Source: Maribacter sp. (GTDB lineage Bacteria; Bacteroidota; Bacteroidia; Flavobacteriales; Flavobacteriaceae). From it: 64,000 nucleotides of DNA. Below, piece by piece: positions 1 to 64,000 of this stretch; positions within the stretch are counted from its first letter, which is position 1, and each line of letters opens with the position of its first letter. Position numbers and translations under genes: made by a program. Under the pieces are notes generated by a model. The model searched no databases. It was not told where the DNA came from and saw only the letters and a program-made list of their open reading frames with translations. The stretch is from positions 1 to 64,000 of the forward strand of contig JAHDDL010000003.1 of assembly GCA_020629415.1 (NCBI GenBank), given 5' to 3'.

Positions 1-72
1 AAGGCTTCTAATTTATATTTTTTCGCTTGGAAATTACCCTATGTGATGGCTATCGTTAATAATATATTCTAA
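1..72 (+). CDS. C-terminal end of an unidentified protein (partial)
   Basis: An open frame enters from the left edge and ends at a TAA at 70-72, giving 23 residues (KASNLYFFAWKLPY then VMAIVNNIF). The peptide is aromatic and hydrophobic, as in the last segment of a membrane protein, but it is too short to assign. The next gene starts 69 bases later on the same strand. It may also be a chance open frame. Confidence 0.3.
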   Translation, partial: KASNLYFFAWKLPYVMAIVNNIF

Positions 73-141
73 TACTGCACGGGCAAAGTTATAATGATAT
101 GATCACTCATAGAACTCCAAGACTTATCTGCGCGTTACAAG

Positions 142-855
142 ATGATGGAGTTACGGTATCAGATAGAAGGTATGACCTGCCAAAATTGTGTCAGAAAGGT
201 CCAAAGTAAATTACAACAACTACCCGACGTGCTAGAGGCGCAGGTGCAATTATCTGCACCCCAAGCGACGATCTGGTTCCTAAAACAAACTGATCTGGAT
301 AAGCTCCAAAATGCTATACCAGCCTATCCTATAAAGGCATTCGAACAAACACCAACGCAAGAAACAGATCTACCTGCTCCAAGCCTCTCGACTTATAAGC
401 CCTTGATATTGATCATCGGATTTATAGCTGGTGTTACCTTATTAGTGCAATATCCCTTTGACAGTTTTGATGGGATGCTATGGATGAGGCATTTCATGGC
501 TGGATTTTTTATCGTTTTTTCTTTTTTTAAATTTTTGAATCTCTCAGGCTTTGCGGAGTCGTACAGTATGTATGATATCATTGCGGCTCGGTGGAAAGCG
601 TGGGGATATATTTTTCCATTTGTAGAATTGGCGCTAGGGATAGCCTTTTTGATAGGCATCTATCCTCGCATGACATTATATATTACAATAGCTGTCGTGT
701 CCATCGGCACTCTAGGCGTCATCCAAAGCAATCTTGATAAGAGAAAAATAAAATGTGCCTGTCTAGGAGATGTTTTTAATCTACCGATGACTAAGGTGAC
801 CATCATAGAGAATGTGAGTATGCTGATTATGGCTGCTATGATGTTAGTTCTTTGA
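142..855 (+). CDS. Heavy-metal-associated domain fused to MauE/DoxX-like membrane protein
   Basis: Residues 1-65 form a heavy-metal-associated (HMA) domain with the metal-binding motif GMTCQNC. A linker of about 20 residues follows, then four predicted membrane helices (about 87-105, 115-132, 155-172 and 178-195) and a conserved C-terminal KCACLGDVF motif, as in MauE/DoxX-like redox-associated membrane proteins. The HMA part probably captures a soft metal such as copper or mercury. The membrane part could pass it on or take part in thiol redox. This is family-based inference; no metal-responsive regulator is nearby. Two adjacent ATG codons (142 and 145) could serve as start. The fusion is seen in other Bacteroidota, where its function is untested. 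Confidence 0.75.
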   Translation: MMELRYQIEGMTCQNCVRKVQSKLQQLPDVLEAQVQLSAPQATIWFLKQTDLDKLQNAIPAYPIKAFEQTPTQETDLPAPSLSTYKPLILIIGFIAGVTLLVQYPFDSFDGMLWMRHFMAGFFIVFSFFKFLNLSGFAESYSMYDIIAARWKAWGYIFPFVELALGIAFLIGIYPRMTLYITIAVVSIGTLGVIQSNLDKRKIKCACLGDVFNLPMTKVTIIENVSMLIMAAMMLVL

Positions 856-902
856 TTTACTTACTCGTTTAGTAACTTTATTTATTCTAAATAATTACGT
901 GC

Positions 903-1577
903 ATGTCTCAGCTATCTAAATCCTCATTTGACTTCCTCAAAAAACTTGAAAAGAACAACAATAGAGAATGGTTCAAAGAAAACAAACCAATGTACGATGC
1001 GGCAAATGAAGATGCCAAAGCCTTCCTCGGTGCTGTAGAGGATACACTCAATACTTTCGATCAGATAGAAAAGAAAAAGCTCTTCCGCATATATAGAGAT
1101 GTTAGATTTTCTAAAGATAAAACACCCTACAGCACCAGCTTCAGAATGTCGCTGGGTCGGGAGGGTGCTTTCCGACGAGGTGGATATTATATCAAGCTAG
1201 AGCCTGGCGGAAGTATGATCGGTGGTGGATTTTATAATCCTAATCCTGGTGACATCAAACTAATACGCAGTCACATCGCTGCTGATGATAAGCCGCTCAG
1301 AAAAATACTGAAGTCCAAAAAATTTAAAGCTACCTTCGGCGAACTCATGGGCGATCAGGTCAAGTCCGCTCCCAAAGGTTTCTCCAAGGATCACCCCGCC
1401 ATAGACCTGTTACGATATAAAGCGATGTACGTCTTCAAAGAGTTCTCTGATAAAGAAGTCCTTGCTCCGACTTTCCTCAAAGAAGTAAAAAATGTCTACA
1501 AGACCATACAGCCATTCTTTAATTATATGACAGAGATATTGACACATGATTTGGATGGGGTGCCTTTGTATAAATAG
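903..1577 (+). CDS. DUF2461 family protein
   Basis: This 224-residue protein matches the DUF2461 (TIGR02453) family along its length. It has the N-terminal block NNNREWFKENK, the central FRIYRDVRFSKDKTPY block and the GGGFYNP motif. The family is soluble, widespread in Bacteroidota and Proteobacteria, and has no established biochemical role. It starts at ATG 903, 47 bases after the HMA-membrane gene, and ends just before the palindromic operator of the next cassette. Leucine codons include many CTC, typical of the left part of the window and unlike the AT-rich cassette downstream. Confidence 0.85.
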   Translation: MSQLSKSSFDFLKKLEKNNNREWFKENKPMYDAANEDAKAFLGAVEDTLNTFDQIEKKKLFRIYRDVRFSKDKTPYSTSFRMSLGREGAFRRGGYYIKLEPGGSMIGGGFYNPNPGDIKLIRSHIAADDKPLRKILKSKKFKATFGELMGDQVKSAPKGFSKDHPAIDLLRYKAMYVFKEFSDKEVLAPTFLKEVKNVYKTIQPFFNYMTEILTHDLDGVPLYK

Positions 1578-1587
1578 TTCAAATTAG

Positions 1588-1653
1588 GGTAAATTTACCT
1601 CGTATCTTTGATTGGAATTGTTTTTTGATATATTTTTAAGGTAAATTTACCTT
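1588..1653 (+). promoter_or_regulatory. Promoter with two palindromic operators for the HTH-ImmA cassette
   Basis: A 12-base perfect palindrome (GGTAAATTTACC, 1588-1599) recurs as a 16-base perfect palindrome (AAGGTAAATTTACCTT, 1638-1653). The centres are 52 bases apart. A Bacteroidota -7 element TATCTTTG lies between them at 1603-1610; a weaker TATATTTT at 1629-1636 with TTTG at 1607-1610 is an alternative. The first palindrome sits in the spacer region just upstream of the -7 box, and the second abuts the GTG start of the next gene. This layout fits autorepression by the HTH domain that gene encodes; DNA binding is inferred. Confidence 0.7.
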
Positions 1654-1654
1654 T

Positions 1655-2833
1655 GTGAATATTGATGAACTTTTGAAGCAAAGCTTTAATGAGAAGAGAT
1701 TATCTCTTAAATCACTTTTGATTAGTCAGTTAGAAGCCACTGGATTAAGTCGGACTCAATTTGAAAGATTGGTAAAAATTGAACGAAAGTCATTAGAGCA
1801 CATTTTGAATAATACATCAAAGCAAACCGATGTTATTAAGCTTTTAAAAATTGGAGAGTTTTTAGGTTTATCTATTAACGAACTGCTTATTCTTTTTCTT
1901 CAAGACAGGCCAAAAGAAGAAATCTCCGAATTACAATCTGCACTTGAATTAACATTCATACACAAGTATTTCGATCTGAAAACTTTATCTGCAATTAACT
2001 TTATTCAAAGAGGAGATGATGTATCTACTATAAAGAATCGTATTGAAACTTTCTTTGGGCTTAGATCACTCTATGAATATGAAAGAGATTTAAACGAGGC
2101 TTTATATAGCAGAACTAAAAGATCTTTTGATGATAAAATGAAAGACTTCTGGATTAAGTCGTCCTACAAGTATTTCGAACTAATTGATAATCCTAATGAG
2201 TTTAATAGAGAAGCTTTGGTTGAACTTATACCAAAAATTAAACCGTATACGGCTAATATAAAAGATGGGTTGCTAACAGTTTTTAGAGCATTATTCTTTA
2301 TTGGCGTAACTGTTGTATTCCAACCTTCACTACCAAAAACGCAGATTAGAGGGGCCACCTTCTTAGTTAATAATAAACCATGCATAGTGATAACAGACCT
2401 TTTGAAGAATTACGCTACGATCTGGTTTGCTCTTATTCATGAGCTTCATCATGTTTTGTATGATCTTGAAACAATATCGAAAACGCAATATCACCTAAGC
2501 GGTGAACCAGATCTATTCTTGATGCAAGAGGACAAAGCAAATTCATTTGCTAGAGAATATCTTTTTTCAGAGGATAAGCTAAAAAATATTGAGCCGTTTA
2601 TCCACAACAGAATAATTGTTCAGAAGAAAGCAAAGCAATACAACGTTCATCCATGCATAATTTACGCTATGTTTCAACATTGGAAAAATGAACGTGGCGA
2701 GAATTATTGGGGAGCGTTTAAGAAGGAGTTTCCTAATTATGAAACTGCAACAAGATATTTGAATTATTCTAATTGGAATGCCGCAAGCATTAAAGAAACT
2801 GCGGATAAAATAAAGAATATACTAACAGTTTAA
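1655..2833 (+). CDS. HTH domain-ImmA/IrrE family metallopeptidase
   Basis: A 392-residue protein. Residues about 18-85 resemble a XRE-like helix-turn-helix (GLSRTQFERLVKI and following helices). Residues about 225-330 hold an ImmA/IrrE (COG2856, DUF955) zinc peptidase domain with the HEXXH motif in ALIHELHHVLYDLE and a downstream acidic segment (EDKANSFAREYLF). Known relatives (ImmA of ICEBs1, IrrE/PprI of Deinococcus) cleave a partner repressor to release stress or phage-like programmes. The only usable start is GTG at 1655, since an in-frame stop lies at 1637 and no early ATG exists. It is followed after 10 bases by a small charged protein, probably in one transcript. Base composition is clearly more AT-rich than the flanking genes, with few CTC codons, suggesting transfer. 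Confidence 0.8.
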   Translation: MNIDELLKQSFNEKRLSLKSLLISQLEATGLSRTQFERLVKIERKSLEHILNNTSKQTDVIKLLKIGEFLGLSINELLILFLQDRPKEEISELQSALELTFIHKYFDLKTLSAINFIQRGDDVSTIKNRIETFFGLRSLYEYERDLNEALYSRTKRSFDDKMKDFWIKSSYKYFELIDNPNEFNREALVELIPKIKPYTANIKDGLLTVFRALFFIGVTVVFQPSLPKTQIRGATFLVNNKPCIVITDLLKNYATIWFALIHELHHVLYDLETISKTQYHLSGEPDLFLMQEDKANSFAREYLFSEDKLKNIEPFIHNRIIVQKKAKQYNVHPCIIYAMFQHWKNERGENYWGAFKKEFPNYETATRYLNYSNWNAASIKETADKIKNILTV

Positions 2834-2843
2834 AATCAAAGGA

Positions 2844-3320
2844 ATGGTAAAAAAAGTAGATAAAGAAAAGCTATCCAAAGAAGAAATGGAGAGGAGAGGG
2901 ATTCTTGAAAAAGCTGAAGAGGCTAAAGAAGAACAACTTAAACTTGACATAGAAGAAGGAGTAGAGGCGGAAAATGAGTACTCGACATTGCTGGATAAAA
3001 GTATAGATGATCCAGTTCAAAAATTTCAATTGTACTATAAAGTTTTAAATAAGCTACTTAGGGCAAACTTGCCTAAAGGCAAAGAAAATGAGCCAATAAG
3101 GAGAATTATTTATGATGAAAAAAATATTCTAATAAATCGAGGGCATAAAAAGGATGAAAGAGGAATACGAGGAAGTGATGGAAGAATGGCATATATGGAA
3201 GATTTAGAACTTGCCATTGAAATTGTAATGAGTTGGATTTCTGCAAAAGGAACATTTCAGGATTTATATCTGGCATTTTGGAATAAGAACGAAGAGCTTA
3301 ATTATGGACATCAAGACTGA
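2844..3320 (+). CDS. Small charged protein, partner of the ImmA-type peptidase
   Basis: I do not recognise this 158-residue family. The first 60 residues are very rich in Lys and Glu and probably helical or coiled-coil (EEMERRGILEKAEEAKEEQ). The rest is a compact mixed domain with the segments KFQLYYKVLNKLLRANLPKG and GIRGSDGRMAYMEDL. There is no signal peptide or membrane segment. It begins 10 bases after the HTH-peptidase and shares its AT-rich composition, so the two form one cassette. It might be the peptidase's substrate, an antitoxin or a toxin; the sequence alone does not decide. Confidence 0.6.
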   Translation: MVKKVDKEKLSKEEMERRGILEKAEEAKEEQLKLDIEEGVEAENEYSTLLDKSIDDPVQKFQLYYKVLNKLLRANLPKGKENEPIRRIIYDEKNILINRGHKKDERGIRGSDGRMAYMEDLELAIEIVMSWISAKGTFQDLYLAFWNKNEELNYGHQD

Positions 3321-3392
3321 CATTTTTTTTGTTTCATTCAATTAAATAATTCATTGGGTTGAACATATAGACACATATTATCTTAATGTATT

Positions 3393-3929
3393 ATGAAACT
3401 AATTCTATCATTACTCATCGGCATATCCTTCTTAGCATATAACAATATGATGGACACGATCTACGACTACCAGATACAAGCACTTAATAGCGAAGAAGTA
3501 ATTGATTTCGCAGATTACAAGGGCAAAAAAATATTAATTGTCAATGTGGCATCTAAGTGTGGATTCACAGGACAATATGAGGGGCTGCAAAAACTGTATG
3601 AAGAGTATAATGAGGAATTAGTGATTGTCGGTTTTCCATGTAATCAGTTTCTATTTCAGGAATCTGGGTCTGAGAGTAAGATATCCACCTTTTGCCAGAA
3701 GAATTATGGCGTGACCTTTCCTATGACCACCAAGATAAAGGTCAAAGGAAAAGGTCAGCATCCCATATATAAGTGGCTCACCTCAGAAGAGCTCAATGGC
3801 AAAGGCGACTACAAAGTCAGTTGGAACTTCAATAAATTTTTGATCGATGAAAATGGAAAACTCATTGAGTATTTTGGCTCTAAGGTCAAACCACAAGACG
3901 AAGAGCTAGTGAGCCTGATAGAAGGGTAG
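3393..3929 (+). CDS. Glutathione peroxidase-family thiol peroxidase
   Basis: A 178-residue thioredoxin-fold peroxidase. It shows the GPx blocks NVASKCGFT (peroxidatic Cys near residue 56), GFPCNQF with the catalytic Gln nearby, and VSWNFNKFL with the catalytic Trp and Asn. The Cys in place of selenocysteine and the second Cys in GFPCNQF suggest a thioredoxin-dependent peroxidase reducing organic or lipid hydroperoxides. The first 19 residues are hydrophobic (MKLILSLLIGISFLAY), which may direct the protein to the periplasm; a shorter start at Met19 or Met20 would make it cytosolic. It stands alone, with a convergent gene ending 8 bases downstream. Confidence 0.88.
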   Translation: MKLILSLLIGISFLAYNNMMDTIYDYQIQALNSEEVIDFADYKGKKILIVNVASKCGFTGQYEGLQKLYEEYNEELVIVGFPCNQFLFQESGSESKISTFCQKNYGVTFPMTTKIKVKGKGQHPIYKWLTSEELNGKGDYKVSWNFNKFLIDENGKLIEYFGSKVKPQDEELVSLIEG

Positions 3930-3936
3930 TATACCT

Positions 3937-4572
3937 TTAGCTCAGTGTCTCCATCTTAGTAATATCCTCTTCTAATTTTTTAAGATTAGAGCCAAAAGCC
4001 TTTTCATTCATTTTATTACTGACAAAGTACATTAAGGGTACCAAGACGAATAGAGAAATTACCATGATTTTAAGTACTCTAGGATCAGTAAAACATTCTA
4101 TGATGGATTCACCACGCATTACTCTTGCTATAAGTATTCCTAATATAACAGCTGGTATAAATGTGATCAGAGCCCAAGTTTGTTCCGCCGCCAGTACGCC
4201 ACGGATTTGTTTATAATTGTCTTTCATGGATGTCAGTATGTCTTTGTCGCCGATGGCGGGGTTTATTTTTCTATAAGAGAATAACATCGCGATAGTACCT
4301 AAAATATAAGAGATGATACCTATACTAATGAGCTTAACCATTTCTGCATTATCCATCTGAAAAAGTAAGAATATTATAAGGCCCATTGTGATGGCGACCG
4401 CCCATCCGATCTTGATTTTAAGTCCTTTTTTAAGTTTGTTGATTGTCGATGTAGAATCCAATTTTATAGCTTCCATAATTTGTAATTTATCTTTTTGATT
4501 TTTGAATTTTTTGTCCTCTAATTGCTTCCATGCTTCTGCTAACACATTATCTAATTGTTCTTCTTTATTCAT
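3937..4572 (-). CDS. Four-helix membrane protein, candidate anti-sigma factor
   Basis: A 211-residue protein with a cytosolic N-terminal region of about 50 charged residues, then four predicted membrane helices (about 53-70, 77-97, 130-150 and 165-183) and a charged C-terminal tail. It begins 24 bases after the ECF sigma gene on the same strand. That position and architecture are those of membrane-bound anti-sigma or sigma-modulating proteins in Bacteroidota. There is no zinc-finger HxxxCxxC motif, so it is not a classical ZAS anti-sigma. The assignment rests on neighbourhood and topology. Confidence 0.6.
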   Translation of the reverse strand: MNKEEQLDNVLAEAWKQLEDKKFKNQKDKLQIMEAIKLDSTSTINKLKKGLKIKIGWAVAITMGLIIFLLFQMDNAEMVKLISIGIISYILGTIAMLFSYRKINPAIGDKDILTSMKDNYKQIRGVLAAEQTWALITFIPAVILGILIARVMRGESIIECFTDPRVLKIMVISLFVLVPLMYFVSNKMNEKAFGSNLKKLEEDITKMETLS

Positions 4573-4596
4573 AAGTCCGATTTTGATCGAAAGTCA

Positions 4597-5073
4597 TTAT
4601 TGAGCGTCTTCTATTTTGAATCTTTCCGCAATGACCTTTTTTATTCTATATAATTTGACATTGATATGATTAGATGTCATACCCGTTATTTTAGCGATTT
4701 CTATATTTCCATAACCATCCAGATGGAGTGTGATGAGCATCTTATCGACTTCATTTAGTTCTTTTATTATGCTGTATAGTAATTCATGCTTCTCGGTGCT
4801 TTGATCTGATTCGTCTATGGTTTGGACCTCAGCTTGAGGTTTTTTCTTTTGATGATTGAGTACGGTATTAAGAGTCACTTTATATAGCCAGGTACTGAAT
4901 TTTGATTGTCCCTTAAAGTGCGCATAGCCTTTCCATGCCTGACATAAGATCTCTTGTCGGACATCACGCTTGTCTTCGTCATTATCTATATAGAGACCAA
5001 TAATCTTGTGGATAATGCCTTGATGCATCTCCACTTGATTTATAAATTCTCTTTCTTTTTCGTTTTCCTTCAA
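4597..5073 (-). CDS. ECF-type RNA polymerase sigma factor
   Basis: A 158-residue sigma-70 family protein. The region 2 block IYRDxR-type core is visible as DEDKRDVRQEILCQAWKGY with FKGQSKFSTWLYKVTLN. Region 4 is seen as NEVDKMLITLHLDGYGNIEIA followed by the recognition helix TSNHINVKLYRIKK. It probably directs a stress or envelope regulon together with the membrane protein encoded just downstream. The start is a TTG at 5073, since the only upstream in-frame codons run into a stop and the next Met lies inside region 2. Confidence 0.85.
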   Translation of the reverse strand: MKENEKEREFINQVEMHQGIIHKIIGLYIDNDEDKRDVRQEILCQAWKGYAHFKGQSKFSTWLYKVTLNTVLNHQKKKPQAEVQTIDESDQSTEKHELLYSIIKELNEVDKMLITLHLDGYGNIEIAKITGMTSNHINVKLYRIKKVIAERFKIEDAQ

Positions 5074-5274
5074 GTCTTTATCAATAGATTATCGAATACA
5101 ACATATAGGTAGCGAATAAGCTCAAAAAATTACAGGCGATTCATATTATTTTTATCGTCACTTTTAATTAGTTGGTATTCAGATGATTATGGCGAAATTA
5201 ATTTCTTTAAGAACTGCTTATTGGCATAGTTGTTATTATATATATAGCATCAGGGATATATAATATTTCTATCT

Positions 5275-5282
5275 TATTTTTG
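5275..5282 (+). promoter_or_regulatory. Possible -7 promoter element for aconitase
   Basis: TATTTTTG matches the Bacteroidota -7 consensus TAnnTTTG and lies 34 bases before the aconitase ATG. No clear TTTG -33 element sits 19 bases upstream, so the call is tentative. The rest of 5074-5274 is AT-rich spacer to the divergent sigma gene with no other signal I can support. Confidence 0.4.
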
Positions 5283-5316
5283 CACACATCAATTTTCAAA
5301 ATAAAACTAACAGCAC

Positions 5317-7593
5317 ATGGCATTTGATATTGAGATGATCCGCAAGCATTACGATGCACTACCAGGAAAAATTCAAAAAATAAAAGACAAACTCCAGAGG
5401 CCCCTCACCTTATCTGAAAAAATTCTTTATGCGCACTTGCATGAAGATTCGCCTTTAGCTAAATATGAGAGAGGAAAGGATTATGTATTCTATGCACCTG
5501 ATAGAGTAGCGATGCAAGATGCGACAGCTCAGATGGCTTTGTTACAATTTATGATGGCGGGTAAAAATAAAGTCGCTGTACCATCGACGGTCCATTGCGA
5601 TCACCTTATCCAGGCCAAAATGGGCGCAGATGCAGATTTGCAAAATGCGATTAACACAAGTAACGAAGTATTCAATTTTCTAGAGTCTGTATCTGATAAA
5701 TATGGTATCGGATTCTGGAAGCCAGGTGCGGGTATCATACATCAGGTGGTGCTAGAAAATTATGCATTCCCAGGTGGTATGATGATCGGTACGGATAGTC
5801 ATACTGTCAATGCTGGAGGTCTCGGAATGGTGGCAATAGGTGTCGGAGGAGCAGATGCCGTAGATGTGATGGCAGGGATGGCTTGGGAACTCAAGAATCC
5901 TAAGCTCATAGGAGTGAAACTTACGGGTAAGTTATCGGGATGGTCATCTCCTAAGGATGTTATCCTTCGTGTAGCGGATATATTAACTGTCAAAGGAGGT
6001 ACAGGTGCGATAGTAGAATACTTTGGAGATGGTGCGATTAACTTGAGTTGTACTGGTAAAGGAACCATTTGTAACATGGGAGCGGAGATCGGTGCAACGA
6101 CCTCTACTTTCGGCTATGACGAAAGTATGGATAGATACCTGAGAGCAACAGATAGAGAGGATGTGGCTGATGCCGCCAAGGCAGTGGCAGAGCATCTGAC
6201 GGCAGATCCAGAGTGTTATGAGAATCCAGAGAAATATTTTGATCAGGTCATCGAGATAAACTTATCAGAGCTAAAGCCATTGCTTAATGGGCCTTTCACA
6301 CCAGATCTATCTACTGCTGTGGGTAGTAAGATGACAGAGAGAGCTAAAGAAAAAGGATGGCCACTTGAAGTAGAGTGGGGACTCATAGGATCATGTACTA
6401 ATTCTTCTTACGAAGATCTTTCCAGAGCAGCATCTGTCGCAAAACAAGCTGTAGACAAAGGACTCAAGACCAAAGCAGAATTTGGTATCAATCCGGGCAG
6501 TGAGCAGGTCAGATTCACGACGGAAAGAGATGGTATATTAAAAATATTCGAGAATCTTAATGCGACCATCTTTACCAATGCTTGTGGTCCTTGCATCGGC
6601 CAATGGGCACGATATAACGATCCGATGAATGCACCTAAAAACTCTATCGTCCATTCATTCAATAGGAACTTTGCTAAAAGAGCGGATGGTAATCCTAACA
6701 CACATGCCTTTGTGGCCTCTCCTGAAATGGTGGCTGCTATAGCTATATCTGGTCGATTGGATTTTAATCCGATGACTGATACCTTGACGAATGAGAAAGG
6801 AGAAGAGGTAAAATTGGATGAACCAACGGGATTCGAGCTACCACCTAATGGATTTGCCGTAGAAGATAGAGGATACAATGCACCCGCTGAGGATGGAAGT
6901 AGCGTAGAAGTCAAAGTTGACCCCAGCTCCGAGAGACTGCAATTATTGACACCTTTTACACCTATCAAACCATCAGATATGACAGAGATGCGTATACTGA
7001 TCAAGGTGAAAGGAAAATGTACCACAGATCACATTTCTATGGCTGGTCCTTGGTTGAAATACAGAGGGCACTTGGAGAACATATCTGAGAATTGCTACAC
7101 TGGAGCGATTAACTACTTTAACGAAAAGCCAAATCTTGTCATCAACTACGAGACAGGAGAATACGGCCCAGTACCTGATTCTGCCAGAACTTACCAAAAG
7201 GCAGGCATCGGTACAGTTGTCTTTGGCGAAGAAAACCTTGGGGAGGGTTCTTCTCGTGAGCATGCGGCAATGGAACCAAGATTCTTAGGTGTCAATGCTG
7301 TGATCGTTAAGTCTTTTGCACGTATCCATGAGACCAATCTCAAAAAGCAAGGTATGTTAGCACTGACTTTTGATGATCCTGCGGACTACGACAAAGTGAG
7401 ACAAGATGATAAGGTCAGTCTTTTTGGTTTCGAGACAATGGCACCTGGACAACCTCTTATGGTCTATCTACAGCATCAGGATGGCACGGATGACTACTTC
7501 TTAGTCAACCATTCTTATAATCAAGCGCAAATAGATTGGGTCAGAGAAGGCTCCGCACTTAATAAGATAAGGAAGGATATGGGTGTGGCTTAA
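5317..7593 (+). CDS. acn: Aconitate hydratase
   Basis: A full-length 758-residue aconitase of the mitochondrial type, which isomerises citrate to isocitrate in the TCA cycle. Domains 1-3 carry the iron-sulfur ligands: one Cys in [10 protein letters not shown] (about residue 358) and two in [10 protein letters not shown] (about 424 and 427). The C-terminal swivel domain has the substrate-binding [10 protein letters not shown] motif. Other family signatures are GTDSHT and the DITVKGG-like region [10 protein letters not shown]. It is cytosolic and monocistronic, with a possible TAnnTTTG promoter upstream and a hairpin terminator after the stop. Nothing in the protein is unusual. Confidence 0.96.
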
Positions 7594-7626
7594 AGAGCCT
7601 CTATATCATTAAAAATAAATCTGTAA

Positions 7627-7660
7627 GGGATGTCGATTATATAATTGGCATCCCATTTTT
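7627..7660 (+). terminator. Rho-independent terminator after acn
   Basis: GGGATG (7627-7632) pairs with CATCCC (7649-7654) and is followed by ATTTTT. It lies 34 bases after the aconitase stop, between convergent genes. Confidence 0.65.
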
Positions 7661-7682
7661 ATTTGAAGGGAGGATAAGAGGT

Positions 7683-8183
7683 TTACCTCATTATTTTCAC
7701 CAAAGTATTGAGGAAGATGTTACTATCCGAGGTGATAAGTCTATCCAATGCATTATCTGCCGCAGAAGAAATGGCATCTAAGTCTTTAATAAATCTATTG
7801 AACTCATTAGAGTCTTCGGAATCTCCCTGTACATTGGATATTTTTTTGATCATGTCTAGCATGGGGTTGAGTTCCTTCTGCTTTCTTTTCTCCAAGGTCT
7901 TGCGGAAAACTTTCCATAGCTCTTTCTCTGCTACGAAATAATCTTTTCTATCACCAGCCTTAGATTGTCTATAGATTAGCCTCCAGTCGAGTAAGCCTCT
8001 GAGATTCATATTGGCATTACCCTTAGATATTTGGAGTTGATTGATAATATCTTCGGCACAGAGTGGCTTTGGACTTATTAATAGTAGGGCATGGATATGA
8101 CCCATGGTCCTATTGATGCCCCAATTCATCCCAAGTTCTCCCCAGGTGGATATAAAATGTTTTTTAGCTTCCGAAAATTCCAT
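7683..8183 (-). CDS. GbsR/MarR-type transcriptional regulator
   Basis: A winged-helix regulator of the GbsR group. The N-terminal block covers WGELGMNWGINRTMGHIHALL, and the DNA-binding core covers ISPKPLCAEDIINQL then ISKGNANMNLRGL. A basic helix KAGDRKDYF and a helical C-terminal half follow. In Bacteroidota such proteins often control membrane or osmolyte genes; the target here is unknown. An ATG at 8183 gives 166 residues. The open frame extends five codons further to a TTG, which I consider less likely. The gene converges on aconitase. Confidence 0.8.
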   Translation of the reverse strand: MEFSEAKKHFISTWGELGMNWGINRTMGHIHALLLISPKPLCAEDIINQLQISKGNANMNLRGLLDWRLIYRQSKAGDRKDYFVAEKELWKVFRKTLEKRKQKELNPMLDMIKKISNVQGDSEDSNEFNRFIKDLDAISSAADNALDRLITSDSNIFLNTLVKIMR

Positions 8184-8452
8184 TGTGGTACAGTGCAAAG
8201 AGTAAATGTCTGTAAGACAATAATGTTCAGTGCAAACACAAATAAATGAGCACTATATCCATTATTCCGATTATTATATCTGGAATTTCCTGAGAATCTT
8301 AGTATAAAATAGCAAACCAGATGTCAAAAAATGCGCATAAACAGGATTGTGTAGTGCGATCGTGGATAGTGATGGGTAAATCTGTAGTCTTCGACCCCTT
8401 TACATGGGTTGTTTTGCAGATTATGTTTGTATCAGAATTAAAGGTTAAAGTC

Positions 8453-8833
8453 ATGAAAAATTTAATATTCAGTTTAGTAGTCTTCGTTTCGACAGTCACA
8501 ACGGTACTCGGAAACAATTCTAATCCAGAATCTTCAGTAACCATAATGTCTAATGAAAAAGTGGAATGCACAATAGAGTCTTCAGAGAATTCTGAATTCT
8601 TACTGACAGCTGAGTACAATAGCAAATCAGAAGTTATAGACTTTAATACAAAAGATGAAGTCAGTTTCGTCCAGATATTTTCTGAGGATGGAAAGATGCA
8701 ATACCAACTTCCTGTGATGTCTAATAAGATAAAGTTATCTCTAAAAATATTTGATGAGAATGAAAACTACAGGTTAGGATTTCTTATCAACAAAAATTCA
8801 AAAATTCATTTTACTACGCTAAAAGTCAATTAG
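8453..8833 (+). CDS. Small secreted protein, unknown
   Basis: From the ATG at 8453 the product has a clear signal peptide (MKNLIFSLVVFVSTVTTVLG) and about 105 mature residues rich in Ser, Glu and beta-forming segments. No family is recognised. The open frame begins earlier at 8321, but that extension would bury the signal peptide and has poor coding character, so I take the later start. Sequence 8199-8452 upstream holds no other gene I can support. A strong terminator follows. The short beta-rich mature part might be a periplasmic adhesin-like or stress protein; this is a guess. Confidence 0.6.
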   Translation: MKNLIFSLVVFVSTVTTVLGNNSNPESSVTIMSNEKVECTIESSENSEFLLTAEYNSKSEVIDFNTKDEVSFVQIFSEDGKMQYQLPVMSNKIKLSLKIFDENENYRLGFLINKNSKIHFTTLKVN

Positions 8834-8867
8834 CAAAAAATTCTCAATAAGGTTTTAACGTTTTAAG

Positions 8868-8897
8868 AGCTTCAACTTCTGGTTGAGGCTTTTTTAT
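8868..8897 (+). terminator. Rho-independent terminator
   Basis: AGCTTCAAC (8868-8876) pairs with GTTGAGGCT (8882-8890) with one G-T pair, followed by a run of six T. It ends the small secreted protein transcript and lies opposite the convergent gcvT. Confidence 0.8.
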
Positions 8898-8925
8898 TTG
8901 GACCTATTCCTATTAGCCTTTGATT

Positions 8926-10023
8926 TTATGTAGGTTTTATCTTTACGAAAGGTAGCTTGGTAATCGTAGCGTGTAGGATTTTCTTTCTTGTTTTTATACC
9001 AATATCCTGTCCTCGCTTAGACATGGACTTTGGTACATAACCCATACCGATGGGTATATTGAGAGAAGGAGACATGGTGCCGGAGGTAACGACACCTACG
9101 ACATTTTCATCTATATCTACGATCTCATACCCTTCTCGTGGTATTCTTTTATCATGTACTTTGAATCCCACTAGTTTCTTGTCGACGCCGTTTTCTTTTT
9201 GATCTATAAAGACTTTTTTAGAGTAAAAATCTTCTGTTTTGTCTGTCTTAGTGATCCATGAAAGTCCCGCTTCGATAGGTGATGTTTGGTCGTTTATTTC
9301 GTGACCATATAGGCAGTATCCCATCTCCAGTCTTAGAGTATCGCGCGCGCCTAGGCCGCAGGGTTTTATATTTTGTTCTTGTCCTTCTTTTATCAGAGCG
9401 TCCCAGATTTTGACCACGTCTTTATTCTTTAGATATAGCTCATATCCGCCAGAGCCCGTGTATCCGGTGGCTGAGATAATTATATCTTCTATATCGCAGA
9501 CGTCGCCTATGGCAAAATAGTAAAAGGGTATCTGATCTACCTGAGTATTCGTGACTTTGCTTAGGACCTCTGTTGCCTTTGGTCCTTGTATGGCGAGTAG
9601 TGCGTAATCATCTGATAGGTCTGTAAGTTGCGCGTTATAGTCATTAGCTTGTTTGATCCAGTCGTAATCTTTTTGGATATTGGCTGCGTTGACCACTAAC
9701 ATGTACTTATTCTCTTCTATTCGATAGGTAATAAAATCATCCACGATTCCACCTTTATCATTTGGGAAGAAGGCATATTGTGCCTGTCCCACGACCAGTT
9801 TGGAGGCATCATTAGAGCTTACTTTTTGGAGTAGCTGTAGAGCCTCTGGACCCTCTATAAAGAATTGTCCCATGTGAGATACATCGAATAATCCGACATC
9901 ATTCCTTACGGCTAGATGTTCTTCATTGATAGATGTATAACTCACTGGCATATTATAACCAGCAAATTCCATCATACGCGCACCCAGATTTTGATGTACC
10001 TGCGTGAGAGGTGTCTCTTTCAT
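8926..10023 (-). CDS. gcvT: Glycine cleavage system aminomethyltransferase (T protein)
   Basis: A 365-residue T protein of the glycine cleavage complex. It transfers the aminomethyl carbon from lipoyl-GcvH to tetrahydrofolate and releases ammonia. Recognisable blocks are the N-terminal RMMEFAGYNMPVSY, VGLFDVSHMGQ, the folate-binding GYTGSGGYELYL, GLGARDTLRLE and the C-terminal GTMSPSLNIPIGMGYV. Length is normal for the family. gcvH and gcvP are not in the window. It starts 19 bases after the HEAT-cyclophilin gene on the same strand, so the two may share a transcript. Confidence 0.95.
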   Translation of the reverse strand: MKETPLTQVHQNLGARMMEFAGYNMPVSYTSINEEHLAVRNDVGLFDVSHMGQFFIEGPEALQLLQKVSSNDASKLVVGQAQYAFFPNDKGGIVDDFITYRIEENKYMLVVNAANIQKDYDWIKQANDYNAQLTDLSDDYALLAIQGPKATEVLSKVTNTQVDQIPFYYFAIGDVCDIEDIIISATGYTGSGGYELYLKNKDVVKIWDALIKEGQEQNIKPCGLGARDTLRLEMGYCLYGHEINDQTSPIEAGLSWITKTDKTEDFYSKKVFIDQKENGVDKKLVGFKVHDKRIPREGYEIVDIDENVVGVVTSGTMSPSLNIPIGMGYVPKSMSKRGQDIGIKTRKKILHATITKLPFVKIKPT

Positions 10024-10042
10024 TTATATGGTTAAGTTGGTA

Positions 10043-12052
10043 TTATTTAGTTAAGATGATATCTGTGATTTTATCACCGACTTGAATGTTATGTACGACG
10101 TCCATTCCTTCTATTACCTTACCAAAAATAGAATATTTTCCGTCAAGGTGAGGCGTCGGAGAATGTGTCACGAACCATTGTGTGGATTCTGTATCAGTCT
10201 GTTCCGCTCTGGCCATACCGACATATCCCTCTTCCGAGTAATATAATGGGCCGAGCTCTGATCTTATAGTATAGTCTGCACCTCCATAGACATCGTTGCG
10301 CGGACTACCTGTCTGGATTACAAAGTTAGGCACGACGCGATGAAAGATTCTGTCATCATAAAAATCGCTCTCTGACAATTCCAAGAAATTAATTACCGTC
10401 GCTGGAGACTCTTCTATCAGTAATTTTATTTTGAATATTCCTTTATTGGTTTTGACTATGGCTAGGTCGTTATCCAGATTTTTCTCCAAGATTTCCCAGT
10501 TTATTTCTTTAGGCGTCTGTGGAGATGTAAGGTTAGGTGTGTTGACACCGCGTACTTTGGCGATGGCTTTTTCCAGTAGGTTGATTGTTTCGATATGTTT
10601 AGATACTTGTAATCTATCTCTTGCGGCGAAGAGTAAGGTGGTGCTATCGACTAATGGGACAAGTTGAGTCTTCTCATTAATTATTCCATTGGCAATTTCA
10701 GCTAATATACCCTCATCACTACCTTCGAGCTGCTGCAATAGATAATCGAATATTTTTCTTCTATGGTAGCCAATATATCCTTGATAAGTTCCATTGAAAT
10801 TATCGTGTGCTAATATTTTATTAAGCGCGGCGACGGCAGTCGTCGTCACTTTATCGTTATCAGATTTCTCTGCTTGATCTATGATCGTCTGATAACTGCC
10901 GGGGTCATTACCTAGTGCACTGATATAAGCCGAAATCACCTGAGGGTCTTCTTCTTGAGATAGTACTTGTTGTACCTGCCATCTGGTGGCATTGAGAGTT
11001 TTAGAATAATAATAAGGTAGAATATCAAAGATGGAACTATAGATGCTCGCCTTTACGCGCCAGTCAATACTATCATTGGCTATGCGTCTGTAGTATGGTA
11101 CATCATCTTTAGATCCATTATTCTTCAAAAACTGAGATGCGCTAATGGCAATATGAACATTCTCATCTCTCAATAGGGCTGTTATTTTTTCAGCAGATTG
11201 TATATAATTGTAATAGGCGAGTGCTCTGATTATGTTGCATTTGACACGATAATCTATTTGTAAATCGAGCATGTCCAGAAGCGTAGTTTGAATTTCTGGA
11301 TCGTTGGTATTTCTTAGAGCTAAGGCCAATGCCATTTTAATATCAGGATCGACTTCTTGAGTGAGTGCTTCGGCAATTTGAAATTTCACCTTTTCTATAT
11401 CCAGATCTCTAGTGCGCGCGAGATAATGTGCTGCGGATAATCTTATTTGGTGACTGAGGACTGGATTCCTGACACTTTCTACGGCAAGTTTAGTTATATC
11501 TGCATTGTGGATTCCACGCAAAGAAAAATTATAAAAACTACGCATCCGACCCTCTAGCAACAAAGTATCACTATCCCGATATCCTTCCGCGTCTATCATA
11601 AACTCTGATAACTTGGCATTACCTAACTTACCGATGGCTGATAGTATTTCCGCATTGGCAGAATTATCCGTCGACATGGTGTCTTTCTGTCGGAATCCTT
11701 TGATAAGAGAAGACTCTGATGATTCGTTTTGCATCTGTCCGATGGCATAAGCGGCCATCGCACGCACCTTGATGACAGGATCGTCTAATAACCAATAGAG
11801 GCTATCAAGTGCCTTACCATCATGATGCGAAGCAAAAGCTCTTGCCGATAAGTATCTATAAGTAGGGTCGGGATGAGTAAAATAGGATAATAGACTATCC
11901 GTTTTCTCTTGATTTTGAAGTTCAATTATTTTTCTGAATTCTGGATCAGCTATTTTTATATCGACCTCGGTCAATGTCTTTTTAGATTCTGGGACACATG
12001 CGATGAGTAATACAAGACAATAAATAAGAGCAATCGATCCAGAACTTTTCAT
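10043..12052 (-). CDS. HEAT-repeat lipoprotein with C-terminal cyclophilin domain
   Basis: From the ATG at 12052 the protein has 669 residues. It begins with a lipoprotein signal (IALIYCLVLLIAC), followed by about 430 residues of helical HEAT-like repeats (for example DDPVIKVRAMAAYAIGQM). The last 165 residues are a cyclophilin peptidyl-prolyl isomerase with FHRVVPNFVIQTGSP, the WFVTHSPTPHLDGKYSIFG block and VIEGMDVV. It is probably anchored in the envelope and assists folding of exported proteins, with the repeats acting as a docking surface. An in-frame TTG at 12085 extends the frame but would spoil the signal. Such HEAT-PPIase fusions occur in Bacteroidota and are poorly studied. Confidence 0.88.
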   Translation of the reverse strand: MKSSGSIALIYCLVLLIACVPESKKTLTEVDIKIADPEFRKIIELQNQEKTDSLLSYFTHPDPTYRYLSARAFASHHDGKALDSLYWLLDDPVIKVRAMAAYAIGQMQNESSESSLIKGFRQKDTMSTDNSANAEILSAIGKLGNAKLSEFMIDAEGYRDSDTLLLEGRMRSFYNFSLRGIHNADITKLAVESVRNPVLSHQIRLSAAHYLARTRDLDIEKVKFQIAEALTQEVDPDIKMALALALRNTNDPEIQTTLLDMLDLQIDYRVKCNIIRALAYYNYIQSAEKITALLRDENVHIAISASQFLKNNGSKDDVPYYRRIANDSIDWRVKASIYSSIFDILPYYYSKTLNATRWQVQQVLSQEEDPQVISAYISALGNDPGSYQTIIDQAEKSDNDKVTTTAVAALNKILAHDNFNGTYQGYIGYHRRKIFDYLLQQLEGSDEGILAEIANGIINEKTQLVPLVDSTTLLFAARDRLQVSKHIETINLLEKAIAKVRGVNTPNLTSPQTPKEINWEILEKNLDNDLAIVKTNKGIFKIKLLIEESPATVINFLELSESDFYDDRIFHRVVPNFVIQTGSPRNDVYGGADYTIRSELGPLYYSEEGYVGMARAEQTDTESTQWFVTHSPTPHLDGKYSIFGKVIEGMDVVHNIQVGDKITDIILTK

Positions 12053-12129
12053 GTATAGTGATATGGTCTTCCAAAAGTATTTCAATTCGAAATAAAATTG
12101 GTAGTTATATTTAATCTAAATTCTTACTT

Positions 12130-13602
12130 ATGAAACATTCTCTACTGTGTATTGCCTTCTTATTCAGTATCATGTCCCAATCCCTTGGTCAGATTGTCAC
12201 GGATGTACAATTATTGGATTCATATAGTGCTGTGGAAATATCATCAGCGGTATCTTTTGTAAGAATCGCAGAATACGCCGTCGACATATACAAGGTCAAC
12301 TACCTGACGCCTGATGTACAAGGAGAATCTTCCGTGGCATCGGGTATCATCTGCATTCCTAGAGATAATACATCGTCTTTTCCTCTGGCTTCTTATCAAC
12401 ATGGTACAGTCGGTGGACGTGAGGATGTTCCATCCAGATTAGGTAGCAACAATTACGTCTTGCCTCTTGTATTTGCAGGGGCAGGATTTGTGACTTGTTC
12501 GGCAGATTATTTGGGATTAGGGGATTCTTCTGGAATACATCCTTATGTCCATGCGGCGACAGAGGCCTCTGCGTCTCTTGATCTTATGCGCGCTGCAGTG
12601 GAACTGTCTAATGACCCAGATTTCGCCACCTTGTTCAATCTTAATGATCAAGTATTCGTTGCGGGATACTCGCAAGGAGGACATGCGACCATGGCCTTGC
12701 AAAGAGAAATAGAACTCAATGCCAATGATGAATTTCAGTTAGCCGCAAGTGCGCCTATGTCTGGCCCTTATAGTGTCTCAGAGAGTATGGTGGATTTTAC
12801 GTTGGGTGATGATAATTATGGTTTTGTGGCTTACGTGGCATGGATAACCTTGGGTTACCAAGCGGCATATCCTGAGACTTTGGGTATGATGACCTTAGAA
12901 GATGTTTTTAAAAGCCAATACATAGATCACATAAGAGAATTCGAAGCGGAAACGATTAATCTGTGGACGCTCAACAACTTGTTAGCCCAGACGCTGATAG
13001 ATGAGACTGGTGGACAACGCCCTAAAGATATGTTCCATGACTCCATTGTCAATTCTATTTTGGCCAATCCGACCAGTCCTTTTGCGGTTGCTTTAGCGGA
13101 TAACGATACTTATGATTGGACACCTGAGGCAACGACTTATCTATGCTATTGTCATGGAGATGAGCAGGTTACTTTTGAAAATTCCCTACTAGCAGAGCGC
13201 GTTATGAGTGATAATGGTGCAACCACTGTAGAGCTGATAAGAATGGATACAGATGATGCACCATTGGATCATTCTGGTTGCGGTATACCATGTCATCTGG
13301 AAACTTATGATAGATTTAAGGCACTGAGTAATATAACCAGTTCAGTCACTGATTTAGATGTCGACCAGGTAGTCAGATTTTCTTACAATGATGGTTCGCT
13401 TATTACAGAATTAACGGAGACAATGCGTTTTGACTCTTATGAGCTGAGACTATACAATTATACAGGCCAGTTATTATCCAAACATACTTTGGCAAACAAA
13501 GAGAATCAGGTCAGCGTTAATCACCTGGACCAAGGGTTGTATATCGCAGAGTTAGCGGGATTAGATAATAAAATATCTACTTTCCGATTTTTTAAAGATT
13601 AA
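12130..13602 (+). CDS. Secreted alpha/beta hydrolase (lipase-like) with T9SS sorting domain
   Basis: A 490-residue protein. A signal peptide (about residues 1-20) is followed by an alpha/beta hydrolase of the secretory-lipase/prolyl-peptidase-like kind, with the nucleophile elbow GYSQGG (Ser near 181) and a putative catalytic His in DDAPLDHSGCG. Ester substrates are likely. The last 75 residues form a type A T9SS domain (YELRLYNYTGQLL then LDQGLYIAEL), so the enzyme should be exported through the outer membrane and surface-attached or released. It is divergent from the HEAT-cyclophilin gene, with a short shared promoter region. Confidence 0.85.
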   Translation: MKHSLLCIAFLFSIMSQSLGQIVTDVQLLDSYSAVEISSAVSFVRIAEYAVDIYKVNYLTPDVQGESSVASGIICIPRDNTSSFPLASYQHGTVGGREDVPSRLGSNNYVLPLVFAGAGFVTCSADYLGLGDSSGIHPYVHAATEASASLDLMRAAVELSNDPDFATLFNLNDQVFVAGYSQGGHATMALQREIELNANDEFQLAASAPMSGPYSVSESMVDFTLGDDNYGFVAYVAWITLGYQAAYPETLGMMTLEDVFKSQYIDHIREFEAETINLWTLNNLLAQTLIDETGGQRPKDMFHDSIVNSILANPTSPFAVALADNDTYDWTPEATTYLCYCHGDEQVTFENSLLAERVMSDNGATTVELIRMDTDDAPLDHSGCGIPCHLETYDRFKALSNITSSVTDLDVDQVVRFSYNDGSLITELTETMRFDSYELRLYNYTGQLLSKHTLANKENQVSVNHLDQGLYIAELAGLDNKISTFRFFKD

Positions 13603-13661
13603 TCAGCCTAATTACTCGATCATCAAGGTGGAGGTATGATGCAATTGTATTGGCGTATGTG

Positions 13662-13669
13662 TATTTTTG
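13662..13669 (+). promoter_or_regulatory. Possible -7 promoter element for moxR
   Basis: TATTTTTG fits TAnnTTTG and lies 30 bases before the MoxR ATG. A TTG at 13645-13647 is only 14 bases upstream of it, closer than the usual 19, so the -33 box is uncertain. Confidence 0.4.
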
Positions 13670-13699
13670 CATCTTTTTATAAAACAATAGACAAAGAGA

Positions 13700-14668
13700 A
13701 TGGGATTAAATTTTCAAAACGATAAGGAAGCAGTGGATAGCTTGGCGGGAGCGTATGAGAAACTGAGAAAAGAAATAGCCAAGGTTATAGTAGGTCAAGA
13801 AGAAGTAGTTAAAGCCGTATTAATCTCATTATTCAGTAATGGTCACAGTCTACTTGTTGGTGTTCCAGGATTAGCTAAGACTCTATTAGTAAGTACGATA
13901 TCTGAGGTGTTGGATTTGGAGTTCAAAAGGATACAATTCACACCCGATCTTATGCCGTCGGATATTACTGGATCAGAAATATTGGACGAAAGCAGATCTT
14001 TCAAATTTAACCCTGGACCATTATTCGCTAATATCGTCCTAGCGGACGAAATCAACAGAACACCACCTAAGACACAAGCGGCACTGTTAGAGGCCATGCA
14101 AGAGAGATCGGTAACCGTGAGTGGACATAGACATCTATTACCTAAGCCATTCTTTGTATTAGCAACTCAGAACCCTATAGAGCAAGAGGGAACTTACCCT
14201 TTACCTGAGGCTCAGTTAGATAGATTTATGTTTAATATTCCTCTGGATTATCCATCTTATGAGGAAGAAATACAGGTCGTCAAAGAAACAACCACAGATA
14301 AGAATACTGAGCTAGCTAATGTCCTGACAGCAGAAGAAATCTTAGCATACCAACAACTGATAAGAAAGATTCCGATTGCGGATAACGTATTAGAATATGC
14401 GGTATCCATTGCCAGCAAAACCAGACCTAATACCAAGATGGCCACTGGTGAAGTGAACAACTATATTGCATGGGGAGCTGGCCCAAGAGCATCTCAGTAC
14501 CTCGTATTAGGTGCCAAAACACACGCAGCGATCAACGGCAAGTATTCGCCAGACATAGAAGATGTACAAGCCATTGCTAATTATGTATTAAGACACAGAA
14601 TAGTACGTAACTACAAAGCAGAGGCTGAAGGTATAACGGAAGAGAATGTTATTGCCGGGCTGATGTAA
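13700..14668 (+). CDS. MoxR-family AAA+ ATPase
   Basis: A 322-residue MoxR ATPase. It has Walker A HSLLVGVPGLAKTLL, Walker B IVLADEINRTPPKTQAALLEAM, sensor 1 FVLATQNPIEQEGTYPLPEAQLDRF and the C-terminal lid with GAGPRASQYL. MoxR proteins are chaperone-like ATPases that usually work with a DUF58 and VWA proteins encoded next door, in aerotolerance (Bat) or metalloprotein maturation. Here no DUF58 or VWA gene is adjacent: the gene downstream is convergent, and the only DUF58 lies 18 kb away beyond the tRNA boundary. Confidence 0.92.
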   Translation: MGLNFQNDKEAVDSLAGAYEKLRKEIAKVIVGQEEVVKAVLISLFSNGHSLLVGVPGLAKTLLVSTISEVLDLEFKRIQFTPDLMPSDITGSEILDESRSFKFNPGPLFANIVLADEINRTPPKTQAALLEAMQERSVTVSGHRHLLPKPFFVLATQNPIEQEGTYPLPEAQLDRFMFNIPLDYPSYEEEIQVVKETTTDKNTELANVLTAEEILAYQQLIRKIPIADNVLEYAVSIASKTRPNTKMATGEVNNYIAWGAGPRASQYLVLGAKTHAAINGKYSPDIEDVQAIANYVLRHRIVRNYKAEAEGITEENVIAGLM

Positions 14669-14701
14669 CGATATACATCATCACCTTGATAACTATATTT
14701 C

Positions 14702-15352
14702 TTATCCATTCGTATGCAGTCTACTTTTCAGGTATTTGATCTGACCATTATGGTTTGATTCGTGTTCTGCGACATGAAACCACTTGCAATAATTATTGGT
14801 CGGACTTCCCCAGAACTGGGTATCCACTACTTCCAACCAACCATCATCATACTTGGCTAATTCTTTTAGACTGAATTCTCTGCATGCTTCGAGTTTGTCT
14901 AGATAGTAATCTAATTCTTTACCCTTAAATGTCGCTCTACCCGCATCACCAAGGTTGGAGGCGGCTCGATACAACTCATCATTGTCACCACCAGGCTCAA
15001 AATGAACGCTTCCCTCAAATGTGTTTTCCTGATAAAATCGCTCCGTCGCAACAAGGTGCATGAGCATTGCTCCGATAGAATTAGATTTTGCATCATGGAG
15101 ATAATCGAGATCTTTTTGTGACATGCCATGTACTGGTCTCAGCATGGTGTTACGCATCCAATTCATCATGGATACCAGTGTTCCAATTTCAGGGGTGTAT
15201 CCAGCTTTGGGTCCAACGATATTTATGCCGTTGACCTGCTGATTGAGTATATAATTTGATTGGACAGGCTTTGGGGAGCTGGTCATTATTCCAGTCGCTA
15301 GAGATAGAGCCGCTGTCTTTTTGATGAAGTTTCTTCTGTTGTCTTTGTTCAT
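14702..15352 (-). CDS. Tat-exported DinB-superfamily protein
   Basis: A 216-residue protein with a twin-arginine signal (NRRNFIKKTAALSLATGIM). It then has a four-helix DinB/DUF664-like fold, recognisable from MSMMNWMRN-type and GAMLMHLVATERFYQ segments. The metal ligands are probably the His in LMHLVATE and the pair in HVAEHESNHNGQIKYL. DinB-like proteins are metal-dependent and often act as thiol-dependent transferases; the periplasmic location is less common. The Tat signal fits export of a prefolded metal-bound protein. The substrate is unknown. Confidence 0.8.
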   Translation of the reverse strand: MNKDNRRNFIKKTAALSLATGIMTSSPKPVQSNYILNQQVNGINIVGPKAGYTPEIGTLVSMMNWMRNTMLRPVHGMSQKDLDYLHDAKSNSIGAMLMHLVATERFYQENTFEGSVHFEPGGDNDELYRAASNLGDAGRATFKGKELDYYLDKLEACREFSLKELAKYDDGWLEVVDTQFWGSPTNNYCKWFHVAEHESNHNGQIKYLKSRLHTNG

Positions 15353-15371
15353 AGTTTTGATTCTGATTTTA

Positions 15372-15599
15372 TTATTTGGCCTTCTTTGACCATATTTCCT
15401 TATATAAAGTAATACTGCGATATAAGAAGAAAGTTACAGTAAGGGTAAGAAAAGCGATTTTTACAAATAGGTATTCTTTAGATTGAGAGCTTGTATGCCA
15501 GCCTGCGTTGATGGTATTAGGTAAATACATGCAGAGGTTATATATAACCCATGTGCCGATGATAATTGTTGATATAAGTTCGATAATGGGTTTTTTCAT
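15372..15599 (-). CDS. Small two-helix membrane protein
   Basis: From the ATG at 15599 this is a 75-residue protein with two predicted membrane helices (about 7-24 and 41-58) and a basic C-terminal tail (KEIWSKKAK). No family is recognised. An in-frame TTG gives a ten-residue extension that seems unlikely. It lies between the Tat DinB protein and another unknown secreted protein, all on the minus strand with short gaps, so they may be co-transcribed. Confidence 0.5.
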   Translation of the reverse strand: MKKPIIELISTIIIGTWVIYNLCMYLPNTINAGWHTSSQSKEYLFVKIAFLTLTVTFFLYRSITLYKEIWSKKAK

Positions 15600-15637
15600 A
15601 TTGTAGTATCTCACTCTAAGAAAGCACAATTTTTAGA

Positions 15638-16315
15638 TTAGTAAATCTCAAGCTTTACTGGAGGAAATTTATGTAAGACGTTCCCGCATATTTCACCATT
15701 ATCTGGGTATTTCGTGGGAGAAATTAATAGTTCAAAGGTTTTGTATTTTTCCAACTTTTCAATGAATCTTAGAAGCTGACTGCCATCTTTCTTTATATCG
15801 AATTGTTGTTCTTTTCCTAAAGTAGATTTTATTCTGATCCAATCAAGTGATATTTCTTCTTCGTTTTTTACATTGACAAATCTGATACTTTTGTCGGTCA
15901 GGGAGGATTTCTCTATTCGATAAGCGTATTGTGGGAATCCAAACTCAATCTTAAATTTTCCCAAGTACAATTCAAAATCTTTGAATCCATGCAATTCATA
16001 ATTATCGTAATCCCAACCAAGGAAATAACAATCTGGTCGGTATTTTATGTTTCCTCCTGTTAGCTCATTTGGCAATATTCCTTTTAGTCTTTTATATGTA
16101 GAATCTGGCATTATGCATTCACAAACCATAATAGTTTCGCAGATTTCGTCATAAGCAGGTAATGTTAGTATAGTATCCCTAATGATCTTTTGTGCGTGAC
16201 CAGCTAGATGAAACAAGAAAGCAATTGTGAATAGTAAAGTCCTTTTTGATATTTCTTGTTTTGATTTCCAAAATCTTGACCATTTATTGATCAATTTGAA
16301 TTGTGAGTTTTGCAC
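15638..16315 (-). CDS. Exported protein of unknown function
   Basis: A 225-residue frame opening with GTG at 16315; no ATG is available before the hydrophobic signal-like segment (RTLLFTIAFLFHLAGHAQ, about residues 24-42). The mature part is mixed alpha/beta with three Cys in the first 60 residues (ICETIMVCECIMPDS), a GWDYDNYELHGFKDFELYLG segment and a final Cys. I do not recognise a domain. The gene is more AT-rich than its neighbours, like other small exported proteins in this part of the window. Confidence 0.55.
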   Translation of the reverse strand: MQNSQFKLINKWSRFWKSKQEISKRTLLFTIAFLFHLAGHAQKIIRDTILTLPAYDEICETIMVCECIMPDSTYKRLKGILPNELTGGNIKYRPDCYFLGWDYDNYELHGFKDFELYLGKFKIEFGFPQYAYRIEKSSLTDKSIRFVNVKNEEEISLDWIRIKSTLGKEQQFDIKKDGSQLLRFIEKLEKYKTFELLISPTKYPDNGEICGNVLHKFPPVKLEIY

Positions 16316-16487
16316 TTGGATAGTTATTGATTTGTTGACAATGCATTAATGTAACCATGAATCTAAATTCTTAATTGCCCAGACTAAGAACTTTTAACCA
16401 AGAACTAGGAATCTCATATTCACTATTGTTGGTAATCCATTTAATACATACTATATTGGAATCTTGTGATAATACCAACGTATTCTA

Positions 16488-19229
16488 TTGGAAGAACCTA
16501 GAAAATATCGAATCTTAAGATGGTTGGCTTATGCGGCTTGGGTGCTGTTGTTTTTGACGATGGTTATAGTCGCGAGGTTTATTATTCAGACTAATAATTC
16601 CGATATACCAGCCTTTAGTGAACTCGAAAATCCGCAGTATAACGAGGCCAGCATTATCTATGATGAGAAAGGCAGATCATTCGGTAAGTACTATGTGGAA
16701 AATCGTGAGAATATAGATTACGAAGATTTATCACCTAACATATTAAAGGCCTTATTAGCCACTGAAGATATTCGATTCTTTGATCACAATGGAGTTGACC
16801 TCAAAGCCCTTTTTCGTGTAGCATTCAAAACTATTTTGTTGCAGAAAGAGAGTGCGGGTGGTGGTAGCACCATCAGTCAACAATTGGCCAAGCTATTATA
16901 CAAAAGAAAGAGTCTATCAGGTCTGTCTAAGATACAGAGAGGCGTGGAACTTATCCGTACTAAGGTCAAAGAATGGATAACGGCGATCAGACTAGAGAAG
17001 AGCTATACCAAGGAAGAGATCATATCCATGTACCTTAATAAATTTGAATTTATCAATGGAGCACATGGTATACAATCGGCATCGGAGACTTACTTTAATG
17101 TAGACCAAGAAAACCTCACCATAGAGCAAGCGGCACTCCTCGTCGGCATGCTCAAAAATCCCAATCTTTATAATCCTCTTAGATTTCCTGAGAATGCGAC
17201 TGGACGTCGTAATCTTGTAATCAATCAAATCGAACGGTATTATGATGACGTCGATAGTGAGTTATTGGATTCTATACGGAGTACCGCTCTGGATATGAGT
17301 CGATTTGAGAGGGATTCTCATGATACGGGACCAGCACCATATTTCAGATCAGAACTGACGAAGTGGTTGAGAGGAATATTCAAAAAGGAGAATATCACCA
17401 AAGCAGATGGTGAGGAATATAACGTCTACACAGATGGGCTGAAGATATATACCACTATAAATCTGGATTATCAGAAGTATGCAGAAGAAGCTGTCAAAGA
17501 GCACATGCAGTTTTTGCAGGCTAGATATTGGGAAGTGTGGAAGAATAGAAACCCCTGGACCTATGAGGCTGACAGTTTGCAGAGGATTATAAGAAGTAAT
17601 ACTTTAGAAAGAAAAATTAAAGAATCAGAGAGATATCTGAGTCTTCATAATCAGTACCTAAGTGCGGACAAAACCAAAGCTCAAGAAAAATATGGAAATA
17701 TACCGCTCAATGAAAATGTACTAAAAGAGTTATCGCGGATAGAGTCAAAAGCCACTTCCTGGTCTAATGTTATCTATAAAAAGATTATATCTAAATCCAA
17801 CAGGTCTAAGTACGAATCCCTACTAGGAGATGATGAGATATGGCCTACACTAAAAAATCAATTTCAGAAATTACAAAAGGATTACAAAGAGGTTTTCAAA
17901 AAGAAAATCTCTATGGAGGTCTTCGATTATAACGAAGAGGGGTATAAGGTGATAGAGATGAGTCCTAGAGATTCTGTCCGTTATCATAACCAACATTTAC
18001 AAGCGAGTCTGTTGGCCGTACATCCCATTACTGGTCATATCAAAGCATGGGTAGGGGGACCGGGCTTTAACTACTTTAAGTACGATCATGTCAATTCTCG
18101 TAGACAAGTCGGTTCTACGATTAAGCCCTTTGTCTACGCAACTGCTATAAGTCTGATGGGATTATCGCCATGTCAGACATACAAGGATATACAATACACC
18201 ATAGCCCCTGGTGATGATAATTTATTCGTCGATAAAGAATGGTCTCCTGCCAATGCCAACGAAAAATTCACTGCCAACGACTATAACCTATATCAAGGTC
18301 TTCTTTATTCCAAAAACTCCATTACTGTCAGACTAATCAAAGAAATGGGGAGTGTGGATGTGATCAGAGAGTTACTGGATAATGTTGGAATAGAGAAAGA
18401 TAGAGAATACCCCAATGGGCAACTCGTCGTGCCAAGAGTGCCTTCGATATGTCTCGGTGCCGTAGATCTCACGCTATACGAGATGGCAGGGGCGTATACG
18501 ACATTTGCTAACGACGGAGTCTATACTCAGCCTATATTCGTAAGTAGAATAGAGGATAAAACGGGGAAGGTGATCTACAAAGGATTGCCAGAAACCAAAA
18601 GAGCCATCAATCCACTTTATAATGGTGTGATGGTTGATATGCTAAGGAATAATGTACAAGGAGGATTTGGCCTGGGAGTGAACACAGATATCGGAGGTAA
18701 GACAGGTACAACTAATGATTATGCTGACGGTTGGTTTATGTCTGTTGCTCCAGAACTTGTAACAGGTGTGTGGGTAGGTGGAGATGATAAGTGGATACGT
18801 TTTCTTAGTCTGGACGATGGTCAGGGTTTTGTTATGGCGAGACCAATTGTTCAGAAATTTTTATCAGGAGTGGAGAAGGATTCCACCATAGCTTTTAAGT
18901 CTGATACGCCTTTTCCGACACCGCCGCCAGGTATACTGGAGTTTTTGGATTGCGACAAATACAAACAAAAGTCTGTAGAAGAAGAACAAGATCTTAATAA
19001 ACTAAATGTCAGAGAGGACATTATGGATGATGAGTTTGATGAAGAATTCGGTGATGATTTTGGCGATGACTTCGGAGACGAATTTGAAGATACATTTTCG
19101 GACGAATCGGATATTGAAAATACGGAATCGAAAACAGACTCAAATATTATTAGTACGAATAAGCCTACGCCAGACTCTATTATTCAGCAGATTATGCCTA
19201 TAGATACTTCTGGCGGTGATGGTCGATAA
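16488..19229 (+). CDS. Class A penicillin-binding protein (PBP1A-like)
   Basis: A 913-residue bifunctional peptidoglycan synthase. One membrane helix (about 12-30) precedes a GT51 glycosyltransferase domain with the catalytic Glu in TEDIRFFDHNGVD (E91) and GGSTISQQLAK. The transpeptidase has STIK (S543 to K546), SKN (608-610) and KTGTT (from 738). Between the two catalytic domains lies a long charged helical insert (about 340-480). The C-terminus is strongly acidic, with a repeated GDDF/GDEF pattern near residues 850-867. The start must be TTG at 16488, because a stop lies six codons upstream and the first Met is inside the membrane helix. It ends 12 bases before fabG. Confidence 0.92.
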   Translation: MEEPRKYRILRWLAYAAWVLLFLTMVIVARFIIQTNNSDIPAFSELENPQYNEASIIYDEKGRSFGKYYVENRENIDYEDLSPNILKALLATEDIRFFDHNGVDLKALFRVAFKTILLQKESAGGGSTISQQLAKLLYKRKSLSGLSKIQRGVELIRTKVKEWITAIRLEKSYTKEEIISMYLNKFEFINGAHGIQSASETYFNVDQENLTIEQAALLVGMLKNPNLYNPLRFPENATGRRNLVINQIERYYDDVDSELLDSIRSTALDMSRFERDSHDTGPAPYFRSELTKWLRGIFKKENITKADGEEYNVYTDGLKIYTTINLDYQKYAEEAVKEHMQFLQARYWEVWKNRNPWTYEADSLQRIIRSNTLERKIKESERYLSLHNQYLSADKTKAQEKYGNIPLNENVLKELSRIESKATSWSNVIYKKIISKSNRSKYESLLGDDEIWPTLKNQFQKLQKDYKEVFKKKISMEVFDYNEEGYKVIEMSPRDSVRYHNQHLQASLLAVHPITGHIKAWVGGPGFNYFKYDHVNSRRQVGSTIKPFVYATAISLMGLSPCQTYKDIQYTIAPGDDNLFVDKEWSPANANEKFTANDYNLYQGLLYSKNSITVRLIKEMGSVDVIRELLDNVGIEKDREYPNGQLVVPRVPSICLGAVDLTLYEMAGAYTTFANDGVYTQPIFVSRIEDKTGKVIYKGLPETKRAINPLYNGVMVDMLRNNVQGGFGLGVNTDIGGKTGTTNDYADGWFMSVAPELVTGVWVGGDDKWIRFLSLDDGQGFVMARPIVQKFLSGVEKDSTIAFKSDTPFPTPPPGILEFLDCDKYKQKSVEEEQDLNKLNVREDIMDDEFDEEFGDDFGDDFGDEFEDTFSDESDIENTESKTDSNIISTNKPTPDSIIQQIMPIDTSGGDGR

Positions 19230-19241
19230 ATTATAATATTG

Positions 19242-19988
19242 ATGAAATTATTAGAAGGTAAAAAAGTAATTATAACTGGTGGCTCTCGAGGGATCGGAAG
19301 ATCTATAGTCCGATCTTGTATAGAGCAAGGTGCTGATGTGGCTTTCACTTATAGGTCATCGGCGCAGCAGGCAGAAGACCTCATCACCGAGATCAATGTC
19401 TCACCAGAAAGAATAAAGGCTTATCAATCAGACGCCAGTCTATATGAGGCGGCAGGTCAGTTGGTGGATTCTGTGCTAAAAGATTTTGGTAAGGTCGATG
19501 TGCTGATTAATAATGCCGGTATAACTAATGATACACTCATGTTACGTATGAGTGAGGACCAATGGGATAAGGTCATAGAAGTCAATCTCAAATCCGTATT
19601 TAACCTGACCAAGCACATACTCAAACCGATGCTCAAAAACAGAGCAGGATCTATTATTAATATGAGTTCTGTGGTCGGTGTATTCGGTAATGCAGGACAA
19701 GCCAACTATGCGGCGTCTAAGGCTGGTATTATAGGATTTACTAAGTCCATTGCCAAAGAGGTGGGATCTCGTGGAATCAGATGTAACGCCATCGCTCCAG
19801 GCTTTATAGAATCAGAGATGACAGAAACTCTGGATGATAAAGTCAAAGAGGCTTACATCAGTAATATTCCACTCAAAAGATTTGGCAAGGGGATGGATGT
19901 GGCTAATGCTTGTGTTTTTCTTGGCTCTGACTTATCTACTTATATATCGGGCCAAGTACTCAGTGTCTGTGGAGCCATGAATACTTAA
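19242..19988 (+). CDS. fabG: 3-oxoacyl-ACP reductase (FabG-like SDR)
   Basis: A 248-residue short-chain dehydrogenase with the NAD(P) motif GGSRGIGR, NNAGITND, the catalytic Ser in INMSSVVG and YAASK (Tyr and Lys). The block GIRCNAIAPGFIESEMT is typical of FabG, which reduces 3-oxoacyl-ACP in fatty-acid elongation. I place the start at ATG 19242 rather than the TTG three bases earlier. It follows the PBP gene by 12 bases and precedes the M43 protease by 12, suggesting a transcript of unrelated functions. A related SDR with another substrate cannot be excluded. Confidence 0.85.
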   Translation: MKLLEGKKVIITGGSRGIGRSIVRSCIEQGADVAFTYRSSAQQAEDLITEINVSPERIKAYQSDASLYEAAGQLVDSVLKDFGKVDVLINNAGITNDTLMLRMSEDQWDKVIEVNLKSVFNLTKHILKPMLKNRAGSIINMSSVVGVFGNAGQANYAASKAGIIGFTKSIAKEVGSRGIRCNAIAPGFIESEMTETLDDKVKEAYISNIPLKRFGKGMDVANACVFLGSDLSTYISGQVLSVCGAMNT

Positions 19989-20000
19989 GCTAGGATATAG

Positions 20001-21206
20001 ATGATACGATTAGCGTCACTATGGTTTTTAGTATTGATTTGTTTTTCGTGTAGCAATAGGTTGCAGGTTCTTTCTATCAAGGATGTATCTCAATTAGATA
20101 ACATACCGATATCTGTCAAGGACAAAGGTTGCAGAGACCCACTAAATCATGTCCCTGATGAATATACGGTTACTAAGTCCATCAAGGTTAACGTACATAT
20201 TATAGATGACCTTGTAGGAGACAAAAATTTCTCCTTAGAAGCAGGACAAGATTTTATGCAGAAGATGATCTGGGATGGAAACAAAAGACTAAAGAACAAC
20301 AAAAAGATGAACCTTCCCGAAGGGAATGATACACCCGTACTTAATCCTAAATATAGATACGATGTCAGAGGCGTACTTAATAAGGATGACAATGGATTCT
20401 ACAAACACCTAGAAGAAAATGATCCTTATTATATCGCCCATGGAAAACATAGGAACAACTACAACAGAAAAATCTTAGAAAAATATAATATCGGAGCGGA
20501 CACGGTATTAAACATATTTGTTTTTCCACACCATCCAGATAGTCTCAGATCTAAAAAATATAAAGCAAGACGTACAGGAATCGCCCTAGGGACCTCTCTT
20601 AAGATGGCAGGGATGATAGAAGATGGCAAAGAGCCATGGACTTATGCGACTCTGCTCAATCACGAAATAGGGCACATACTGGGACTCAGCCATTCTTGGA
20701 TAACTAATGACAGATGCGATGATACACCTAAACATCCTAACTGCTGGGATACCACAGGAAAGAAACCTTGCGAAGGATCACATTCCAACAATATGATGGA
20801 TTATAATAAGAGTCAAATGGCTATTACGCCATGTCAGCTAGGTATAATCCATAAGGGATTTAATACTATTAATGGTAAAACACGGAAACTTCTCAATCCG
20901 AATTGGTGCAAATTGAATACTAAGGATACCATTACTATTGATTCGGAAATAAAATGGCTAGGAGCAAGAGATGTAAATCAGCATATCGTCGTAAAATCTG
21001 GTGCGACACTCGAAGTACACTGTAGATTATCTATGCCAGAAAATGGAAAAATTACGGTAGAGCCTGATGGTAAACTTATACTCTTCGATGCTCTTGTGCA
21101 TAATTCTTGTGGGAAAACATGGGATGGTATAGAGTTGCAGTCTTACAAGAAAAGGAGAGCCATTATAGAGTCCTATGGAGATACGAATATTGAAAATGTA
21201 AAATAG
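20001..21206 (+). CDS. Lipoprotein M43-like (pappalysin/cytophagalysin) metallopeptidase
   Basis: A 401-residue protein starting with a lipoprotein signal (MIRLASLWFLVLICFSC, lipid Cys near 17). The metzincin zinc site HEIGHILGLSH is near residue 221, followed by a Cys-bounded loop (RCDDTPKHPNC) and the Met-turn MMDYNKSQ, as in peptidase family M43. The last 80 residues look like a beta-rich scaffold with NQHIVVKSGATLEVHC and ITVEPDGKLILFD repeats, resembling a short beta-helix. It probably degrades extracellular or surface protein. It is the last gene of a run of closely spaced plus-strand genes, followed by 317 bases without a gene. Confidence 0.8.
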   Translation: MIRLASLWFLVLICFSCSNRLQVLSIKDVSQLDNIPISVKDKGCRDPLNHVPDEYTVTKSIKVNVHIIDDLVGDKNFSLEAGQDFMQKMIWDGNKRLKNNKKMNLPEGNDTPVLNPKYRYDVRGVLNKDDNGFYKHLEENDPYYIAHGKHRNNYNRKILEKYNIGADTVLNIFVFPHHPDSLRSKKYKARRTGIALGTSLKMAGMIEDGKEPWTYATLLNHEIGHILGLSHSWITNDRCDDTPKHPNCWDTTGKKPCEGSHSNNMMDYNKSQMAITPCQLGIIHKGFNTINGKTRKLLNPNWCKLNTKDTITIDSEIKWLGARDVNQHIVVKSGATLEVHCRLSMPENGKITVEPDGKLILFDALVHNSCGKTWDGIELQSYKKRRAIIESYGDTNIENVK

Positions 21207-21451
21207 CTTACAATTTTAATAAAACGATACGGCCTTAGTTCGATGATTGAATATAGTTTTTATTTTTATGAAAAATAATCGAGAAAAAAAATCGCCGTTT
21301 TCTCATAACCAATGATCTCTTCCTTACATTAATAGGCGTAGCTCCAAAAAATCATTCATTTTAGAAGATTTATAAGTAGCTAAGGAACTCAATAGAACAA
21401 CTTTAAGAAGAGTTCCGACTAAATTTTGGGTAAACACTTTTGTAATATTCT
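21207..21451. other. Non-coding stretch before the structured element
   Basis: AT-rich sequence between two convergent peptidase genes. I see no open frame with coding character and no promoter match. Together with the structured element at 21452-21525 it makes up the 317-base gap between the M43 and M4 genes. Confidence 0.6.
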
Positions 21452-21525
21452 TGCATGACAAGGTGCTTTGACTTGATCAGAGTATAATTCGGAATGTATG
21501 TCCGAGCCTCGTCATGCATTTTTTT
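21452..21525 (+). terminator. Large branched terminator-like RNA structure
   Basis: TGCATGAC (21452-21459) pairs with GTCATGCA (21511-21518). The stem continues inward after an A-C mismatch (AGGT with GCCT). Two small hairpins lie inside: CTTTGA with TCAGAG, and TCGGA with TCCGA. A run of seven T follows on the plus strand. The element forms a three-way junction between convergent genes, overlapping the stop of the M4 gene by two bases. It may simply terminate the M43 transcript, or it may be a small structured RNA. Confidence 0.55.
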
Positions 21526-24500
21526 ATTCCTTGATTAAAGGAAGTGTATCTATGATTTTTCCGTCTCGTAAGAAAGATATATAGTAGATGCCAGATGCCA
21601 TTCCAGAGCAATTGATACGCCTTATTCCCTTCAGCTTATTTCTGGACATGACAAGTTGACCTATACTATTGAATATGCTGAGGTCAAATTCTAACTCAGG
21701 ATTTTCGTTTTGTACGTAGAGAAAATGAGATGTGGGATTGGGAAAAATAACAAACCCTTGCTCGCTGAATTCCTGATTTTGGTCTATACCTTCTCTTAGA
21801 GTTGTATTATCAAAAAATGCAATATCTCGATCCGTAAAGAAGTCGGCAGCTTGCGCGCCAAGTGCACCTCCTGATTGCGTTAGCACCTCTATGATAAGGG
21901 GACCCTTATAACCAGAGACAAGATCAAACTTTCGTTTATAGACAACGCCTTCTTCCTGACCATATATAAGTGGGAAGGTGGTAGAATCGGTTTTGACTTG
22001 CACGATAGTACCGAAACTCTCGTCCAATATGACATCGAATCTATTTTGATTAAGGAATTGTGCCAGATTGAATTCAAAAATAGGTCGACTCATATCAGAT
22101 GCATCTATACAGTAGACTATTTCGCTTGTTAAAGAGGTAGAGCTAAATATTCCTTCTACATCAGGACAGGCTCGGTAGAATACGTCATCAATAGCGGCTA
22201 TAGCTAATCCGTTATTTTGTTGCCAACTTATAATAGTGTCCGTATCATAGGAATCAAAAACAGTATTGATTTCATAGTAATCTCTTCTATGCGTCTCTTC
22301 ATATTTTTCTAAGTATCCTTTCACTATATGTGTGATTCCGCTATAACTATTTTCTTGCTGATCGTTATCCTCATTTATATCAGAAGAATGCCTTATAGTC
22401 ACATTATAATCTTTGATTCCGTCTGGGATTTCGATATCAAAAAGAGAAGCCGAGCCGCCATAATAGTTCAGAGGTAATACGGCCGACTGTAGAGGACGGA
22501 TTATTGTAAAATTCCCTTTATCGGTTTTAACATCAAAGAATATTGTATCGCCTGCATCCAAAATTTCACATCCTCGATTTCTATAGCCGTATATATAACG
22601 TGTAGGAGATGTTCCTTCACATAGAGTTCTATTGCTTAGGCTAAAGTTGCTTAGCTCTAAGTCTAGACCTTGTATCTCGGACATAAAAATATTGCCAGTC
22701 ACCCTATTGTTAAGTCTGTTATTATCCACTTCCCAAACTTCTATTACGTATGTTCCGGCGTTATCCGGATTTAATTTTATAGGAGTTTTAAAAGTATAAA
22801 TTATAGAATCTCCAACTGCAAGATCTAATGGTACAGATAATGACTCCTGGATAGCCGTAGTTCGGTTTTGGACAAATCTTATGATTATACTATCTGTCAT
22901 GGGATAAGTGGACCGCCCCTTATTTCTAATTATCACACTGGCGAAGTGATCAGTTGTCGTATCACATATTGTTGTGATACCCGATTCTAGTTCTAGTCCC
23001 AAATCTAAATTATCTATATCTGGATAAAGACCTACAGCTTTCCATGATTCGAGCACGCTACGATATTGATCAGATTCTTCACCAAAAAGATCAGCGGTCG
23101 CCTCTAGGGTCGCATACATACAATCAAAATAATTGCTGCTCTCTGTAAGGTATCCTGTCTGTGATACAAACACTATGTCCAATGCATCTTTCCATCCTAT
23201 GGAAGCCACGTTATATTCTTCTGGTGTTTCGTTTGTGCCAGCTCCCCCTTCTACTAATAAGTAGAACCAATAATTGAATACGCCGCTATTAGTATGTACG
23301 CCTCCATTATCAGCTGTTCCAGTTCGCCAGTAGTCACCACCATAATATTTAGGATCTGATCGCTCATGTGGATTTTCTAATGACCTGAAATAATTCACCT
23401 CTTCTGATAACCTAAAACGATCTCCTATGTACCAATTGAAATTCTGAGGATCGGCGTAGTGCTCCAGACCTTTGCCTATGATGTCACTTATGGATTCATT
23501 CAGCGCTCCTGACTCGTTGCGATAAATCAAATTAGAGGTACTATTCGTCCAGCCATGAGCAAACTCATGTCCTACAACATCAAGAGTAGTTAGCGGACCA
23601 TATCTATCACAATCTCCATTTCCATAGTTGGTCCTGCTTCCATCCCAATAGGCATTGACATAATAGCGTCCTCTGACATGCACTACCGATACTAGTTCGC
23701 CACCTTGACCGTCTAATCCATCCCAATCAAAATATTCTTGCATCATATCATAGTATTTGGAGGTGCAATAATGCGCATCGTGAGCCACTTCGTCACGTTG
23801 CTCATTGAATGTATCCCATATATTATCGCTGTCCCAAAAAGTATCTCTGTCTGTATTCGCATCCAGCGTAATAATGCCTTGTCCCCTTGTTAGGTCTCTG
23901 AGTAGATAGCGGTCTGGCGCAATGGAATCAGTAATAATTTCTTGCTCTCCATAGTATAGAGTTTTGGCGCGTGCTTTTGTAGCATGACCTTGTATTATAG
24001 AGAAGCTGTTACTTATTTTACCATTATGTGCATCAAAGTATACCAGATGTTTGATCGGCTCTTCGAAATCGTATGAACTGATTTCGTAACCATGAGCAAG
24101 TGCGTAATTGCCAGAAAACTCTGGATGACTTTTATCCATGATTACCGTTTCTTTATATGAGGATGACCATGAGACATGAGTGATATCGTCTATATCCTGA
24201 TCTTGTATTAGTTTGGATTCAAATTGTTCTTCGATTCCCTTTGCAAATGTTTTTTGAAGTGGTGCATTAAGAATGTCGACCTTTTTGATAGGAAATATAT
24301 TTCCAGTCGATTTTATTATGCGGCCATCTTTTTCGTGCAATGTGTAGACTGCACCTTTTACCTTGATGTCCTTATGATATTGTTGGTATTTCAGTCTAGC
24401 GTATCCTGACTTATCTGGTCGATCCGATATGAGTAAGAATTTGTCTTGATCCGAAAGATTTAATTCGGCTCTTTTCTTAGCGAAAAAATTTGATCGATCT

Positions 24501-24625
24501 AACGAAAGATCCTTATAATATCTGATTTTATTATTCTGGAATTGCTCTAGCGGTGTGGAGATATTGGCTTGACTAATTACTATAAATGGCATTACCAGAA
24601 CAAGCAAAAACAAGATAGGTCGCAT
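21524..24625 (-). CDS. M4-family (thermolysin-like) metallopeptidase with T9SS sorting domain
   Basis: A 1033-residue secreted protease. A signal peptide is followed by an FTP/PepSY-type propeptide (to about residue 210). The catalytic domain has GHEFAHGW (zinc His near 352 and 356) and the third ligand Glu in NESGALNESISDIIG, plus the active-site His region NGGVHTNSGVFNYWFYLL. About 450 residues of beta-rich domains follow (CARDB-like repeats: IRNKGRSTYPMTDS, YGYRNRGCEILDAGDT). A type A T9SS domain closes the protein (FVIFPNPTSHFLYVQ). It should be exported to the cell surface or medium for protein degradation. Confidence 0.92.
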   Translation of the reverse strand: MRPILFLLVLVMPFIVISQANISTPLEQFQNNKIRYYKDLSLDRSNFFAKKRAELNLSDQDKFLLISDRPDKSGYARLKYQQYHKDIKVKGAVYTLHEKDGRIIKSTGNIFPIKKVDILNAPLQKTFAKGIEEQFESKLIQDQDIDDITHVSWSSSYKETVIMDKSHPEFSGNYALAHGYEISSYDFEEPIKHLVYFDAHNGKISNSFSIIQGHATKARAKTLYYGEQEIITDSIAPDRYLLRDLTRGQGIITLDANTDRDTFWDSDNIWDTFNEQRDEVAHDAHYCTSKYYDMMQEYFDWDGLDGQGGELVSVVHVRGRYYVNAYWDGSRTNYGNGDCDRYGPLTTLDVVGHEFAHGWTNSTSNLIYRNESGALNESISDIIGKGLEHYADPQNFNWYIGDRFRLSEEVNYFRSLENPHERSDPKYYGGDYWRTGTADNGGVHTNSGVFNYWFYLLVEGGAGTNETPEEYNVASIGWKDALDIVFVSQTGYLTESSNYFDCMYATLEATADLFGEESDQYRSVLESWKAVGLYPDIDNLDLGLELESGITTICDTTTDHFASVIIRNKGRSTYPMTDSIIIRFVQNRTTAIQESLSVPLDLAVGDSIIYTFKTPIKLNPDNAGTYVIEVWEVDNNRLNNRVTGNIFMSEIQGLDLELSNFSLSNRTLCEGTSPTRYIYGYRNRGCEILDAGDTIFFDVKTDKGNFTIIRPLQSAVLPLNYYGGSASLFDIEIPDGIKDYNVTIRHSSDINEDNDQQENSYSGITHIVKGYLEKYEETHRRDYYEINTVFDSYDTDTIISWQQNNGLAIAAIDDVFYRACPDVEGIFSSTSLTSEIVYCIDASDMSRPIFEFNLAQFLNQNRFDVILDESFGTIVQVKTDSTTFPLIYGQEEGVVYKRKFDLVSGYKGPLIIEVLTQSGGALGAQAADFFTDRDIAFFDNTTLREGIDQNQEFSEQGFVIFPNPTSHFLYVQNENPELEFDLSIFNSIGQLVMSRNKLKGIRRINCSGMASGIYYISFLRDGKIIDTLPLIKE

Positions 24626-24724
24626 AGACAGCCGATTTTAGATGACAGAAAATTAAGAAACTCTTGATAATTATTGTGTCTTATTATGCTCATATAGACC
24701 TATTATATTATCCTTGTACACAGT

Positions 24725-26629
24725 ATGTCGCAAGAACAAGATAGGTACGATGTCTTACTGCAAGCCATCGAATTAGAAAGAAAAGAAGAAGAAAGATATT
24801 ATCAGAGCCTAGCTGCCGATAGAACGGTCAAAGAGAAGATAGAATCTGGTATCCTATATTATCCTCTGCAGGTCTTATCCCAACATTACACCGTCGGTGA
24901 AAAAATAGAAGTGACTCTAGAGCGATATAAAAATGTCAATCAACCTCACAAACTAAAATCTGGAATAGCCGCCATACTTTTTGCCCGATCTGGTAACGAA
25001 CAACATTTATCTACTAAGGGCGTAGTATCTTTCGTGAGAAAGAATAAGATCGGAATTATTCTGGGCGATGAGATGATCACTCTGGATCAGCTACAAGAAA
25101 TGAAAGGCATGATAGGTATAGAAATGATCTATGACGAGCGTCCTTATCGTGTCATGAGAGAGGCCATAGAGAATCTGAAGATAACAGATCGACGACATAT
25201 AATAGAATTACGAGAAGGCATAAGGAAAAAGAAAGATCTCGATTATGTTATTCCTCAAGAGGTACATTATGTGCCGCCTCACCTTAATGAATCTCAGGCT
25301 GCCGCTTTGCGTGGGTGTATACAATCTCACAGTCTAAGTATTATACATGGACCTCCTGGGACGGGAAAGACAACCACACTGGTTTCGTTAATCAAGGAAT
25401 TGACTAAGAATGAAAAACATATTCTCGTATGTGCTCCGAGTAATAATGCAGTAGACTTATTAGCCTATCGCTTAGACCAAAATGGTATACCCACCATCAG
25501 GGTAGGTAATGTCACCCGTATAGGTGATAATCTGGTACATCTGACACTAGACGAAAAGGCAAGAAATCACGAAGAATGGAAGCATATAAAAAAAATAAAG
25601 GTGGAAGCCATAGAAGCGTCCCGACAAGCCAAGAAGTATAAAAGATCATTTGGACAGAAAGAGCGGAGTGAGCGCAAAATGATGTACAAGGAGTCCAGAG
25701 AGCTACGTAAGTGGGCAAGAGATATGGAACACAAACTTATAGATCGCCTACTCCATGAAGCCAAAGTGATATGCAGTACATTGATAGGCGTTAGTCACAA
25801 GACGATAAATGACTTGGAGTTTGATACCTTGGTCATAGATGAAGCGTCTCAAGCTCTTGAGCCAGAATGTTGGAATGCCATACTCAAATGCAAACGAGTC
25901 ATATTAGCAGGCGATCATCTACAGTTATCGCCAACGGTAAAGTCGCCACAAGCCGAGAATCTTGGTTTGTCCGATACATTATTGCAAAGATTATCGGATC
26001 GGATTACATCCAGTTTTTTGCTCACGACCCAATACCGCATGAATGATAAGATACTTTCTTTCTCTAATGCACAATTCTATAATAACCAATTAAAATCTGC
26101 GGAAGGCATTAGTAATTGGACTCTAGAAGGTGATGGTACACCATTAGTTTTTATAGATACAAGTGGTTGTGGTTTTGAGGAAAATTATAATCCCAAAACG
26201 AGAAGCCGATATAACGAGGGGGAGTTTTTTATCCTAAGGGAACATTTTTTACAACACAAAGAAATATATCAAAATCATACTATTGGTATCATCAGTCCTT
26301 ATGCCGAACAGGTTAAATTCCTCAAAAGAAAAGTAGAAGTTGACGATTGTTTTCGTGACACATTGATAAGCATTAACTCCATAGATGGTTTTCAGGGTCA
26401 GGAAAAGGATGTGATTTATATATCTCTTGTCAGGTCTAATAATGCTGGGGATATAGGCTTCCTCAAAGACGAAAAAAGACTGAATGTCGCCATGACGCGC
26501 GCACGGAAAAAACTGATTATAATTGGAGATATGAGCACTCTAAGCCTTTACCCATTGTACAACACCCTAGCGGATCATATCGAGAAGGAAGGGTCTTATA
26601 AGTCGGCTTGGGAGTATATGTCTTATTGA
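24725..26629 (+). CDS. Superfamily 1 DNA/RNA helicase (IGHMBP2/Upf1-like)
   Basis: A 634-residue helicase. An N-terminal beta-barrel-like region (about 1-175) precedes the motor: motif I GPPGTGKTTTL (near 209), motif Ia ILVCAPSNNAVDLL, motif II VIDEASQALEPE, motif III ILAGDHLQLSPTV, motif IV TTQYRMND, motif V SINSIDGFQGQEKDVI and motif VI LNVAMTRARKKL. This is the Upf1/IGHMBP2/Dna2-like group, which unwinds 5' to 3'. Bacterial members are often housekeeping proteins of unclear role. No nuclease domain or defence partner is next to it, so I treat it as a stand-alone helicase. Confidence 0.9.
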   Translation: MSQEQDRYDVLLQAIELERKEEERYYQSLAADRTVKEKIESGILYYPLQVLSQHYTVGEKIEVTLERYKNVNQPHKLKSGIAAILFARSGNEQHLSTKGVVSFVRKNKIGIILGDEMITLDQLQEMKGMIGIEMIYDERPYRVMREAIENLKITDRRHIIELREGIRKKKDLDYVIPQEVHYVPPHLNESQAAALRGCIQSHSLSIIHGPPGTGKTTTLVSLIKELTKNEKHILVCAPSNNAVDLLAYRLDQNGIPTIRVGNVTRIGDNLVHLTLDEKARNHEEWKHIKKIKVEAIEASRQAKKYKRSFGQKERSERKMMYKESRELRKWARDMEHKLIDRLLHEAKVICSTLIGVSHKTINDLEFDTLVIDEASQALEPECWNAILKCKRVILAGDHLQLSPTVKSPQAENLGLSDTLLQRLSDRITSSFLLTTQYRMNDKILSFSNAQFYNNQLKSAEGISNWTLEGDGTPLVFIDTSGCGFEENYNPKTRSRYNEGEFFILREHFLQHKEIYQNHTIGIISPYAEQVKFLKRKVEVDDCFRDTLISINSIDGFQGQEKDVIYISLVRSNNAGDIGFLKDEKRLNVAMTRARKKLIIIGDMSTLSLYPLYNTLADHIEKEGSYKSAWEYMSY

Positions 26630-26735
26630 TCGTTGCTAAGACTGGTAATTATTGGACTCGCTAAAGACTTTCGAATGACAAATTAGATATCGCAATTTGA
26701 TTAAATAATTATCGTTAGTTTGCTAAATAGCAAAA

Positions 26736-27215
26736 GTGAAAGTGTTTATAATGTTATTTCTCTGTATTCCTTTTTTCTATCTGAATGCGCAGAGATATCT
26801 CCCCGTAATAGAAGATAGCATTACCTTTTGTCATAAGTGCTCTAACAAACACGTAATTGATAAGGATTGGAAGTGGGAGAACCTGAGTGATGGATATACC
26901 AAGATCAGATCATCCAATTTTGTGTATGAACTCAATAGATTAAGCGATTCGACATACAATCTTAAGAAGTATGACGACGGTCGTATACTAGCTAAGGGTA
27001 AGATATTATTAAGAGAGAATAACTTAGTCCGTAGAGATACGGTGTCTTGTCATCATTGTCATCCGACGGATTTATGGAAAGAGATAGTCCTTATTCATTC
27101 ATTTGTTAGACCTATAAATATTGGTATTTGGGAGATAGTGGATGAAGAAGGGAGAATTATGGAATGTAACTTTGGCAGAAAGGGCCTAAAGAAAGAGTCG
27201 TGCAAAAAAGGTTAA
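26736..27215 (+). CDS. Small exported cysteine-rich protein
   Basis: A 159-residue protein with a signal peptide (MLFLCIPFFYLNAQ; start GTG 26736 or ATG 26751). The mature part has two paired-Cys motifs, CHKC near residue 32 and CHHC near residue 107, with additional His beside them, which could bind metal or form disulfides. No family is recognised. A small hairpin (TTTGCT with AGCAAA, 26719-26734) sits directly before the start. The gene is more AT-rich than the helicase upstream. Confidence 0.55.
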   Translation: MKVFIMLFLCIPFFYLNAQRYLPVIEDSITFCHKCSNKHVIDKDWKWENLSDGYTKIRSSNFVYELNRLSDSTYNLKKYDDGRILAKGKILLRENNLVRRDTVSCHHCHPTDLWKEIVLIHSFVRPINIGIWEIVDEEGRIMECNFGRKGLKKESCKKG

Positions 27216-27229
27216 CGCCAAGAAATAAT

Positions 27230-27273
27230 AGCCAATGAGATATGCTCATAAACTAAGCATATCACCTGGCTAC
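27230..27273. terminator. Long hairpin between convergent genes
   Basis: TAGCCA (27230-27235) pairs with TGGCTA (27268-27273), and GATATGCT (27240-27247) with AGCATATC (27257-27264). There is no T run on either side. The position between two convergent 3' ends suggests transcript-end protection or bidirectional termination. Confidence 0.5.
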
Positions 27274-27324
27274 TAATCAAATATTCTAAGGTTACAATTA
27301 ACTCCAAAAAGAACCTGAGGTTAT

Positions 27325-28029
27325 TTATCTGACTACCTTGAATTGTTTCGCAATTCTATTGTTGTTTTTTAGATTGATGGACATTGTATAGAGACCTGGC
27401 GTATATTGTTGTACGTTAATCTCGGTTGGTGCCTCGTTAACTTTTTCGATATAAATAGATTCCATTCTTTGACCTAAAGAATTATATATCTCGATATTGG
27501 CTTCTTCGCCTGGATTGTCCTCTATGGTCAAGTTGACGATGCTAGAAGCTGGATTAGGGTAGATATTGATTGATTCAGCCATTATATCAAAGTCATCAAA
27601 TCGCTGTAATAATTCATCAGTTTTTTCTGGTACAGTGACTTTACCTTTTATGGTAAGATATGTAATGGCGGGATCTGTATTGGTTGTAATAGTTACTCGT
27701 TTGGATTGTAACCCTTTTTTGTTCTTGCTATCAAACTGAACTAATAGGCTAGCGGTTTGGCCTGGCGCAATGGGTTCTTTAGGAAATCTTGGAACTGTAC
27801 ATCCGCATGAACCTTTAGCATTGATAATTATAAGTGGTTCTTCTCCAGTATTCGTGAAATAAAATACATTTTGGATTTTTTCGCCTTGTGTAATTTCTCC
27901 CCACTCAAAAGTCTCTTCTGCAAAGTTAATTGTCGTTGTGGCAATTGACTCTTCTTTGGTTTCTGTAGATTGTGCATAACTACTCAGGGCAAATAAAAAT
28001 ATGCCCAACAATGTAAATGTTTGTTTCAT
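27325..28029 (-). CDS. DUF1573 protein with T9SS sorting domain
   Basis: A 234-residue exported protein. A signal peptide is followed by a DUF1573 (ASPM/SPD-2/Hydin-like Ig) domain at about 35-135, with FEWGEITQGEKIQ and the hallmark KGSCGCTVPRFPKEPIAPG. A type A T9SS domain occupies the last 80 residues (SINIYPNPASSIVNL then YTPGLYTMSI). DUF1573 proteins are abundant in Bacteroidota, probably as surface structural or interaction modules. The two parts show that this one is exported beyond the outer membrane. Confidence 0.88.
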   Translation of the reverse strand: MKQTFTLLGIFLFALSSYAQSTETKEESIATTTINFAEETFEWGEITQGEKIQNVFYFTNTGEEPLIIINAKGSCGCTVPRFPKEPIAPGQTASLLVQFDSKNKKGLQSKRVTITTNTDPAITYLTIKGKVTVPEKTDELLQRFDDFDIMAESINIYPNPASSIVNLTIEDNPGEEANIEIYNSLGQRMESIYIEKVNEAPTEINVQQYTPGLYTMSINLKNNNRIAKQFKVVR

Positions 28030-28177
28030 CTATTTCACTTTTTTGGTAATTGATTGATTCTAATGCTCATAATAGAAATGAAGGTCTGACCTAAGATATT
28101 TTTGATTAAGATGGTTATTCTATGAATAGATGAAATTGAAGGATAAAATGGTGCAAATGATAGATGACCAATCGTTA

Positions 28178-29935
28178 CTATCTCACTACTGTAATATCCC
28201 CAGTTTCTACTATGGTCTGATTAGATGGGTCGATGTATTTTAGTATATATAGATATACGCCCTGTTCCACAGCTTTGTTCTTTCTATTTCCAAACCAAAT
28301 TTCATCTTGATTAATGCTTCTAAAAACGGGTGCGCCCCATCTATCGTAAATGGATAGTTCGAAGTTATTAAGCCTACAAGAGGATAGCACTTGGAACCCT
28401 CGATCCTTATCTTGCAGCGATATTATATTAGGGTAATATATATCGCAGGTATATTCTATGTTGATAAGGTATTGTATTTGGCATCCTCCATCATCTGATA
28501 CGGTTAAGGTATATTCGCTAATATTTTCAATATTGGTCAAAGCTGGATTAGGGCAATCCGCACAGCTTAATCCTGATATAGGATACCATTCCACATTGAG
28601 ATCAGAAGGAATATTGTTTCGGAATGTATAAGTCTCATTATTGATGATCTCGACTGTAGTTTCCACTTCTAGGTCTGGAAAATCAATTCTTTCTACATAA
28701 TAGGTAATGGTAGAATCGCATCCCTTGGCATTAACTACTACATCACTGATTGTGGTATCTCCTGACACCAATTTTCCAAATAAATAAAATTCGTCTTCAG
28801 AGCAAAAACTTGTATCGGTTTCGTAGTAGGAAGGTGATTCATATACAAAATCTACGACCACTACAGAGTCACATCCAGCAGTAGTCAGGAGTCGTTCTTC
28901 GCCAGATGTATTGGTTTCGTTGTATTCCGTTGTCCCTATTGTCTCAGTATAGCCATCATTTTGACAGCCTTGATAATTGCGGTACTCATTTATTTGTCCT
29001 TCCACTTCTAGAGTCGTGTTGATTATCGAGTCGCAGCCATTAATAGTCAACAGGTCCGATGTATATAGCCCCGTGGTCATAACATTTCGACCATCTGGCA
29101 GTTGGTACGACTGACCTTGGCATATTGTAATCTTTTCATCTTTGATAAAGGAGTTGTCTGCAATTTGGCAACCAAGGGCAAAGATGTTACAGGCAAGAAT
29201 ATCATTGCTGTTTGATATATTGGGACTATTAGTTACGAGACCTGCCGTGTTACATATTATACCTACATCAGACATGATTATATCATTAGTCTCATTATCA
29301 AGTACAATGGTGGGGCGCCCAAAATTATCAACTGAAAGAACCTCTGCGCCTGTGGATGCTAACTGACTAAAGTTGGCTTGAAAACTACCTCCTTGGTCAA
29401 ATTCCGTAAGTTGTCCAAACGGCCCATCAAAAATATTGAGTGTGTCATTGCCATTGGGTAAGTTGGGATTTGCATTGTCGTTTTCTACTTCGTAGCCCCA
29501 GATTTTAGATTCTCCTTGGAATAGAATTACAAGATTCTCTTTGCACTCTAAGGACCACTCACGTATCGTTAGCAATAATGAAGTGGATAATGTAGTGCCA
29601 AAACCCGCATTATTATCAGCGGCGAAATTTCCTATCAATATAATGTCACATTTTTGATCTTCTATATCTTTTACAGAGTTGATGTTTCTTAATGGAAGGG
29701 GAGTGACAGCACAGGGTACGACGCCACTATCTCCGAATAGCTGAGAATTATATAGCTTCTGTCGGATGCCCCGCATGTTATTACCATCGAAAGTGTAGTT
29801 GCAATTAGAAAAAATACAATAATCATCAGTGGATGTATAACATAGAATGAGTCTTGTATCATCATCACAACAATCTTGGCAAATAATGCAAGTGGAGAAG
29901 AGACTGAATAGAAATATAATGGTTCTGTATGACAT
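28178..29935 (-). CDS. Secreted protein with gliding-motility-type (CHU_C, T9SS type B) C-terminal domain
   Basis: A 585-residue protein with a signal peptide and an N-terminal region of about 250 residues that may fold like a von Willebrand/flavodoxin-type module (DIILIGNFAADNNAG). A series of short Cys-containing beta repeats follows, built around NGCDSIINTTLEV, AGCDSVVVVDFVY and KGCDSTITYYVE. The last 90 residues are a CHU_C domain (LSIYDRWGAPVF, KNKAVEQGVYLYILKY), the type B T9SS sorting signal usually linked with SprF. It is expected on the cell surface; its substrate or partner is unknown. Confidence 0.85.
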   Translation of the reverse strand: MSYRTIIFLFSLFSTCIICQDCCDDDTRLILCYTSTDDYCIFSNCNYTFDGNNMRGIRQKLYNSQLFGDSGVVPCAVTPLPLRNINSVKDIEDQKCDIILIGNFAADNNAGFGTTLSTSLLLTIREWSLECKENLVILFQGESKIWGYEVENDNANPNLPNGNDTLNIFDGPFGQLTEFDQGGSFQANFSQLASTGAEVLSVDNFGRPTIVLDNETNDIIMSDVGIICNTAGLVTNSPNISNSNDILACNIFALGCQIADNSFIKDEKITICQGQSYQLPDGRNVMTTGLYTSDLLTINGCDSIINTTLEVEGQINEYRNYQGCQNDGYTETIGTTEYNETNTSGEERLLTTAGCDSVVVVDFVYESPSYYETDTSFCSEDEFYLFGKLVSGDTTISDVVVNAKGCDSTITYYVERIDFPDLEVETTVEIINNETYTFRNNIPSDLNVEWYPISGLSCADCPNPALTNIENISEYTLTVSDDGGCQIQYLINIEYTCDIYYPNIISLQDKDRGFQVLSSCRLNNFELSIYDRWGAPVFRSINQDEIWFGNRKNKAVEQGVYLYILKYIDPSNQTIVETGDITVVR

Positions 29936-29996
29936 AGCTTTATAGAAGTCTTATAAAGTTAGTATTCCTAAGAGAATAAGATCTACAAAGTCAGTC

Positions 29997-30632
29997 TTAC
30001 ATATTATAAGCGGCCGTGGTCACTATAATCCACTGTGTAAACTGTGAATCAAGATTAGCTCTGTCTTGTTTCCACAGTGTCAGGTTGAATGACCAATCAT
30101 TGGTGATCTTTATATTAGAACCTATTAAATGGCGCGTACGCTGCAACTCATTGACACCATCTAATCGAAAAAATAATTCTGTACCAATATATGGAGTAAA
30201 TCTACCTTGCGTTTTGAATGTAAAGGTTGGATGCCATCGCATAAAATTTGGGTCATCTATCTCGATATCCTGAGCAATGTGCCATCGTATAACATTGGAC
30301 ATTCCTATATTATTGGATAAGTTGGCTTTGTGCTTAATATCAAAAAACCAAAAGTTCCGATTGACGCCATTCTGCAACCACCAGTATCTCTCAAGGATTG
30401 CCATAGAAAACCCTTTGCCCAAATTAAAAGCTATGGAGATATCTATGGAAGAATTGTCATATTCCGAGAGGTCGTTGCGATGTCTTATTATGGGTCTTAT
30501 GGCGTAAGATACTTCGTCATTGATCTTGCTCGATAATTTGATCGATGTCCAGGATTGCAAATCGGACTGGGCTATGCCGCTATCAGATTGGCCTAAGAAT
30601 ATCAGGATAAGTAGTAGAGATAATTTTCTCAT
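29997..30632 (-). CDS. DUF2490 family outer-membrane-like protein
   Basis: From the ATG at 30632 this is a 211-residue protein with a signal peptide (MRKLSLLLILIFLGQSDSG). It is followed by alternating beta strands rich in aromatic residues (RYWWLQNGVNRNFWFFD), as in DUF2490, a small predicted outer-membrane barrel family. The C-terminal ITNDWSFNLTLWKQDR segment is typical. The frame reaches ATG 30656, but that start would overlap the upstream acyl-CoA dehydrogenase; the later start leaves an 11-base gap. Function is unknown. Confidence 0.75.
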   Translation of the reverse strand: MRKLSLLLILIFLGQSDSGIAQSDLQSWTSIKLSSKINDEVSYAIRPIIRHRNDLSEYDNSSIDISIAFNLGKGFSMAILERYWWLQNGVNRNFWFFDIKHKANLSNNIGMSNVIRWHIAQDIEIDDPNFMRWHPTFTFKTQGRFTPYIGTELFFRLDGVNELQRTRHLIGSNIKITNDWSFNLTLWKQDRANLDSQFTQWIIVTTAAYNM

Positions 30633-30642
30633 TGACTCGTGA

Positions 30643-31848
30643 TTACTTAAATGCATTGAGGCCAGTTACGTCCATGCCTGTTATTAATAAATGGACATCA
30701 TGTGTTCCCTCATAAGTGAGTACTGTTTCGAGGTTCATCATGTGGCGCATACAAGGGTATTCGTTAGTTATTCCCATGCCTCCATGTATCTGACGGGCTT
30801 CTCTTGCTACCTCTAGGGCCATGTGTACATTGTTTCTTTTGGCCATAGATATCTGAGCTGGAGAGGCTTTTCCTTTATTCGCTAATGATCCGAGCCTCCA
30901 TGCCATTAACTGTGCTTTAGTGATTTCTGTTATCATTTCGGCTAGCTTCTTTTGAGTCAACTGAAACTGGCCTATTGGCTTGTCAAATTGTATGCGCTCC
31001 TTACTATATCTAAGAGCAGAATCATAGCAATCCAATGCGGCTCCTATAGCACCCCAGGCGATTCCATATCTTGCTTTTGATAGGCAAGAAAGAGGACCTT
31101 TGAGTCCGACGACATTCGGAAGTATATTTGATTTTGGTACGCGTACATCTTCGAATATCAACTCTCCTGTAATGCTTGCTCTTAACGACCATTTGCCATG
31201 AATCTCTGGAGCGGAGAAGCCCGGTGTTCCTTTTTCTACAATGACACCTTGTATCTTTCCTTCTGGGTTTTTAGCCCATACTACAGCTAGATCGGCGACG
31301 GGACTATTAGTGATCCATAACTTAGCGCCGTTAAGGATTATGTCATTGCCATCTTCCACAAAAGAGGTAATCATTCCTCCTGGGTTAGAGCCATGATCTG
31401 GCTCCGTCAGTCCAAAACATCCTATAAATTCTCCCGATCCTAGCTTGGGTAAATACTTTTTCTTTTGTTCTTCACTACCAAATCTATATATGGGATACAT
31501 CACCAGAGATCCCTGTACAGAAGCCATACTGCGCACGCCAGAGTCTCCTCTTTCTAGCTCTTGCATTATAACGCCGTAAGCTATTTCGTCCATACCGCCT
31601 CCGCCATACTCTGCGGGTAGACTTGGTCCATAGGCCCCTATCTCCGCAAGCCCTTTGAATAATTGGGTAGGGCATTCTGCTTTCTCCGAGTATTCTTCTA
31701 TTATGGGGCTTACCTCCTGTTTTACCCATGCTCTTACAGCCTCTCTGGCAAGAAGGTGATCTTCGCTGAGTAATTCGTCTATGTTATAGTAATCATGGTG
31801 TTGGAACTTATCCACTCTGGCCGTTGTAGGTGTACCGTTTTGTATCAT
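30643..31848 (-). CDS. gcdH: Acyl-CoA dehydrogenase, glutaryl-CoA dehydrogenase-like (left copy)
   Basis: A 401-residue flavoprotein from the ATG at 31848; an in-frame TTG at 31872 is less likely. The GCDH-type block GVRSMASVQGSLVMYPIY, the FAD-binding IGCFGLTEPDHGSNPGG, KLWITNSP and the catalytic-base region LTYEGTHDVH are all present. GCDH oxidises and decarboxylates glutaryl-CoA to crotonyl-CoA in lysine and tryptophan breakdown, passing electrons to ETF. It aligns throughout with the second copy at 43183-44361, yet differs at many positions and in codon usage. A broader acyl-CoA substrate is possible. Confidence 0.87.
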   Translation of the reverse strand: MIQNGTPTTARVDKFQHHDYYNIDELLSEDHLLAREAVRAWVKQEVSPIIEEYSEKAECPTQLFKGLAEIGAYGPSLPAEYGGGGMDEIAYGVIMQELERGDSGVRSMASVQGSLVMYPIYRFGSEEQKKKYLPKLGSGEFIGCFGLTEPDHGSNPGGMITSFVEDGNDIILNGAKLWITNSPVADLAVVWAKNPEGKIQGVIVEKGTPGFSAPEIHGKWSLRASITGELIFEDVRVPKSNILPNVVGLKGPLSCLSKARYGIAWGAIGAALDCYDSALRYSKERIQFDKPIGQFQLTQKKLAEMITEITKAQLMAWRLGSLANKGKASPAQISMAKRNNVHMALEVAREARQIHGGMGITNEYPCMRHMMNLETVLTYEGTHDVHLLITGMDVTGLNAFK

Positions 31849-32009
31849 TAGATGTCTGATTAGGAGGGTCAAAGGTATGATATATATAGTAATATCTCCG
31901 TAGAAATTAGCACACAGAAATTGGGGTAAATACCTAAAATAAAATCATGGATTGCCCCAATTGAAGTACGCTCTACTTGCTTTTAGTTTTATATGAAAAT
32001 AAAGAACAC

Positions 32010-32795
32010 ATGATCAGACAAGCTATTATAACCACGCTAACCCTCATCCTCCTTTCTTCTTGCCAGTTTGACCAGAAGAAGTTAATCAACCAACAATTAG
32101 AAGAAAAGCAAGATGTCATAATGGAATTGCAAGACCAAATAGATCATCTGCAATCAACTAACGACAATCTACTAGATAGAATGGCCGACCTCTCAGTCAT
32201 CAATCGAAATGATGCCGAAAGCATCAGAGAATCCATGCGATCTCTCAATAGACAATTTGAATATATAGAGGAATTATCTGACGAGGTAGAGCGAAAAGAT
32301 TCTATCAATCAATTGCTGGCGGCAACGCTTAAAAGTTCTCTTATAGATTATGATGATAGTGATATACAAGTGGAGGTCAAGGGAAATGCTGTGATGGTTT
32401 CGCTGTCTGATAAGATGATGTTCAGCACAGGCAGTGCGCGGATCAATAAAGCGGCTTACGAGGTACTGGGTAAGGTTGCACTTATCATCAATGAGCAATC
32501 TGATATGAATGTACTCATAGAAGGACACACCGATAACGTTCCCATCAAAAACAGAGTCTATAGAGACAACTGGGACCTGAGTGTACACCGTGCTACCGCC
32601 GTCGTCAGATTATTACAAAACAACTTCCAAGTCGATCCTCAACGATTAACCGCTGCTGGTAGATCAGAATATTTACCCAAATCAAATAATGACAGTACCA
32701 CAGGAAGAAGAAATAATAGACGTACCGAAATTACTATTACTCCGAGATTAGATGACTTTTTTAAGTTACTGGAGGTGTCAGCTGAATTGAGTTAG
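32010..32795 (+). CDS. OmpA-family peptidoglycan-binding lipoprotein
   Basis: From the ATG at 32010 the protein has 261 residues: a lipoprotein signal (ITTLTLILLSSC), a long coiled coil (about 20-100, heptads of QLEEKQDVIMELQDQI type) and a C-terminal OmpA domain with LIEGHTDNVPIKN and the peptidoglycan-binding NNRRTEI motif. It probably tethers the outer membrane to peptidoglycan. The upstream TTG at 31977 gives a longer frame that would hide the signal. CTC leucine codons are common, as in the rest of the left part. It is the last gene before the tRNA-Asp boundary. Confidence 0.88.
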   Translation: MIRQAIITTLTLILLSSCQFDQKKLINQQLEEKQDVIMELQDQIDHLQSTNDNLLDRMADLSVINRNDAESIRESMRSLNRQFEYIEELSDEVERKDSINQLLAATLKSSLIDYDDSDIQVEVKGNAVMVSLSDKMMFSTGSARINKAAYEVLGKVALIINEQSDMNVLIEGHTDNVPIKNRVYRDNWDLSVHRATAVVRLLQNNFQVDPQRLTAAGRSEYLPKSNNDSTTGRRNNRRTEITITPRLDDFFKLLEVSAELS

Positions 32796-32850
32796 TGAGG
32801 TTTGCAGTAGTACTGGACTTTAGAGAAGCATTATCCTCTTCGTAGAATAT

Positions 32851-32883
32851 AAAAATCCCCTCAAATCAATGACTTGAGAGGAT
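32851..32883 (-). terminator. Terminator downstream of tRNA-Asp
   Basis: On the minus strand a ten-base stem (32874-32883 with 32855-32864, one G-T pair) is followed by a T run (A run 32851-32855 on the plus strand). It begins only eight bases after the tRNA 3' end. Confidence 0.75.
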
Positions 32884-32890
32884 TAGTGAG

Positions 32891-32964
32891 CGGTCTGGAC
32901 GGGACTCGAACCCGCGACCCCCTGCGTGACAGGCAGGTATTCTAACCAACTGAACTACCAGACC
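32891..32964 (-). tRNA. tRNA-Asp (GTC)
   Basis: The minus strand reads as a complete 74-base cloverleaf without encoded CCA. The acceptor stem GGTCTGG (from 32964) pairs with CCAGACC (ending at 32892), with G as discriminator. The anticodon loop CTGTCAC carries GTC, and the T arm is GCGGGTTCGAGTCCCGT. The 5' side has a perfect Bacteroidota promoter and the 3' side a terminator. The gene sits exactly where codon usage and gene content change. Confidence 0.96.
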
Positions 32965-32981
32965 GTGGCGTTTAGCGAGTG

Positions 32982-33012
32982 CAAATATATGTGGTTTATT
33001 TAATTGCACAAA
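32982..33012 (-). promoter_or_regulatory. Promoter of tRNA-Asp
   Basis: On the minus strand TTTG (33012-33009), a 19-base spacer and TATATTTG (32989-32982) match the Bacteroidota consensus TTTG-N19-TAnnTTTG exactly. The -7 box ends 18 bases before the tRNA 5' end. Confidence 0.8.
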
Positions 33013-33036
33013 CATTTTTTTTACTTTTTTTTAAAT

Positions 33037-33966
33037 CTAGAGAAATTTATTTCTTTCTACGAGGAAAGTATTGAGCACCGTTGAGAAATCTCTGTGTATG
33101 TCTATGTCCACATATTTAATTTTATATTGAGCGCATTTCATTTTAATATCAGATAGATACGTAGTAATTCGTTCGTTATATGCTTCTTTGATATTGTCTG
33201 CGTAAAGGTCTAAATGCTCTCCTGTTTCTACATCAACAAATCTTTTGGGCGTATTTTCAAAATCGAAAAATAATTCATGTTGCTTGTCCATCGGATGAAA
33301 AAGAACCACATCATGCTTGTTGTATTTTAAATGACGTAGTGCTTCAAACAGTTCATCATCTTTTTTTTCAGTTTGAAACATGTCGGTAAACAGAAAAATG
33401 AGACTTCTTCGCTTTATATTTTCTGCTATTTGATGTAAGTAGGTATAAGTGTTGGTCTCTTTTGGAGGATTTTTGGCCTTGCTAATCTCACTTAATTGTG
33501 CCAATAACATTTGAAAATGACGTTCACTTCCTTTTTCAGGGGCATAATAATTATAAGTGTCAGAATAAATGCTTAAGCCTACGGCATCTCGCTGCCTTTT
33601 AAGCACGTTCATGAGCGCAGCAATCGCTAGGACGCTGAATCCTATTTTGTTCAAAGAATCTATGCTTACATTATCAACCTCTGGATAATACATGGAAGCG
33701 GAATTATCCAATATCATATGGCATCTTAAATTGGTCTCTTCTTCATATCGCTTTGTGTAAAGCTTATCGGTTTTCGCAAAGAGTTTCCAGTCTATGTGTT
33801 TGGTGCTTTCGCCATTGTTATAGATTTTATGTTCTGCAAATTCTGCAGAAAATCCATGGAAAGGGCTTCTGTGTATTCCACTAATGAACCCTTCTACTAC
33901 TTGATTGGCAAGTAGCTCTAGGTTAGAGAATAATGATGATTTATTTAATTCTGATTGTAAATTCAC
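33037..33966 (-). CDS. DUF58 domain protein
   Basis: A 309-residue DUF58 protein (vWA-like fold) opening with GTG at 33966. The hallmark DUF58 block is EHKIYNNGESTKHIDWKLFAKT, followed by a MIDAS-like DNSASMYYP segment and SLIFLFTDMFQ. DUF58 proteins typically partner with a MoxR ATPase; here the neighbours are thioredoxin and dnaE, an arrangement I associate with Flavobacteriaceae. Leucine codons are TTA/CTA/CTT with no CTC, unlike genes left of the tRNA. A co-encoded MoxR is not next to it in this window. Confidence 0.88.
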   Translation of the reverse strand: MNLQSELNKSSLFSNLELLANQVVEGFISGIHRSPFHGFSAEFAEHKIYNNGESTKHIDWKLFAKTDKLYTKRYEEETNLRCHMILDNSASMYYPEVDNVSIDSLNKIGFSVLAIAALMNVLKRQRDAVGLSIYSDTYNYYAPEKGSERHFQMLLAQLSEISKAKNPPKETNTYTYLHQIAENIKRRSLIFLFTDMFQTEKKDDELFEALRHLKYNKHDVVLFHPMDKQHELFFDFENTPKRFVDVETGEHLDLYADNIKEAYNERITTYLSDIKMKCAQYKIKYVDIDIHRDFSTVLNTFLVERNKFL

Positions 33967-34030
33967 AATTCTAAAGATACTAAAGACGGTTTAACTTTAA
34001 GGACGCGAAGAATTAAAATTATCCCAAATA

Positions 34031-34058
34031 AAAAATCCTGCTAAAAGCAAGATTTTTT
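34031..34058 (-). terminator. Terminator after trxA
   Basis: AAAAATC-C-TGCT (34031-34042) pairs with AGCA-A-GATTTTT (34046-34057), with A/T runs on both sides. It lies 38 bases beyond the thioredoxin stop. Confidence 0.6.
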
Positions 34059-34095
34059 AAATTTTATATTCCCCTTTTGGGAGTTAAGCGGGCTT

Positions 34096-34413
34096 TTACA
34101 AAGCTGCGTCTATAGCATCTGTGTAAACTTTCTTAGGTGATACACCTACTTGTCTGCTTACAATTTCACCACCTTTAAATACCAATACCGTTGGTATGTT
34201 ACGTACACCGTATTTAGCGGCAAATTCTTGATTTGCATCTACGTCTACTTTTCCTACAACAGCTTTACCGTCATATTCAGTACTAACTTCGTCAATGATA
34301 GGACCTACCATACGACAAGGACCGCACCATGCTGCCCAAAAATCAACTACTACTGGTTTATCGCTTTTTAAAACTACCTCGTCAAAAGTAGCATCTGTTA
34401 TTTCTAGTGCCAT
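34096..34413 (-). CDS. trxA: Thioredoxin
   Basis: A 105-residue classical thioredoxin with the redox site WCGPC (near residues 29-33), the buried Asp in VVVDFWAAW, and the cis-Pro loop RNIPTVLVFKGG. It is cytosolic and reduces protein disulfides for enzymes such as ribonucleotide reductase and peroxidases. A possible TAAATTTG -7 box lies at 34437-34444 on the minus strand. It sits between dnaE and DUF58 with its own terminator. Confidence 0.96.
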   Translation of the reverse strand: MALEITDATFDEVVLKSDKPVVVDFWAAWCGPCRMVGPIIDEVSTEYDGKAVVGKVDVDANQEFAAKYGVRNIPTVLVFKGGEIVSRQVGVSPKKVYTDAIDAAL

Positions 34414-34436
34414 TTTAATATCTTTTATTGATTATG

Positions 34437-34444
34437 CAAATTTA
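34437..34444 (-). promoter_or_regulatory. Possible -7 promoter element for trxA
   Basis: On the minus strand TAAATTTG matches TAnnTTTG 23 bases before the trxA ATG. A good -33 box is not obvious. Confidence 0.45.
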
Positions 34445-34592
34445 GTCAATTATTCTTCTGTTTCCTTACAGGCTGGTAATTCGTTTTACCTATTAAGGTA
34501 TCAAGCTAATTTATTTGTTTATATAGTTCTTTTCTTACATCTACAACTAAACAAAAGTAAATTTTAATTAGCGTAGCATAGTACTTAAGATT

Positions 34593-37500
34593 CTAATTCA
34601 GTTTAAAGTGAACGTCTTGTTTTTCTAAAAGTTGTAATAACTCTGTAGAAATATTGACTTTTTGTTTTCTACTATTTAATGTCACCTTAATTTTCTCTTT
34701 CATTTCATACACAATAAAGTTGACCGGGTGTTCCCCTTTATGATTTGTAAAGGTGTCTTTTAAGGTTCGTACATTTTCCTCTTTTAAATCGGCAATGTTC
34801 AATTTTATGGTAAGTTTTCTGGCGTAGGTCTCCATCACTTCTTGTAAAAGCATAAAGCTATTGAACTGCATTCTAGGGTCTCCTTTTTTTCCGGTGTCCT
34901 TATTCATCCATCCATCGCGAACAAATAATTTAACGTAGGCAAACGAATTGACCATTAAAAAATGCCTGAATTTTAGATACTCTTCCCCAAAAATCCGGAA
35001 TTCATAGGAGTCCGTATAATCTTCCATGGTAAATGCCGCCCAGCCTTTTCCGTTTTTAGATACTCTGTGCTGCACATCTGTAATTACCGCAGCAAAGGTG
35101 AGTTCCCTATTAACGTAGGTGGGTAGGTCATTTACGCAAGCTATGTTGGCGTTACAGAATGCTTTCACTTCCGTTTTAAAATCATCTAACGGGTGACCTG
35201 AAATATAAATGCCTACAACTTCTTTTTCGCGACGAAGTTTTTCCATGGTACCCCATTCTTCACATGGCGGCACCACAGGTTCCGGTATTTGCACTTCACT
35301 GGCATCTCCGAACAAACTTACTTGGCTAGAGTTTTCGCTTTCTTGGAATTTAGCACCATATTTTATGGTTTTTTCCAAAAAGGTAACTCCGTCTCCTTCA
35401 CTGTGAAAGTATTGGGCCCTGTGTGTATCGCCAAAGGAATCAAAGCCTCCTGCGACGGCCAAACTTTCAAATGCTTTTTTGTTGGCTGCGCGAAGGTCTA
35501 TACGCTTTGCAAAATCAAAAACGGATTTATACGGTCCGTCTTCTTTTCTGTTTTCAACGATGGTTTCTACAGCACCACGACCAACACCTTTTACGGCGCC
35601 CATGCCAAAACGTACGGCACCGGCATCGTTCACGGCAAACTTGTAGTAAGATTCGTTTACGTCTGGACCAAGAACTTCTAGGCCCATACGCTTACATTCT
35701 TCCATAAAGAAGGTAACCTGCTTAATGTCGTTCATATTATTGCTCAGTACCGCGGCCATATACTCGGCAGGGTAGTGGGCCTTGCAATATGCGGTTTGGT
35801 AAGCGATCCAGGCATAGCAAGTGGAGTGCGATTTGTTAAAGGCATAAGCGGCAAATGCTTCCCAGTCTTTCCAGATTTTTTCCAGTTTGTCAACGGCATG
35901 CCCTTTGGCCGAAGCTTGTTCAATGAACTTTGGCTTCATCTTGTCCAGTACATGCTTTTGCTTTTTACCCATTGCCTTACGCAAGACATCAGCTTCACCT
36001 TTTGTAAAGTCTGCCAATTTCTGCGATAGCAGCATCACTTGCTCTTGGTATACGGTAATGCCATAGGTTTCCGCTAAGTATTCCTCACAGGCATCAAGAT
36101 CATATACAATTTCTTCGGTACCGTGCTTACGGGCAATGAAACTTGGTATGTATTCCATAGGACCAGGTCGGTACAAGGCGTTCATGGCAATAAGATCCGC
36201 AAATACCGTTGGTTTCAGCGATCTCATGTGCTTCTGCATTCCGGGAGATTCATATTGGAAAACACCTACCGTTTCTCCTCTTTGAAAGAGCTCGTACGTT
36301 TTTATATCGTCTAAAGGAAAATTTTCAGGGTCTAATTCAATACCATGTTTCGCTTTTACAATTTTAACGGTATCCTTGATCAGGGTCAGTGTTTTCAGTC
36401 CCAAGAAATCCATCTTCAGTAATCCCGCATCTTCCACAACAGAGTTGTCAAACTGCGTACAATACATTTCTGAATCTTTCGCTAGGGCAACGGGAACGAA
36501 TTTGGTGATATCATCTGGCGTAATTATGACCCCGCAGGCATGAATACCGGTGTTACGAACCGAACCTTCTAAGATATAGGCCTGATTTAAGGTTTCAGAT
36601 TCAGGACCATCGCCTTCGGAAATTGCTAAAAGTTCGTTTATCTTTTCTAAATCTTCTGACCTGAATTTTGAACGTAATACCTTTTCATCTACCCCAATAA
36701 TCTTTTTTAGCTTGGACATGTCTGGTATCAACTTTGCCATGCGATCAGAATCTTGCAATGGCAAATCTAAGGCACGTGCCGTATCTCTAATAGCAGATTT
36801 TGCGGCCATGGTGCCATAAGTGATAATTTGAGCTACTTGGTTTGCACCGTATTTATCAATTACGTAGTCCATTACACGACCACGCCCTTCATCATCAAAG
36901 TCAATATCAATATCGGGCATACTTACACGATCCGGATTCAGGAAACGCTCAAAAAGAAGGTCGTACTTAATTGGATCTAAATTCGTAATCCATAAGCAAT
37001 AGGCAACGGCGGAACCTGCGGCGGATCCACGACCAGGGCCTACGGATACATCCATGGTCCTTGCTGCCCTAATGAAATCTTCCACGATCAAGAAGTAACC
37101 TGGATAACCGGTTTTTTCGATTACTTTAAGCTCAAAATCTAAACGCTCGTCAATTTCGGGAGTAATTTCCCCATATCTTTTCTTGGCACCTTCATAAGTA
37201 ATATGGCGTAAAAATTTATTCTCGCCGCGTTTACCACCGTCTAGTTTGTCTTCTTCAAATTGAAATTCTTCTGGTATATCGAACGCAGGTAACAATACAT
37301 CACGTGCCAAGGTAAAAGTTTCTACCTTATCTATAATTTCTTGAATGTTGATGATGGCTTCGGGAATATCCTTAAAAAGCTCCTTCATCTCTTCAGATGA
37401 CTTAAAATAGTATTCTTGGTTGGGCAGCCCGTAACGGTATCCGCGACCACGGCCTATGGGTGTAGCCTGTTTTTCACCATCTTTTACACAAAGAAGAATA

Positions 37501-39029
37501 TCATGTGCATGGGCATTTTCTTTTTCTACGTAATACGTGTTGTTGGTGGCTACCAACTTTACATTATGCTTTTTTGCAAATTTTATCAATACCTGGTTTA
37601 CACGGTCTTCATCTTCCTGTCCGTGACGCATGATTTCTATGTAAAGGTCATCGCCAAAAGTTTCTTTCCACCAGATCAAGGCTTCTTCTGCCTGGTTTTC
37701 ACCAACGTTCAATACTTTGCTAGGAACTTCACCATATAAGTTTCCTGTAAGTACCATTACATCTTCCTTGTACTGCTCAACAATTTTTTTATCTATACGT
37801 GGTACGTAATATTTACCGCTAACAAAAGCAATTGAGGACATTTTTGCCAGATTCAGATATCCTTTTTTGCTCTTGGCGAGCATTACAATCTGGTAGCCGT
37901 TATCTTTTTGGGACTTATTGGTATGATCCTCGCAAACTTGAAATTCACATCCTATGATCGGTGTAATTTCCTGTTCAGGTTCCGGTAATTCGTTTAAGGG
38001 TTCCTGGCCTTCTTCAAGTGTACCATTTTGGGTGGCTTCAAATCTTTTTTGGTTGGCCTCGTTTCTAGAAACCACTCCTTTGTTGTGGTTCAAAACTCCG
38101 TTTACAAAGTGAAAGGCACCCATCATATTTGCGTGATCTGTCATGGCAACAGCCGGCATATTGGCTTTTGCCGCTGCTTTCACCAAGTCAGGTACGCTTA
38201 TGGTAGATTGTAATATGGAGAATTGTGTGTGATTGTGTAAATGTGCAAAACTTGCATTCTCTAAAGTAGCTAAGTTTTCTTCTATCTCTTCTTGAGAAAC
38301 ACCGCCTGTATCTTTTGCCCAAAGTGCATCGGCAATTTTTTTCGATGCTTTCTTGAGGTTAATGTGCTTTAAGCCGATAAGTTGAATCTCTTGCGGATTT
38401 GCTTCCGAGAAATTCTTAAAATAATCGGGCTGAACGTCTAACTGTTCTTTGGTGTATTGTTGCTTACGAATAAGCTCTAGAAAACAACGCGTAGTTGCCT
38501 CAACATCGGCAGTTGCATTGTGCGCTTCACCAAATGGTTCACCGAACAAAAACTCATGAAGTTCCGTTAATGTCGGTAGTTTAAACTTACCACCACGGCC
38601 ACCGGGTATTTGGCATAATTGAGCCGTATGCTCTGTACAAGTGTCTAGAACAGGTAATTCTTGCAACGGATTCTCAACCCCTAAACGGTGAAATTCCGCT
38701 CCCATAATATTAACATCGAACCCAACATTTTGCCCAACAATGAATTTTGTTTTGGACATAGCTATGTTGAATTTCTCTAAAACCTCTGCAAGAGAAACAC
38801 CTTTTTGTTCGGCCAGTTCCGTGGAAATACCGTGAATTTGTTCGGCATCGTATGGAATATTGAATCCTTCAGGACGAACCAGATAATCTTCATGCTCAAT
38901 ACAATTTCCCATATCGTCATGTAACTGCCATGCAATCTGTATACAGCGTGGCCAGTTGTCAGTGTCGGTTATAGGTGCGTTCCAGTTTTTAGGAAGACCG
39001 GTAGTTTCGGTATCAAAGATGAGGTACAT
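34593..39029 (-). CDS. dnaE: DNA polymerase III alpha subunit fused to DnaQ-type proofreading exonuclease
   Basis: A 1478-residue replicative polymerase. Residues 1-195 are a DnaQ/epsilon-like 3'-5' exonuclease (FDTETTGLP, VGQNVGFDVNIMG, EAHNATADVEAT with the catalytic acids). A PHP domain follows from about 256 (FAHLHNHTQFSILQ). The polymerase core has VGPGRGSAAGSAV and the catalytic MPDIDIDFDD near 705, then AYAFNKSHSTCYAWIAYQ, and a C-terminal OB fold with the tau-binding tail. A standard DnaE has about 1160 residues; the extra length is the exonuclease, a fusion known in Flavobacteriia that puts polymerisation and proofreading in one chain. It is followed on the minus strand by trxA. Confidence 0.95.
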   Translation of the reverse strand: MYLIFDTETTGLPKNWNAPITDTDNWPRCIQIAWQLHDDMGNCIEHEDYLVRPEGFNIPYDAEQIHGISTELAEQKGVSLAEVLEKFNIAMSKTKFIVGQNVGFDVNIMGAEFHRLGVENPLQELPVLDTCTEHTAQLCQIPGGRGGKFKLPTLTELHEFLFGEPFGEAHNATADVEATTRCFLELIRKQQYTKEQLDVQPDYFKNFSEANPQEIQLIGLKHINLKKASKKIADALWAKDTGGVSQEEIEENLATLENASFAHLHNHTQFSILQSTISVPDLVKAAAKANMPAVAMTDHANMMGAFHFVNGVLNHNKGVVSRNEANQKRFEATQNGTLEEGQEPLNELPEPEQEITPIIGCEFQVCEDHTNKSQKDNGYQIVMLAKSKKGYLNLAKMSSIAFVSGKYYVPRIDKKIVEQYKEDVMVLTGNLYGEVPSKVLNVGENQAEEALIWWKETFGDDLYIEIMRHGQEDEDRVNQVLIKFAKKHNVKLVATNNTYYVEKENAHAHDILLCVKDGEKQATPIGRGRGYRYGLPNQEYYFKSSEEMKELFKDIPEAIINIQEIIDKVETFTLARDVLLPAFDIPEEFQFEEDKLDGGKRGENKFLRHITYEGAKKRYGEITPEIDERLDFELKVIEKTGYPGYFLIVEDFIRAARTMDVSVGPGRGSAAGSAVAYCLWITNLDPIKYDLLFERFLNPDRVSMPDIDIDFDDEGRGRVMDYVIDKYGANQVAQIITYGTMAAKSAIRDTARALDLPLQDSDRMAKLIPDMSKLKKIIGVDEKVLRSKFRSEDLEKINELLAISEGDGPESETLNQAYILEGSVRNTGIHACGVIITPDDITKFVPVALAKDSEMYCTQFDNSVVEDAGLLKMDFLGLKTLTLIKDTVKIVKAKHGIELDPENFPLDDIKTYELFQRGETVGVFQYESPGMQKHMRSLKPTVFADLIAMNALYRPGPMEYIPSFIARKHGTEEIVYDLDACEEYLAETYGITVYQEQVMLLSQKLADFTKGEADVLRKAMGKKQKHVLDKMKPKFIEQASAKGHAVDKLEKIWKDWEAFAAYAFNKSHSTCYAWIAYQTAYCKAHYPAEYMAAVLSNNMNDIKQVTFFMEECKRMGLEVLGPDVNESYYKFAVNDAGAVRFGMGAVKGVGRGAVETIVENRKEDGPYKSVFDFAKRIDLRAANKKAFESLAVAGGFDSFGDTHRAQYFHSEGDGVTFLEKTIKYGAKFQESENSSQVSLFGDASEVQIPEPVVPPCEEWGTMEKLRREKEVVGIYISGHPLDDFKTEVKAFCNANIACVNDLPTYVNRELTFAAVITDVQHRVSKNGKGWAAFTMEDYTDSYEFRIFGEEYLKFRHFLMVNSFAYVKLFVRDGWMNKDTGKKGDPRMQFNSFMLLQEVMETYARKLTIKLNIADLKEENVRTLKDTFTNHKGEHPVNFIVYEMKEKIKVTLNSRKQKVNISTELLQLLEKQDVHFKLN

Positions 39030-39382
39030 ATTGTGTATTCTGTGTGTTCAAAAGCGGTCAGGTATTTGACCTAAAAAGTGCGTATAAAATTACGAAAAAG
39101 TAGGTGTTGCAAAAAACGTAGTTGCTAGGAGTTATTAACGGTTAAATTTTTAGTTATTTTGCTTAGGGCTATTCCTGATTTAAAGGATTGAATTTGAGTG
39201 TTTTTAAACCTTGAAAAGATTTTCGGGTTAGTTGATTCAAATAACTTTAAAACATTGTTGCCAATTCAGCATTTTAAATTATATTTGCACCCGCTTTCAG
39301 ATAAGCTTTTTTACTGATGGCGAACGATTTTAAAAAATAGAATTAATAATCAAGGGTCGGGCACCCTACAAATTAATGTGAT
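39030..39382. promoter_or_regulatory. dnaE-rpsP intergenic region with rpsP leader
   Basis: A 353-base region between divergent dnaE and rpsP. It contains the rpsP promoter (39258-39287) and a leader of about 88 bases from the likely transcription start to the rpsP ATG. Near its 3' end AGGGT pairs with ACCCT around a CGGGC loop, a small hairpin 12-15 bases before the ATG that could mask ribosome entry. No gene is seen. Confidence 0.55.
39258..39287 (+). promoter_or_regulatory. Promoter of rpsP-rimM
   Basis: TTG at 39258-39260 (in TGTTG), a 19-base spacer and TATATTTG at 39280-39287 closely match the Bacteroidota promoter consensus and resemble the tRNA-Asp promoter. Confidence 0.75.
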
Positions 39383-39946
39383 ATGCCAGTAAAAATTAGA
39401 TTACAAAGACACGGTAAAAAAGGTAAACCATTCTATTGGGTAGTTGCTGCAGATGCAAGAGCAAAAAGAGATGGTAAATTTTTGGAAAAATTAGGTATCT
39501 ACAATCCTAATACAAACCCTGCAACAATTGAGCTTAATGTTGATAGTTCTGTAAAGTGGTTACAAAACGGAGCACAGCCAACAGATACTGCAAGAGCTAT
39601 TCTTTCTTATAGAGGTGTTCTTTTAAAGCATCATTTATTAGGTGGTGTTCGTAAAGGTGCATTGACCGAAGAGCAAGCTGAAGAAAAATTCAACGCTTGG
39701 GTTGCTGAAAAAGAAGCTGCAATTGCCGATAAAGTTGGTGGATTGGACAAAGAAAAAGCTGAAGCTAGAGCTGCTGCACTTAAAGCAGAAAAAGAAGTAA
39801 ACGACAAGCGTGCCGCTGAAGCTGCCGCTGCTGCTTTACCAGAAGTTGCCGAAGGTGAAGACGCTGAAGCTGAAGTAGAGGCCGTTGAAGCTGCTGGTGA
39901 GCCAGAACAAGCTACCGAGGCTCCTGCTGAAGATGATAAAGCATAA
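39383..39946 (+). CDS. rpsP: 30S ribosomal protein S16 with long acidic C-terminal extension
   Basis: Residues 1-80 are canonical S16 ([50 protein letters not shown]). The remaining 105 residues are a low-complexity extension rich in Ala, Glu and Lys ([15 protein letters not shown]), ending very acidic. Ordinary S16 is 80-90 residues; extended forms are known in Flavobacteriia. The tail may be helical and reach out from the 30S surface. rimM, whose product matures 16S rRNA, starts 13 bases later, the usual bacterial order. Confidence 0.96.
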
Positions 39947-39959
39947 ATTATAAGAAACG

Positions 39960-40487
39960 ATGCGCAAGGAAGATTGTTTCTACCTAGGTAATATCGTTTC
40001 AAAATATAGTTTCAAAGGTGAGGTACTGGTAAAACTAGATACTGATGATCCCGAGATTTACGAAAATATGGAATCAGTATTCGTTTCTTTAGGAAACAAT
40101 CTGGTTCCATTTTTTATTAAAAGATGCCGACTTCATAAATCTAACTTACTTCGTATAGATTTTGAAGAGGTAAAGTCTGAATCTGATGCAGATCGCATCA
40201 TGAAATCCGGACTTTATTTGCCCCTTACCATGTTGCCCAAACTTACAGGGAATAAATTTTATTACCACGAAATTATCGGTTTTACCATGATAGATTCCGT
40301 TCACGGTGATATTGGTATTATACAGAGCGTAAACGATACTACGGCCCAAGCGCTTTTTGAGGTAGAAAAAGACGGTGCTCAATTATTGATACCTATAAAC
40401 GATGATATCATTACAAAGGTAGATCGGGAGAATAAACGTATTCTTGTTACTACACCAGAAGGTCTAGTAGATCTATATCTCTCATAA
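39960..40487 (+). CDS. rimM: 16S rRNA processing protein RimM
   Basis: A 175-residue RimM with the N-terminal barrel (CFYLGNIVSKYSFKGEVLVKL) and the PRC domain (KFYYHEIIGFTMIDSVHGDIG, ending in GLVDLYL). RimM assists 30S head maturation. It is co-transcribed with rpsP; rplS and trmD do not follow here, and a histidine kinase comes next instead. Confidence 0.94.
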   Translation: MRKEDCFYLGNIVSKYSFKGEVLVKLDTDDPEIYENMESVFVSLGNNLVPFFIKRCRLHKSNLLRIDFEEVKSESDADRIMKSGLYLPLTMLPKLTGNKFYYHEIIGFTMIDSVHGDIGIIQSVNDTTAQALFEVEKDGAQLLIPINDDIITKVDRENKRILVTTPEGLVDLYLS

Positions 40488-40607
40488 TTATTTTGCATTA
40501 CAAAACCATTTTTTGAATTATTTGGTACGAAAGCGGACAACCATGCTTTTATAGAATTACAATTATCCAATTGTGTATTGCTTGGTTAAAAACACTAATT
40601 TTCCAAT

Positions 40608-41693
40608 GTGGATGTTAGATTAAGAAAGTTTTTACGCAGACCAAATTTTTTAGGTACAACAGATATTAAACCTTGGCACCATATTTTATTCTGGTTGGTT
40701 TACTTCGTCTTCAATACGTTTCGTTGGACGTTTATTCATGATGACTTTTTATTATCGTTACATACCAATTTAATCGGTTTTCCCATACACATTTTTTTGG
40801 CTTATTTAAATGCATATTATTTAATGCCCAAATTTATATATACCAAAAAATATGTTCAATATACGGTGTGTATACTTTTGGCTTTGGTATCAATGCTCTT
40901 GGTCAAGTACAATCTAACGTATTATTTGGTAAGTAAAGATGTAATGCCCGAAGCGCAAGAGGTTATAGATTCATTGACAATTGGGTATGCGGTGCAAACA
41001 ATGATCGGGGAGGTGTATGTAATATCGTTTTTTACAGCTATTAAATTGACCATAGATTGGTTGCGTGAAAGTAGTAAACTGCATAATCTTGAAAAACGGC
41101 AACTTACTACAGAACTTCGTTTTTTAAGATCACAGGTATCTCCGCATTTTTTCTTTAATACCTTAAATAATATTTACGCTTTAACTTTGGAAAAATCTGA
41201 CCAGGCGTCCGAGGTTATTTTAAAGTTGTCTGAATTAATGCGATATCTGCTGTATGCCACTAAAAAACAGCGTCAAGATTTAACAAGTGAAATTAATTGT
41301 ATTAGAAATTACATAGATTTGGAGCGTATTCGGTTTAATGATGCGTTAGAGGTAGATATGAATATTTCTGGCGATATTACTAATTGTAAAATACCACCAA
41401 TGCTTCTGATCCCACTTATTGAAAACTGTTTTAAGCACGGGGCAAATAAAAATATTGGCGAAATGAAGATCAGTATCAATGTAGAGGTGTACGACCGTTT
41501 TATGGATTTTAAAGTATCTAACTCCATTCCACCGGTAAATAATGACTATGGAGATATTAAGGAACAAGGTGGCATTGGGCTCTCTAATGTAAAAAAACGG
41601 TTAGAGTTAGGGTATGGTAAAAACGATTACGATCTAAAGATTTTTGAAGAGGATAATATGTTCAATGTTTTTTTAAAGCTTAAGGTGATATGA
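40608..41693 (+). CDS. LytS-type sensor histidine kinase
   Basis: A 361-residue membrane kinase. Four hydrophobic segments fill residues about 25-160. The His_kinase (PF06580) block LRSQVSPHFFFNTLNNIYAL carries the phospho-accepting His, and the ATPase domain shows the N box LIENCFKHG and the G box GGIGLSNVKKRLELGYG. It opens with GTG at 40608. It overlaps its response regulator by four bases (ATGA), so the two are translationally coupled. The signal sensed is unknown. Confidence 0.9.
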   Translation: MDVRLRKFLRRPNFLGTTDIKPWHHILFWLVYFVFNTFRWTFIHDDFLLSLHTNLIGFPIHIFLAYLNAYYLMPKFIYTKKYVQYTVCILLALVSMLLVKYNLTYYLVSKDVMPEAQEVIDSLTIGYAVQTMIGEVYVISFFTAIKLTIDWLRESSKLHNLEKRQLTTELRFLRSQVSPHFFFNTLNNIYALTLEKSDQASEVILKLSELMRYLLYATKKQRQDLTSEINCIRNYIDLERIRFNDALEVDMNISGDITNCKIPPMLLIPLIENCFKHGANKNIGEMKISINVEVYDRFMDFKVSNSIPPVNNDYGDIKEQGGIGLSNVKKRLELGYGKNDYDLKIFEEDNMFNVFLKLKVI

Positions 41694-42403
41694 TTTTGAA
41701 AGTTATAGTTGTAGATGACGAGCCGTTAGCAATAAATGTGCTTAAAAATTATATTGAAAGAGTAAAGGAGCTGCAGTTAGAGCGTACTTTCTCTAACGCC
41801 ATAGACGCATCTTCTTATGTAAGGGACCATCAAGTGGATATTTTGTTTTTGGATATCAATATGCCCCTACTTAACGGCTTGGAGTTTTTAAGCACCTTAC
41901 AAACCAAACCATTTGTAATTATGACTACGGCACATGAAGAACATGCTTTAAAAAGTTTTGAGCTACAAGCTATAGATTACTTGGTAAAACCAATATCATT
42001 GCCTCGTTTTTTTAAAGCTGTAGACCGTGTTATCGATTTAAAAAGAGGTTCTGACAGTAATATATCTGCTAAAGACGTAAAAGCATCCATCTTCGTTAAA
42101 GTGGATAAAAAGAAACTGCAGAAAATCTATCTAGACGAAATTATGGTGATAGAAAGCCTAAAGGATTATATTAGAATAATTACCCCTTCTAACAAATACA
42201 TTATTCATAGGACTTTAAGTAGTTTTACGGATGAGCTTCCAAAAGATAGCTTTATTAGAATTCATCGTTCCTATACTATCGCCGTAGATAAGGTAAGCGT
42301 GGTTGAGGGCAATAGTGTAGAAATTGGTGGTATTAGATATACCATAGGTAGAAGTTATTTAACGGATGCAAAAAGTAGGATTTTAAATAATTTAACTGAT
42401 TAG
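41690..42403 (+). CDS. LytTR-family response regulator
   Basis: A 237-residue regulator. The receiver domain has the acidic pocket VVDDEP, the phospho-Asp in ILFLDINMPLLNG and the Lys in YLVKPI. The C-terminal LytTR DNA-binding domain covers about 135-235 (MVIESLKDYIRI, FIRIHRSYTIAVDKV, YTIGRSYL). Partner of the overlapping LytS-type kinase. LytTR pairs often control cell-envelope genes; targets here cannot be read from sequence. Confidence 0.92.
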   Translation: MILKVIVVDDEPLAINVLKNYIERVKELQLERTFSNAIDASSYVRDHQVDILFLDINMPLLNGLEFLSTLQTKPFVIMTTAHEEHALKSFELQAIDYLVKPISLPRFFKAVDRVIDLKRGSDSNISAKDVKASIFVKVDKKKLQKIYLDEIMVIESLKDYIRIITPSNKYIIHRTLSSFTDELPKDSFIRIHRSYTIAVDKVSVVEGNSVEIGGIRYTIGRSYLTDAKSRILNNLTD

Positions 42404-42413
42404 TACATTTATA

Positions 42414-43127
42414 TTGAGCAAGCTATTTAAATTTAAACAATTCAGTATCAACCAAGATCGCTGTGCTATGAAAATTGGTACGGATGGCGTATTGCTTGGT
42501 GCGTGGACCAGTATACGGCACAATCCAGATTCTATTCTTGATATTGGAGCCGGTACGGGAGTTATCGCCTTAATGCTGGCACAAAGAAGCAACGCCGAGG
42601 TAATAGATGCAATAGAGATTGATGCGGATGCCTATGAGCAATGTGTTGAAAATTTTGAAATATCGCCTTGGGGAGATCGTTTATACTGTTATCATGCCGG
42701 TCTAGACGAGTTTGTTGATGAGATTGAAGATCAATATGAATTGATCGTTTGCAATCCGCCATTTTATTCTGAAACCGTTAGTTCAGGTAATGTGCAACGA
42801 GACCAAGCACGACAAAACGAGTTTCTTCCTTTTAATGAATTGTTAGAAGGCGTTTCAAAGTTGTTGGCAGAAAATGGGTTGTTCTCTACCATTATACCTT
42901 TTAAGGAAAAAGATGCTTTTGTAAAATTGGCGGCAGATGTAAACTTGTTCGTTAACGAATGTTTGCATGTAAAAGGAAATTCTAACGCAGATACCAAACG
43001 TGTTTTATTAGCTTTTTCCCGTAAAGAACAAGATTATAAAACATCAGAATTAATTATTGAAAGTAGTAGACATCAATATACCATTGATTATGTGAATTTA
43101 ACCAAAGCATATTACTTAGATATGTAA
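42414..43127 (+). CDS. trmN6: tRNA1(Val) A37 N6-methyltransferase
   Basis: A 237-residue class I SAM methyltransferase with the SAM motif ILDIGAGTGVIALMLAQR and the N6-adenine methylase motif NPPFYS. The N-terminal RCAMKIGTDGVLLGAW is typical of TrmN6 (YfiC), which methylates A37 of tRNA-Val. The start is TTG at 42414; no ATG fits. It begins 10 bases after the response regulator and may share its transcript. Confidence 0.9.
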   Translation: MSKLFKFKQFSINQDRCAMKIGTDGVLLGAWTSIRHNPDSILDIGAGTGVIALMLAQRSNAEVIDAIEIDADAYEQCVENFEISPWGDRLYCYHAGLDEFVDEIEDQYELIVCNPPFYSETVSSGNVQRDQARQNEFLPFNELLEGVSKLLAENGLFSTIIPFKEKDAFVKLAADVNLFVNECLHVKGNSNADTKRVLLAFSRKEQDYKTSELIIESSRHQYTIDYVNLTKAYYLDM

Positions 43128-43182
43128 CTTTAACCTTGTGTAATGTTATATTTCTTTATTTATCTTTGAGAAAAGCATTGTT

Positions 43183-44361
43183 ATGAAACCAGATCTATTT
43201 GAAGCACCAGACTATTATAACTTGGACGATTTACTATCAGAAGAACAATTGTTGGTTCGTGATGCCGCACGCCAATGGGTAAAGAGAGATGTATCTCCGA
43301 TTATAGAGGAATTTGCCCAAAAAGCGGAATTTCCGAAGCAAATTATTAAAGGTTTGGCGGAGATCGGTGCTTTTGGACCATACATTCCTGAAGTATATGG
43401 TGGTGCCGGACTGGACCAAATAAGTTACGGACTTATTATGCAAGAAATTGAAAGGGGAGATAGTGGTGTTCGTTCAACGGCATCCGTACAGTCTTCCTTG
43501 GTTATGTATCCTATCTATACCTATGGAACCGAAGAACAACGTAAAAAATACCTGCCTAAGTTGGCTACTGGCGAATGGATGGGGTCTTTTGGGTTGACAG
43601 AACCAAACCATGGTTCTAATCCTAGTGGTATGGAAACCAAGTATAAGGACATGGGAGACCACTATCTTTTGAACGGTGCCAAACTTTGGATTTCCAATTC
43701 GCCATTCTGCGATATTGCCGTGGTGTGGGCAAAGAATGAAGAAGGTCGTATTCATGGTTTGATCGTGGAACGTGGTATGGAAGGTTTTACAACTCCTGAA
43801 ACACATAATAAATGGTCCTTGAGAGCTTCGGCTACCGGTGAATTGATATTTGATAATGTAAAGGTCCCTAAAGAAAATCTGTTACCCAATAAATCTGGTT
43901 TAGGAGCGCCACTGGGATGTTTGGACTCTGCCAGATTCGGTATTTCTTGGGGTGCCATAGGTGCTGCTATGGATTGTTATGATACCGCATTAAGATATGC
44001 CAAAGAACGCATTCAATTTGGTAAACCTATTGCGGCAACACAATTGCAGCAAAAGAAATTGGCAGAAATGATTACGGAGATTACCAAGGCCCAGTTATTG
44101 GCTTTTAGACTAGGTCAATTAAAAAACCAAGGCAAGGCAACTTCTGCCCAAATATCTATGGCAAAAAGAAATAATGTAGAAATGGCCATAAAAATAGCAC
44201 GTGAGGCTAGGCAGGTTTTAGGTGGTATGGGTATTACCGGCGAGTATAGTATTATGAGACATATGATGAATTTAGAAAGCGTAATTACCTATGAGGGTAC
44301 ACATGATATTCATTTGCTGATAACAGGTGCCGATATTACAGGAATGCCAGCTTTTCAATAA
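43183..44361 (+). CDS. gcdH: Acyl-CoA dehydrogenase, glutaryl-CoA dehydrogenase-like (right copy)
   Basis: A 392-residue flavoprotein with the GCDH blocks GVRSTASVQSSLVMYPIY, GSFGLTEPNHGSNPSG, LWISNSPF and ITYEGTHDIHLL, which includes the catalytic Glu. The reaction is as for the left copy at 30643-31848. The two are collinear from the N-terminal YYN(L/I)D(D/E)LLSE to the last residues but differ at many positions. Codons here are TTG/TTA-rich for Leu, as in the other genes right of the tRNA. A strong terminator follows at 44464-44489. Confidence 0.88.
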   Translation: MKPDLFEAPDYYNLDDLLSEEQLLVRDAARQWVKRDVSPIIEEFAQKAEFPKQIIKGLAEIGAFGPYIPEVYGGAGLDQISYGLIMQEIERGDSGVRSTASVQSSLVMYPIYTYGTEEQRKKYLPKLATGEWMGSFGLTEPNHGSNPSGMETKYKDMGDHYLLNGAKLWISNSPFCDIAVVWAKNEEGRIHGLIVERGMEGFTTPETHNKWSLRASATGELIFDNVKVPKENLLPNKSGLGAPLGCLDSARFGISWGAIGAAMDCYDTALRYAKERIQFGKPIAATQLQQKKLAEMITEITKAQLLAFRLGQLKNQGKATSAQISMAKRNNVEMAIKIAREARQVLGGMGITGEYSIMRHMMNLESVITYEGTHDIHLLITGADITGMPAFQ

Positions 44362-44410
44362 CGTAACATTTTGGTAGTTTACCCTTAACATCAATACAAA
44401 AAACGACTGC

Positions 44411-44489
44411 TATCTTTGTCTTGCGCTAGTAAGATGTGTACATGTTTTTTGGATAAAAGCTTAAGCCGATGGGAGCATCGGCTTTTTTT
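44411..44489 (+). ncRNA. Candidate small RNA or long 3' leader with strong terminator
   Basis: A -7-like TATCTTTG at 44411-44418 is followed after about 45 bases by a perfect eight-base hairpin (AGCCGATG 44464-44471 with CATCGGCT 44476-44483) and seven T. An RNA of about 65 bases could be made. No clear -33 box is present, so the hairpin may instead simply terminate the acyl-CoA dehydrogenase transcript. Confidence 0.4.
44464..44489 (+). terminator. Rho-independent terminator
   Basis: Perfect eight-base stem with a four-base loop and a run of seven T, 102 bases after the stop of the acyl-CoA dehydrogenase gene. Confidence 0.9.
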
Positions 44490-44500
44490 GTGCCCTTATT

Positions 44501-45856
44501 TTAGCTTGATAGAAAATTGGAAAACCATTTTCCCGATTCTTTAATTGTTCTCTTCAATGTTTTAAAATCTATGTGTACCAATCCAAATCTAGGATGGTAA
44601 CCTTCTGCCCACTCAAAATTATCTGTAAAGGTCCACACAAAATAACCATGGATATTCAACCCTTCTTGTTTTGCCTTTAGTACTTGACTTAAGTACCGTT
44701 TTAGGAAATCTTTACGTTGGGTATCGTCAATTTTTTTTTCGAACATGGTATCCTTAAAAGCGGCCCCGTTTTCTGTGATGATTATTTTTTTGATTTGGGG
44801 GTAGTCGTTATATTTTTTGATCATATTGTAAATGCTGGGCGGGTACACTTCCCAATCCATCAATGTGGTTTGTACGTTTCTCTTACTGGCCTTAACAATT
44901 TTAGCTTTTATATAGGGTACAAAAAGGCTGTATTTTACCTTCTCCCGTGTATAGTTCTGGATACCGATAAAGTCAAAATTGAACTGGCAATCTTCCATAT
45001 CGGTAGATTGGATGTAAGGCTGAAGTTTCTTTAGAACCGGAGCTTCGTTTATGGGATAACCTAACCCAAGCGCGGGCTCAATAAATAAACGATTAAGCAA
45101 AGCATCGACCTGAACGGCTGTTTTTCTATCTCTTTTATTGTTTCTGTAAGGTGTAATTTGTGAACATGAAAATGTAGTGCCTATATGCGCTTTAGGTACA
45201 AGTTTGCGAAGTAATCTGCCGCCTTCCGCCTGGCACAAAACTGCATGATGTGCTGCTGGCAGAAAATTTTTAAGTCCTTTTTTACCAGGTGCATGAACGC
45301 CTAAAAAGTATCCGGCGCCTATAAAAACCATAGGTTCGTTCAATACCATCCAGTTTTTTACCCGATCTCCAAAAGCGTTTGCACACACTTTAGTGAATTC
45401 TGAAAACCAATTTAAAATGTCTCTATTGGTCCACCCGCCTTTTTCTTCTAAGTTTTGTGGCAGATCCCAATGATACAAAGTAACCCAAGGGGTTATATTT
45501 TGATCTAAACAGAAATTGATGACATCATTATAAAATTCAATTCCTGCTTTATTGATAGCTCCTGTACCGTTGGGTAAAACCCTTGGCCATGAGATCGAGA
45601 AACGATAGTTGTCAATATTCATCGATTTCATTAACAAGATGTCTTCTTTGTATCTATGGTAAAAGTCACATGAAACATTTGCATTGTCCCCGTTTAAGAT
45701 TGTTTTGGGTGTAGCGGTAAATTTGTCCCAAATAGATGGTCCTTTGCCATGAAGATCATATGCGCCCTCAATTTGGTATGCTGCGGTAGATACTCCCCAT
45801 ATAAAATCTTCACCAAAATCTGATGCGTTTAAAATGGCTTCTTTATATGTTTTCAA
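44501..45856 (-). CDS. GH1 family beta-glucosidase
   Basis: A 451-residue glycoside hydrolase family 1 enzyme. It has the N-terminal FIWGVSTAAYQIEGA signature, TLYHWDLPQNLEEKGGW, the acid/base Glu in MVLNEP (near 170), the nucleophile in ITENGAAF (near 360) and FVWTFTDNFEWAEGY. There is no signal peptide, so it acts in the cytosol on beta-glucosides or similar short glycosides. It is the last gene of a minus-strand operon with a glycosyltransferase and an LpxH-like phosphoesterase, which hints at a glycolipid or glycoside intermediate rather than polysaccharide digestion. Confidence 0.92.
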   Translation of the reverse strand: MKTYKEAILNASDFGEDFIWGVSTAAYQIEGAYDLHGKGPSIWDKFTATPKTILNGDNANVSCDFYHRYKEDILLMKSMNIDNYRFSISWPRVLPNGTGAINKAGIEFYNDVINFCLDQNITPWVTLYHWDLPQNLEEKGGWTNRDILNWFSEFTKVCANAFGDRVKNWMVLNEPMVFIGAGYFLGVHAPGKKGLKNFLPAAHHAVLCQAEGGRLLRKLVPKAHIGTTFSCSQITPYRNNKRDRKTAVQVDALLNRLFIEPALGLGYPINEAPVLKKLQPYIQSTDMEDCQFNFDFIGIQNYTREKVKYSLFVPYIKAKIVKASKRNVQTTLMDWEVYPPSIYNMIKKYNDYPQIKKIIITENGAAFKDTMFEKKIDDTQRKDFLKRYLSQVLKAKQEGLNIHGYFVWTFTDNFEWAEGYHPRFGLVHIDFKTLKRTIKESGKWFSNFLSS

Positions 45857-45872
45857 TGAAATACGAGCTTTT

Positions 45873-46871
45873 TTAGCGTAGTACTAAAGATTCTTCTAAA
45901 AGTTTTGAAACTATTTTATCGGTAATATCCGGGTATTCCACTGGTACGATAGTATCTGTGTTTAACCAATGTTTTACTTTGTCCAGATGTTTTTTCTTTA
46001 GTGATTTTATAACCGGAACACCCATTTCTGCCAATGCAGCTGCATTACATTGTTGTTCATACTGACCTTTCATAGGTACTACGAGCAATTTTTTTTGCAT
46101 ATAAAGACTTTCTGCAGGCGCTTCAAAACCGGCGCCGCATAAGACGCCTTTACTGGTAGCCATACTCTTTACAAAAGCTGTGTTTGTAATAGGTTTTATA
46201 TGAATGTTTTTGTTGAAGTATTCATAGGTGTTGTGTTTAGAGAAAACTTCCCATTTGGCACTTTTCATCTTGCTTAAGAAATTCAGGAGTTTTTCATCAC
46301 TATAAGAGGGAAGGTAAACTGTGTAATGTTCACCTTGGGAAATTGATGCTGACCTTATATCATCTCTTATTATAGGTGTGTAAATATTGTCTTCATAGGA
46401 TTTAAAATGTAATCCAAATTGCTGACTTGTTGGGGCATAGTTGTTTAAAATCCATTTGCCCATTCTATCTTTCTTCTTTGGTTTTGGCGCCAAACTAGAT
46501 AGTACCGCCGCCTGGTGGCTGAGACTGAAACATGGTTTATTTTTAAGTTTACATGCCCAGGCCGTAACAGGCTCAAAGTCATTTATGATCAGGTCGTAAT
46601 CTTCTACAGGTATACTTTTAATTTCTTTCTGTAAGCGCATAGAATTGGCTCTGTAGTAGGTTTTCCAAACATCTACGCCACCTTTTTTGCCAAAAATAAA
46701 ACTTAACCCTTTTAATTGATACTTAATGGGGTAGGGTAACTTAATATCAGCTTGTATGCCGCTTACTAAAATATCCAATGATATATGATGCTTTAATAAT
46801 GCGGGTATAACATCTCTTGCTCTGCTCAAGTGTCCGTTTCCGGTACCTTGTATTGCGTATAGTACTCTCAT
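45873..46871 (-). CDS. GT-B fold glycosyltransferase
   Basis: A 332-residue protein opening with VLYAIQGTGNGHLSRA, as in MurG/UGT-like GT-B enzymes. Its nucleotide-sugar-binding half has GVLCGAGFEAPAESLYMQKKLLVVP followed by GQYEQQCNAAALAEMG. The conserved Gly, Glu and Gln positions suit UDP-sugar donors. The start overlaps the upstream phosphoesterase by four bases, so the two are translationally coupled, and GH1 follows after 16 bases. The acceptor is unknown; a membrane lipid is plausible, given the LpxH-like partner. Confidence 0.8.
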   Translation of the reverse strand: MRVLYAIQGTGNGHLSRARDVIPALLKHHISLDILVSGIQADIKLPYPIKYQLKGLSFIFGKKGGVDVWKTYYRANSMRLQKEIKSIPVEDYDLIINDFEPVTAWACKLKNKPCFSLSHQAAVLSSLAPKPKKKDRMGKWILNNYAPTSQQFGLHFKSYEDNIYTPIIRDDIRSASISQGEHYTVYLPSYSDEKLLNFLSKMKSAKWEVFSKHNTYEYFNKNIHIKPITNTAFVKSMATSKGVLCGAGFEAPAESLYMQKKLLVVPMKGQYEQQCNAAALAEMGVPVIKSLKKKHLDKVKHWLNTDTIVPVEYPDITDKIVSKLLEESLVLR

Positions 46872-47731
46872 TTACTCTGCTGTGTCATTCCACTAATTCT
46901 AAACTCCTCTAGTAGGCTTTGAAATAGTTCTGCTTTTTCTAAGACAAATGTTTCTTCTTTACTATCTTCCTTGTGGTCTATGGTGAGTTGGTCTTCTAGA
47001 TATGAATATAATTTCCATTGCCCGTTATGATATTCCAGTGCGGTTAAATTCTCGATCCAATCTCCAGAATTTAAATAGATGACCTCTCCTTTATCCGTTT
47101 TTATCTTTCTGATTTCAGGTTGGTGAATATGTCCACATATTACATAGTCGTACCCATTTTCTATGGCAATATCTGCTGCAATATGCTCAAAGTCGTTAAT
47201 GAACTTAACGGCAGACTTTACACCGTTTTTAATTTTTTTGGACATGGAAATAGGTCCTTTTCCTATTTTTTTGCTGATGAAATTAATGGCTCTATTCAAG
47301 ACAATTAAAAAGTCATAACCTTTTGCTCCAAGTTTGGCTACCCATTTAGAATGTTGCATGGTTACATCAAAAACATCGCCATGAAAAATCCATGCTTTTT
47401 TGTCTTCTAGAGGAATTACCATTTTATTGACAATACTTAAAGAACCCATTCTATTGCCTGTAAACTTGCGCAATAGTTCATCATGGTTTCCGGTAACATA
47501 GTGTACGGGAATTCCTTTTGCAACCCAATCCAATAGAAGTTTAACTACTTTCATGTGAGATTTAGGCCAATACCGCTTACTAAATTGCCAGATATCCACA
47601 ATGTCGCCATTAAGGATTACTTCTTTTGGCCTTATAGATTTCATATACTTTAGAAGCTCTTTGGCGTGGCAACCATATGTGCCTAAATGAACATCGGAAA
47701 TGACCACAATGTCTACATGTCTTTTTTTCAT
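46868..47731 (-). CDS. LpxH-like UDP-2,3-diacylglucosamine diphosphatase family phosphoesterase
   Basis: A 287-residue calcineurin-like metallophosphoesterase with the metal motifs SDVHLGT, NGDIVDIW, GNHDE, FHGDVFD and CGHIHQPE. It resembles LpxH, which cleaves UDP-diacylglucosamine to lipid X in lipid A synthesis. It is longer than E. coli LpxH (240) and carries a basic mid-section. It is first in an operon with a coupled glycosyltransferase and a GH1 enzyme, so it could act on another nucleotide- or phospholipid-linked substrate. The operon start fits the 239-base upstream region. Confidence 0.8.
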   Translation of the reverse strand: MKKRHVDIVVISDVHLGTYGCHAKELLKYMKSIRPKEVILNGDIVDIWQFSKRYWPKSHMKVVKLLLDWVAKGIPVHYVTGNHDELLRKFTGNRMGSLSIVNKMVIPLEDKKAWIFHGDVFDVTMQHSKWVAKLGAKGYDFLIVLNRAINFISKKIGKGPISMSKKIKNGVKSAVKFINDFEHIAADIAIENGYDYVICGHIHQPEIRKIKTDKGEVIYLNSGDWIENLTALEYHNGQWKLYSYLEDQLTIDHKEDSKEETFVLEKAELFQSLLEEFRISGMTQQSK

Positions 47732-47857
47732 AAAATATGTATAGGTTTCTTTCTTGAAAACCTTAAGAAAGTACTATGGGGTAGTTTTACCTCTAATTCA
47801 GTATAATAGGTGGTAGGGGTAGTTGAAGTCAAGGTCAATTCAATAGATTTCATATAG

Positions 47858-47932
47858 TGAAACTTATAGTCGTAAAGTTTCAAAAAATATGCGCGTGGGT
47901 AGGTTACTGGTAACTTATTTTTTAGTTACCAG
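47858..47932. other. Two perfect hairpins upstream of the LpxH-like operon
   Basis: TGAAACTT (47858-47865) pairs with AAGTTTCA (47875-47882), and CTGGTAAC (47907-47914) with GTTACCAG (47925-47932). Both have eight-base perfect stems. Neither is followed by a clear T run. They lie between the end of fdhF and the operon start and may be a leader structure or operators. Confidence 0.45.
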
Positions 47933-47970
47933 ATTGTTATGTAATTGAATTTCAGTATAATGTTGGTTAA

Positions 47971-50268
47971 CTATTTCTTTACCAACCTTACCTTTACCGA
48001 CTTACTGATCGGTGTTTTACTACGATCTGCAAAATGATTGAAGGGTACCAAAACATTGGTCTCCGGAAAATAAGAAGCCAGATTTCCCGATGGAATATTA
48101 TATGGAACGATCTTAAAATTATGGGCGGTTCTTACAATGTCATCATAAGTGCTGGTGATGTCAACTACATCTAACTTGTTAAGACCAACAGCTTTCATGT
48201 CATCTATATTCATGAAGATGACCCGTCTTGCGTTATAAACGCCTCTGTAACGGTCGTCTAAACCATAAATAGTTGTGTTGAACTGATCGTGAGAACGTAT
48301 GGTCATAAGCATATATTCATCTTTTGCCAAAGTGTGTTCAGGTAGTTTGTTAATTGTAAATTGTGCTTTACCGTTTGGTAACATGCTAAAATCCAATTCG
48401 CGAACATTATTTGGCAAGTAATAGCCTGCGCCTTTTGAACGTTCTTCGGTATCATTAAAACCTTTTGCAACTTGGTCGATTCTTTTTCTGATCAATTCAT
48501 AATCTTCACCTAAAGATTTCCAGTTCATAGGATGTTCTTCGCCAAATAAGGAATGCCCTAGATTGGCAATAATTTCCGGTTCGCTCATGATGGCCTCCGA
48601 GGCTGGTTTTAAAATCCCTCTTGATTGTTTTACCCTTCCCATACTATTTTCAACGGTAAAATGACGGGGCTTGCCATTTTTCAAATCTTTTTCAGACCTT
48701 CCAATAGTCGGTAAGATCAAAGCGGTTTTTCCGGTGATTAAATGTGTACGGTTTAATTTGGTACTGATCTGTACCGTTAAATCGCAATTTTGAATTCCCT
48801 TTGCGGTATATTCTGTATCAGATGCCGCCATTAAAAAATTGCCGCCCAAGCACATAAATACTTTGGCGTTACCTTCATACATTGCTTTTAATGTACCTAC
48901 GACATCTATCCCTTCATGGTTAGGTGGTGTAAAACCTAGGTGTTCTTTAATACGGGTATTTAAACCCTCATCAACAAAGTGTTGAATGCCTACGCTACGA
49001 TCACCTTGTACATTACTGTGCCCACGTACCGGACATGTACCTGCATTTGGTTTTCCAATGGCTCCTTTCAACAATAGAAGATTTATGAACTCTCTAATAT
49101 TTTCTACGCCATTCTTGTGTTGGGTAAGACCCATTGCCCAACACACTATAATTTTAGATTTATTCGCCAATAATGTAACCGTGTCGTTTATTTTTTCTTC
49201 GGATACGCCAGTTTGCGCCAATAGGTCTTCCGCATTGTAATTTTTTAAATCAGAAATCAAGGACTCATAACCATCTGTATATTTTTCAATAAAAACGTGG
49301 TCAAAAACTGTATTTCCTTTTTCTTCTAAGGCAACTAATTTCTTTAAAATTAACTTTACCAGAGGTATATCTTGGTTAATGTTGACCGCCAAATGAATAT
49401 CTGCCATGTCTTCACCACCACCGATCCATCCGCCAATATGTTGTGGATTTTTAAAATTCACCAATCCTGATTCTTCTAACGGATTTATACTAATGACCTT
49501 ACCACCGTTCTGCTTGCATTTTTCTAATGCGGATAACATTCTAGGGTGATTGGTGCCTGGGTTTTGCCCGGCTATTAATATGACTTCTGCTTCGTATAAA
49601 TCCTCTAAAGTGGTTGATCCCTTGCCTATGCCTAAGGTTTCTCCCAAGGCAACACCACTACTCTCATGGCACATATTAGAGCAATCCGGAAGGTTGTTGG
49701 TGCCTAATGCACGTGCAAACATGCCATATAAAAAGGCAGCTTCATTACTGGATCTACCAGAAGTGTAAAAGATAGCCTCGTCCGGATTGTTCAACTTTTT
49801 TAATTCAGCTGCAATCAGATCAAACGCGTCCTGCCAAGAAATTGGTTCGTAATGAACGTTGCCGGGTCTTAATACCATAGGTTCAATTAAGCGCCCAAAT
49901 TTGTTGAGTTCATAATCGGTAAGTTGTGAAAGTTCTTCTACAGAATTATTTTTGAAAAAATCTGCACCAATATGTTGTGTGGTAGCTTCATCACCTAAGG
50001 CCTTGGCTCCATTTTCGCAGTACTCAGCTACAGGTGATGGGTGTTCGGGATCGGGCCATGCACAACTTGGGCAATCAAAACCGTCTTTTTGATTCATGCT
50101 CAGCAAGGTGCGCATTGATCGTAATACGCCCATTTCTTTGAACGTATGTTTTAGGGCTTCACGTACGCCTAAATAACCTGCTGCATGAGTTACAGGTTCT
50201 TTTACTTCAATATCAAGAAATTCCTCAGACCCTCTAAAAGAGACGTTACGTTCGTTTTTTGCGTTCAT
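47971..50268 (-). CDS. FdhF/YdeP family molybdopterin oxidoreductase
   Basis: A 765-residue molybdopterin enzyme. The N-terminal region carries GFDCPSCAWPDPEHPS, typical of the FdhF/YdeP group. The molybdopterin domains show FYTSGRSSNEAAFLYG, NMCHESSGVAL, VILIAGQNPGTNHPRML and the C-terminal dinucleotide-binding MTIRSHDQFNTTIYG. Members resemble formate dehydrogenase alpha subunits but usually lack confirmed formate activity. It is cytosolic with no Tat signal. The small gene just upstream (50351-50716) is co-oriented 82 bases away. Confidence 0.88.
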   Translation of the reverse strand: MNAKNERNVSFRGSEEFLDIEVKEPVTHAAGYLGVREALKHTFKEMGVLRSMRTLLSMNQKDGFDCPSCAWPDPEHPSPVAEYCENGAKALGDEATTQHIGADFFKNNSVEELSQLTDYELNKFGRLIEPMVLRPGNVHYEPISWQDAFDLIAAELKKLNNPDEAIFYTSGRSSNEAAFLYGMFARALGTNNLPDCSNMCHESSGVALGETLGIGKGSTTLEDLYEAEVILIAGQNPGTNHPRMLSALEKCKQNGGKVISINPLEESGLVNFKNPQHIGGWIGGGEDMADIHLAVNINQDIPLVKLILKKLVALEEKGNTVFDHVFIEKYTDGYESLISDLKNYNAEDLLAQTGVSEEKINDTVTLLANKSKIIVCWAMGLTQHKNGVENIREFINLLLLKGAIGKPNAGTCPVRGHSNVQGDRSVGIQHFVDEGLNTRIKEHLGFTPPNHEGIDVVGTLKAMYEGNAKVFMCLGGNFLMAASDTEYTAKGIQNCDLTVQISTKLNRTHLITGKTALILPTIGRSEKDLKNGKPRHFTVENSMGRVKQSRGILKPASEAIMSEPEIIANLGHSLFGEEHPMNWKSLGEDYELIRKRIDQVAKGFNDTEERSKGAGYYLPNNVRELDFSMLPNGKAQFTINKLPEHTLAKDEYMLMTIRSHDQFNTTIYGLDDRYRGVYNARRVIFMNIDDMKAVGLNKLDVVDITSTYDDIVRTAHNFKIVPYNIPSGNLASYFPETNVLVPFNHFADRSKTPISKSVKVRLVKK

Positions 50269-50350
50269 GCAATAAACTTAAGAAATGTAATAGTAACGTT
50301 TGTAATCATTTCAATTAAAACTGTAACCCAAATGATTAAAATAGGGGATT

Positions 50351-50716
50351 TTAACTCAACTTAGGGTTGGGGTAATTGTCAGATTGGTCTTCTATAGTAT
50401 TGTCCAAGCAAGTAAAATCTTTTTCCAACAACAGGTAAAGGTTATTGCCGGCTGTAGTTTTCAAGGTATGGTCAAAAGTTATGATGTCATTGGTAAACCA
50501 GGATCTGCCATTGGCCTCTGGCATAAAAAGGGTAATTCTATTGTTTTCAAAATTGATATGTAATTGCTCAATATCGCTCTTTAATACTACACCATAGTTA
50601 AATTTTGTAGTTCCAAAATTTGTACTGTCGTAAATTTCTCCATTTTCCGATAATGTTTTCACTTCAGATTGGGTTAATCTAAACCGTACAGAATCACCTT
50701 TTATTCTAATTTTCAT
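50351..50716 (-). CDS. Small conserved protein (DUF7009-like), probable partner of FdhF/YdeP
   Basis: A 121-residue soluble protein beginning MKIRIKGDSVRFRLTQSEV, followed by beta-rich sequence and a Cys in KDFTCLDN. I recall similar proteins beside molybdoenzyme genes in Bacteroidota (DUF7009); the family name is from memory and tentative. It is transcribed first, ahead of the FdhF/YdeP gene, so it may help cofactor insertion or regulate the enzyme. Confidence 0.6.
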   Translation of the reverse strand: MKIRIKGDSVRFRLTQSEVKTLSENGEIYDSTNFGTTKFNYGVVLKSDIEQLHINFENNRITLFMPEANGRSWFTNDIITFDHTLKTTAGNNLYLLLEKDFTCLDNTIEDQSDNYPNPKLS

Positions 50717-50799
50717 AACTATAGATTCAGTTCACAACAAAAATAGCGCATCTGACAACAAAATATGGGCGATTGACATCAATTTGTTTCCAATATTTA

Positions 50800-50905
50800 A
50801 CCTTACCTATATATTTACAATGTAATTAAAAACGAATTAAATTTTTTCATTTTCATATAGTGTTCTCGTAAAAGAGTCCGGTCTGATAAGATCGGACTCT
50901 TTTTA
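50800..50905 (+). ncRNA. Candidate small RNA with orphan terminator
   Basis: On the plus strand a TATATTTA element at 50810-50817, with a TTTG at 50783-50786 (spacing longer than usual), precedes a terminator at 50871-50905. No plus-strand gene lies upstream: both flanking genes are on the minus strand. A transcript of about 80 bases is possible. The promoter match is weak. Confidence 0.4.
50871..50905 (+). terminator. Orphan plus-strand terminator
   Basis: AAAGAGTCCG (50871-50880) pairs with CGGACTCTTT (50893-50902), followed by TTAG; the stem runs into five T. No plus-strand coding gene precedes it. Confidence 0.75.
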
Positions 50906-50926
50906 GTTTTGGTCTGTTTTGAGCAT

Positions 50927-50959
50927 AAAAAAACCCATTAAATCAATATCTAATGGGTT
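50927..50959 (-). terminator. Terminator of the nucleotidyltransferase gene
   Basis: On the minus strand AACCCATTA (50959-50951) pairs with TAATGGGTT (50940-50932) and seven T follow (A run 50927-50933 on the plus strand). It lies 21 bases after the stop at 50980. Confidence 0.85.
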
Positions 50960-50979
50960 CTTGTATTTGATGAAAAGGC

Positions 50980-51858
50980 TTATTTCCAAATAGGCGCAGG
51001 GTACTTTCCAGAATCGGATTTTTCCTTTAAACTGTTCATTGCTTTTTCCTTATCACTGGCATATGTTACACCAAACCAATCTCCACCAGAAGGTATACAT
51101 TTAACCTCAATTTCGTTGGCCTGTAACATTTCTTGTATCATTAAAGGAATGTAAAGTTCGCTGTTGGCGATACGGTCATCATCTTTTAAGAATATTCTAA
51201 ATTCAGATTCAATCTTATCAAAGATAGATGGTCTACAGACCCAAAAGTTCATACTGGCCTGTTCATTACCTGTAAATTCTAAATTAGTATCCTCATCAAT
51301 AATCTTATCTCCCTGTTGTACCAGTTTTAATCGCTCTTGTACAGATACAAGGTTATCTCCATTTACTTCGCAAACACCTCTAGACACAGAACCATGCTCA
51401 GATAAAGTGTCTTTAAGGGTATAGCCTAAAAGTGCATAGGCACTATCATCCGATTTCATGAAATCCGCCGCTTTTTTGTAGGCAGATTGACCATAAAAAT
51501 CATCTGCGTTGATCACTACAAACGGTCCGTTGATCACATTTCTTGCCGTCCAAACTGCATGAGCGGTACCCCAAGGTTTTTTACGTTCACCTGTAAAAGT
51601 AACTCCGTCAGGTAAATCTGTAAGTTCTTGAGCAAGAACGTTCAATTGAATATTGCTAGGAATTCTTTTTGAAAGATGTTCCTCCAAAAAAGAAACATTT
51701 TCTTTTTTGGTAATAACTACTATCTGTTCAAAGTTATTCTGAATTGCATCATATATGGCAAATTCCATCAAAAACTCACCATTAGGACCTAAATCATCAA
51801 ACTGCTTTAATTTTCCATATCTACTACCGCTACCGGCAGCCATTAATAGTAATGTCAT
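50980..51858 (-). CDS. Sugar nucleotidyltransferase family protein
   Basis: A 292-residue NTP_transferase with the nucleotide-binding LLLMAAGSGSRYGKLKQFD, acceptor-loop GPNGEFLMEFAIYDAI, and FVVINADDFYGQSAY with the metal-binding Asp. It should couple a sugar phosphate or similar phosphate to a nucleotide. The substrate is not clear, and no pathway genes flank it. It has its own terminator. Confidence 0.8.
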   Translation of the reverse strand: MTLLLMAAGSGSRYGKLKQFDDLGPNGEFLMEFAIYDAIQNNFEQIVVITKKENVSFLEEHLSKRIPSNIQLNVLAQELTDLPDGVTFTGERKKPWGTAHAVWTARNVINGPFVVINADDFYGQSAYKKAADFMKSDDSAYALLGYTLKDTLSEHGSVSRGVCEVNGDNLVSVQERLKLVQQGDKIIDEDTNLEFTGNEQASMNFWVCRPSIFDKIESEFRIFLKDDDRIANSELYIPLMIQEMLQANEIEVKCIPSGGDWFGVTYASDKEKAMNSLKEKSDSGKYPAPIWK

Positions 51859-52001
51859 AATTTTCTGTATTTACGGGGCAAAAATAACGAATGTGATTAA
51901 AATTTATAGAGATTAATGAATGTAACCGCTATAAACTTGATGATTAGTTAATATGAATGGGTAAGTTTTTATAAATTCAAAGTCATAAACTTCATAAACA
52001 A

Positions 52002-53354
52002 ATGGCATCAAGAAGAAATTTTATTAAAAATACATCACTGGCTGGTTTAGGGCTTATGGCAGTACCTAGTTTTGCCCGTAAAAATTTTAGCCTTGAGGAT
52101 AAATTGAATGTTGGGCTAATAGGTGTAGGGCTAAGAGGGACCAATCATTTGCAAAATTTATTACTTAGAAATGATATAAACGTAACGGCTATTTGTGATA
52201 TAGATGAAAATAGGATTGCCATTGCCAAAAAGTATATTGCAGATGCAAATGGTAAAGAACCTAAGGTTTTTGGTTCTAATGATCTGGACTATAAGAACCT
52301 GTTGGCCCTAAAGGATGTTGATGCGGTAATCATTGCGACCCCGTGGTTATGGCACACCAGAATGACGGTGGATGCCATGGAAGCGGGAAAGTACGCAGGC
52401 GTGGAAGTTTCTGCGTCTAATACTTTGGAAGAGTGTTGGGATCTGGTGAATACGCATGAACGTACCGGTACCCATATGATGATTCTTGAGAACGTAAATT
52501 ATAGGCGAGATGTATTGGCCGTTCTAAATATGGTAAAGCAAAATGTATTTGGTGAAATGGTTCATTATAGATGCGGATATCAGCATGATTTGCGTCATGT
52601 AAAGTTCAATGATGGTAAAACGGCCTATGGTAAAGGTGTTGAATTTGGTGAAAAGGGTATTTCTGAATCTAAATGGCGAACGGAGCATTCTGTAAAGAGA
52701 AATGCCGATGTTTACCCAACACATGGCTTGGGGCCGGTTGCTGTAATGGCAGATGTCAATAGAGGTAATAGATTTGTATCTATGACTTCACATGCCACGA
52801 AAGGTATTGGCTTGCATAATTATATTGTTGACCAGGGAGGAACACAACACCCAAATGCAAAAATTAAATTTAAACAAGGTGATGTTATCACCACTACCAT
52901 TAACACGGCCAACGGTGAAACCATAATCATTACCCATGACTGTAATTTACCAAGACCGTATTCTTTAGGTTTTAGGGTGCAAGGTGCAAACGGCCTTTGG
53001 GAGGTTGACGGAAGCCGTATTTATGTGGAAGGCAAGTCTGAACCACATCAATGGGATGATGCAAAACCATGGTTAGAACAATATGATCATCCACTTTGGG
53101 AAAAGTATGGAGCGTATGCCTTAAATGCAGGTCATGGCGGTATGGATTTTTTTGTGCTAAATTCTTTTGTAGAATCCGCTAAACAGAACATTGCACCACC
53201 ATTAGATGCGTACGATGCCGCGGCATGGAGTGCTGTAACACCACTCTCGGAAGTTTCGATCGCCAATAATGGCCAACCCCAGGATTTCCCTGATTTTACT
53301 AGAGGACTTTGGATAAAAAGGAAGCCATATCACTGGATGAAAGAAACGTACTAA
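52002..53354 (+). CDS. Tat-exported Gfo/Idh/MocA protein, GH109-like
   Basis: A 450-residue protein with a twin-arginine signal (ASRRNFIKNTSLAGLGLMA) and a Gfo/Idh/MocA NAD-binding domain (NVGLIGVGLRGTNHLQN, AICDIDENR, VIIATPWLWH). The blocks YPTHGLGPVAVMADVNRG and HDLRHVKFNDGK resemble family GH109, NAD-dependent glycosidases such as alpha-N-acetylgalactosaminidase. Export with bound NAD explains the Tat signal. It probably acts on a glycan in the periplasm. It converges on the AEC transporter gene with only a two-base gap. Confidence 0.82.
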   Translation: MASRRNFIKNTSLAGLGLMAVPSFARKNFSLEDKLNVGLIGVGLRGTNHLQNLLLRNDINVTAICDIDENRIAIAKKYIADANGKEPKVFGSNDLDYKNLLALKDVDAVIIATPWLWHTRMTVDAMEAGKYAGVEVSASNTLEECWDLVNTHERTGTHMMILENVNYRRDVLAVLNMVKQNVFGEMVHYRCGYQHDLRHVKFNDGKTAYGKGVEFGEKGISESKWRTEHSVKRNADVYPTHGLGPVAVMADVNRGNRFVSMTSHATKGIGLHNYIVDQGGTQHPNAKIKFKQGDVITTTINTANGETIIITHDCNLPRPYSLGFRVQGANGLWEVDGSRIYVEGKSEPHQWDDAKPWLEQYDHPLWEKYGAYALNAGHGGMDFFVLNSFVESAKQNIAPPLDAYDAAAWSAVTPLSEVSIANNGQPQDFPDFTRGLWIKRKPYHWMKETY

Positions 53355-53356
53355 AT

Positions 53357-54544
53357 CTAACTTGCCTTAGCTTCGTTAAAGGTCTTCCTATCATCAAATT
53401 CGCCCTTTGCAATCGTCATTTTAGATTTCTTTTTTGATAATCTGCGAGCTATTTTACGTTCTCTATCAGCTCTGAAACTGGTAGCTTTAAAAATATCCGG
53501 AGCAAAAGAGATCGCTAAAACAATGGCGCCCAATCCAAGTAGGGTAATAGGGTTTATAAAATACTCGCTGAATGAAAATATACCTATGATCAAAAGCGTT
53601 GAATAGGGTAGGGAGCAGGCCAATATGTTCAAACCGAAGTTAACATCAAATGTTGGGTTTGGCTGTTCATCTTTCTCTTCCATAGACTGTATGGCACTCA
53701 TATGAGCAAATGGCCAAAAGCTACAGGCACTTTGTGGAAATACTACTAATAATAATATCATAGCCGGCGTCATAGCTGGTATGGCATAAGCAAAAATGCC
53801 GCTGAGTAAAAATGCCAGACCCATTCTACGGAAAAGCATAGAGATGATCAATTTAAACTCTCCTTTGTTAATTCTTACCGCCATACCAATGAATAAGAGT
53901 ACTAGCGGAGTCATCAAATCTTTAATACTTAGCGCTGTATTTTGAAAAAATGCTGGTAATGACGATAAATCTAACCCAAAACCTAGCATTAACAACCCTA
54001 CTACGATTACTATGTTTATAGGTTCATTGATCAAGGATATGAAAAGACCTTTTAGCTTGGCAGAAGATGATTCATTTTTTTCAATTACAGCATTTTTACG
54101 ATACCAATGCATGGCCAACATGTAAAGCAAAATCAAAACAAAAATTTTGTTTCCAATATCTGCAAGTGCGGCCAAAGCCAAGGTGTCGTCACCTAAATAA
54201 GCTACGATAAACGGAAAACAGGAAAGACCAGGTGCAGTAGATGGTAAAAGCATCATCAAGGTCCTTTTTTTACTTTTTTCCTCTTTATGTAAAGAGGCCG
54301 CCAAAAAATATTTTGTTGCCAATAACATAAGAAGATTGAATGTTAAGGCGGCTAATGGGAACACAAGCAAGGTTCCGTTAAGTTCTATTTTTAACAAGGC
54401 TACAAATATAGTAGCTGGTAGTGCTACGCTTAAAATAAGAACCTTAACACCTTTTAAATCTTGCTTTGCCACTTTCTTCTGTAGTAGTACGCCAAGACCT
54501 ATTATGAGTATTAATTCTAGGGTTTTTTGTAGTGCAAAATTCAT
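53357..54544 (-). CDS. AEC (auxin efflux carrier) family transporter
   Basis: A 395-residue membrane protein with about ten predicted helices in two halves and a basic cytosolic tail (RRLSKKKSKMTIAKGEFDDR) near the C-terminus. AEC/BASS-fold proteins move organic anions or amino-acid-like compounds. It lies 118 bases after the aminotransferase on the same strand, so it may be the inner-membrane carrier of the TonB-lipoprotein-aminotransferase locus. Direction of transport is unknown. Confidence 0.8.
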   Translation of the reverse strand: MNFALQKTLELILIIGLGVLLQKKVAKQDLKGVKVLILSVALPATIFVALLKIELNGTLLVFPLAALTFNLLMLLATKYFLAASLHKEEKSKKRTLMMLLPSTAPGLSCFPFIVAYLGDDTLALAALADIGNKIFVLILLYMLAMHWYRKNAVIEKNESSSAKLKGLFISLINEPINIVIVVGLLMLGFGLDLSSLPAFFQNTALSIKDLMTPLVLLFIGMAVRINKGEFKLIISMLFRRMGLAFLLSGIFAYAIPAMTPAMILLLVVFPQSACSFWPFAHMSAIQSMEEKDEQPNPTFDVNFGLNILACSLPYSTLLIIGIFSFSEYFINPITLLGLGAIVLAISFAPDIFKATSFRADRERKIARRLSKKKSKMTIAKGEFDDRKTFNEAKAS

Positions 54545-54662
54545 CTTTGGAGTGTTTTGGTTTGAGGTGGATCTATAAACTATGAATAGTCCGTAGGAGT
54601 TGATTCAGGATTTTTGTGTCAAGGCAATTATCCAATCTTCCAACTCCTGGACTAATTCAAAC

Positions 54663-55853
54663 TTAAACTAGCACTTTTTCAAGGGCAGCTGTAAACAGCT
54701 TCATTTCGTCCATGGTACCCATGCTTACTCGGCACCAGTTTTTACCATAGATTTCAAAAGCTCTAACGCCAACACCTTCGGCGGTCATTTTTTCTAAGAA
54801 AGGCTTACCGTCCATTTCTATTGGGAATATGATAAAACTTGTAGAAGACGGTACATACTCGAAACCTAATCTATCAAGATTTTCATACACATATTCCCTA
54901 CATTCCTTATTCAGTTTTCTGGACTTATTCTTGAATTCAATATCTTCCATACTTGCCATTGCCGCATATACGGATGGAAGCGATATACCCATACCGCCAC
55001 GCGTAATTTTTTGGATAATGTCCAAGGTTTCCGGTTGGGCAACTACATAACCTACACGTAGACCTGCCATACCTTGGATTTTAGAAAATGTACGGGCTAT
55101 AATAACATTTTTACCTTCGTTGATAAGCGATACCATACTCTTTTTTGCTGCATCGTCCAAAAAGCCCAAATACGCTTCGTCAACAAATATTGGAGTCTTT
55201 TCAGATACACGTGAGCAGAAATCTATTAGTTCTGCATGATCCGTCATGCTACCCGTTGGGTTATTGGGGTTACAGATATAAACCAATTTTGTGTCTTCAT
55301 CTATTGCCGCTTCCATTGCCGCTAAATCATGAGACCAATCTTTTTTTAGTGGAACTGGTTTCCACGTAGCGCCGGTTGCCTGTGCCACTTTAATCAAAGA
55401 CATGTATGCCGGGTCCGCAGAAACAATGTTTCCTCCATTTTGGAAAAATACCATAGCGGTTTTTTCCAAAAGATCTGAGGAACCGGGACCCATCATAATA
55501 TTCTCTTGTTTTACACCTTCTTCTACGGCTATCTTATCCATAAGCTGGTAGAGCTCTTTCCAAGCATATCGGTTTCCTTTTGGTGCATATTTTTGCATGG
55601 CGGAAACGGCCATTGGCGAAGGTCCGTATGGATTTTCATTTGCATTCAGTTTTGCTGCAAGTTCCAATGGTTGTGATGGTGCGTATGGTAAATACTCTTT
55701 AAAAAACGGAGTGTATGGTATGTTGCCTTTTGCATCTAACGCAATAGGTTCTGATGGGAAAGCACCATAGGTCAAATAAGGTGCCGCCATTACACCTGCG
55801 GCGGTAAGAACCCCTTTTTTAAGCCAATCTCTTCTGTTTACATTTGTTTTCAT
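54663..55853 (-). CDS. Tat-exported HisC-like PLP aminotransferase
   Basis: A 396-residue protein. A twin-arginine signal (NRRDWLKKGVLTAAGVMA) leads a complete class I/II aminotransferase of the histidinol-phosphate type. It shows LNANENPYGPSP, MMGPGSSDLLEKTA, the PLP-contacting NPNNPTGS and VDEAYLGF, the Schiff-base Lys in RTFSKIQGMAG, and the substrate-binding Arg near the end (NWCRVSMGT). PLP enzymes are normally cytosolic; a Tat signal indicates export of the folded holoenzyme to the periplasm. It follows the lipoprotein gene by 27 bases. The role is probably degradation or conversion of an imported amine or amino acid, not histidine synthesis. Confidence 0.88.
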   Translation of the reverse strand: MKTNVNRRDWLKKGVLTAAGVMAAPYLTYGAFPSEPIALDAKGNIPYTPFFKEYLPYAPSQPLELAAKLNANENPYGPSPMAVSAMQKYAPKGNRYAWKELYQLMDKIAVEEGVKQENIMMGPGSSDLLEKTAMVFFQNGGNIVSADPAYMSLIKVAQATGATWKPVPLKKDWSHDLAAMEAAIDEDTKLVYICNPNNPTGSMTDHAELIDFCSRVSEKTPIFVDEAYLGFLDDAAKKSMVSLINEGKNVIIARTFSKIQGMAGLRVGYVVAQPETLDIIQKITRGGMGISLPSVYAAMASMEDIEFKNKSRKLNKECREYVYENLDRLGFEYVPSSTSFIIFPIEMDGKPFLEKMTAEGVGVRAFEIYGKNWCRVSMGTMDEMKLFTAALEKVLV

Positions 55854-55880
55854 AATGTGCTATGTTTAAGTTAAAAGTTT

Positions 55881-56384
55881 CTAGTTTGTTTCAACAGGAA
55901 CGGCATTTGCGCCAATATTTCCTTCAGCTACCACAGTACTGTCTTCTGGACTTAAAGAAATGCTTACGTGAGCATCCAATGAATCGATTGTATCGTAGAA
56001 CGAGGAGTCTGCAATAAGAAAAAACTTGTTTGCCGCCAACTCTCCGGTAGATCCGTCTACGTCATCCAGTGAAATAGATACTGTACTACCCATGCCAACG
56101 GCACCATCAATTATAACGGCCGGGTGTAGCGTATCTTCAATAGTGTTGTAAAGTGATATTTGTACCAAGGTCTGGTCCAGGTCAGTTTTCCAAAAAACGA
56201 TCCTCCCGTAGACATTGGAACCCATTGGGTCAGTTGAATCTATGGTATATGCAGTGTAGGTGTCCAAAGTGCCACCACCTTCGGCTACCTCTTGAGCTGA
56301 ATCTAATCGCTCTAGATCACATGAACCGAATGTTATTAAGATTACAGTTAGTACACTTAACTTTTTTATATATGTCTTTATCAT
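55881..56384 (-). CDS. Small lipoprotein of the TonB-aminotransferase operon
   Basis: A 167-residue lipoprotein: signal with lipobox ITFGSC (Cys near residue 23), then a beta-rich domain with VYGRIVFWKTDLDQTLVQISLYN and SLDDVDGSTGELAANKF. No family is certain; the layout faintly recalls CHRD domains. It sits between the TonB receptor (28 bases) and the aminotransferase (27 bases). It may be the surface or periplasmic binding partner of the receptor, in place of SusD. Confidence 0.65.
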   Translation of the reverse strand: MIKTYIKKLSVLTVILITFGSCDLERLDSAQEVAEGGGTLDTYTAYTIDSTDPMGSNVYGRIVFWKTDLDQTLVQISLYNTIEDTLHPAVIIDGAVGMGSTVSISLDDVDGSTGELAANKFFLIADSSFYDTIDSLDAHVSISLSPEDSTVVAEGNIGANAVPVETN

Positions 56385-56412
56385 TTTCTTAATTTTTAAT
56401 ATTAAACATCAA

Positions 56413-59382
56413 TTAGAAGCTTAGTGTAGCCCTTACTGAATAAAAAGCACCTAGAGAACCTTGCTGAGCATTACCATATAGGTAAAAACCTCTTTCTTCT
56501 GATCGATATAGATCTGGATAATTATTGAAAATATTTTGTCCGGTAAGGGTAAAGGCCAAATTTTCAGAAGCTTTATATGTTAATCCAAGGTCAGCGGTAA
56601 GCTGGGCTGAAAATGTTTGGTCAGAATAACCTTGTTCTCCAACATTTGGGAAGTTGGCATCGGTCAAGGTGCCAATTCCGTCATCTATTCTAGCAATTTC
56701 CCCAAAATAGTTACCTCTTAACATTCCTGACCATTTTCCTAAGCTATAGGTAGCCGATGCAATAAACTGCGTATTTGGTACACCTTGCTCATATGCACCT
56801 ATTACGGCACGGTCAATATATAGGTCTTCTAGTTCTTGATCGGTCAATTCCGTATTCAGGTCAGGAACGTTTGCGCCTTCAAAGGTTCTGTCCGATAGTA
56901 ATCCGGAAACGTTTAAATTCAACATTCCTTCGCCAACTCTATCACTGTAATTGGCTACTATTTCTATACCTTTTGTACTGATATCACCACCGTTGATCCT
57001 AAAACTTGCCAAACCAGAACCTATTAGTGGTTCTAAAACCGGGGCATCAGATGCGCTGAAGTTACCAGTGCTGAACAAACGGTCTTTAATATCAATTTGA
57101 AAGGCATCGATACTAAGATCCAATTTTTTAAAAAGCTTTGCGGTAATTCCCAGACCAATGTTGGTAGATCTCTCTTCTTGCAGCTGCTGAATGCCAATAG
57201 TTTTTGCGACTTGACTACTATTTGGATATAGAGTTCCATCAAACGGTTCTAAATCAACAAAAAAGGTAAATGTATGTGAGTAATTTAATTCTTGTAATGA
57301 AGGTGCTCTAAAACCATTACTGATAGATCCCCTAACTGATAAGTTATCCGATATAGAGTAACGAGTGGCAAACTTTCCTGTAAAAACCCCACCAAAGTCA
57401 GTATATTGTTCAGTACGAAGTGCACCACTTACAAACCATTTGTCCGTAACATCTAATTCCAGGTCTAAATAAAGACCGGTAACCGATCTAAACGCATTTG
57501 CCTCGTTCTCAGGTGCAAAACCTCTAAAACATTGGCAATTTGGACTGTATTGTAATACAGGATATGAGCTAACACCTGCAAATGGTAATACAAGAGGTGC
57601 GCCATTGGCATCAACAAGTGGACTTCCGTCCAAACCTTCCAACGGGAAACCATCAGGTCCTATAAGTGGTTGATTGTCTTCTGTTGCGGTAACAAAACCC
57701 GCATCGCCAGCAGCGTAACTTTCTTCCTGTCCTCTTTCAATAATATAATTCTCAATTCTAAATTCTCCTCCTATTGCTATGTTTAGTCCAGATAGGAAAT
57801 CTGGATAATATCTTGAAAGATCAAAATTGGCCGTGTTCTGTGTGAATTTGTGGGTTCCCAGATCCATTTCTGTTGGTGAAGCGGATTGTAGACTGGCGTT
57901 GAATGTATTAAACTGCCCAAGTCTTTGTGTGTTGGTGCCGAAGGTATTGCTGAAATCAAAGTCCCAATCGCCTAATTTTCCTTTAACACCACCTGTAAAG
58001 GCCAAATTGGTTTGCTCATTGGTCATTTGTGGTCTAAAACCGTTTGGATACAAGTCAAAATTGAAACGATCGGTTTGTGCTGATCTTCGATAAAAACATC
58101 CAAATAGCTGTCCAGATTTGTAACCAAAGTCACCAAAGGAATAAAAGCTGCTTTCAGATGTTTCAGAAAGTGGTATTTCCAGGTCATAGGATACTACGCC
58201 CAATACACTTGGTGATAAACCTGCAAAGGTTGATATATCTCTTGCGGTAAGGCCACGTGCGGCAAGTAGACCTGCATCTGTCTGTAATTCTGCCGCAAGT
58301 GCAGCGTCTCCAGCTGTTTGTGCTGCCAAAAGTTCTGGGTTGGTTATTATAGGGTTACCTTGTGCATCTGTTCGTTCATTGTTCAGGTAAGAATCGCCAT
58401 AAGGTGTAGCGCCACTAATATTGGGGCGTATGGCGGCTTCATTTTGTCTGTAGGTTCCTGCTACGTTAAGATATCCGCCGTTTTCAAAAGAGGTTCCATA
58501 GTTAATTCCAAGTTGATGTGTTATACCATCTATTCCATCGGTATCGTTTAGTAAAGCTTGATCGGATTCACTAATGTTGGAATCACTGATATCCGGGTTA
58601 GAGTTGGTATAAAAACCGGCAGTGTAGTTTGCCGTAAATTTATCGGTACCTTTTCTAGTAACTATATTGATCACCCCGGCGATAGCGTCAGACCCATATT
58701 GGGCAGAGGCACCATCACGTAACACTTCCACGCGGTCAATGGCATCCAAGGAAATGAAATCCATATCAACTGAGTTTGCAGATCCACCTGTTGCAGAACT
58801 TATCAATTGAGCTCCACTATGGCGTCTTTTACCGTTTACCAATACCAATAATTGATTGGGACCCAAACCTCTTAAGGAAGGAGGTGTAACCGAAGCGCTT
58901 AAGTCGCCACCTTGGGATCTAACAGCGGTAAAAGATGGTGCGGACGCCACAAGTAATTGACCAACATCCAATTGTGGCATATTAATGGCCTGTTTGCTGA
59001 CGCTTATTACATCTACAGGAGCTGCGGTCTGTAATTTTGTTCTTGATTGCCCTCTGGAACCTACCACAACGGTCTCCGTTAATTGCTGTGCGGATTCTTC
59101 TAAAGTAGCGTTGATCGTGGTTTTGCTATTAACCGGTATTTCTAATTTGGCGTATCCAATGAATGAATACACTAGTGTGGCATCACTTGCCGCGGTAATA
59201 GAGTATAGTCCGTCAAAATCTGTAATTACCCCTTTGGTAGTGCCTTTTACCATAACGTTAACGCCGGGCAAGGGACCTTGTGCATCTGATACTTTACCGT
59301 TAATTGTAATTTCCTGTGCTTGTGCTATGAAAAGTGTACATAGTAACAAGAAGGATAGTGTTAGAATTTTCTTCATAATCAT
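56413..59382 (-). CDS. TonB-dependent outer-membrane receptor
   Basis: A 989-residue receptor. A signal peptide is followed by a CarboxypepD-regulatory-like domain (about 22-95: INGKVSDAQGPLPGVNVMVKG), a plug domain (about 110-235: PSLRGLGPNQLLVLVNGKRR and VEVLRDGASAQYGSDAIAGV) and a 22-strand barrel ending in YSVRATLSF. No SusD is encoded next to it, and no sigma/anti-sigma signalling extension is seen. Downstream on the same strand come a lipoprotein and an exported aminotransferase, which suggests a substrate that is an amino compound. ATG 59382 or 59376 may be used. A leader hairpin lies upstream. Confidence 0.93.
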   Translation of the reverse strand: MIMKKILTLSFLLLCTLFIAQAQEITINGKVSDAQGPLPGVNVMVKGTTKGVITDFDGLYSITAASDATLVYSFIGYAKLEIPVNSKTTINATLEESAQQLTETVVVGSRGQSRTKLQTAAPVDVISVSKQAINMPQLDVGQLLVASAPSFTAVRSQGGDLSASVTPPSLRGLGPNQLLVLVNGKRRHSGAQLISSATGGSANSVDMDFISLDAIDRVEVLRDGASAQYGSDAIAGVINIVTRKGTDKFTANYTAGFYTNSNPDISDSNISESDQALLNDTDGIDGITHQLGINYGTSFENGGYLNVAGTYRQNEAAIRPNISGATPYGDSYLNNERTDAQGNPIITNPELLAAQTAGDAALAAELQTDAGLLAARGLTARDISTFAGLSPSVLGVVSYDLEIPLSETSESSFYSFGDFGYKSGQLFGCFYRRSAQTDRFNFDLYPNGFRPQMTNEQTNLAFTGGVKGKLGDWDFDFSNTFGTNTQRLGQFNTFNASLQSASPTEMDLGTHKFTQNTANFDLSRYYPDFLSGLNIAIGGEFRIENYIIERGQEESYAAGDAGFVTATEDNQPLIGPDGFPLEGLDGSPLVDANGAPLVLPFAGVSSYPVLQYSPNCQCFRGFAPENEANAFRSVTGLYLDLELDVTDKWFVSGALRTEQYTDFGGVFTGKFATRYSISDNLSVRGSISNGFRAPSLQELNYSHTFTFFVDLEPFDGTLYPNSSQVAKTIGIQQLQEERSTNIGLGITAKLFKKLDLSIDAFQIDIKDRLFSTGNFSASDAPVLEPLIGSGLASFRINGGDISTKGIEIVANYSDRVGEGMLNLNVSGLLSDRTFEGANVPDLNTELTDQELEDLYIDRAVIGAYEQGVPNTQFIASATYSLGKWSGMLRGNYFGEIARIDDGIGTLTDANFPNVGEQGYSDQTFSAQLTADLGLTYKASENLAFTLTGQNIFNNYPDLYRSEERGFYLYGNAQQGSLGAFYSVRATLSF

Positions 59383-59909
59383 GTGAGTTTAGTTGTTGCT
59401 CAATGGTGCACCTACCTAATAGCGATCCTATGGTTAGAAGGAGCGCTATTGGGGGAATACCTTATGCGTAAAAGAAAAGTTCCGGATACTTTACAGGTCA
59501 ATTGATCATGTTATTAGGTGACCAAATGACTTATACAATATTATAAATTGTTAGAGCAAATTAAAAATAGCTGTAACTCGTTAGCTATTGATTATGAATA
59601 TGTTGTGAGGGTGTTATTTGAATTATCGACAGTTTTTTTAATAAAATCTATCATTAATTCAGTTTTTTCATTTTTTAGAATTGGAAATGTGCTAATCTGG
59701 TATTATTGTGTAAAAATGTGCTTTTTATGTAATTAATAATTTGATTAGAGAAAAATAAACAAAACATCAATAATTGGCTTTTTTATTGCTTTATTATCAC
59801 TAAAAATTAGATTATTATAAATTAAATTTGTTAAAAATGCTTAAAAGCCTATAATAATTCAACGATAATTCAATATTTATTGAAATAGCCGTTTAAACCT
59901 TTAGCACAG
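59383..59909. promoter_or_regulatory. Divergent control region between TonB operon and Lrp gene
   Basis: A 527-base AT-rich region between the minus-strand TonB operon and the plus-strand Lrp/AsnC gene. The half near the TonB gene carries the leader hairpin at 59418-59450. The half near the Lrp gene is very AT-rich (59740-59890) with several ATAAT/ATTAT runs, a likely binding region for the regulator. I see no gene. Confidence 0.5.
59418..59450 (-). promoter_or_regulatory. Leader hairpin of the TonB operon
   Basis: AATAGCG (59418-59424) pairs with CGCTATT (59444-59450). After one mismatch TCC (59426-59428) pairs with GGA (59440-59442), leaving an 11-base loop. It sits about 35 bases before the TonB ATG. 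It does not match a riboswitch class I know. Confidence 0.5.
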
Positions 59910-60383
59910 ATGAGAAACAAATTAGATCAGGTTGATTTCAATATTTTAAACATTTTAGCTGAAAATGCGCAAACTCCATATACGGACGTAGCCAAAAAAT
60001 TGATCGTGTCTCCCGGTACGGTTCATATGCGTATGCGAAAAATGAGAGAAATGGGATTGATTACCGGAGCGACACTTAGTTTGGATTATGCAAAGATGGG
60101 CTGGAAGATGACTATATTCTTAGGTATTTTTTTAAGTGAGATTAGTCTCTTTAAAAAGGTAATGGCTCGTCTGAACGAGATAGAGGAAGTGGTTAAAATT
60201 CATCATGTAACGGGCAAATATGATGTTTTTATAAAAATGCATGCAAGGGATAGTTTTCACTATAAGCAAGTTTACCAAGACGAAATTCTTAGCATATCCG
60301 GTATACGCGGTATAGAATCTTTTATTTCTATAGAAGAAAATTTAGAACGCCATATTAGATTTGTGGAAGTTGAAGAAGATTGA
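59910..60383 (+). CDS. Lrp/AsnC family regulator
   Basis: A 157-residue regulator: N-terminal HTH (LDQVDFNILNILAENAQTPY, VSPGTVHMRMRKMREMG) and C-terminal RAM ligand-binding domain (HHVTGKYDVFIKMHARD, ISIEENLERHIRF). Lrp/AsnC proteins bind amino acids and control amino-acid metabolism and transport. It is divergent from the TonB-lipoprotein-aminotransferase operon and is the natural candidate to regulate it, with an amino acid as effector. Confidence 0.92.
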   Translation: MRNKLDQVDFNILNILAENAQTPYTDVAKKLIVSPGTVHMRMRKMREMGLITGATLSLDYAKMGWKMTIFLGIFLSEISLFKKVMARLNEIEEVVKIHHVTGKYDVFIKMHARDSFHYKQVYQDEILSISGIRGIESFISIEENLERHIRFVEVEED

Positions 60384-60983
60384 TTATATCAGTTTCATTT
60401 CTGTAGGATTCCAGTGTACAGGTTGTTTTCTTGTATAGCTTTCATTTGCCAAAAGTGCCGCGCCTGCTGCTCTAAGTCCAAATTTTGGGTCTTGTATTAC
60501 TTTTACATTTTCTCTTATGCTGGTAAAAAAATTAAGAAAATGGTCATAATGTGCTCCTTTATAGGTGCCAGGTGCTTGCCAAGTAGTTGATCCCGTGGCT
60601 AAACTACCAGCTCTATTACTTAATTTTTTTGATGCAAAATCTTTTCTGATCAAAATTTCGCGGTAATCTCTTGTCACAAAAATATCATTGCCCCAAAGTT
60701 CTTTTGCTCGCTCTAATCGGCCTGTATATAAATCACATGCCGCAACAATTTTTACACCTGTTACTTGTAATGCTGCTTGGGTATCATAAATACCCTGTAT
60801 ACCAGAACCAATTAAGGTAATGTTTATTTGGTCGTTTATATTAAACTCTTCTTTAACGTAAATTCTTTGTAAAAGTATTTACTGTTTTGTAGCCGTTGAT
60901 AATAAAAAAGGTGACGTACCTAATGCTGCTGAAGTTATAGATGCACGTTTTATGAACGATTTTCTTGAGTTGTTCTGACCCAT
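60384..60983 (-). pseudogene. Decayed Tat-exported Gfo/Idh/MocA oxidoreductase
   Basis: The minus strand from ATG 60983 encodes a Tat-like signal (SRKSFIKRASITSAALG). It runs into an in-frame TAA after about 34 codons (KQ-stop), then continues in the same frame with a Gfo/Idh/MocA NAD-binding start (INITLIGSGIQGIYDTQ, VKIVAACDLYTGRLE). After DYREIL it jumps straight to the family's C-terminal end (RAAGAALLANESYTRKQP, VHWNPTEMKLI). Normal members have about 430-450 residues; here only 200 codons remain. A premature stop plus a large internal deletion make it non-functional. It is a relative of the intact gene at 52002-53354. Confidence 0.85.
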
Positions 60984-61123
60984 ATTTTGTTATTCATTAT
61001 AAATTATGGTTGTACGCTATTAAAATTACCTAAAAATATTGTCTATTAGACATATCGTTTAAACATATTCTTAGGTTTTTGGGATAGGGATTTCCTGTTT
61101 TATGGTCGTTCACCTAAGTAATC

Positions 61124-61185
61124 TGCCAATTGGCAACATTTATGATTTTAATGGCATTAAAATTTTCAAGAACAACGTAATTTTG
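61124..61185 (+). promoter_or_regulatory. Palindrome and -7 element upstream of the small exporter
   Basis: A 12-base palindrome TGCCAATTGGCA (61124-61135) lies 42 bases upstream of a TAATTTTG -7 element (61178-61185), which is 20 bases before the start codon. The palindrome may be an activator site. No good -33 box is present. Confidence 0.4.
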
Positions 61186-61205
61186 CATTCGCTTAAAAAA
61201 GAGAT

Positions 61206-61664
61206 TTGTTAAAAGATATACTTATTGCAGCACTTTGGAGCATCTCCCCATTAGGAGAAGCCAAGGTAGGTATACCTTATGGTCTTCTACAGGGAGGTAA
61301 TATTTACGTAATCTTCGTGGTCTGTTTTTTGGCCAATGTGCTTGTTTTTCCAATTATGATGTTTTTTTTAAACACGGTCAATAGGTATTTACTTAGATGG
61401 CATTTTTATAAGAAGAATGCAATATTTGTGGCAAGACGGGCAAAAACTGGTTCTGGGGATCAAATTAAAAAATACGGATTCTTCGGTCTTATATTTTTTG
61501 TGATGTTACCTGTGCCCGGTACCGGGGTTTATGCAGGTAGTATTGCCAGTTATTTGTTTAAAATTGAAAGAAAAAAAGCTTTTTTAGCAAATACTATTGG
61601 TATATTTTTATCTTCTTTGATTGTTTGGGCAACTACTTTGTTGACCATGAAGGGAATGGCATAA
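61206..61664 (+). CDS. Small multidrug export (Sm_multidrug_ex) family membrane protein
   Basis: A 152-residue membrane protein with SPLGEAKVGIPYGLLQGG, the hallmark of the PF06695 family, and four to five hydrophobic segments including IKKYGFFGLIFFVMLPVPGTGVYAG. A transport role has been proposed for the family but is not well established. The start is TTG at 61206; no ATG is available. It follows the Gfo/Idh pseudogene, on the opposite strand. Confidence 0.85.
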   Translation: MLKDILIAALWSISPLGEAKVGIPYGLLQGGNIYVIFVVCFLANVLVFPIMMFFLNTVNRYLLRWHFYKKNAIFVARRAKTGSGDQIKKYGFFGLIFFVMLPVPGTGVYAGSIASYLFKIERKKAFLANTIGIFLSSLIVWATTLLTMKGMA

Positions 61665-61746
61665 ATTTTAATTTCAAAGATTTTTTATCCATTTATTTTG
61701 TGAATAACTATACCTAATATTAATTTCATTAACAGACATTGCCTTT

Positions 61747-61770
61747 TAAATTTGTAGCTTTTTTAAGCTA
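61747..61770 (+). promoter_or_regulatory. Promoter and start-codon hairpin of the 61770 gene
   Basis: TAAATTTG (61747-61754) with TTTC 19 bases upstream (61724-61727) fits a promoter whose transcript would start only about 9 bases before the ATG. TAGCTT (61755-61760) pairs with AAGCTA (61765-61770), so the A of the start codon lies in a hairpin. Confidence 0.5.
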
Positions 61771-62123
61771 TGGATACCCTTAAAATTGGTGATAAACTTT
61801 ATAATGTTGAGCAGAATGGGTTCAACGATTTTGCGCGATATTCTTTTTCTGAAGTTGTGCGACTTACCGAAACTTTAGCGGTTTTAAAAAATGGTGTAAG
61901 ACTCATAAATAGACCTAAACAGTCATACATTGTAGAAGATGTTGGCTATTCCGTGAATAGGAATAAAGGTACGCATTGGCATATTGTTTCTTTAAAAGCC
62001 ATACGAAATGCCCAAATTGAAAATGAAAAAATTAAGGTTCATGATTGGTTTGAGGAAAAGCAATTTACTTTTAAAGAGAAGCAATACATCTATAAATTGT
62101 TCCACTCTAATGAGGGAAAATAA
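61770..62123 (+). CDS. Small soluble protein, unknown
   Basis: A 117-residue protein with no signal peptide or membrane segment. It has a first half of beta strands (LKIGDKLYNVEQNGFN, LAVLKNGVRLINRPKQSY) and a charged helical second half (EEKQFTFKEKQYIYKLFHS). No family is recognised; it is probably a conserved flavobacterial cytosolic protein. It has its own promoter, a nearly leaderless start and a long 3' region with structured RNA. Confidence 0.6.
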   Translation: MDTLKIGDKLYNVEQNGFNDFARYSFSEVVRLTETLAVLKNGVRLINRPKQSYIVEDVGYSVNRNKGTHWHIVSLKAIRNAQIENEKIKVHDWFEEKQFTFKEKQYIYKLFHSNEGK

Positions 62124-62212
62124 TATGTAAAAATAGCTTGGTTTTTATAAGAAATGAAAAGGTCGTTTTTTAATTGAAAAACCTTTACTACCTTTACGGC
62201 GTTGTGTTGTGT

Positions 62213-62297
62213 CTCAAAGAAATTTGAGGCAATTGTGTTTATCGGATTTAACCGATAGAACCCAATGAAAGGCTTTCCATTAAGGGAGGCTTTTTTT
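62213..62297 (+). ncRNA. Three-hairpin structured RNA with terminator
   Basis: Three hairpins follow one another: CTCAAA with TTTGAG (62213-62228), TATCGG with CCGATA (62240-62257), and GCTTTCC with GGGAGGC including G-T pairs (62272-62290). Seven T follow at 62291-62297. The element begins about 90 bases after the 61770 gene's stop. It may be that gene's 3' end or an independent small RNA. Confidence 0.45.
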
Positions 62298-62309
62298 GTT
62301 TTTAGTCAT

Positions 62310-63266
62310 TTATAACTTGTGGATTACATAGTGTATCAATGATGCCGCTAATTTTGCCGTTTGGTCATCAATATCATACTTTGGATTCAATTCTACCACA
62401 TCCAATCCTATTAATTTTCCTGATTCTATTATAAGTTTAAGACTTTCAATTACAACATCTGGGGAAAAACCCATTGGGGAAGGTGCGCTAACGCCCGGCG
62501 CAAAAGCTGAGGAAAAACCATCTAGGTCTATGGTGGCATACACATAATCTACATCTTCTAGAAATTGAATTATCCTTAGTTGTACATGTTCAAGGTAGTT
62601 CATGTTAAAGTACTTCTGAAAAAGGTAGTTGACTTGGTGTAGCTCTGCAAATTCAAATAGATCTTTTGTGTTTGCATCTTTTCGTATACCTAAAGCCATG
62701 TACTTTATTGAATCACTGTTTTTGGCATGATCAAAGGCAATTTGATAAAATGGTGTTCCAGAGTTACTACCATTGGTATTTGCCCTCAAATCAAAATGAG
62801 CATCAAAATTTATAATTCCTATTTTTTCTCCGGATTTTATATGTTGACGTAACCCGTTATAATGCGCGTAGGCTAAGTCATGACTACCGCCTAAAAGGAC
62901 TGGTGTGGTTCTATTTTCTATGAAATAATTTACTGCATTGGTACATTCTATTTGCAGTTCTTCTAAATCTTGATTAATACATTGCAAGTTTCCAAAATCT
63001 ATCAATTGCGTATCTTTAACTAAATGATTGGGCATTTTACCCAATTGTCTACGTATGGCATCCGGACCCAAAGCTGAACCGATTCTGCCATGATTTCGCC
63101 TTACTCCTTCATCGCTACTATAACCCAACAATGCAAAAGTTTTATTCGTTTTAAAAGGAAATGGCTCATTGAGGTTAGAAAATAAAACTTTTTCGTGCAG
63201 ATATAGCTGTTGGTCAGATGATCGACCAAACCAAGTTTCTGGATTTGCTAGCTTATAATTGAACAT
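62310..63266 (-). CDS. hutG: Formimidoylglutamase (arginase family)
   Basis: A 318-residue ureohydrolase with manganese ligands in GGSHDLAYAHY, INFDAHFDLR and ATIDLDGFSSAFAPG. The final blocks (LIGLDVVELNPKYDIDDQTA) fit formimidoylglutamase, the last step of histidine degradation, giving glutamate and formamide. It lies downstream of hutU on the same strand, supporting the hut assignment over arginase or agmatinase. Confidence 0.9.
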   Translation of the reverse strand: MFNYKLANPETWFGRSSDQQLYLHEKVLFSNLNEPFPFKTNKTFALLGYSSDEGVRRNHGRIGSALGPDAIRRQLGKMPNHLVKDTQLIDFGNLQCINQDLEELQIECTNAVNYFIENRTTPVLLGGSHDLAYAHYNGLRQHIKSGEKIGIINFDAHFDLRANTNGSNSGTPFYQIAFDHAKNSDSIKYMALGIRKDANTKDLFEFAELHQVNYLFQKYFNMNYLEHVQLRIIQFLEDVDYVYATIDLDGFSSAFAPGVSAPSPMGFSPDVVIESLKLIIESGKLIGLDVVELNPKYDIDDQTAKLAASLIHYVIHKL

Positions 63267-63433
63267 ATCATTCTATCTATAGGAATTATGAAATAATAAA
63301 CTACCCAAAACAAGGATAATCTAAATTCTAAATATGGGTTATATTACAACGAATAAGTAATATAAATCTTACTTTTATATAGCGTTAATTGTGATGAATT
63401 ACTGTTAAACTCATGAAGTTATAATATTATAAT

Positions 63434-64000
63434 CTAAAACAGATTGTCTACATGCTTGTCTGCCACTAGGTTAGGTATGGTAACTTTAAGAGTTTTTGTT
63501 CTTTCCATTTCTCGTTGTAATGCAAACATTGCTTCTTTGTTTCTTGCCCAGCTTCGTCTAGCAATACCATTGTTGACATCATAAAACAACATGTTTTTTA
63601 ATTTGCACTCTGCATCTGTAGAGCCATCTAGTACCATACCGAATCCGCCGTTGGTGACTTCGCCCCAGCCTACGCCACCACCGTTGTGTATAGATACCCA
63701 GGTTGCACCTCTAAAGCTATCGCCAATGACATTGTGTATGGCCATATCTGCTGTGAATTTACTGCCGTCGTAAATATTACTTGTTTCTCGGTATGGAGAA
63801 TCGGTACCGCTTACATCATGATGGTCGCGTCCTAAAATTACCGGAGCACTTAACTTTTTGTCTTCAATTGCCTTGTTGAATGCCAAGGCTATTTTTGCCC
63901 TTCCTTCGGCATCGGCATATAAAATTCGAGCTTTGGAACCTACCACTAACCGGTTTTGCTCAGCTTTAGAAATCCATTTAATATTATCTTCTAATTGTTG
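63434..64000 (-). CDS. hutU: Urocanate hydratase, C-terminal part (partial)
   Basis: The frame stays open to the right edge, so 188 codons of the C-terminal end are visible. Typical urocanase blocks are KARILYADAEGRAKIA, ILGRDHHDVSGTDSPYRET, WVSIHNGGGVGWGEV and GFGMVLDGS. Urocanate hydratase converts urocanate to imidazolone propionate with a bound NAD. The N-terminal two thirds lie outside the window. It precedes hutG by 167 bases on the minus strand; the rest of the hut pathway is probably to the right. Confidence 0.95.
   Translation of the reverse strand, partial: QQLEDNIKWISKAEQNRLVVGSKARILYADAEGRAKIALAFNKAIEDKKLSAPVILGRDHHDVSGTDSPYRETSNIYDGSKFTADMAIHNVIGDSFRGATWVSIHNGGGVGWGEVTNGGFGMVLDGSTDAECKLKNMLFYDVNNGIARRSWARNKEAMFALQREMERTKTLKVTIPNLVADKHVDNLF

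Follow-up and report, generated by a model that had tools for sequence, protein, structure and literature searches.

A Maribacter contig that probably joins DNA of two bacterial orders within a tRNA-Asp gene

The window analyzed here, the 64,000 nucleotides at positions 1-64000 of contig C31 in genome G000 (Maribacter sp.), raises the question of why the genomic background changes at a tRNA-Asp gene (gtc), the sole tRNA found in the window by ARAGORN, and whether the DNA on its two sides belongs to one organism. C31 has 144,718 bases, in an assembly of 3,895,488 bases and 81 contigs with a reported completeness of 94.95% and a reported contamination of 0.07%. The original prediction had preferred a mis-assembly through the conserved tRNA, and our analysis strongly supports this explanation on the basis of the gene order in a second genome of the species, the end of another G000 contig, and the affinities of the proteins on the left. 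Judged from sequence comparison, C31 is almost certainly a chimera whose first 32.9 kb derive from a bacterium of family f19 and whose remainder is Maribacter. The label f19 denotes a family of the same class as Maribacter and of a different order, perhaps Saprospiraceae. The features on which the argument draws are listed in Table 1.

Table 1. Features of the window as read under a chimeric origin of C31 ("foreign" denotes probable f19 origin).
Feature	Position	Strand	Description and basis
Foreign segment	1..32889		About 33 kb, spanning the beginning of C31 up to the tRNA-Asp 3' end; codon usage and f19 best hits
Aconitase, foreign	5317..7593	+	Pfam Aconitase; protein identity to f19
Four-gene block, foreign	16488..24625		PBP1A, short-chain dehydrogenase, putative lipoprotein, and M4 peptidase with T9SS tail; colinearity with G855
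Acyl-CoA dehydrogenase, glutaryl-CoA-dehydrogenase-like, foreign	30643..31872	-	Pfam and f19 identity
OmpA-family protein, foreign	31977..32795	+	Pfam OmpA; final gene ahead of the junction
Terminator stem-loop, foreign, behind tRNA-Asp	32857..32881		Match to G803
tRNA-Asp (gtc), gene carrying the putative false join	32890..32964	-	ARAGORN
Junction interval	32890..32966		77-base sequence shared without a difference by G803 (f19) and the same-species G873
Native Maribacter segment	32967..64000		98.4% to G873

Codon usage differs between the two sides of the tRNA. CTC accounts for 12.6% of the leucine codons on the left (n = 910) versus 3.2% on the right (n = 851), ATT for 26.7% of the isoleucine codons (n = 805) versus 49.6% (n = 635), and ATA for 45.5% versus 32.6%. 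The codon shift described in the original prediction was therefore real for CTC and also holds for ATT, but ATA, which had been named as a mark of the left side, is used freely on the right as well (33%), so that ATT and CTC separate the halves better than ATA does. A change-point analysis over the gene order gave a log LR of 74.6, a value reached in none of 2000 gene-order shuffles (shuffle maximum, 50.4). The change point itself fell at 33966/34096, one gene to the right of tRNA-Asp, because the DUF58 gene (33037-33966) uses CTC. At 19% CTC, this gene contradicts the claim that genes from DUF58 onward use almost none, and since it shifts the apparent break, placement of the join from composition alone was rejected.

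To put the two halves in the context of the genome, we examined 40 further stretches of G000: C31:64001-84000, C31:124719-144718, and a single stretch on each of 38 contigs among the 80 besides C31. All 40 showed the usage of the right half (CTC, 0.002-0.057; ATT, 0.422-0.586), compared with 0.126 and 0.266 in the left half, indicating that the left half is the odd one; the right-half composition carries on in both stretches of C31. Ordinary variation of codon usage within one genome, with no join at all, would agree with the nearly equal GC content of the two sides (38.6% on the left and 37.5% on the right) and with the left-like CTC usage of DUF58. However, neither the shuffles nor the 40 stretches leave room for it, the family to which homology points switches at the tRNA, and the gene order of the second genome described below refutes it; we regard its probability as negligible.

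The right side had been described as flavobacterial, and it proved to be Maribacter. Its DNA polymerase III alpha (34593-39029) has 98% protein identity to that of Maribacter zhoushanensis, and positions 32866-48990 align as one piece to this species at 84%. When the genus was searched for tRNA-Asp, the matches included G873, a second genome labelled as the same species as G000, in which positions 32846-64000 of the window correspond to C8:249844-280978 at 98.4%. On this 1.13 Mb contig, C8:238525-249929 corresponds at 98.6% to a different contig of G000 (C74:7948-19342), so that the order in G873 is the end of C74, tRNA-Asp and the right half of the window, uninterrupted, with the two alignments meeting in tRNA-Asp. 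C74 terminates 48 bases inside tRNA-Asp, and these 48 nt overlap exactly with window positions 32890-32937. Over the final 79 nt of C74, M. zhoushanensis has 100% identity at the same locus. The contiguity in G873, together with the end of C74 in tRNA-Asp, identifies C74 as the true left neighbor of the right half; the true continuation is thus present on another contig, which stops in the common sequence. It should be noted that C74:4132-7918 aligns to G873 at 96.9% and that the first 3.8 kb of C74 do so at only 67%, a finding that we counted against a chimera and that indicates that the two strains differ there.

The left half of the window is absent from this place in G873. When 80 kb of that genome (C8:210001-290000) were compared with window positions 1-32845, nothing aligned except an acyl-CoA dehydrogenase orthologue (65%). 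Across the genus, the DNA comparison covered window positions 12890-32889 in 36 genomes, including G000 itself, with eight candidates scored per genome, and among the matches listed the other 35 genomes contained patches of up to about 1.1 kb at 64-80%; positions 1-12889 were represented in the genus comparison by the aconitase, as protein. In the original prediction, a reference genome with the gene order of the window across the tRNA would have spoken against a mis-assembly, and G873 shows a different order. Its alternative was a real rearrangement in which both halves belong to one organism and recombined at tRNA-Asp. Nothing beyond the contig sequence itself speaks for such an event, which is contradicted by left-half proteins from another order, by the existence of the unrearranged order, split over C74 and C31, and by the small size of the patches in the other genomes of the genus, and which we consider extremely unlikely.

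As to the origin of the left half, the proteins encoded there point to f19. For PBP1A (16488-19229), nine of 345 genomes of the class gave a match at E ≤1e-150, G000 included, four of them being f19 and four f78; at E ≤1e-200, 136 of 150 f19 genomes matched, the best at 68% (G855). The protein encoded at 30643-31872, which Pfam calls an acyl-CoA dehydrogenase and which we read as a glutaryl-CoA dehydrogenase, has 76-89% identity in 16 of 17 f19 genomes, G754 being the exception at only 39%, and 70% identity to the native G000 orthologue in the right half (43186-44355). Likewise, the foreign aconitase has 84-90% identity in 8 of 17 f19 genomes and 73-76% in 8 more, the best match (90%) covering 594 of 758 residues, versus 75% both to the native G000 copy (C55:49270-51531) and to G873. 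Comparison of the aconitase with a sample of the phylum was uninformative, with 75% to f19 and Maribacter alike, and was replaced by the closer f19 genera, which resolved the affinity. G754 gave no aconitase match and no close acyl-CoA dehydrogenase in these searches, though it belongs to the same genus as G855. The OmpA-family protein has its best f19 match at 55% (G772), and G000's own homologue, on C57, is at 46%. In addition, the four-gene block is colinear, in inverted orientation, in G855 (C5:34033-25403), with protein identities of 69, 72, 51 and 36%, and the same G855 contig carries the acyl-CoA dehydrogenase. The best-hit families therefore differ between the halves, as the original prediction had expected of a chimera, and C31 contains two lineages, with the right half tied to G873 and three left-half proteins to f19.

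Several observations on the left half were counted against a chimera. Only 5 of its 26 proteins matched in an 80 kb comparison with G855, the other 21 giving no match; no one f19 genome was nearest for all left genes; and the nearest relatives belong to other genera, none close having been found (68% for PBP1A, 90% for aconitase). A codon model built from four f19 genomes separated the halves weakly, scoring above zero for 25 of 27 genes on the left and for 4 of 25 on the right, and its ATT share of 0.50, as against 0.27 in the left half, is a misfit. Given this misfit and the weak separation, we base the lineage of the left half on protein identity and not on codon usage.

The gene content of the left half is mixed. 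Pfam families include aconitase, glycine cleavage T, PBP1A, MoxR-type ATPase and acyl-CoA dehydrogenase. At other loci, G000 carries counterparts of the aconitase, the MoxR-type ATPase, the acyl-CoA dehydrogenase and an OmpA homologue. Several other left proteins have no family or only general ones. T9SS tails scored above the Pfam cut-off in 3 of the 26 proteins (21524, 27325 and 28178). The core genes that the original prediction placed on this side are represented by aconitase, PBP1A and others of chromosome type, and the content as a whole is not the accessory one of an island.

The junction was located by exact identity. The window is identical to G873 over 32890-33063 and to the f19 genome G803 over 32889-32966, and because the 77 bases of 32890-32966 are common to both, the switch lies inside that interval, that is, within sequence shared by the two lineages, G803 being only a relative of the left organism. 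The complete tRNA-Asp gene occurs without a mismatch in G873, in M. zhoushanensis and in the f19 genomes G803 and G102. Its flanks are hybrid: the 5' (upstream) side is Maribacter, matching G873 base for base through 33063, and the 3' side is of f19 type, window positions 32846-32966 having 97% identity over 121 nt to G803 C1:152300-152418. The terminator had been predicted to lie on the left of the tRNA, and the stem-loop in that flank is f19-like; it was beside tRNA-Asp at none of the 29 genus loci that we read, tRNA-Asp having been matched in 33 other genomes of the genus, and the flank of one locus (L221) was too short to judge. A break exactly at tRNA-Asp, as originally proposed, is thus borne out by homology, which switches inside the gene, but not by composition alone, with its break one gene further right.

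Identity of the tRNA-Asp gene is not universal in f19, a point that we counted against a chimera: among 12 f19 loci, 2 were identical over the whole gene (G803 and G102), 2 over 63 nt, and 8 had no exact 50-nt core. In a search of 18 genomes for tRNA-Asp, G774 and G860 gave no match at the threshold. Contigs end at or in tRNA-Asp in 3 of 17 f19 genomes (G754 C13:1-55, G792 C20:1-49 and G809 C53:4-78), which we counted in favor of a chimera, and the gene may therefore often break assemblies. An OmpA or glutaryl-CoA dehydrogenase gene adjoining tRNA-Asp was not found in f19, the 14 f19 loci scanned containing no tRNA; in G803, OmpA and tRNA-Asp are on separate contigs (C38 and C1). Aconitase and tRNA-Asp are about 6 kb apart in the f19 genome G748 (C4:41590-49972), and the foreign aconitase of the window is about 25 kb from tRNA-Asp.

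The proposed mechanism builds on a long run of identity between the tRNA-Asp genes of the two organisms, which measures 77 bases when G803 is compared with this species. With k-mers or overlaps of less than about 77 bases, an assembler could enter this run from one organism and exit it into the other. C74, the true left continuation, would have been cut off 48 bases inside the gene. The error was presumably made by the assembler and not during library preparation, where an artefact would produce an identical picture, and the f19 organism was presumably present in the same sample.

Genomic islands integrate at the 3' ends of tRNA genes by means of tyrosine integrases, and the window resembles such islands in having its discontinuity at a tRNA 3' end, in a genus in which G007 and G010 carry a second copy of the 3' part of tRNA-Asp. 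The copy in G007 (49 nt, 96%) is about 38 kb off, beside a tyrosine integrase, and that in G010 (47 nt, exact) about 60 kb off, so integration at this gene does take place in the genus. A large f19 segment might have been integrated for real, with the end of C74 on one side of it and the complete tRNA on the other. The part of tRNA-Asp that C74 carries is exactly 48 nt, a length like that of the repeats of these relatives (47-49 nt), and geometry alone therefore cannot dismiss integration; moreover, a left-half helicase (24725-26629) matches the phage-family profile phrog_25411, and PHROGs relates both this helicase and an AAA ATPase to phage families. Unlike tRNA-targeted islands, however, the left half has no integrase that we could find, in agreement with the original prediction: Pfam gave none in the 26 left proteins and 4 further ORFs, and PHROGs, applied to 19 of these proteins and to one additional ORF, gave none either, all within the part of the segment visible on the contig from window position 1. 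Its genes are of chromosome type and of another order, several have counterparts elsewhere in G000, one block follows f19 gene order, and the same-species genome G873 has no insertion at the site. As a second copy of the tRNA-Asp 3' part, G000 yielded only the end of C74, and the sequence at that end is the native flank of the intact tRNA-Asp in G873; away from the tRNA, the segment is visible as far as window position 1, where C31 starts. We consider integration very unlikely, and we leave it this small probability because the C74 end has the length of a repeat and the far side of the segment is outside the contig. Slightly less likely still is that at least 33 kb of chromosome from the other order really lie behind tRNA-Asp in this strain, brought there by an element with its integrase beyond the contig end.

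Probable integrated segments occur at this gene elsewhere in the genus. In G007, C1:1248261-1286162 (L258 and L259; tRNA-Asp locus L249) is an apparent genuine island of about 38 kb. Its far repeat has the integrase immediately on the inner side and a McrBC protein immediately on the outer side, and an AbiEi/AbiEii pair is located close to the tRNA. In M. zhoushanensis (L028:16085-23857), the 3' end of tRNA-Asp and the terminator recur as a near-copy of 52 nt about 7.6 kb downstream of the tRNA, which suggests a further integrated segment at this site. Across the 29 loci (L221-L249), the sequence directly behind tRNA-Asp is highly variable, with several terminators and flanks, as expected of an integration hotspot.

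With a chimeric join as the preferred reading of C31, the apparent gene order across tRNA-Asp is not to be trusted, and about 33 kb (23% of C31) should not be assigned to Maribacter. The false join would give G000 a spurious second aconitase and a spurious second glutaryl-CoA dehydrogenase, and it would mimic a recent gene transfer between orders. The reported contamination of 0.07% was counted against a chimera; it also gave no sign of this join. There is nothing biologically novel at the junction, which is an ordinary artefact, and tRNA genes common to different orders are a plausible spot for other such joins. Chimeric contigs in public genomes and MAGs are the target of GUNC, as outlined in PMC8201837, and C31 is like the contigs outlined there in carrying two lineages despite a low contamination estimate. 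It differs from them in general in that the join is placed within 77 bases and the true neighbor contig is identified. Joins at tRNA-Asp are not named in the titles and abstract openings of the general works on chimeric contigs and assembly that a literature search listed.

Finally, in G010, a genus member assembled as a single contig, the matches to dnaE and aconitase are broken into several pieces, some with TGA stops, which suggests uncorrected sequencing errors.
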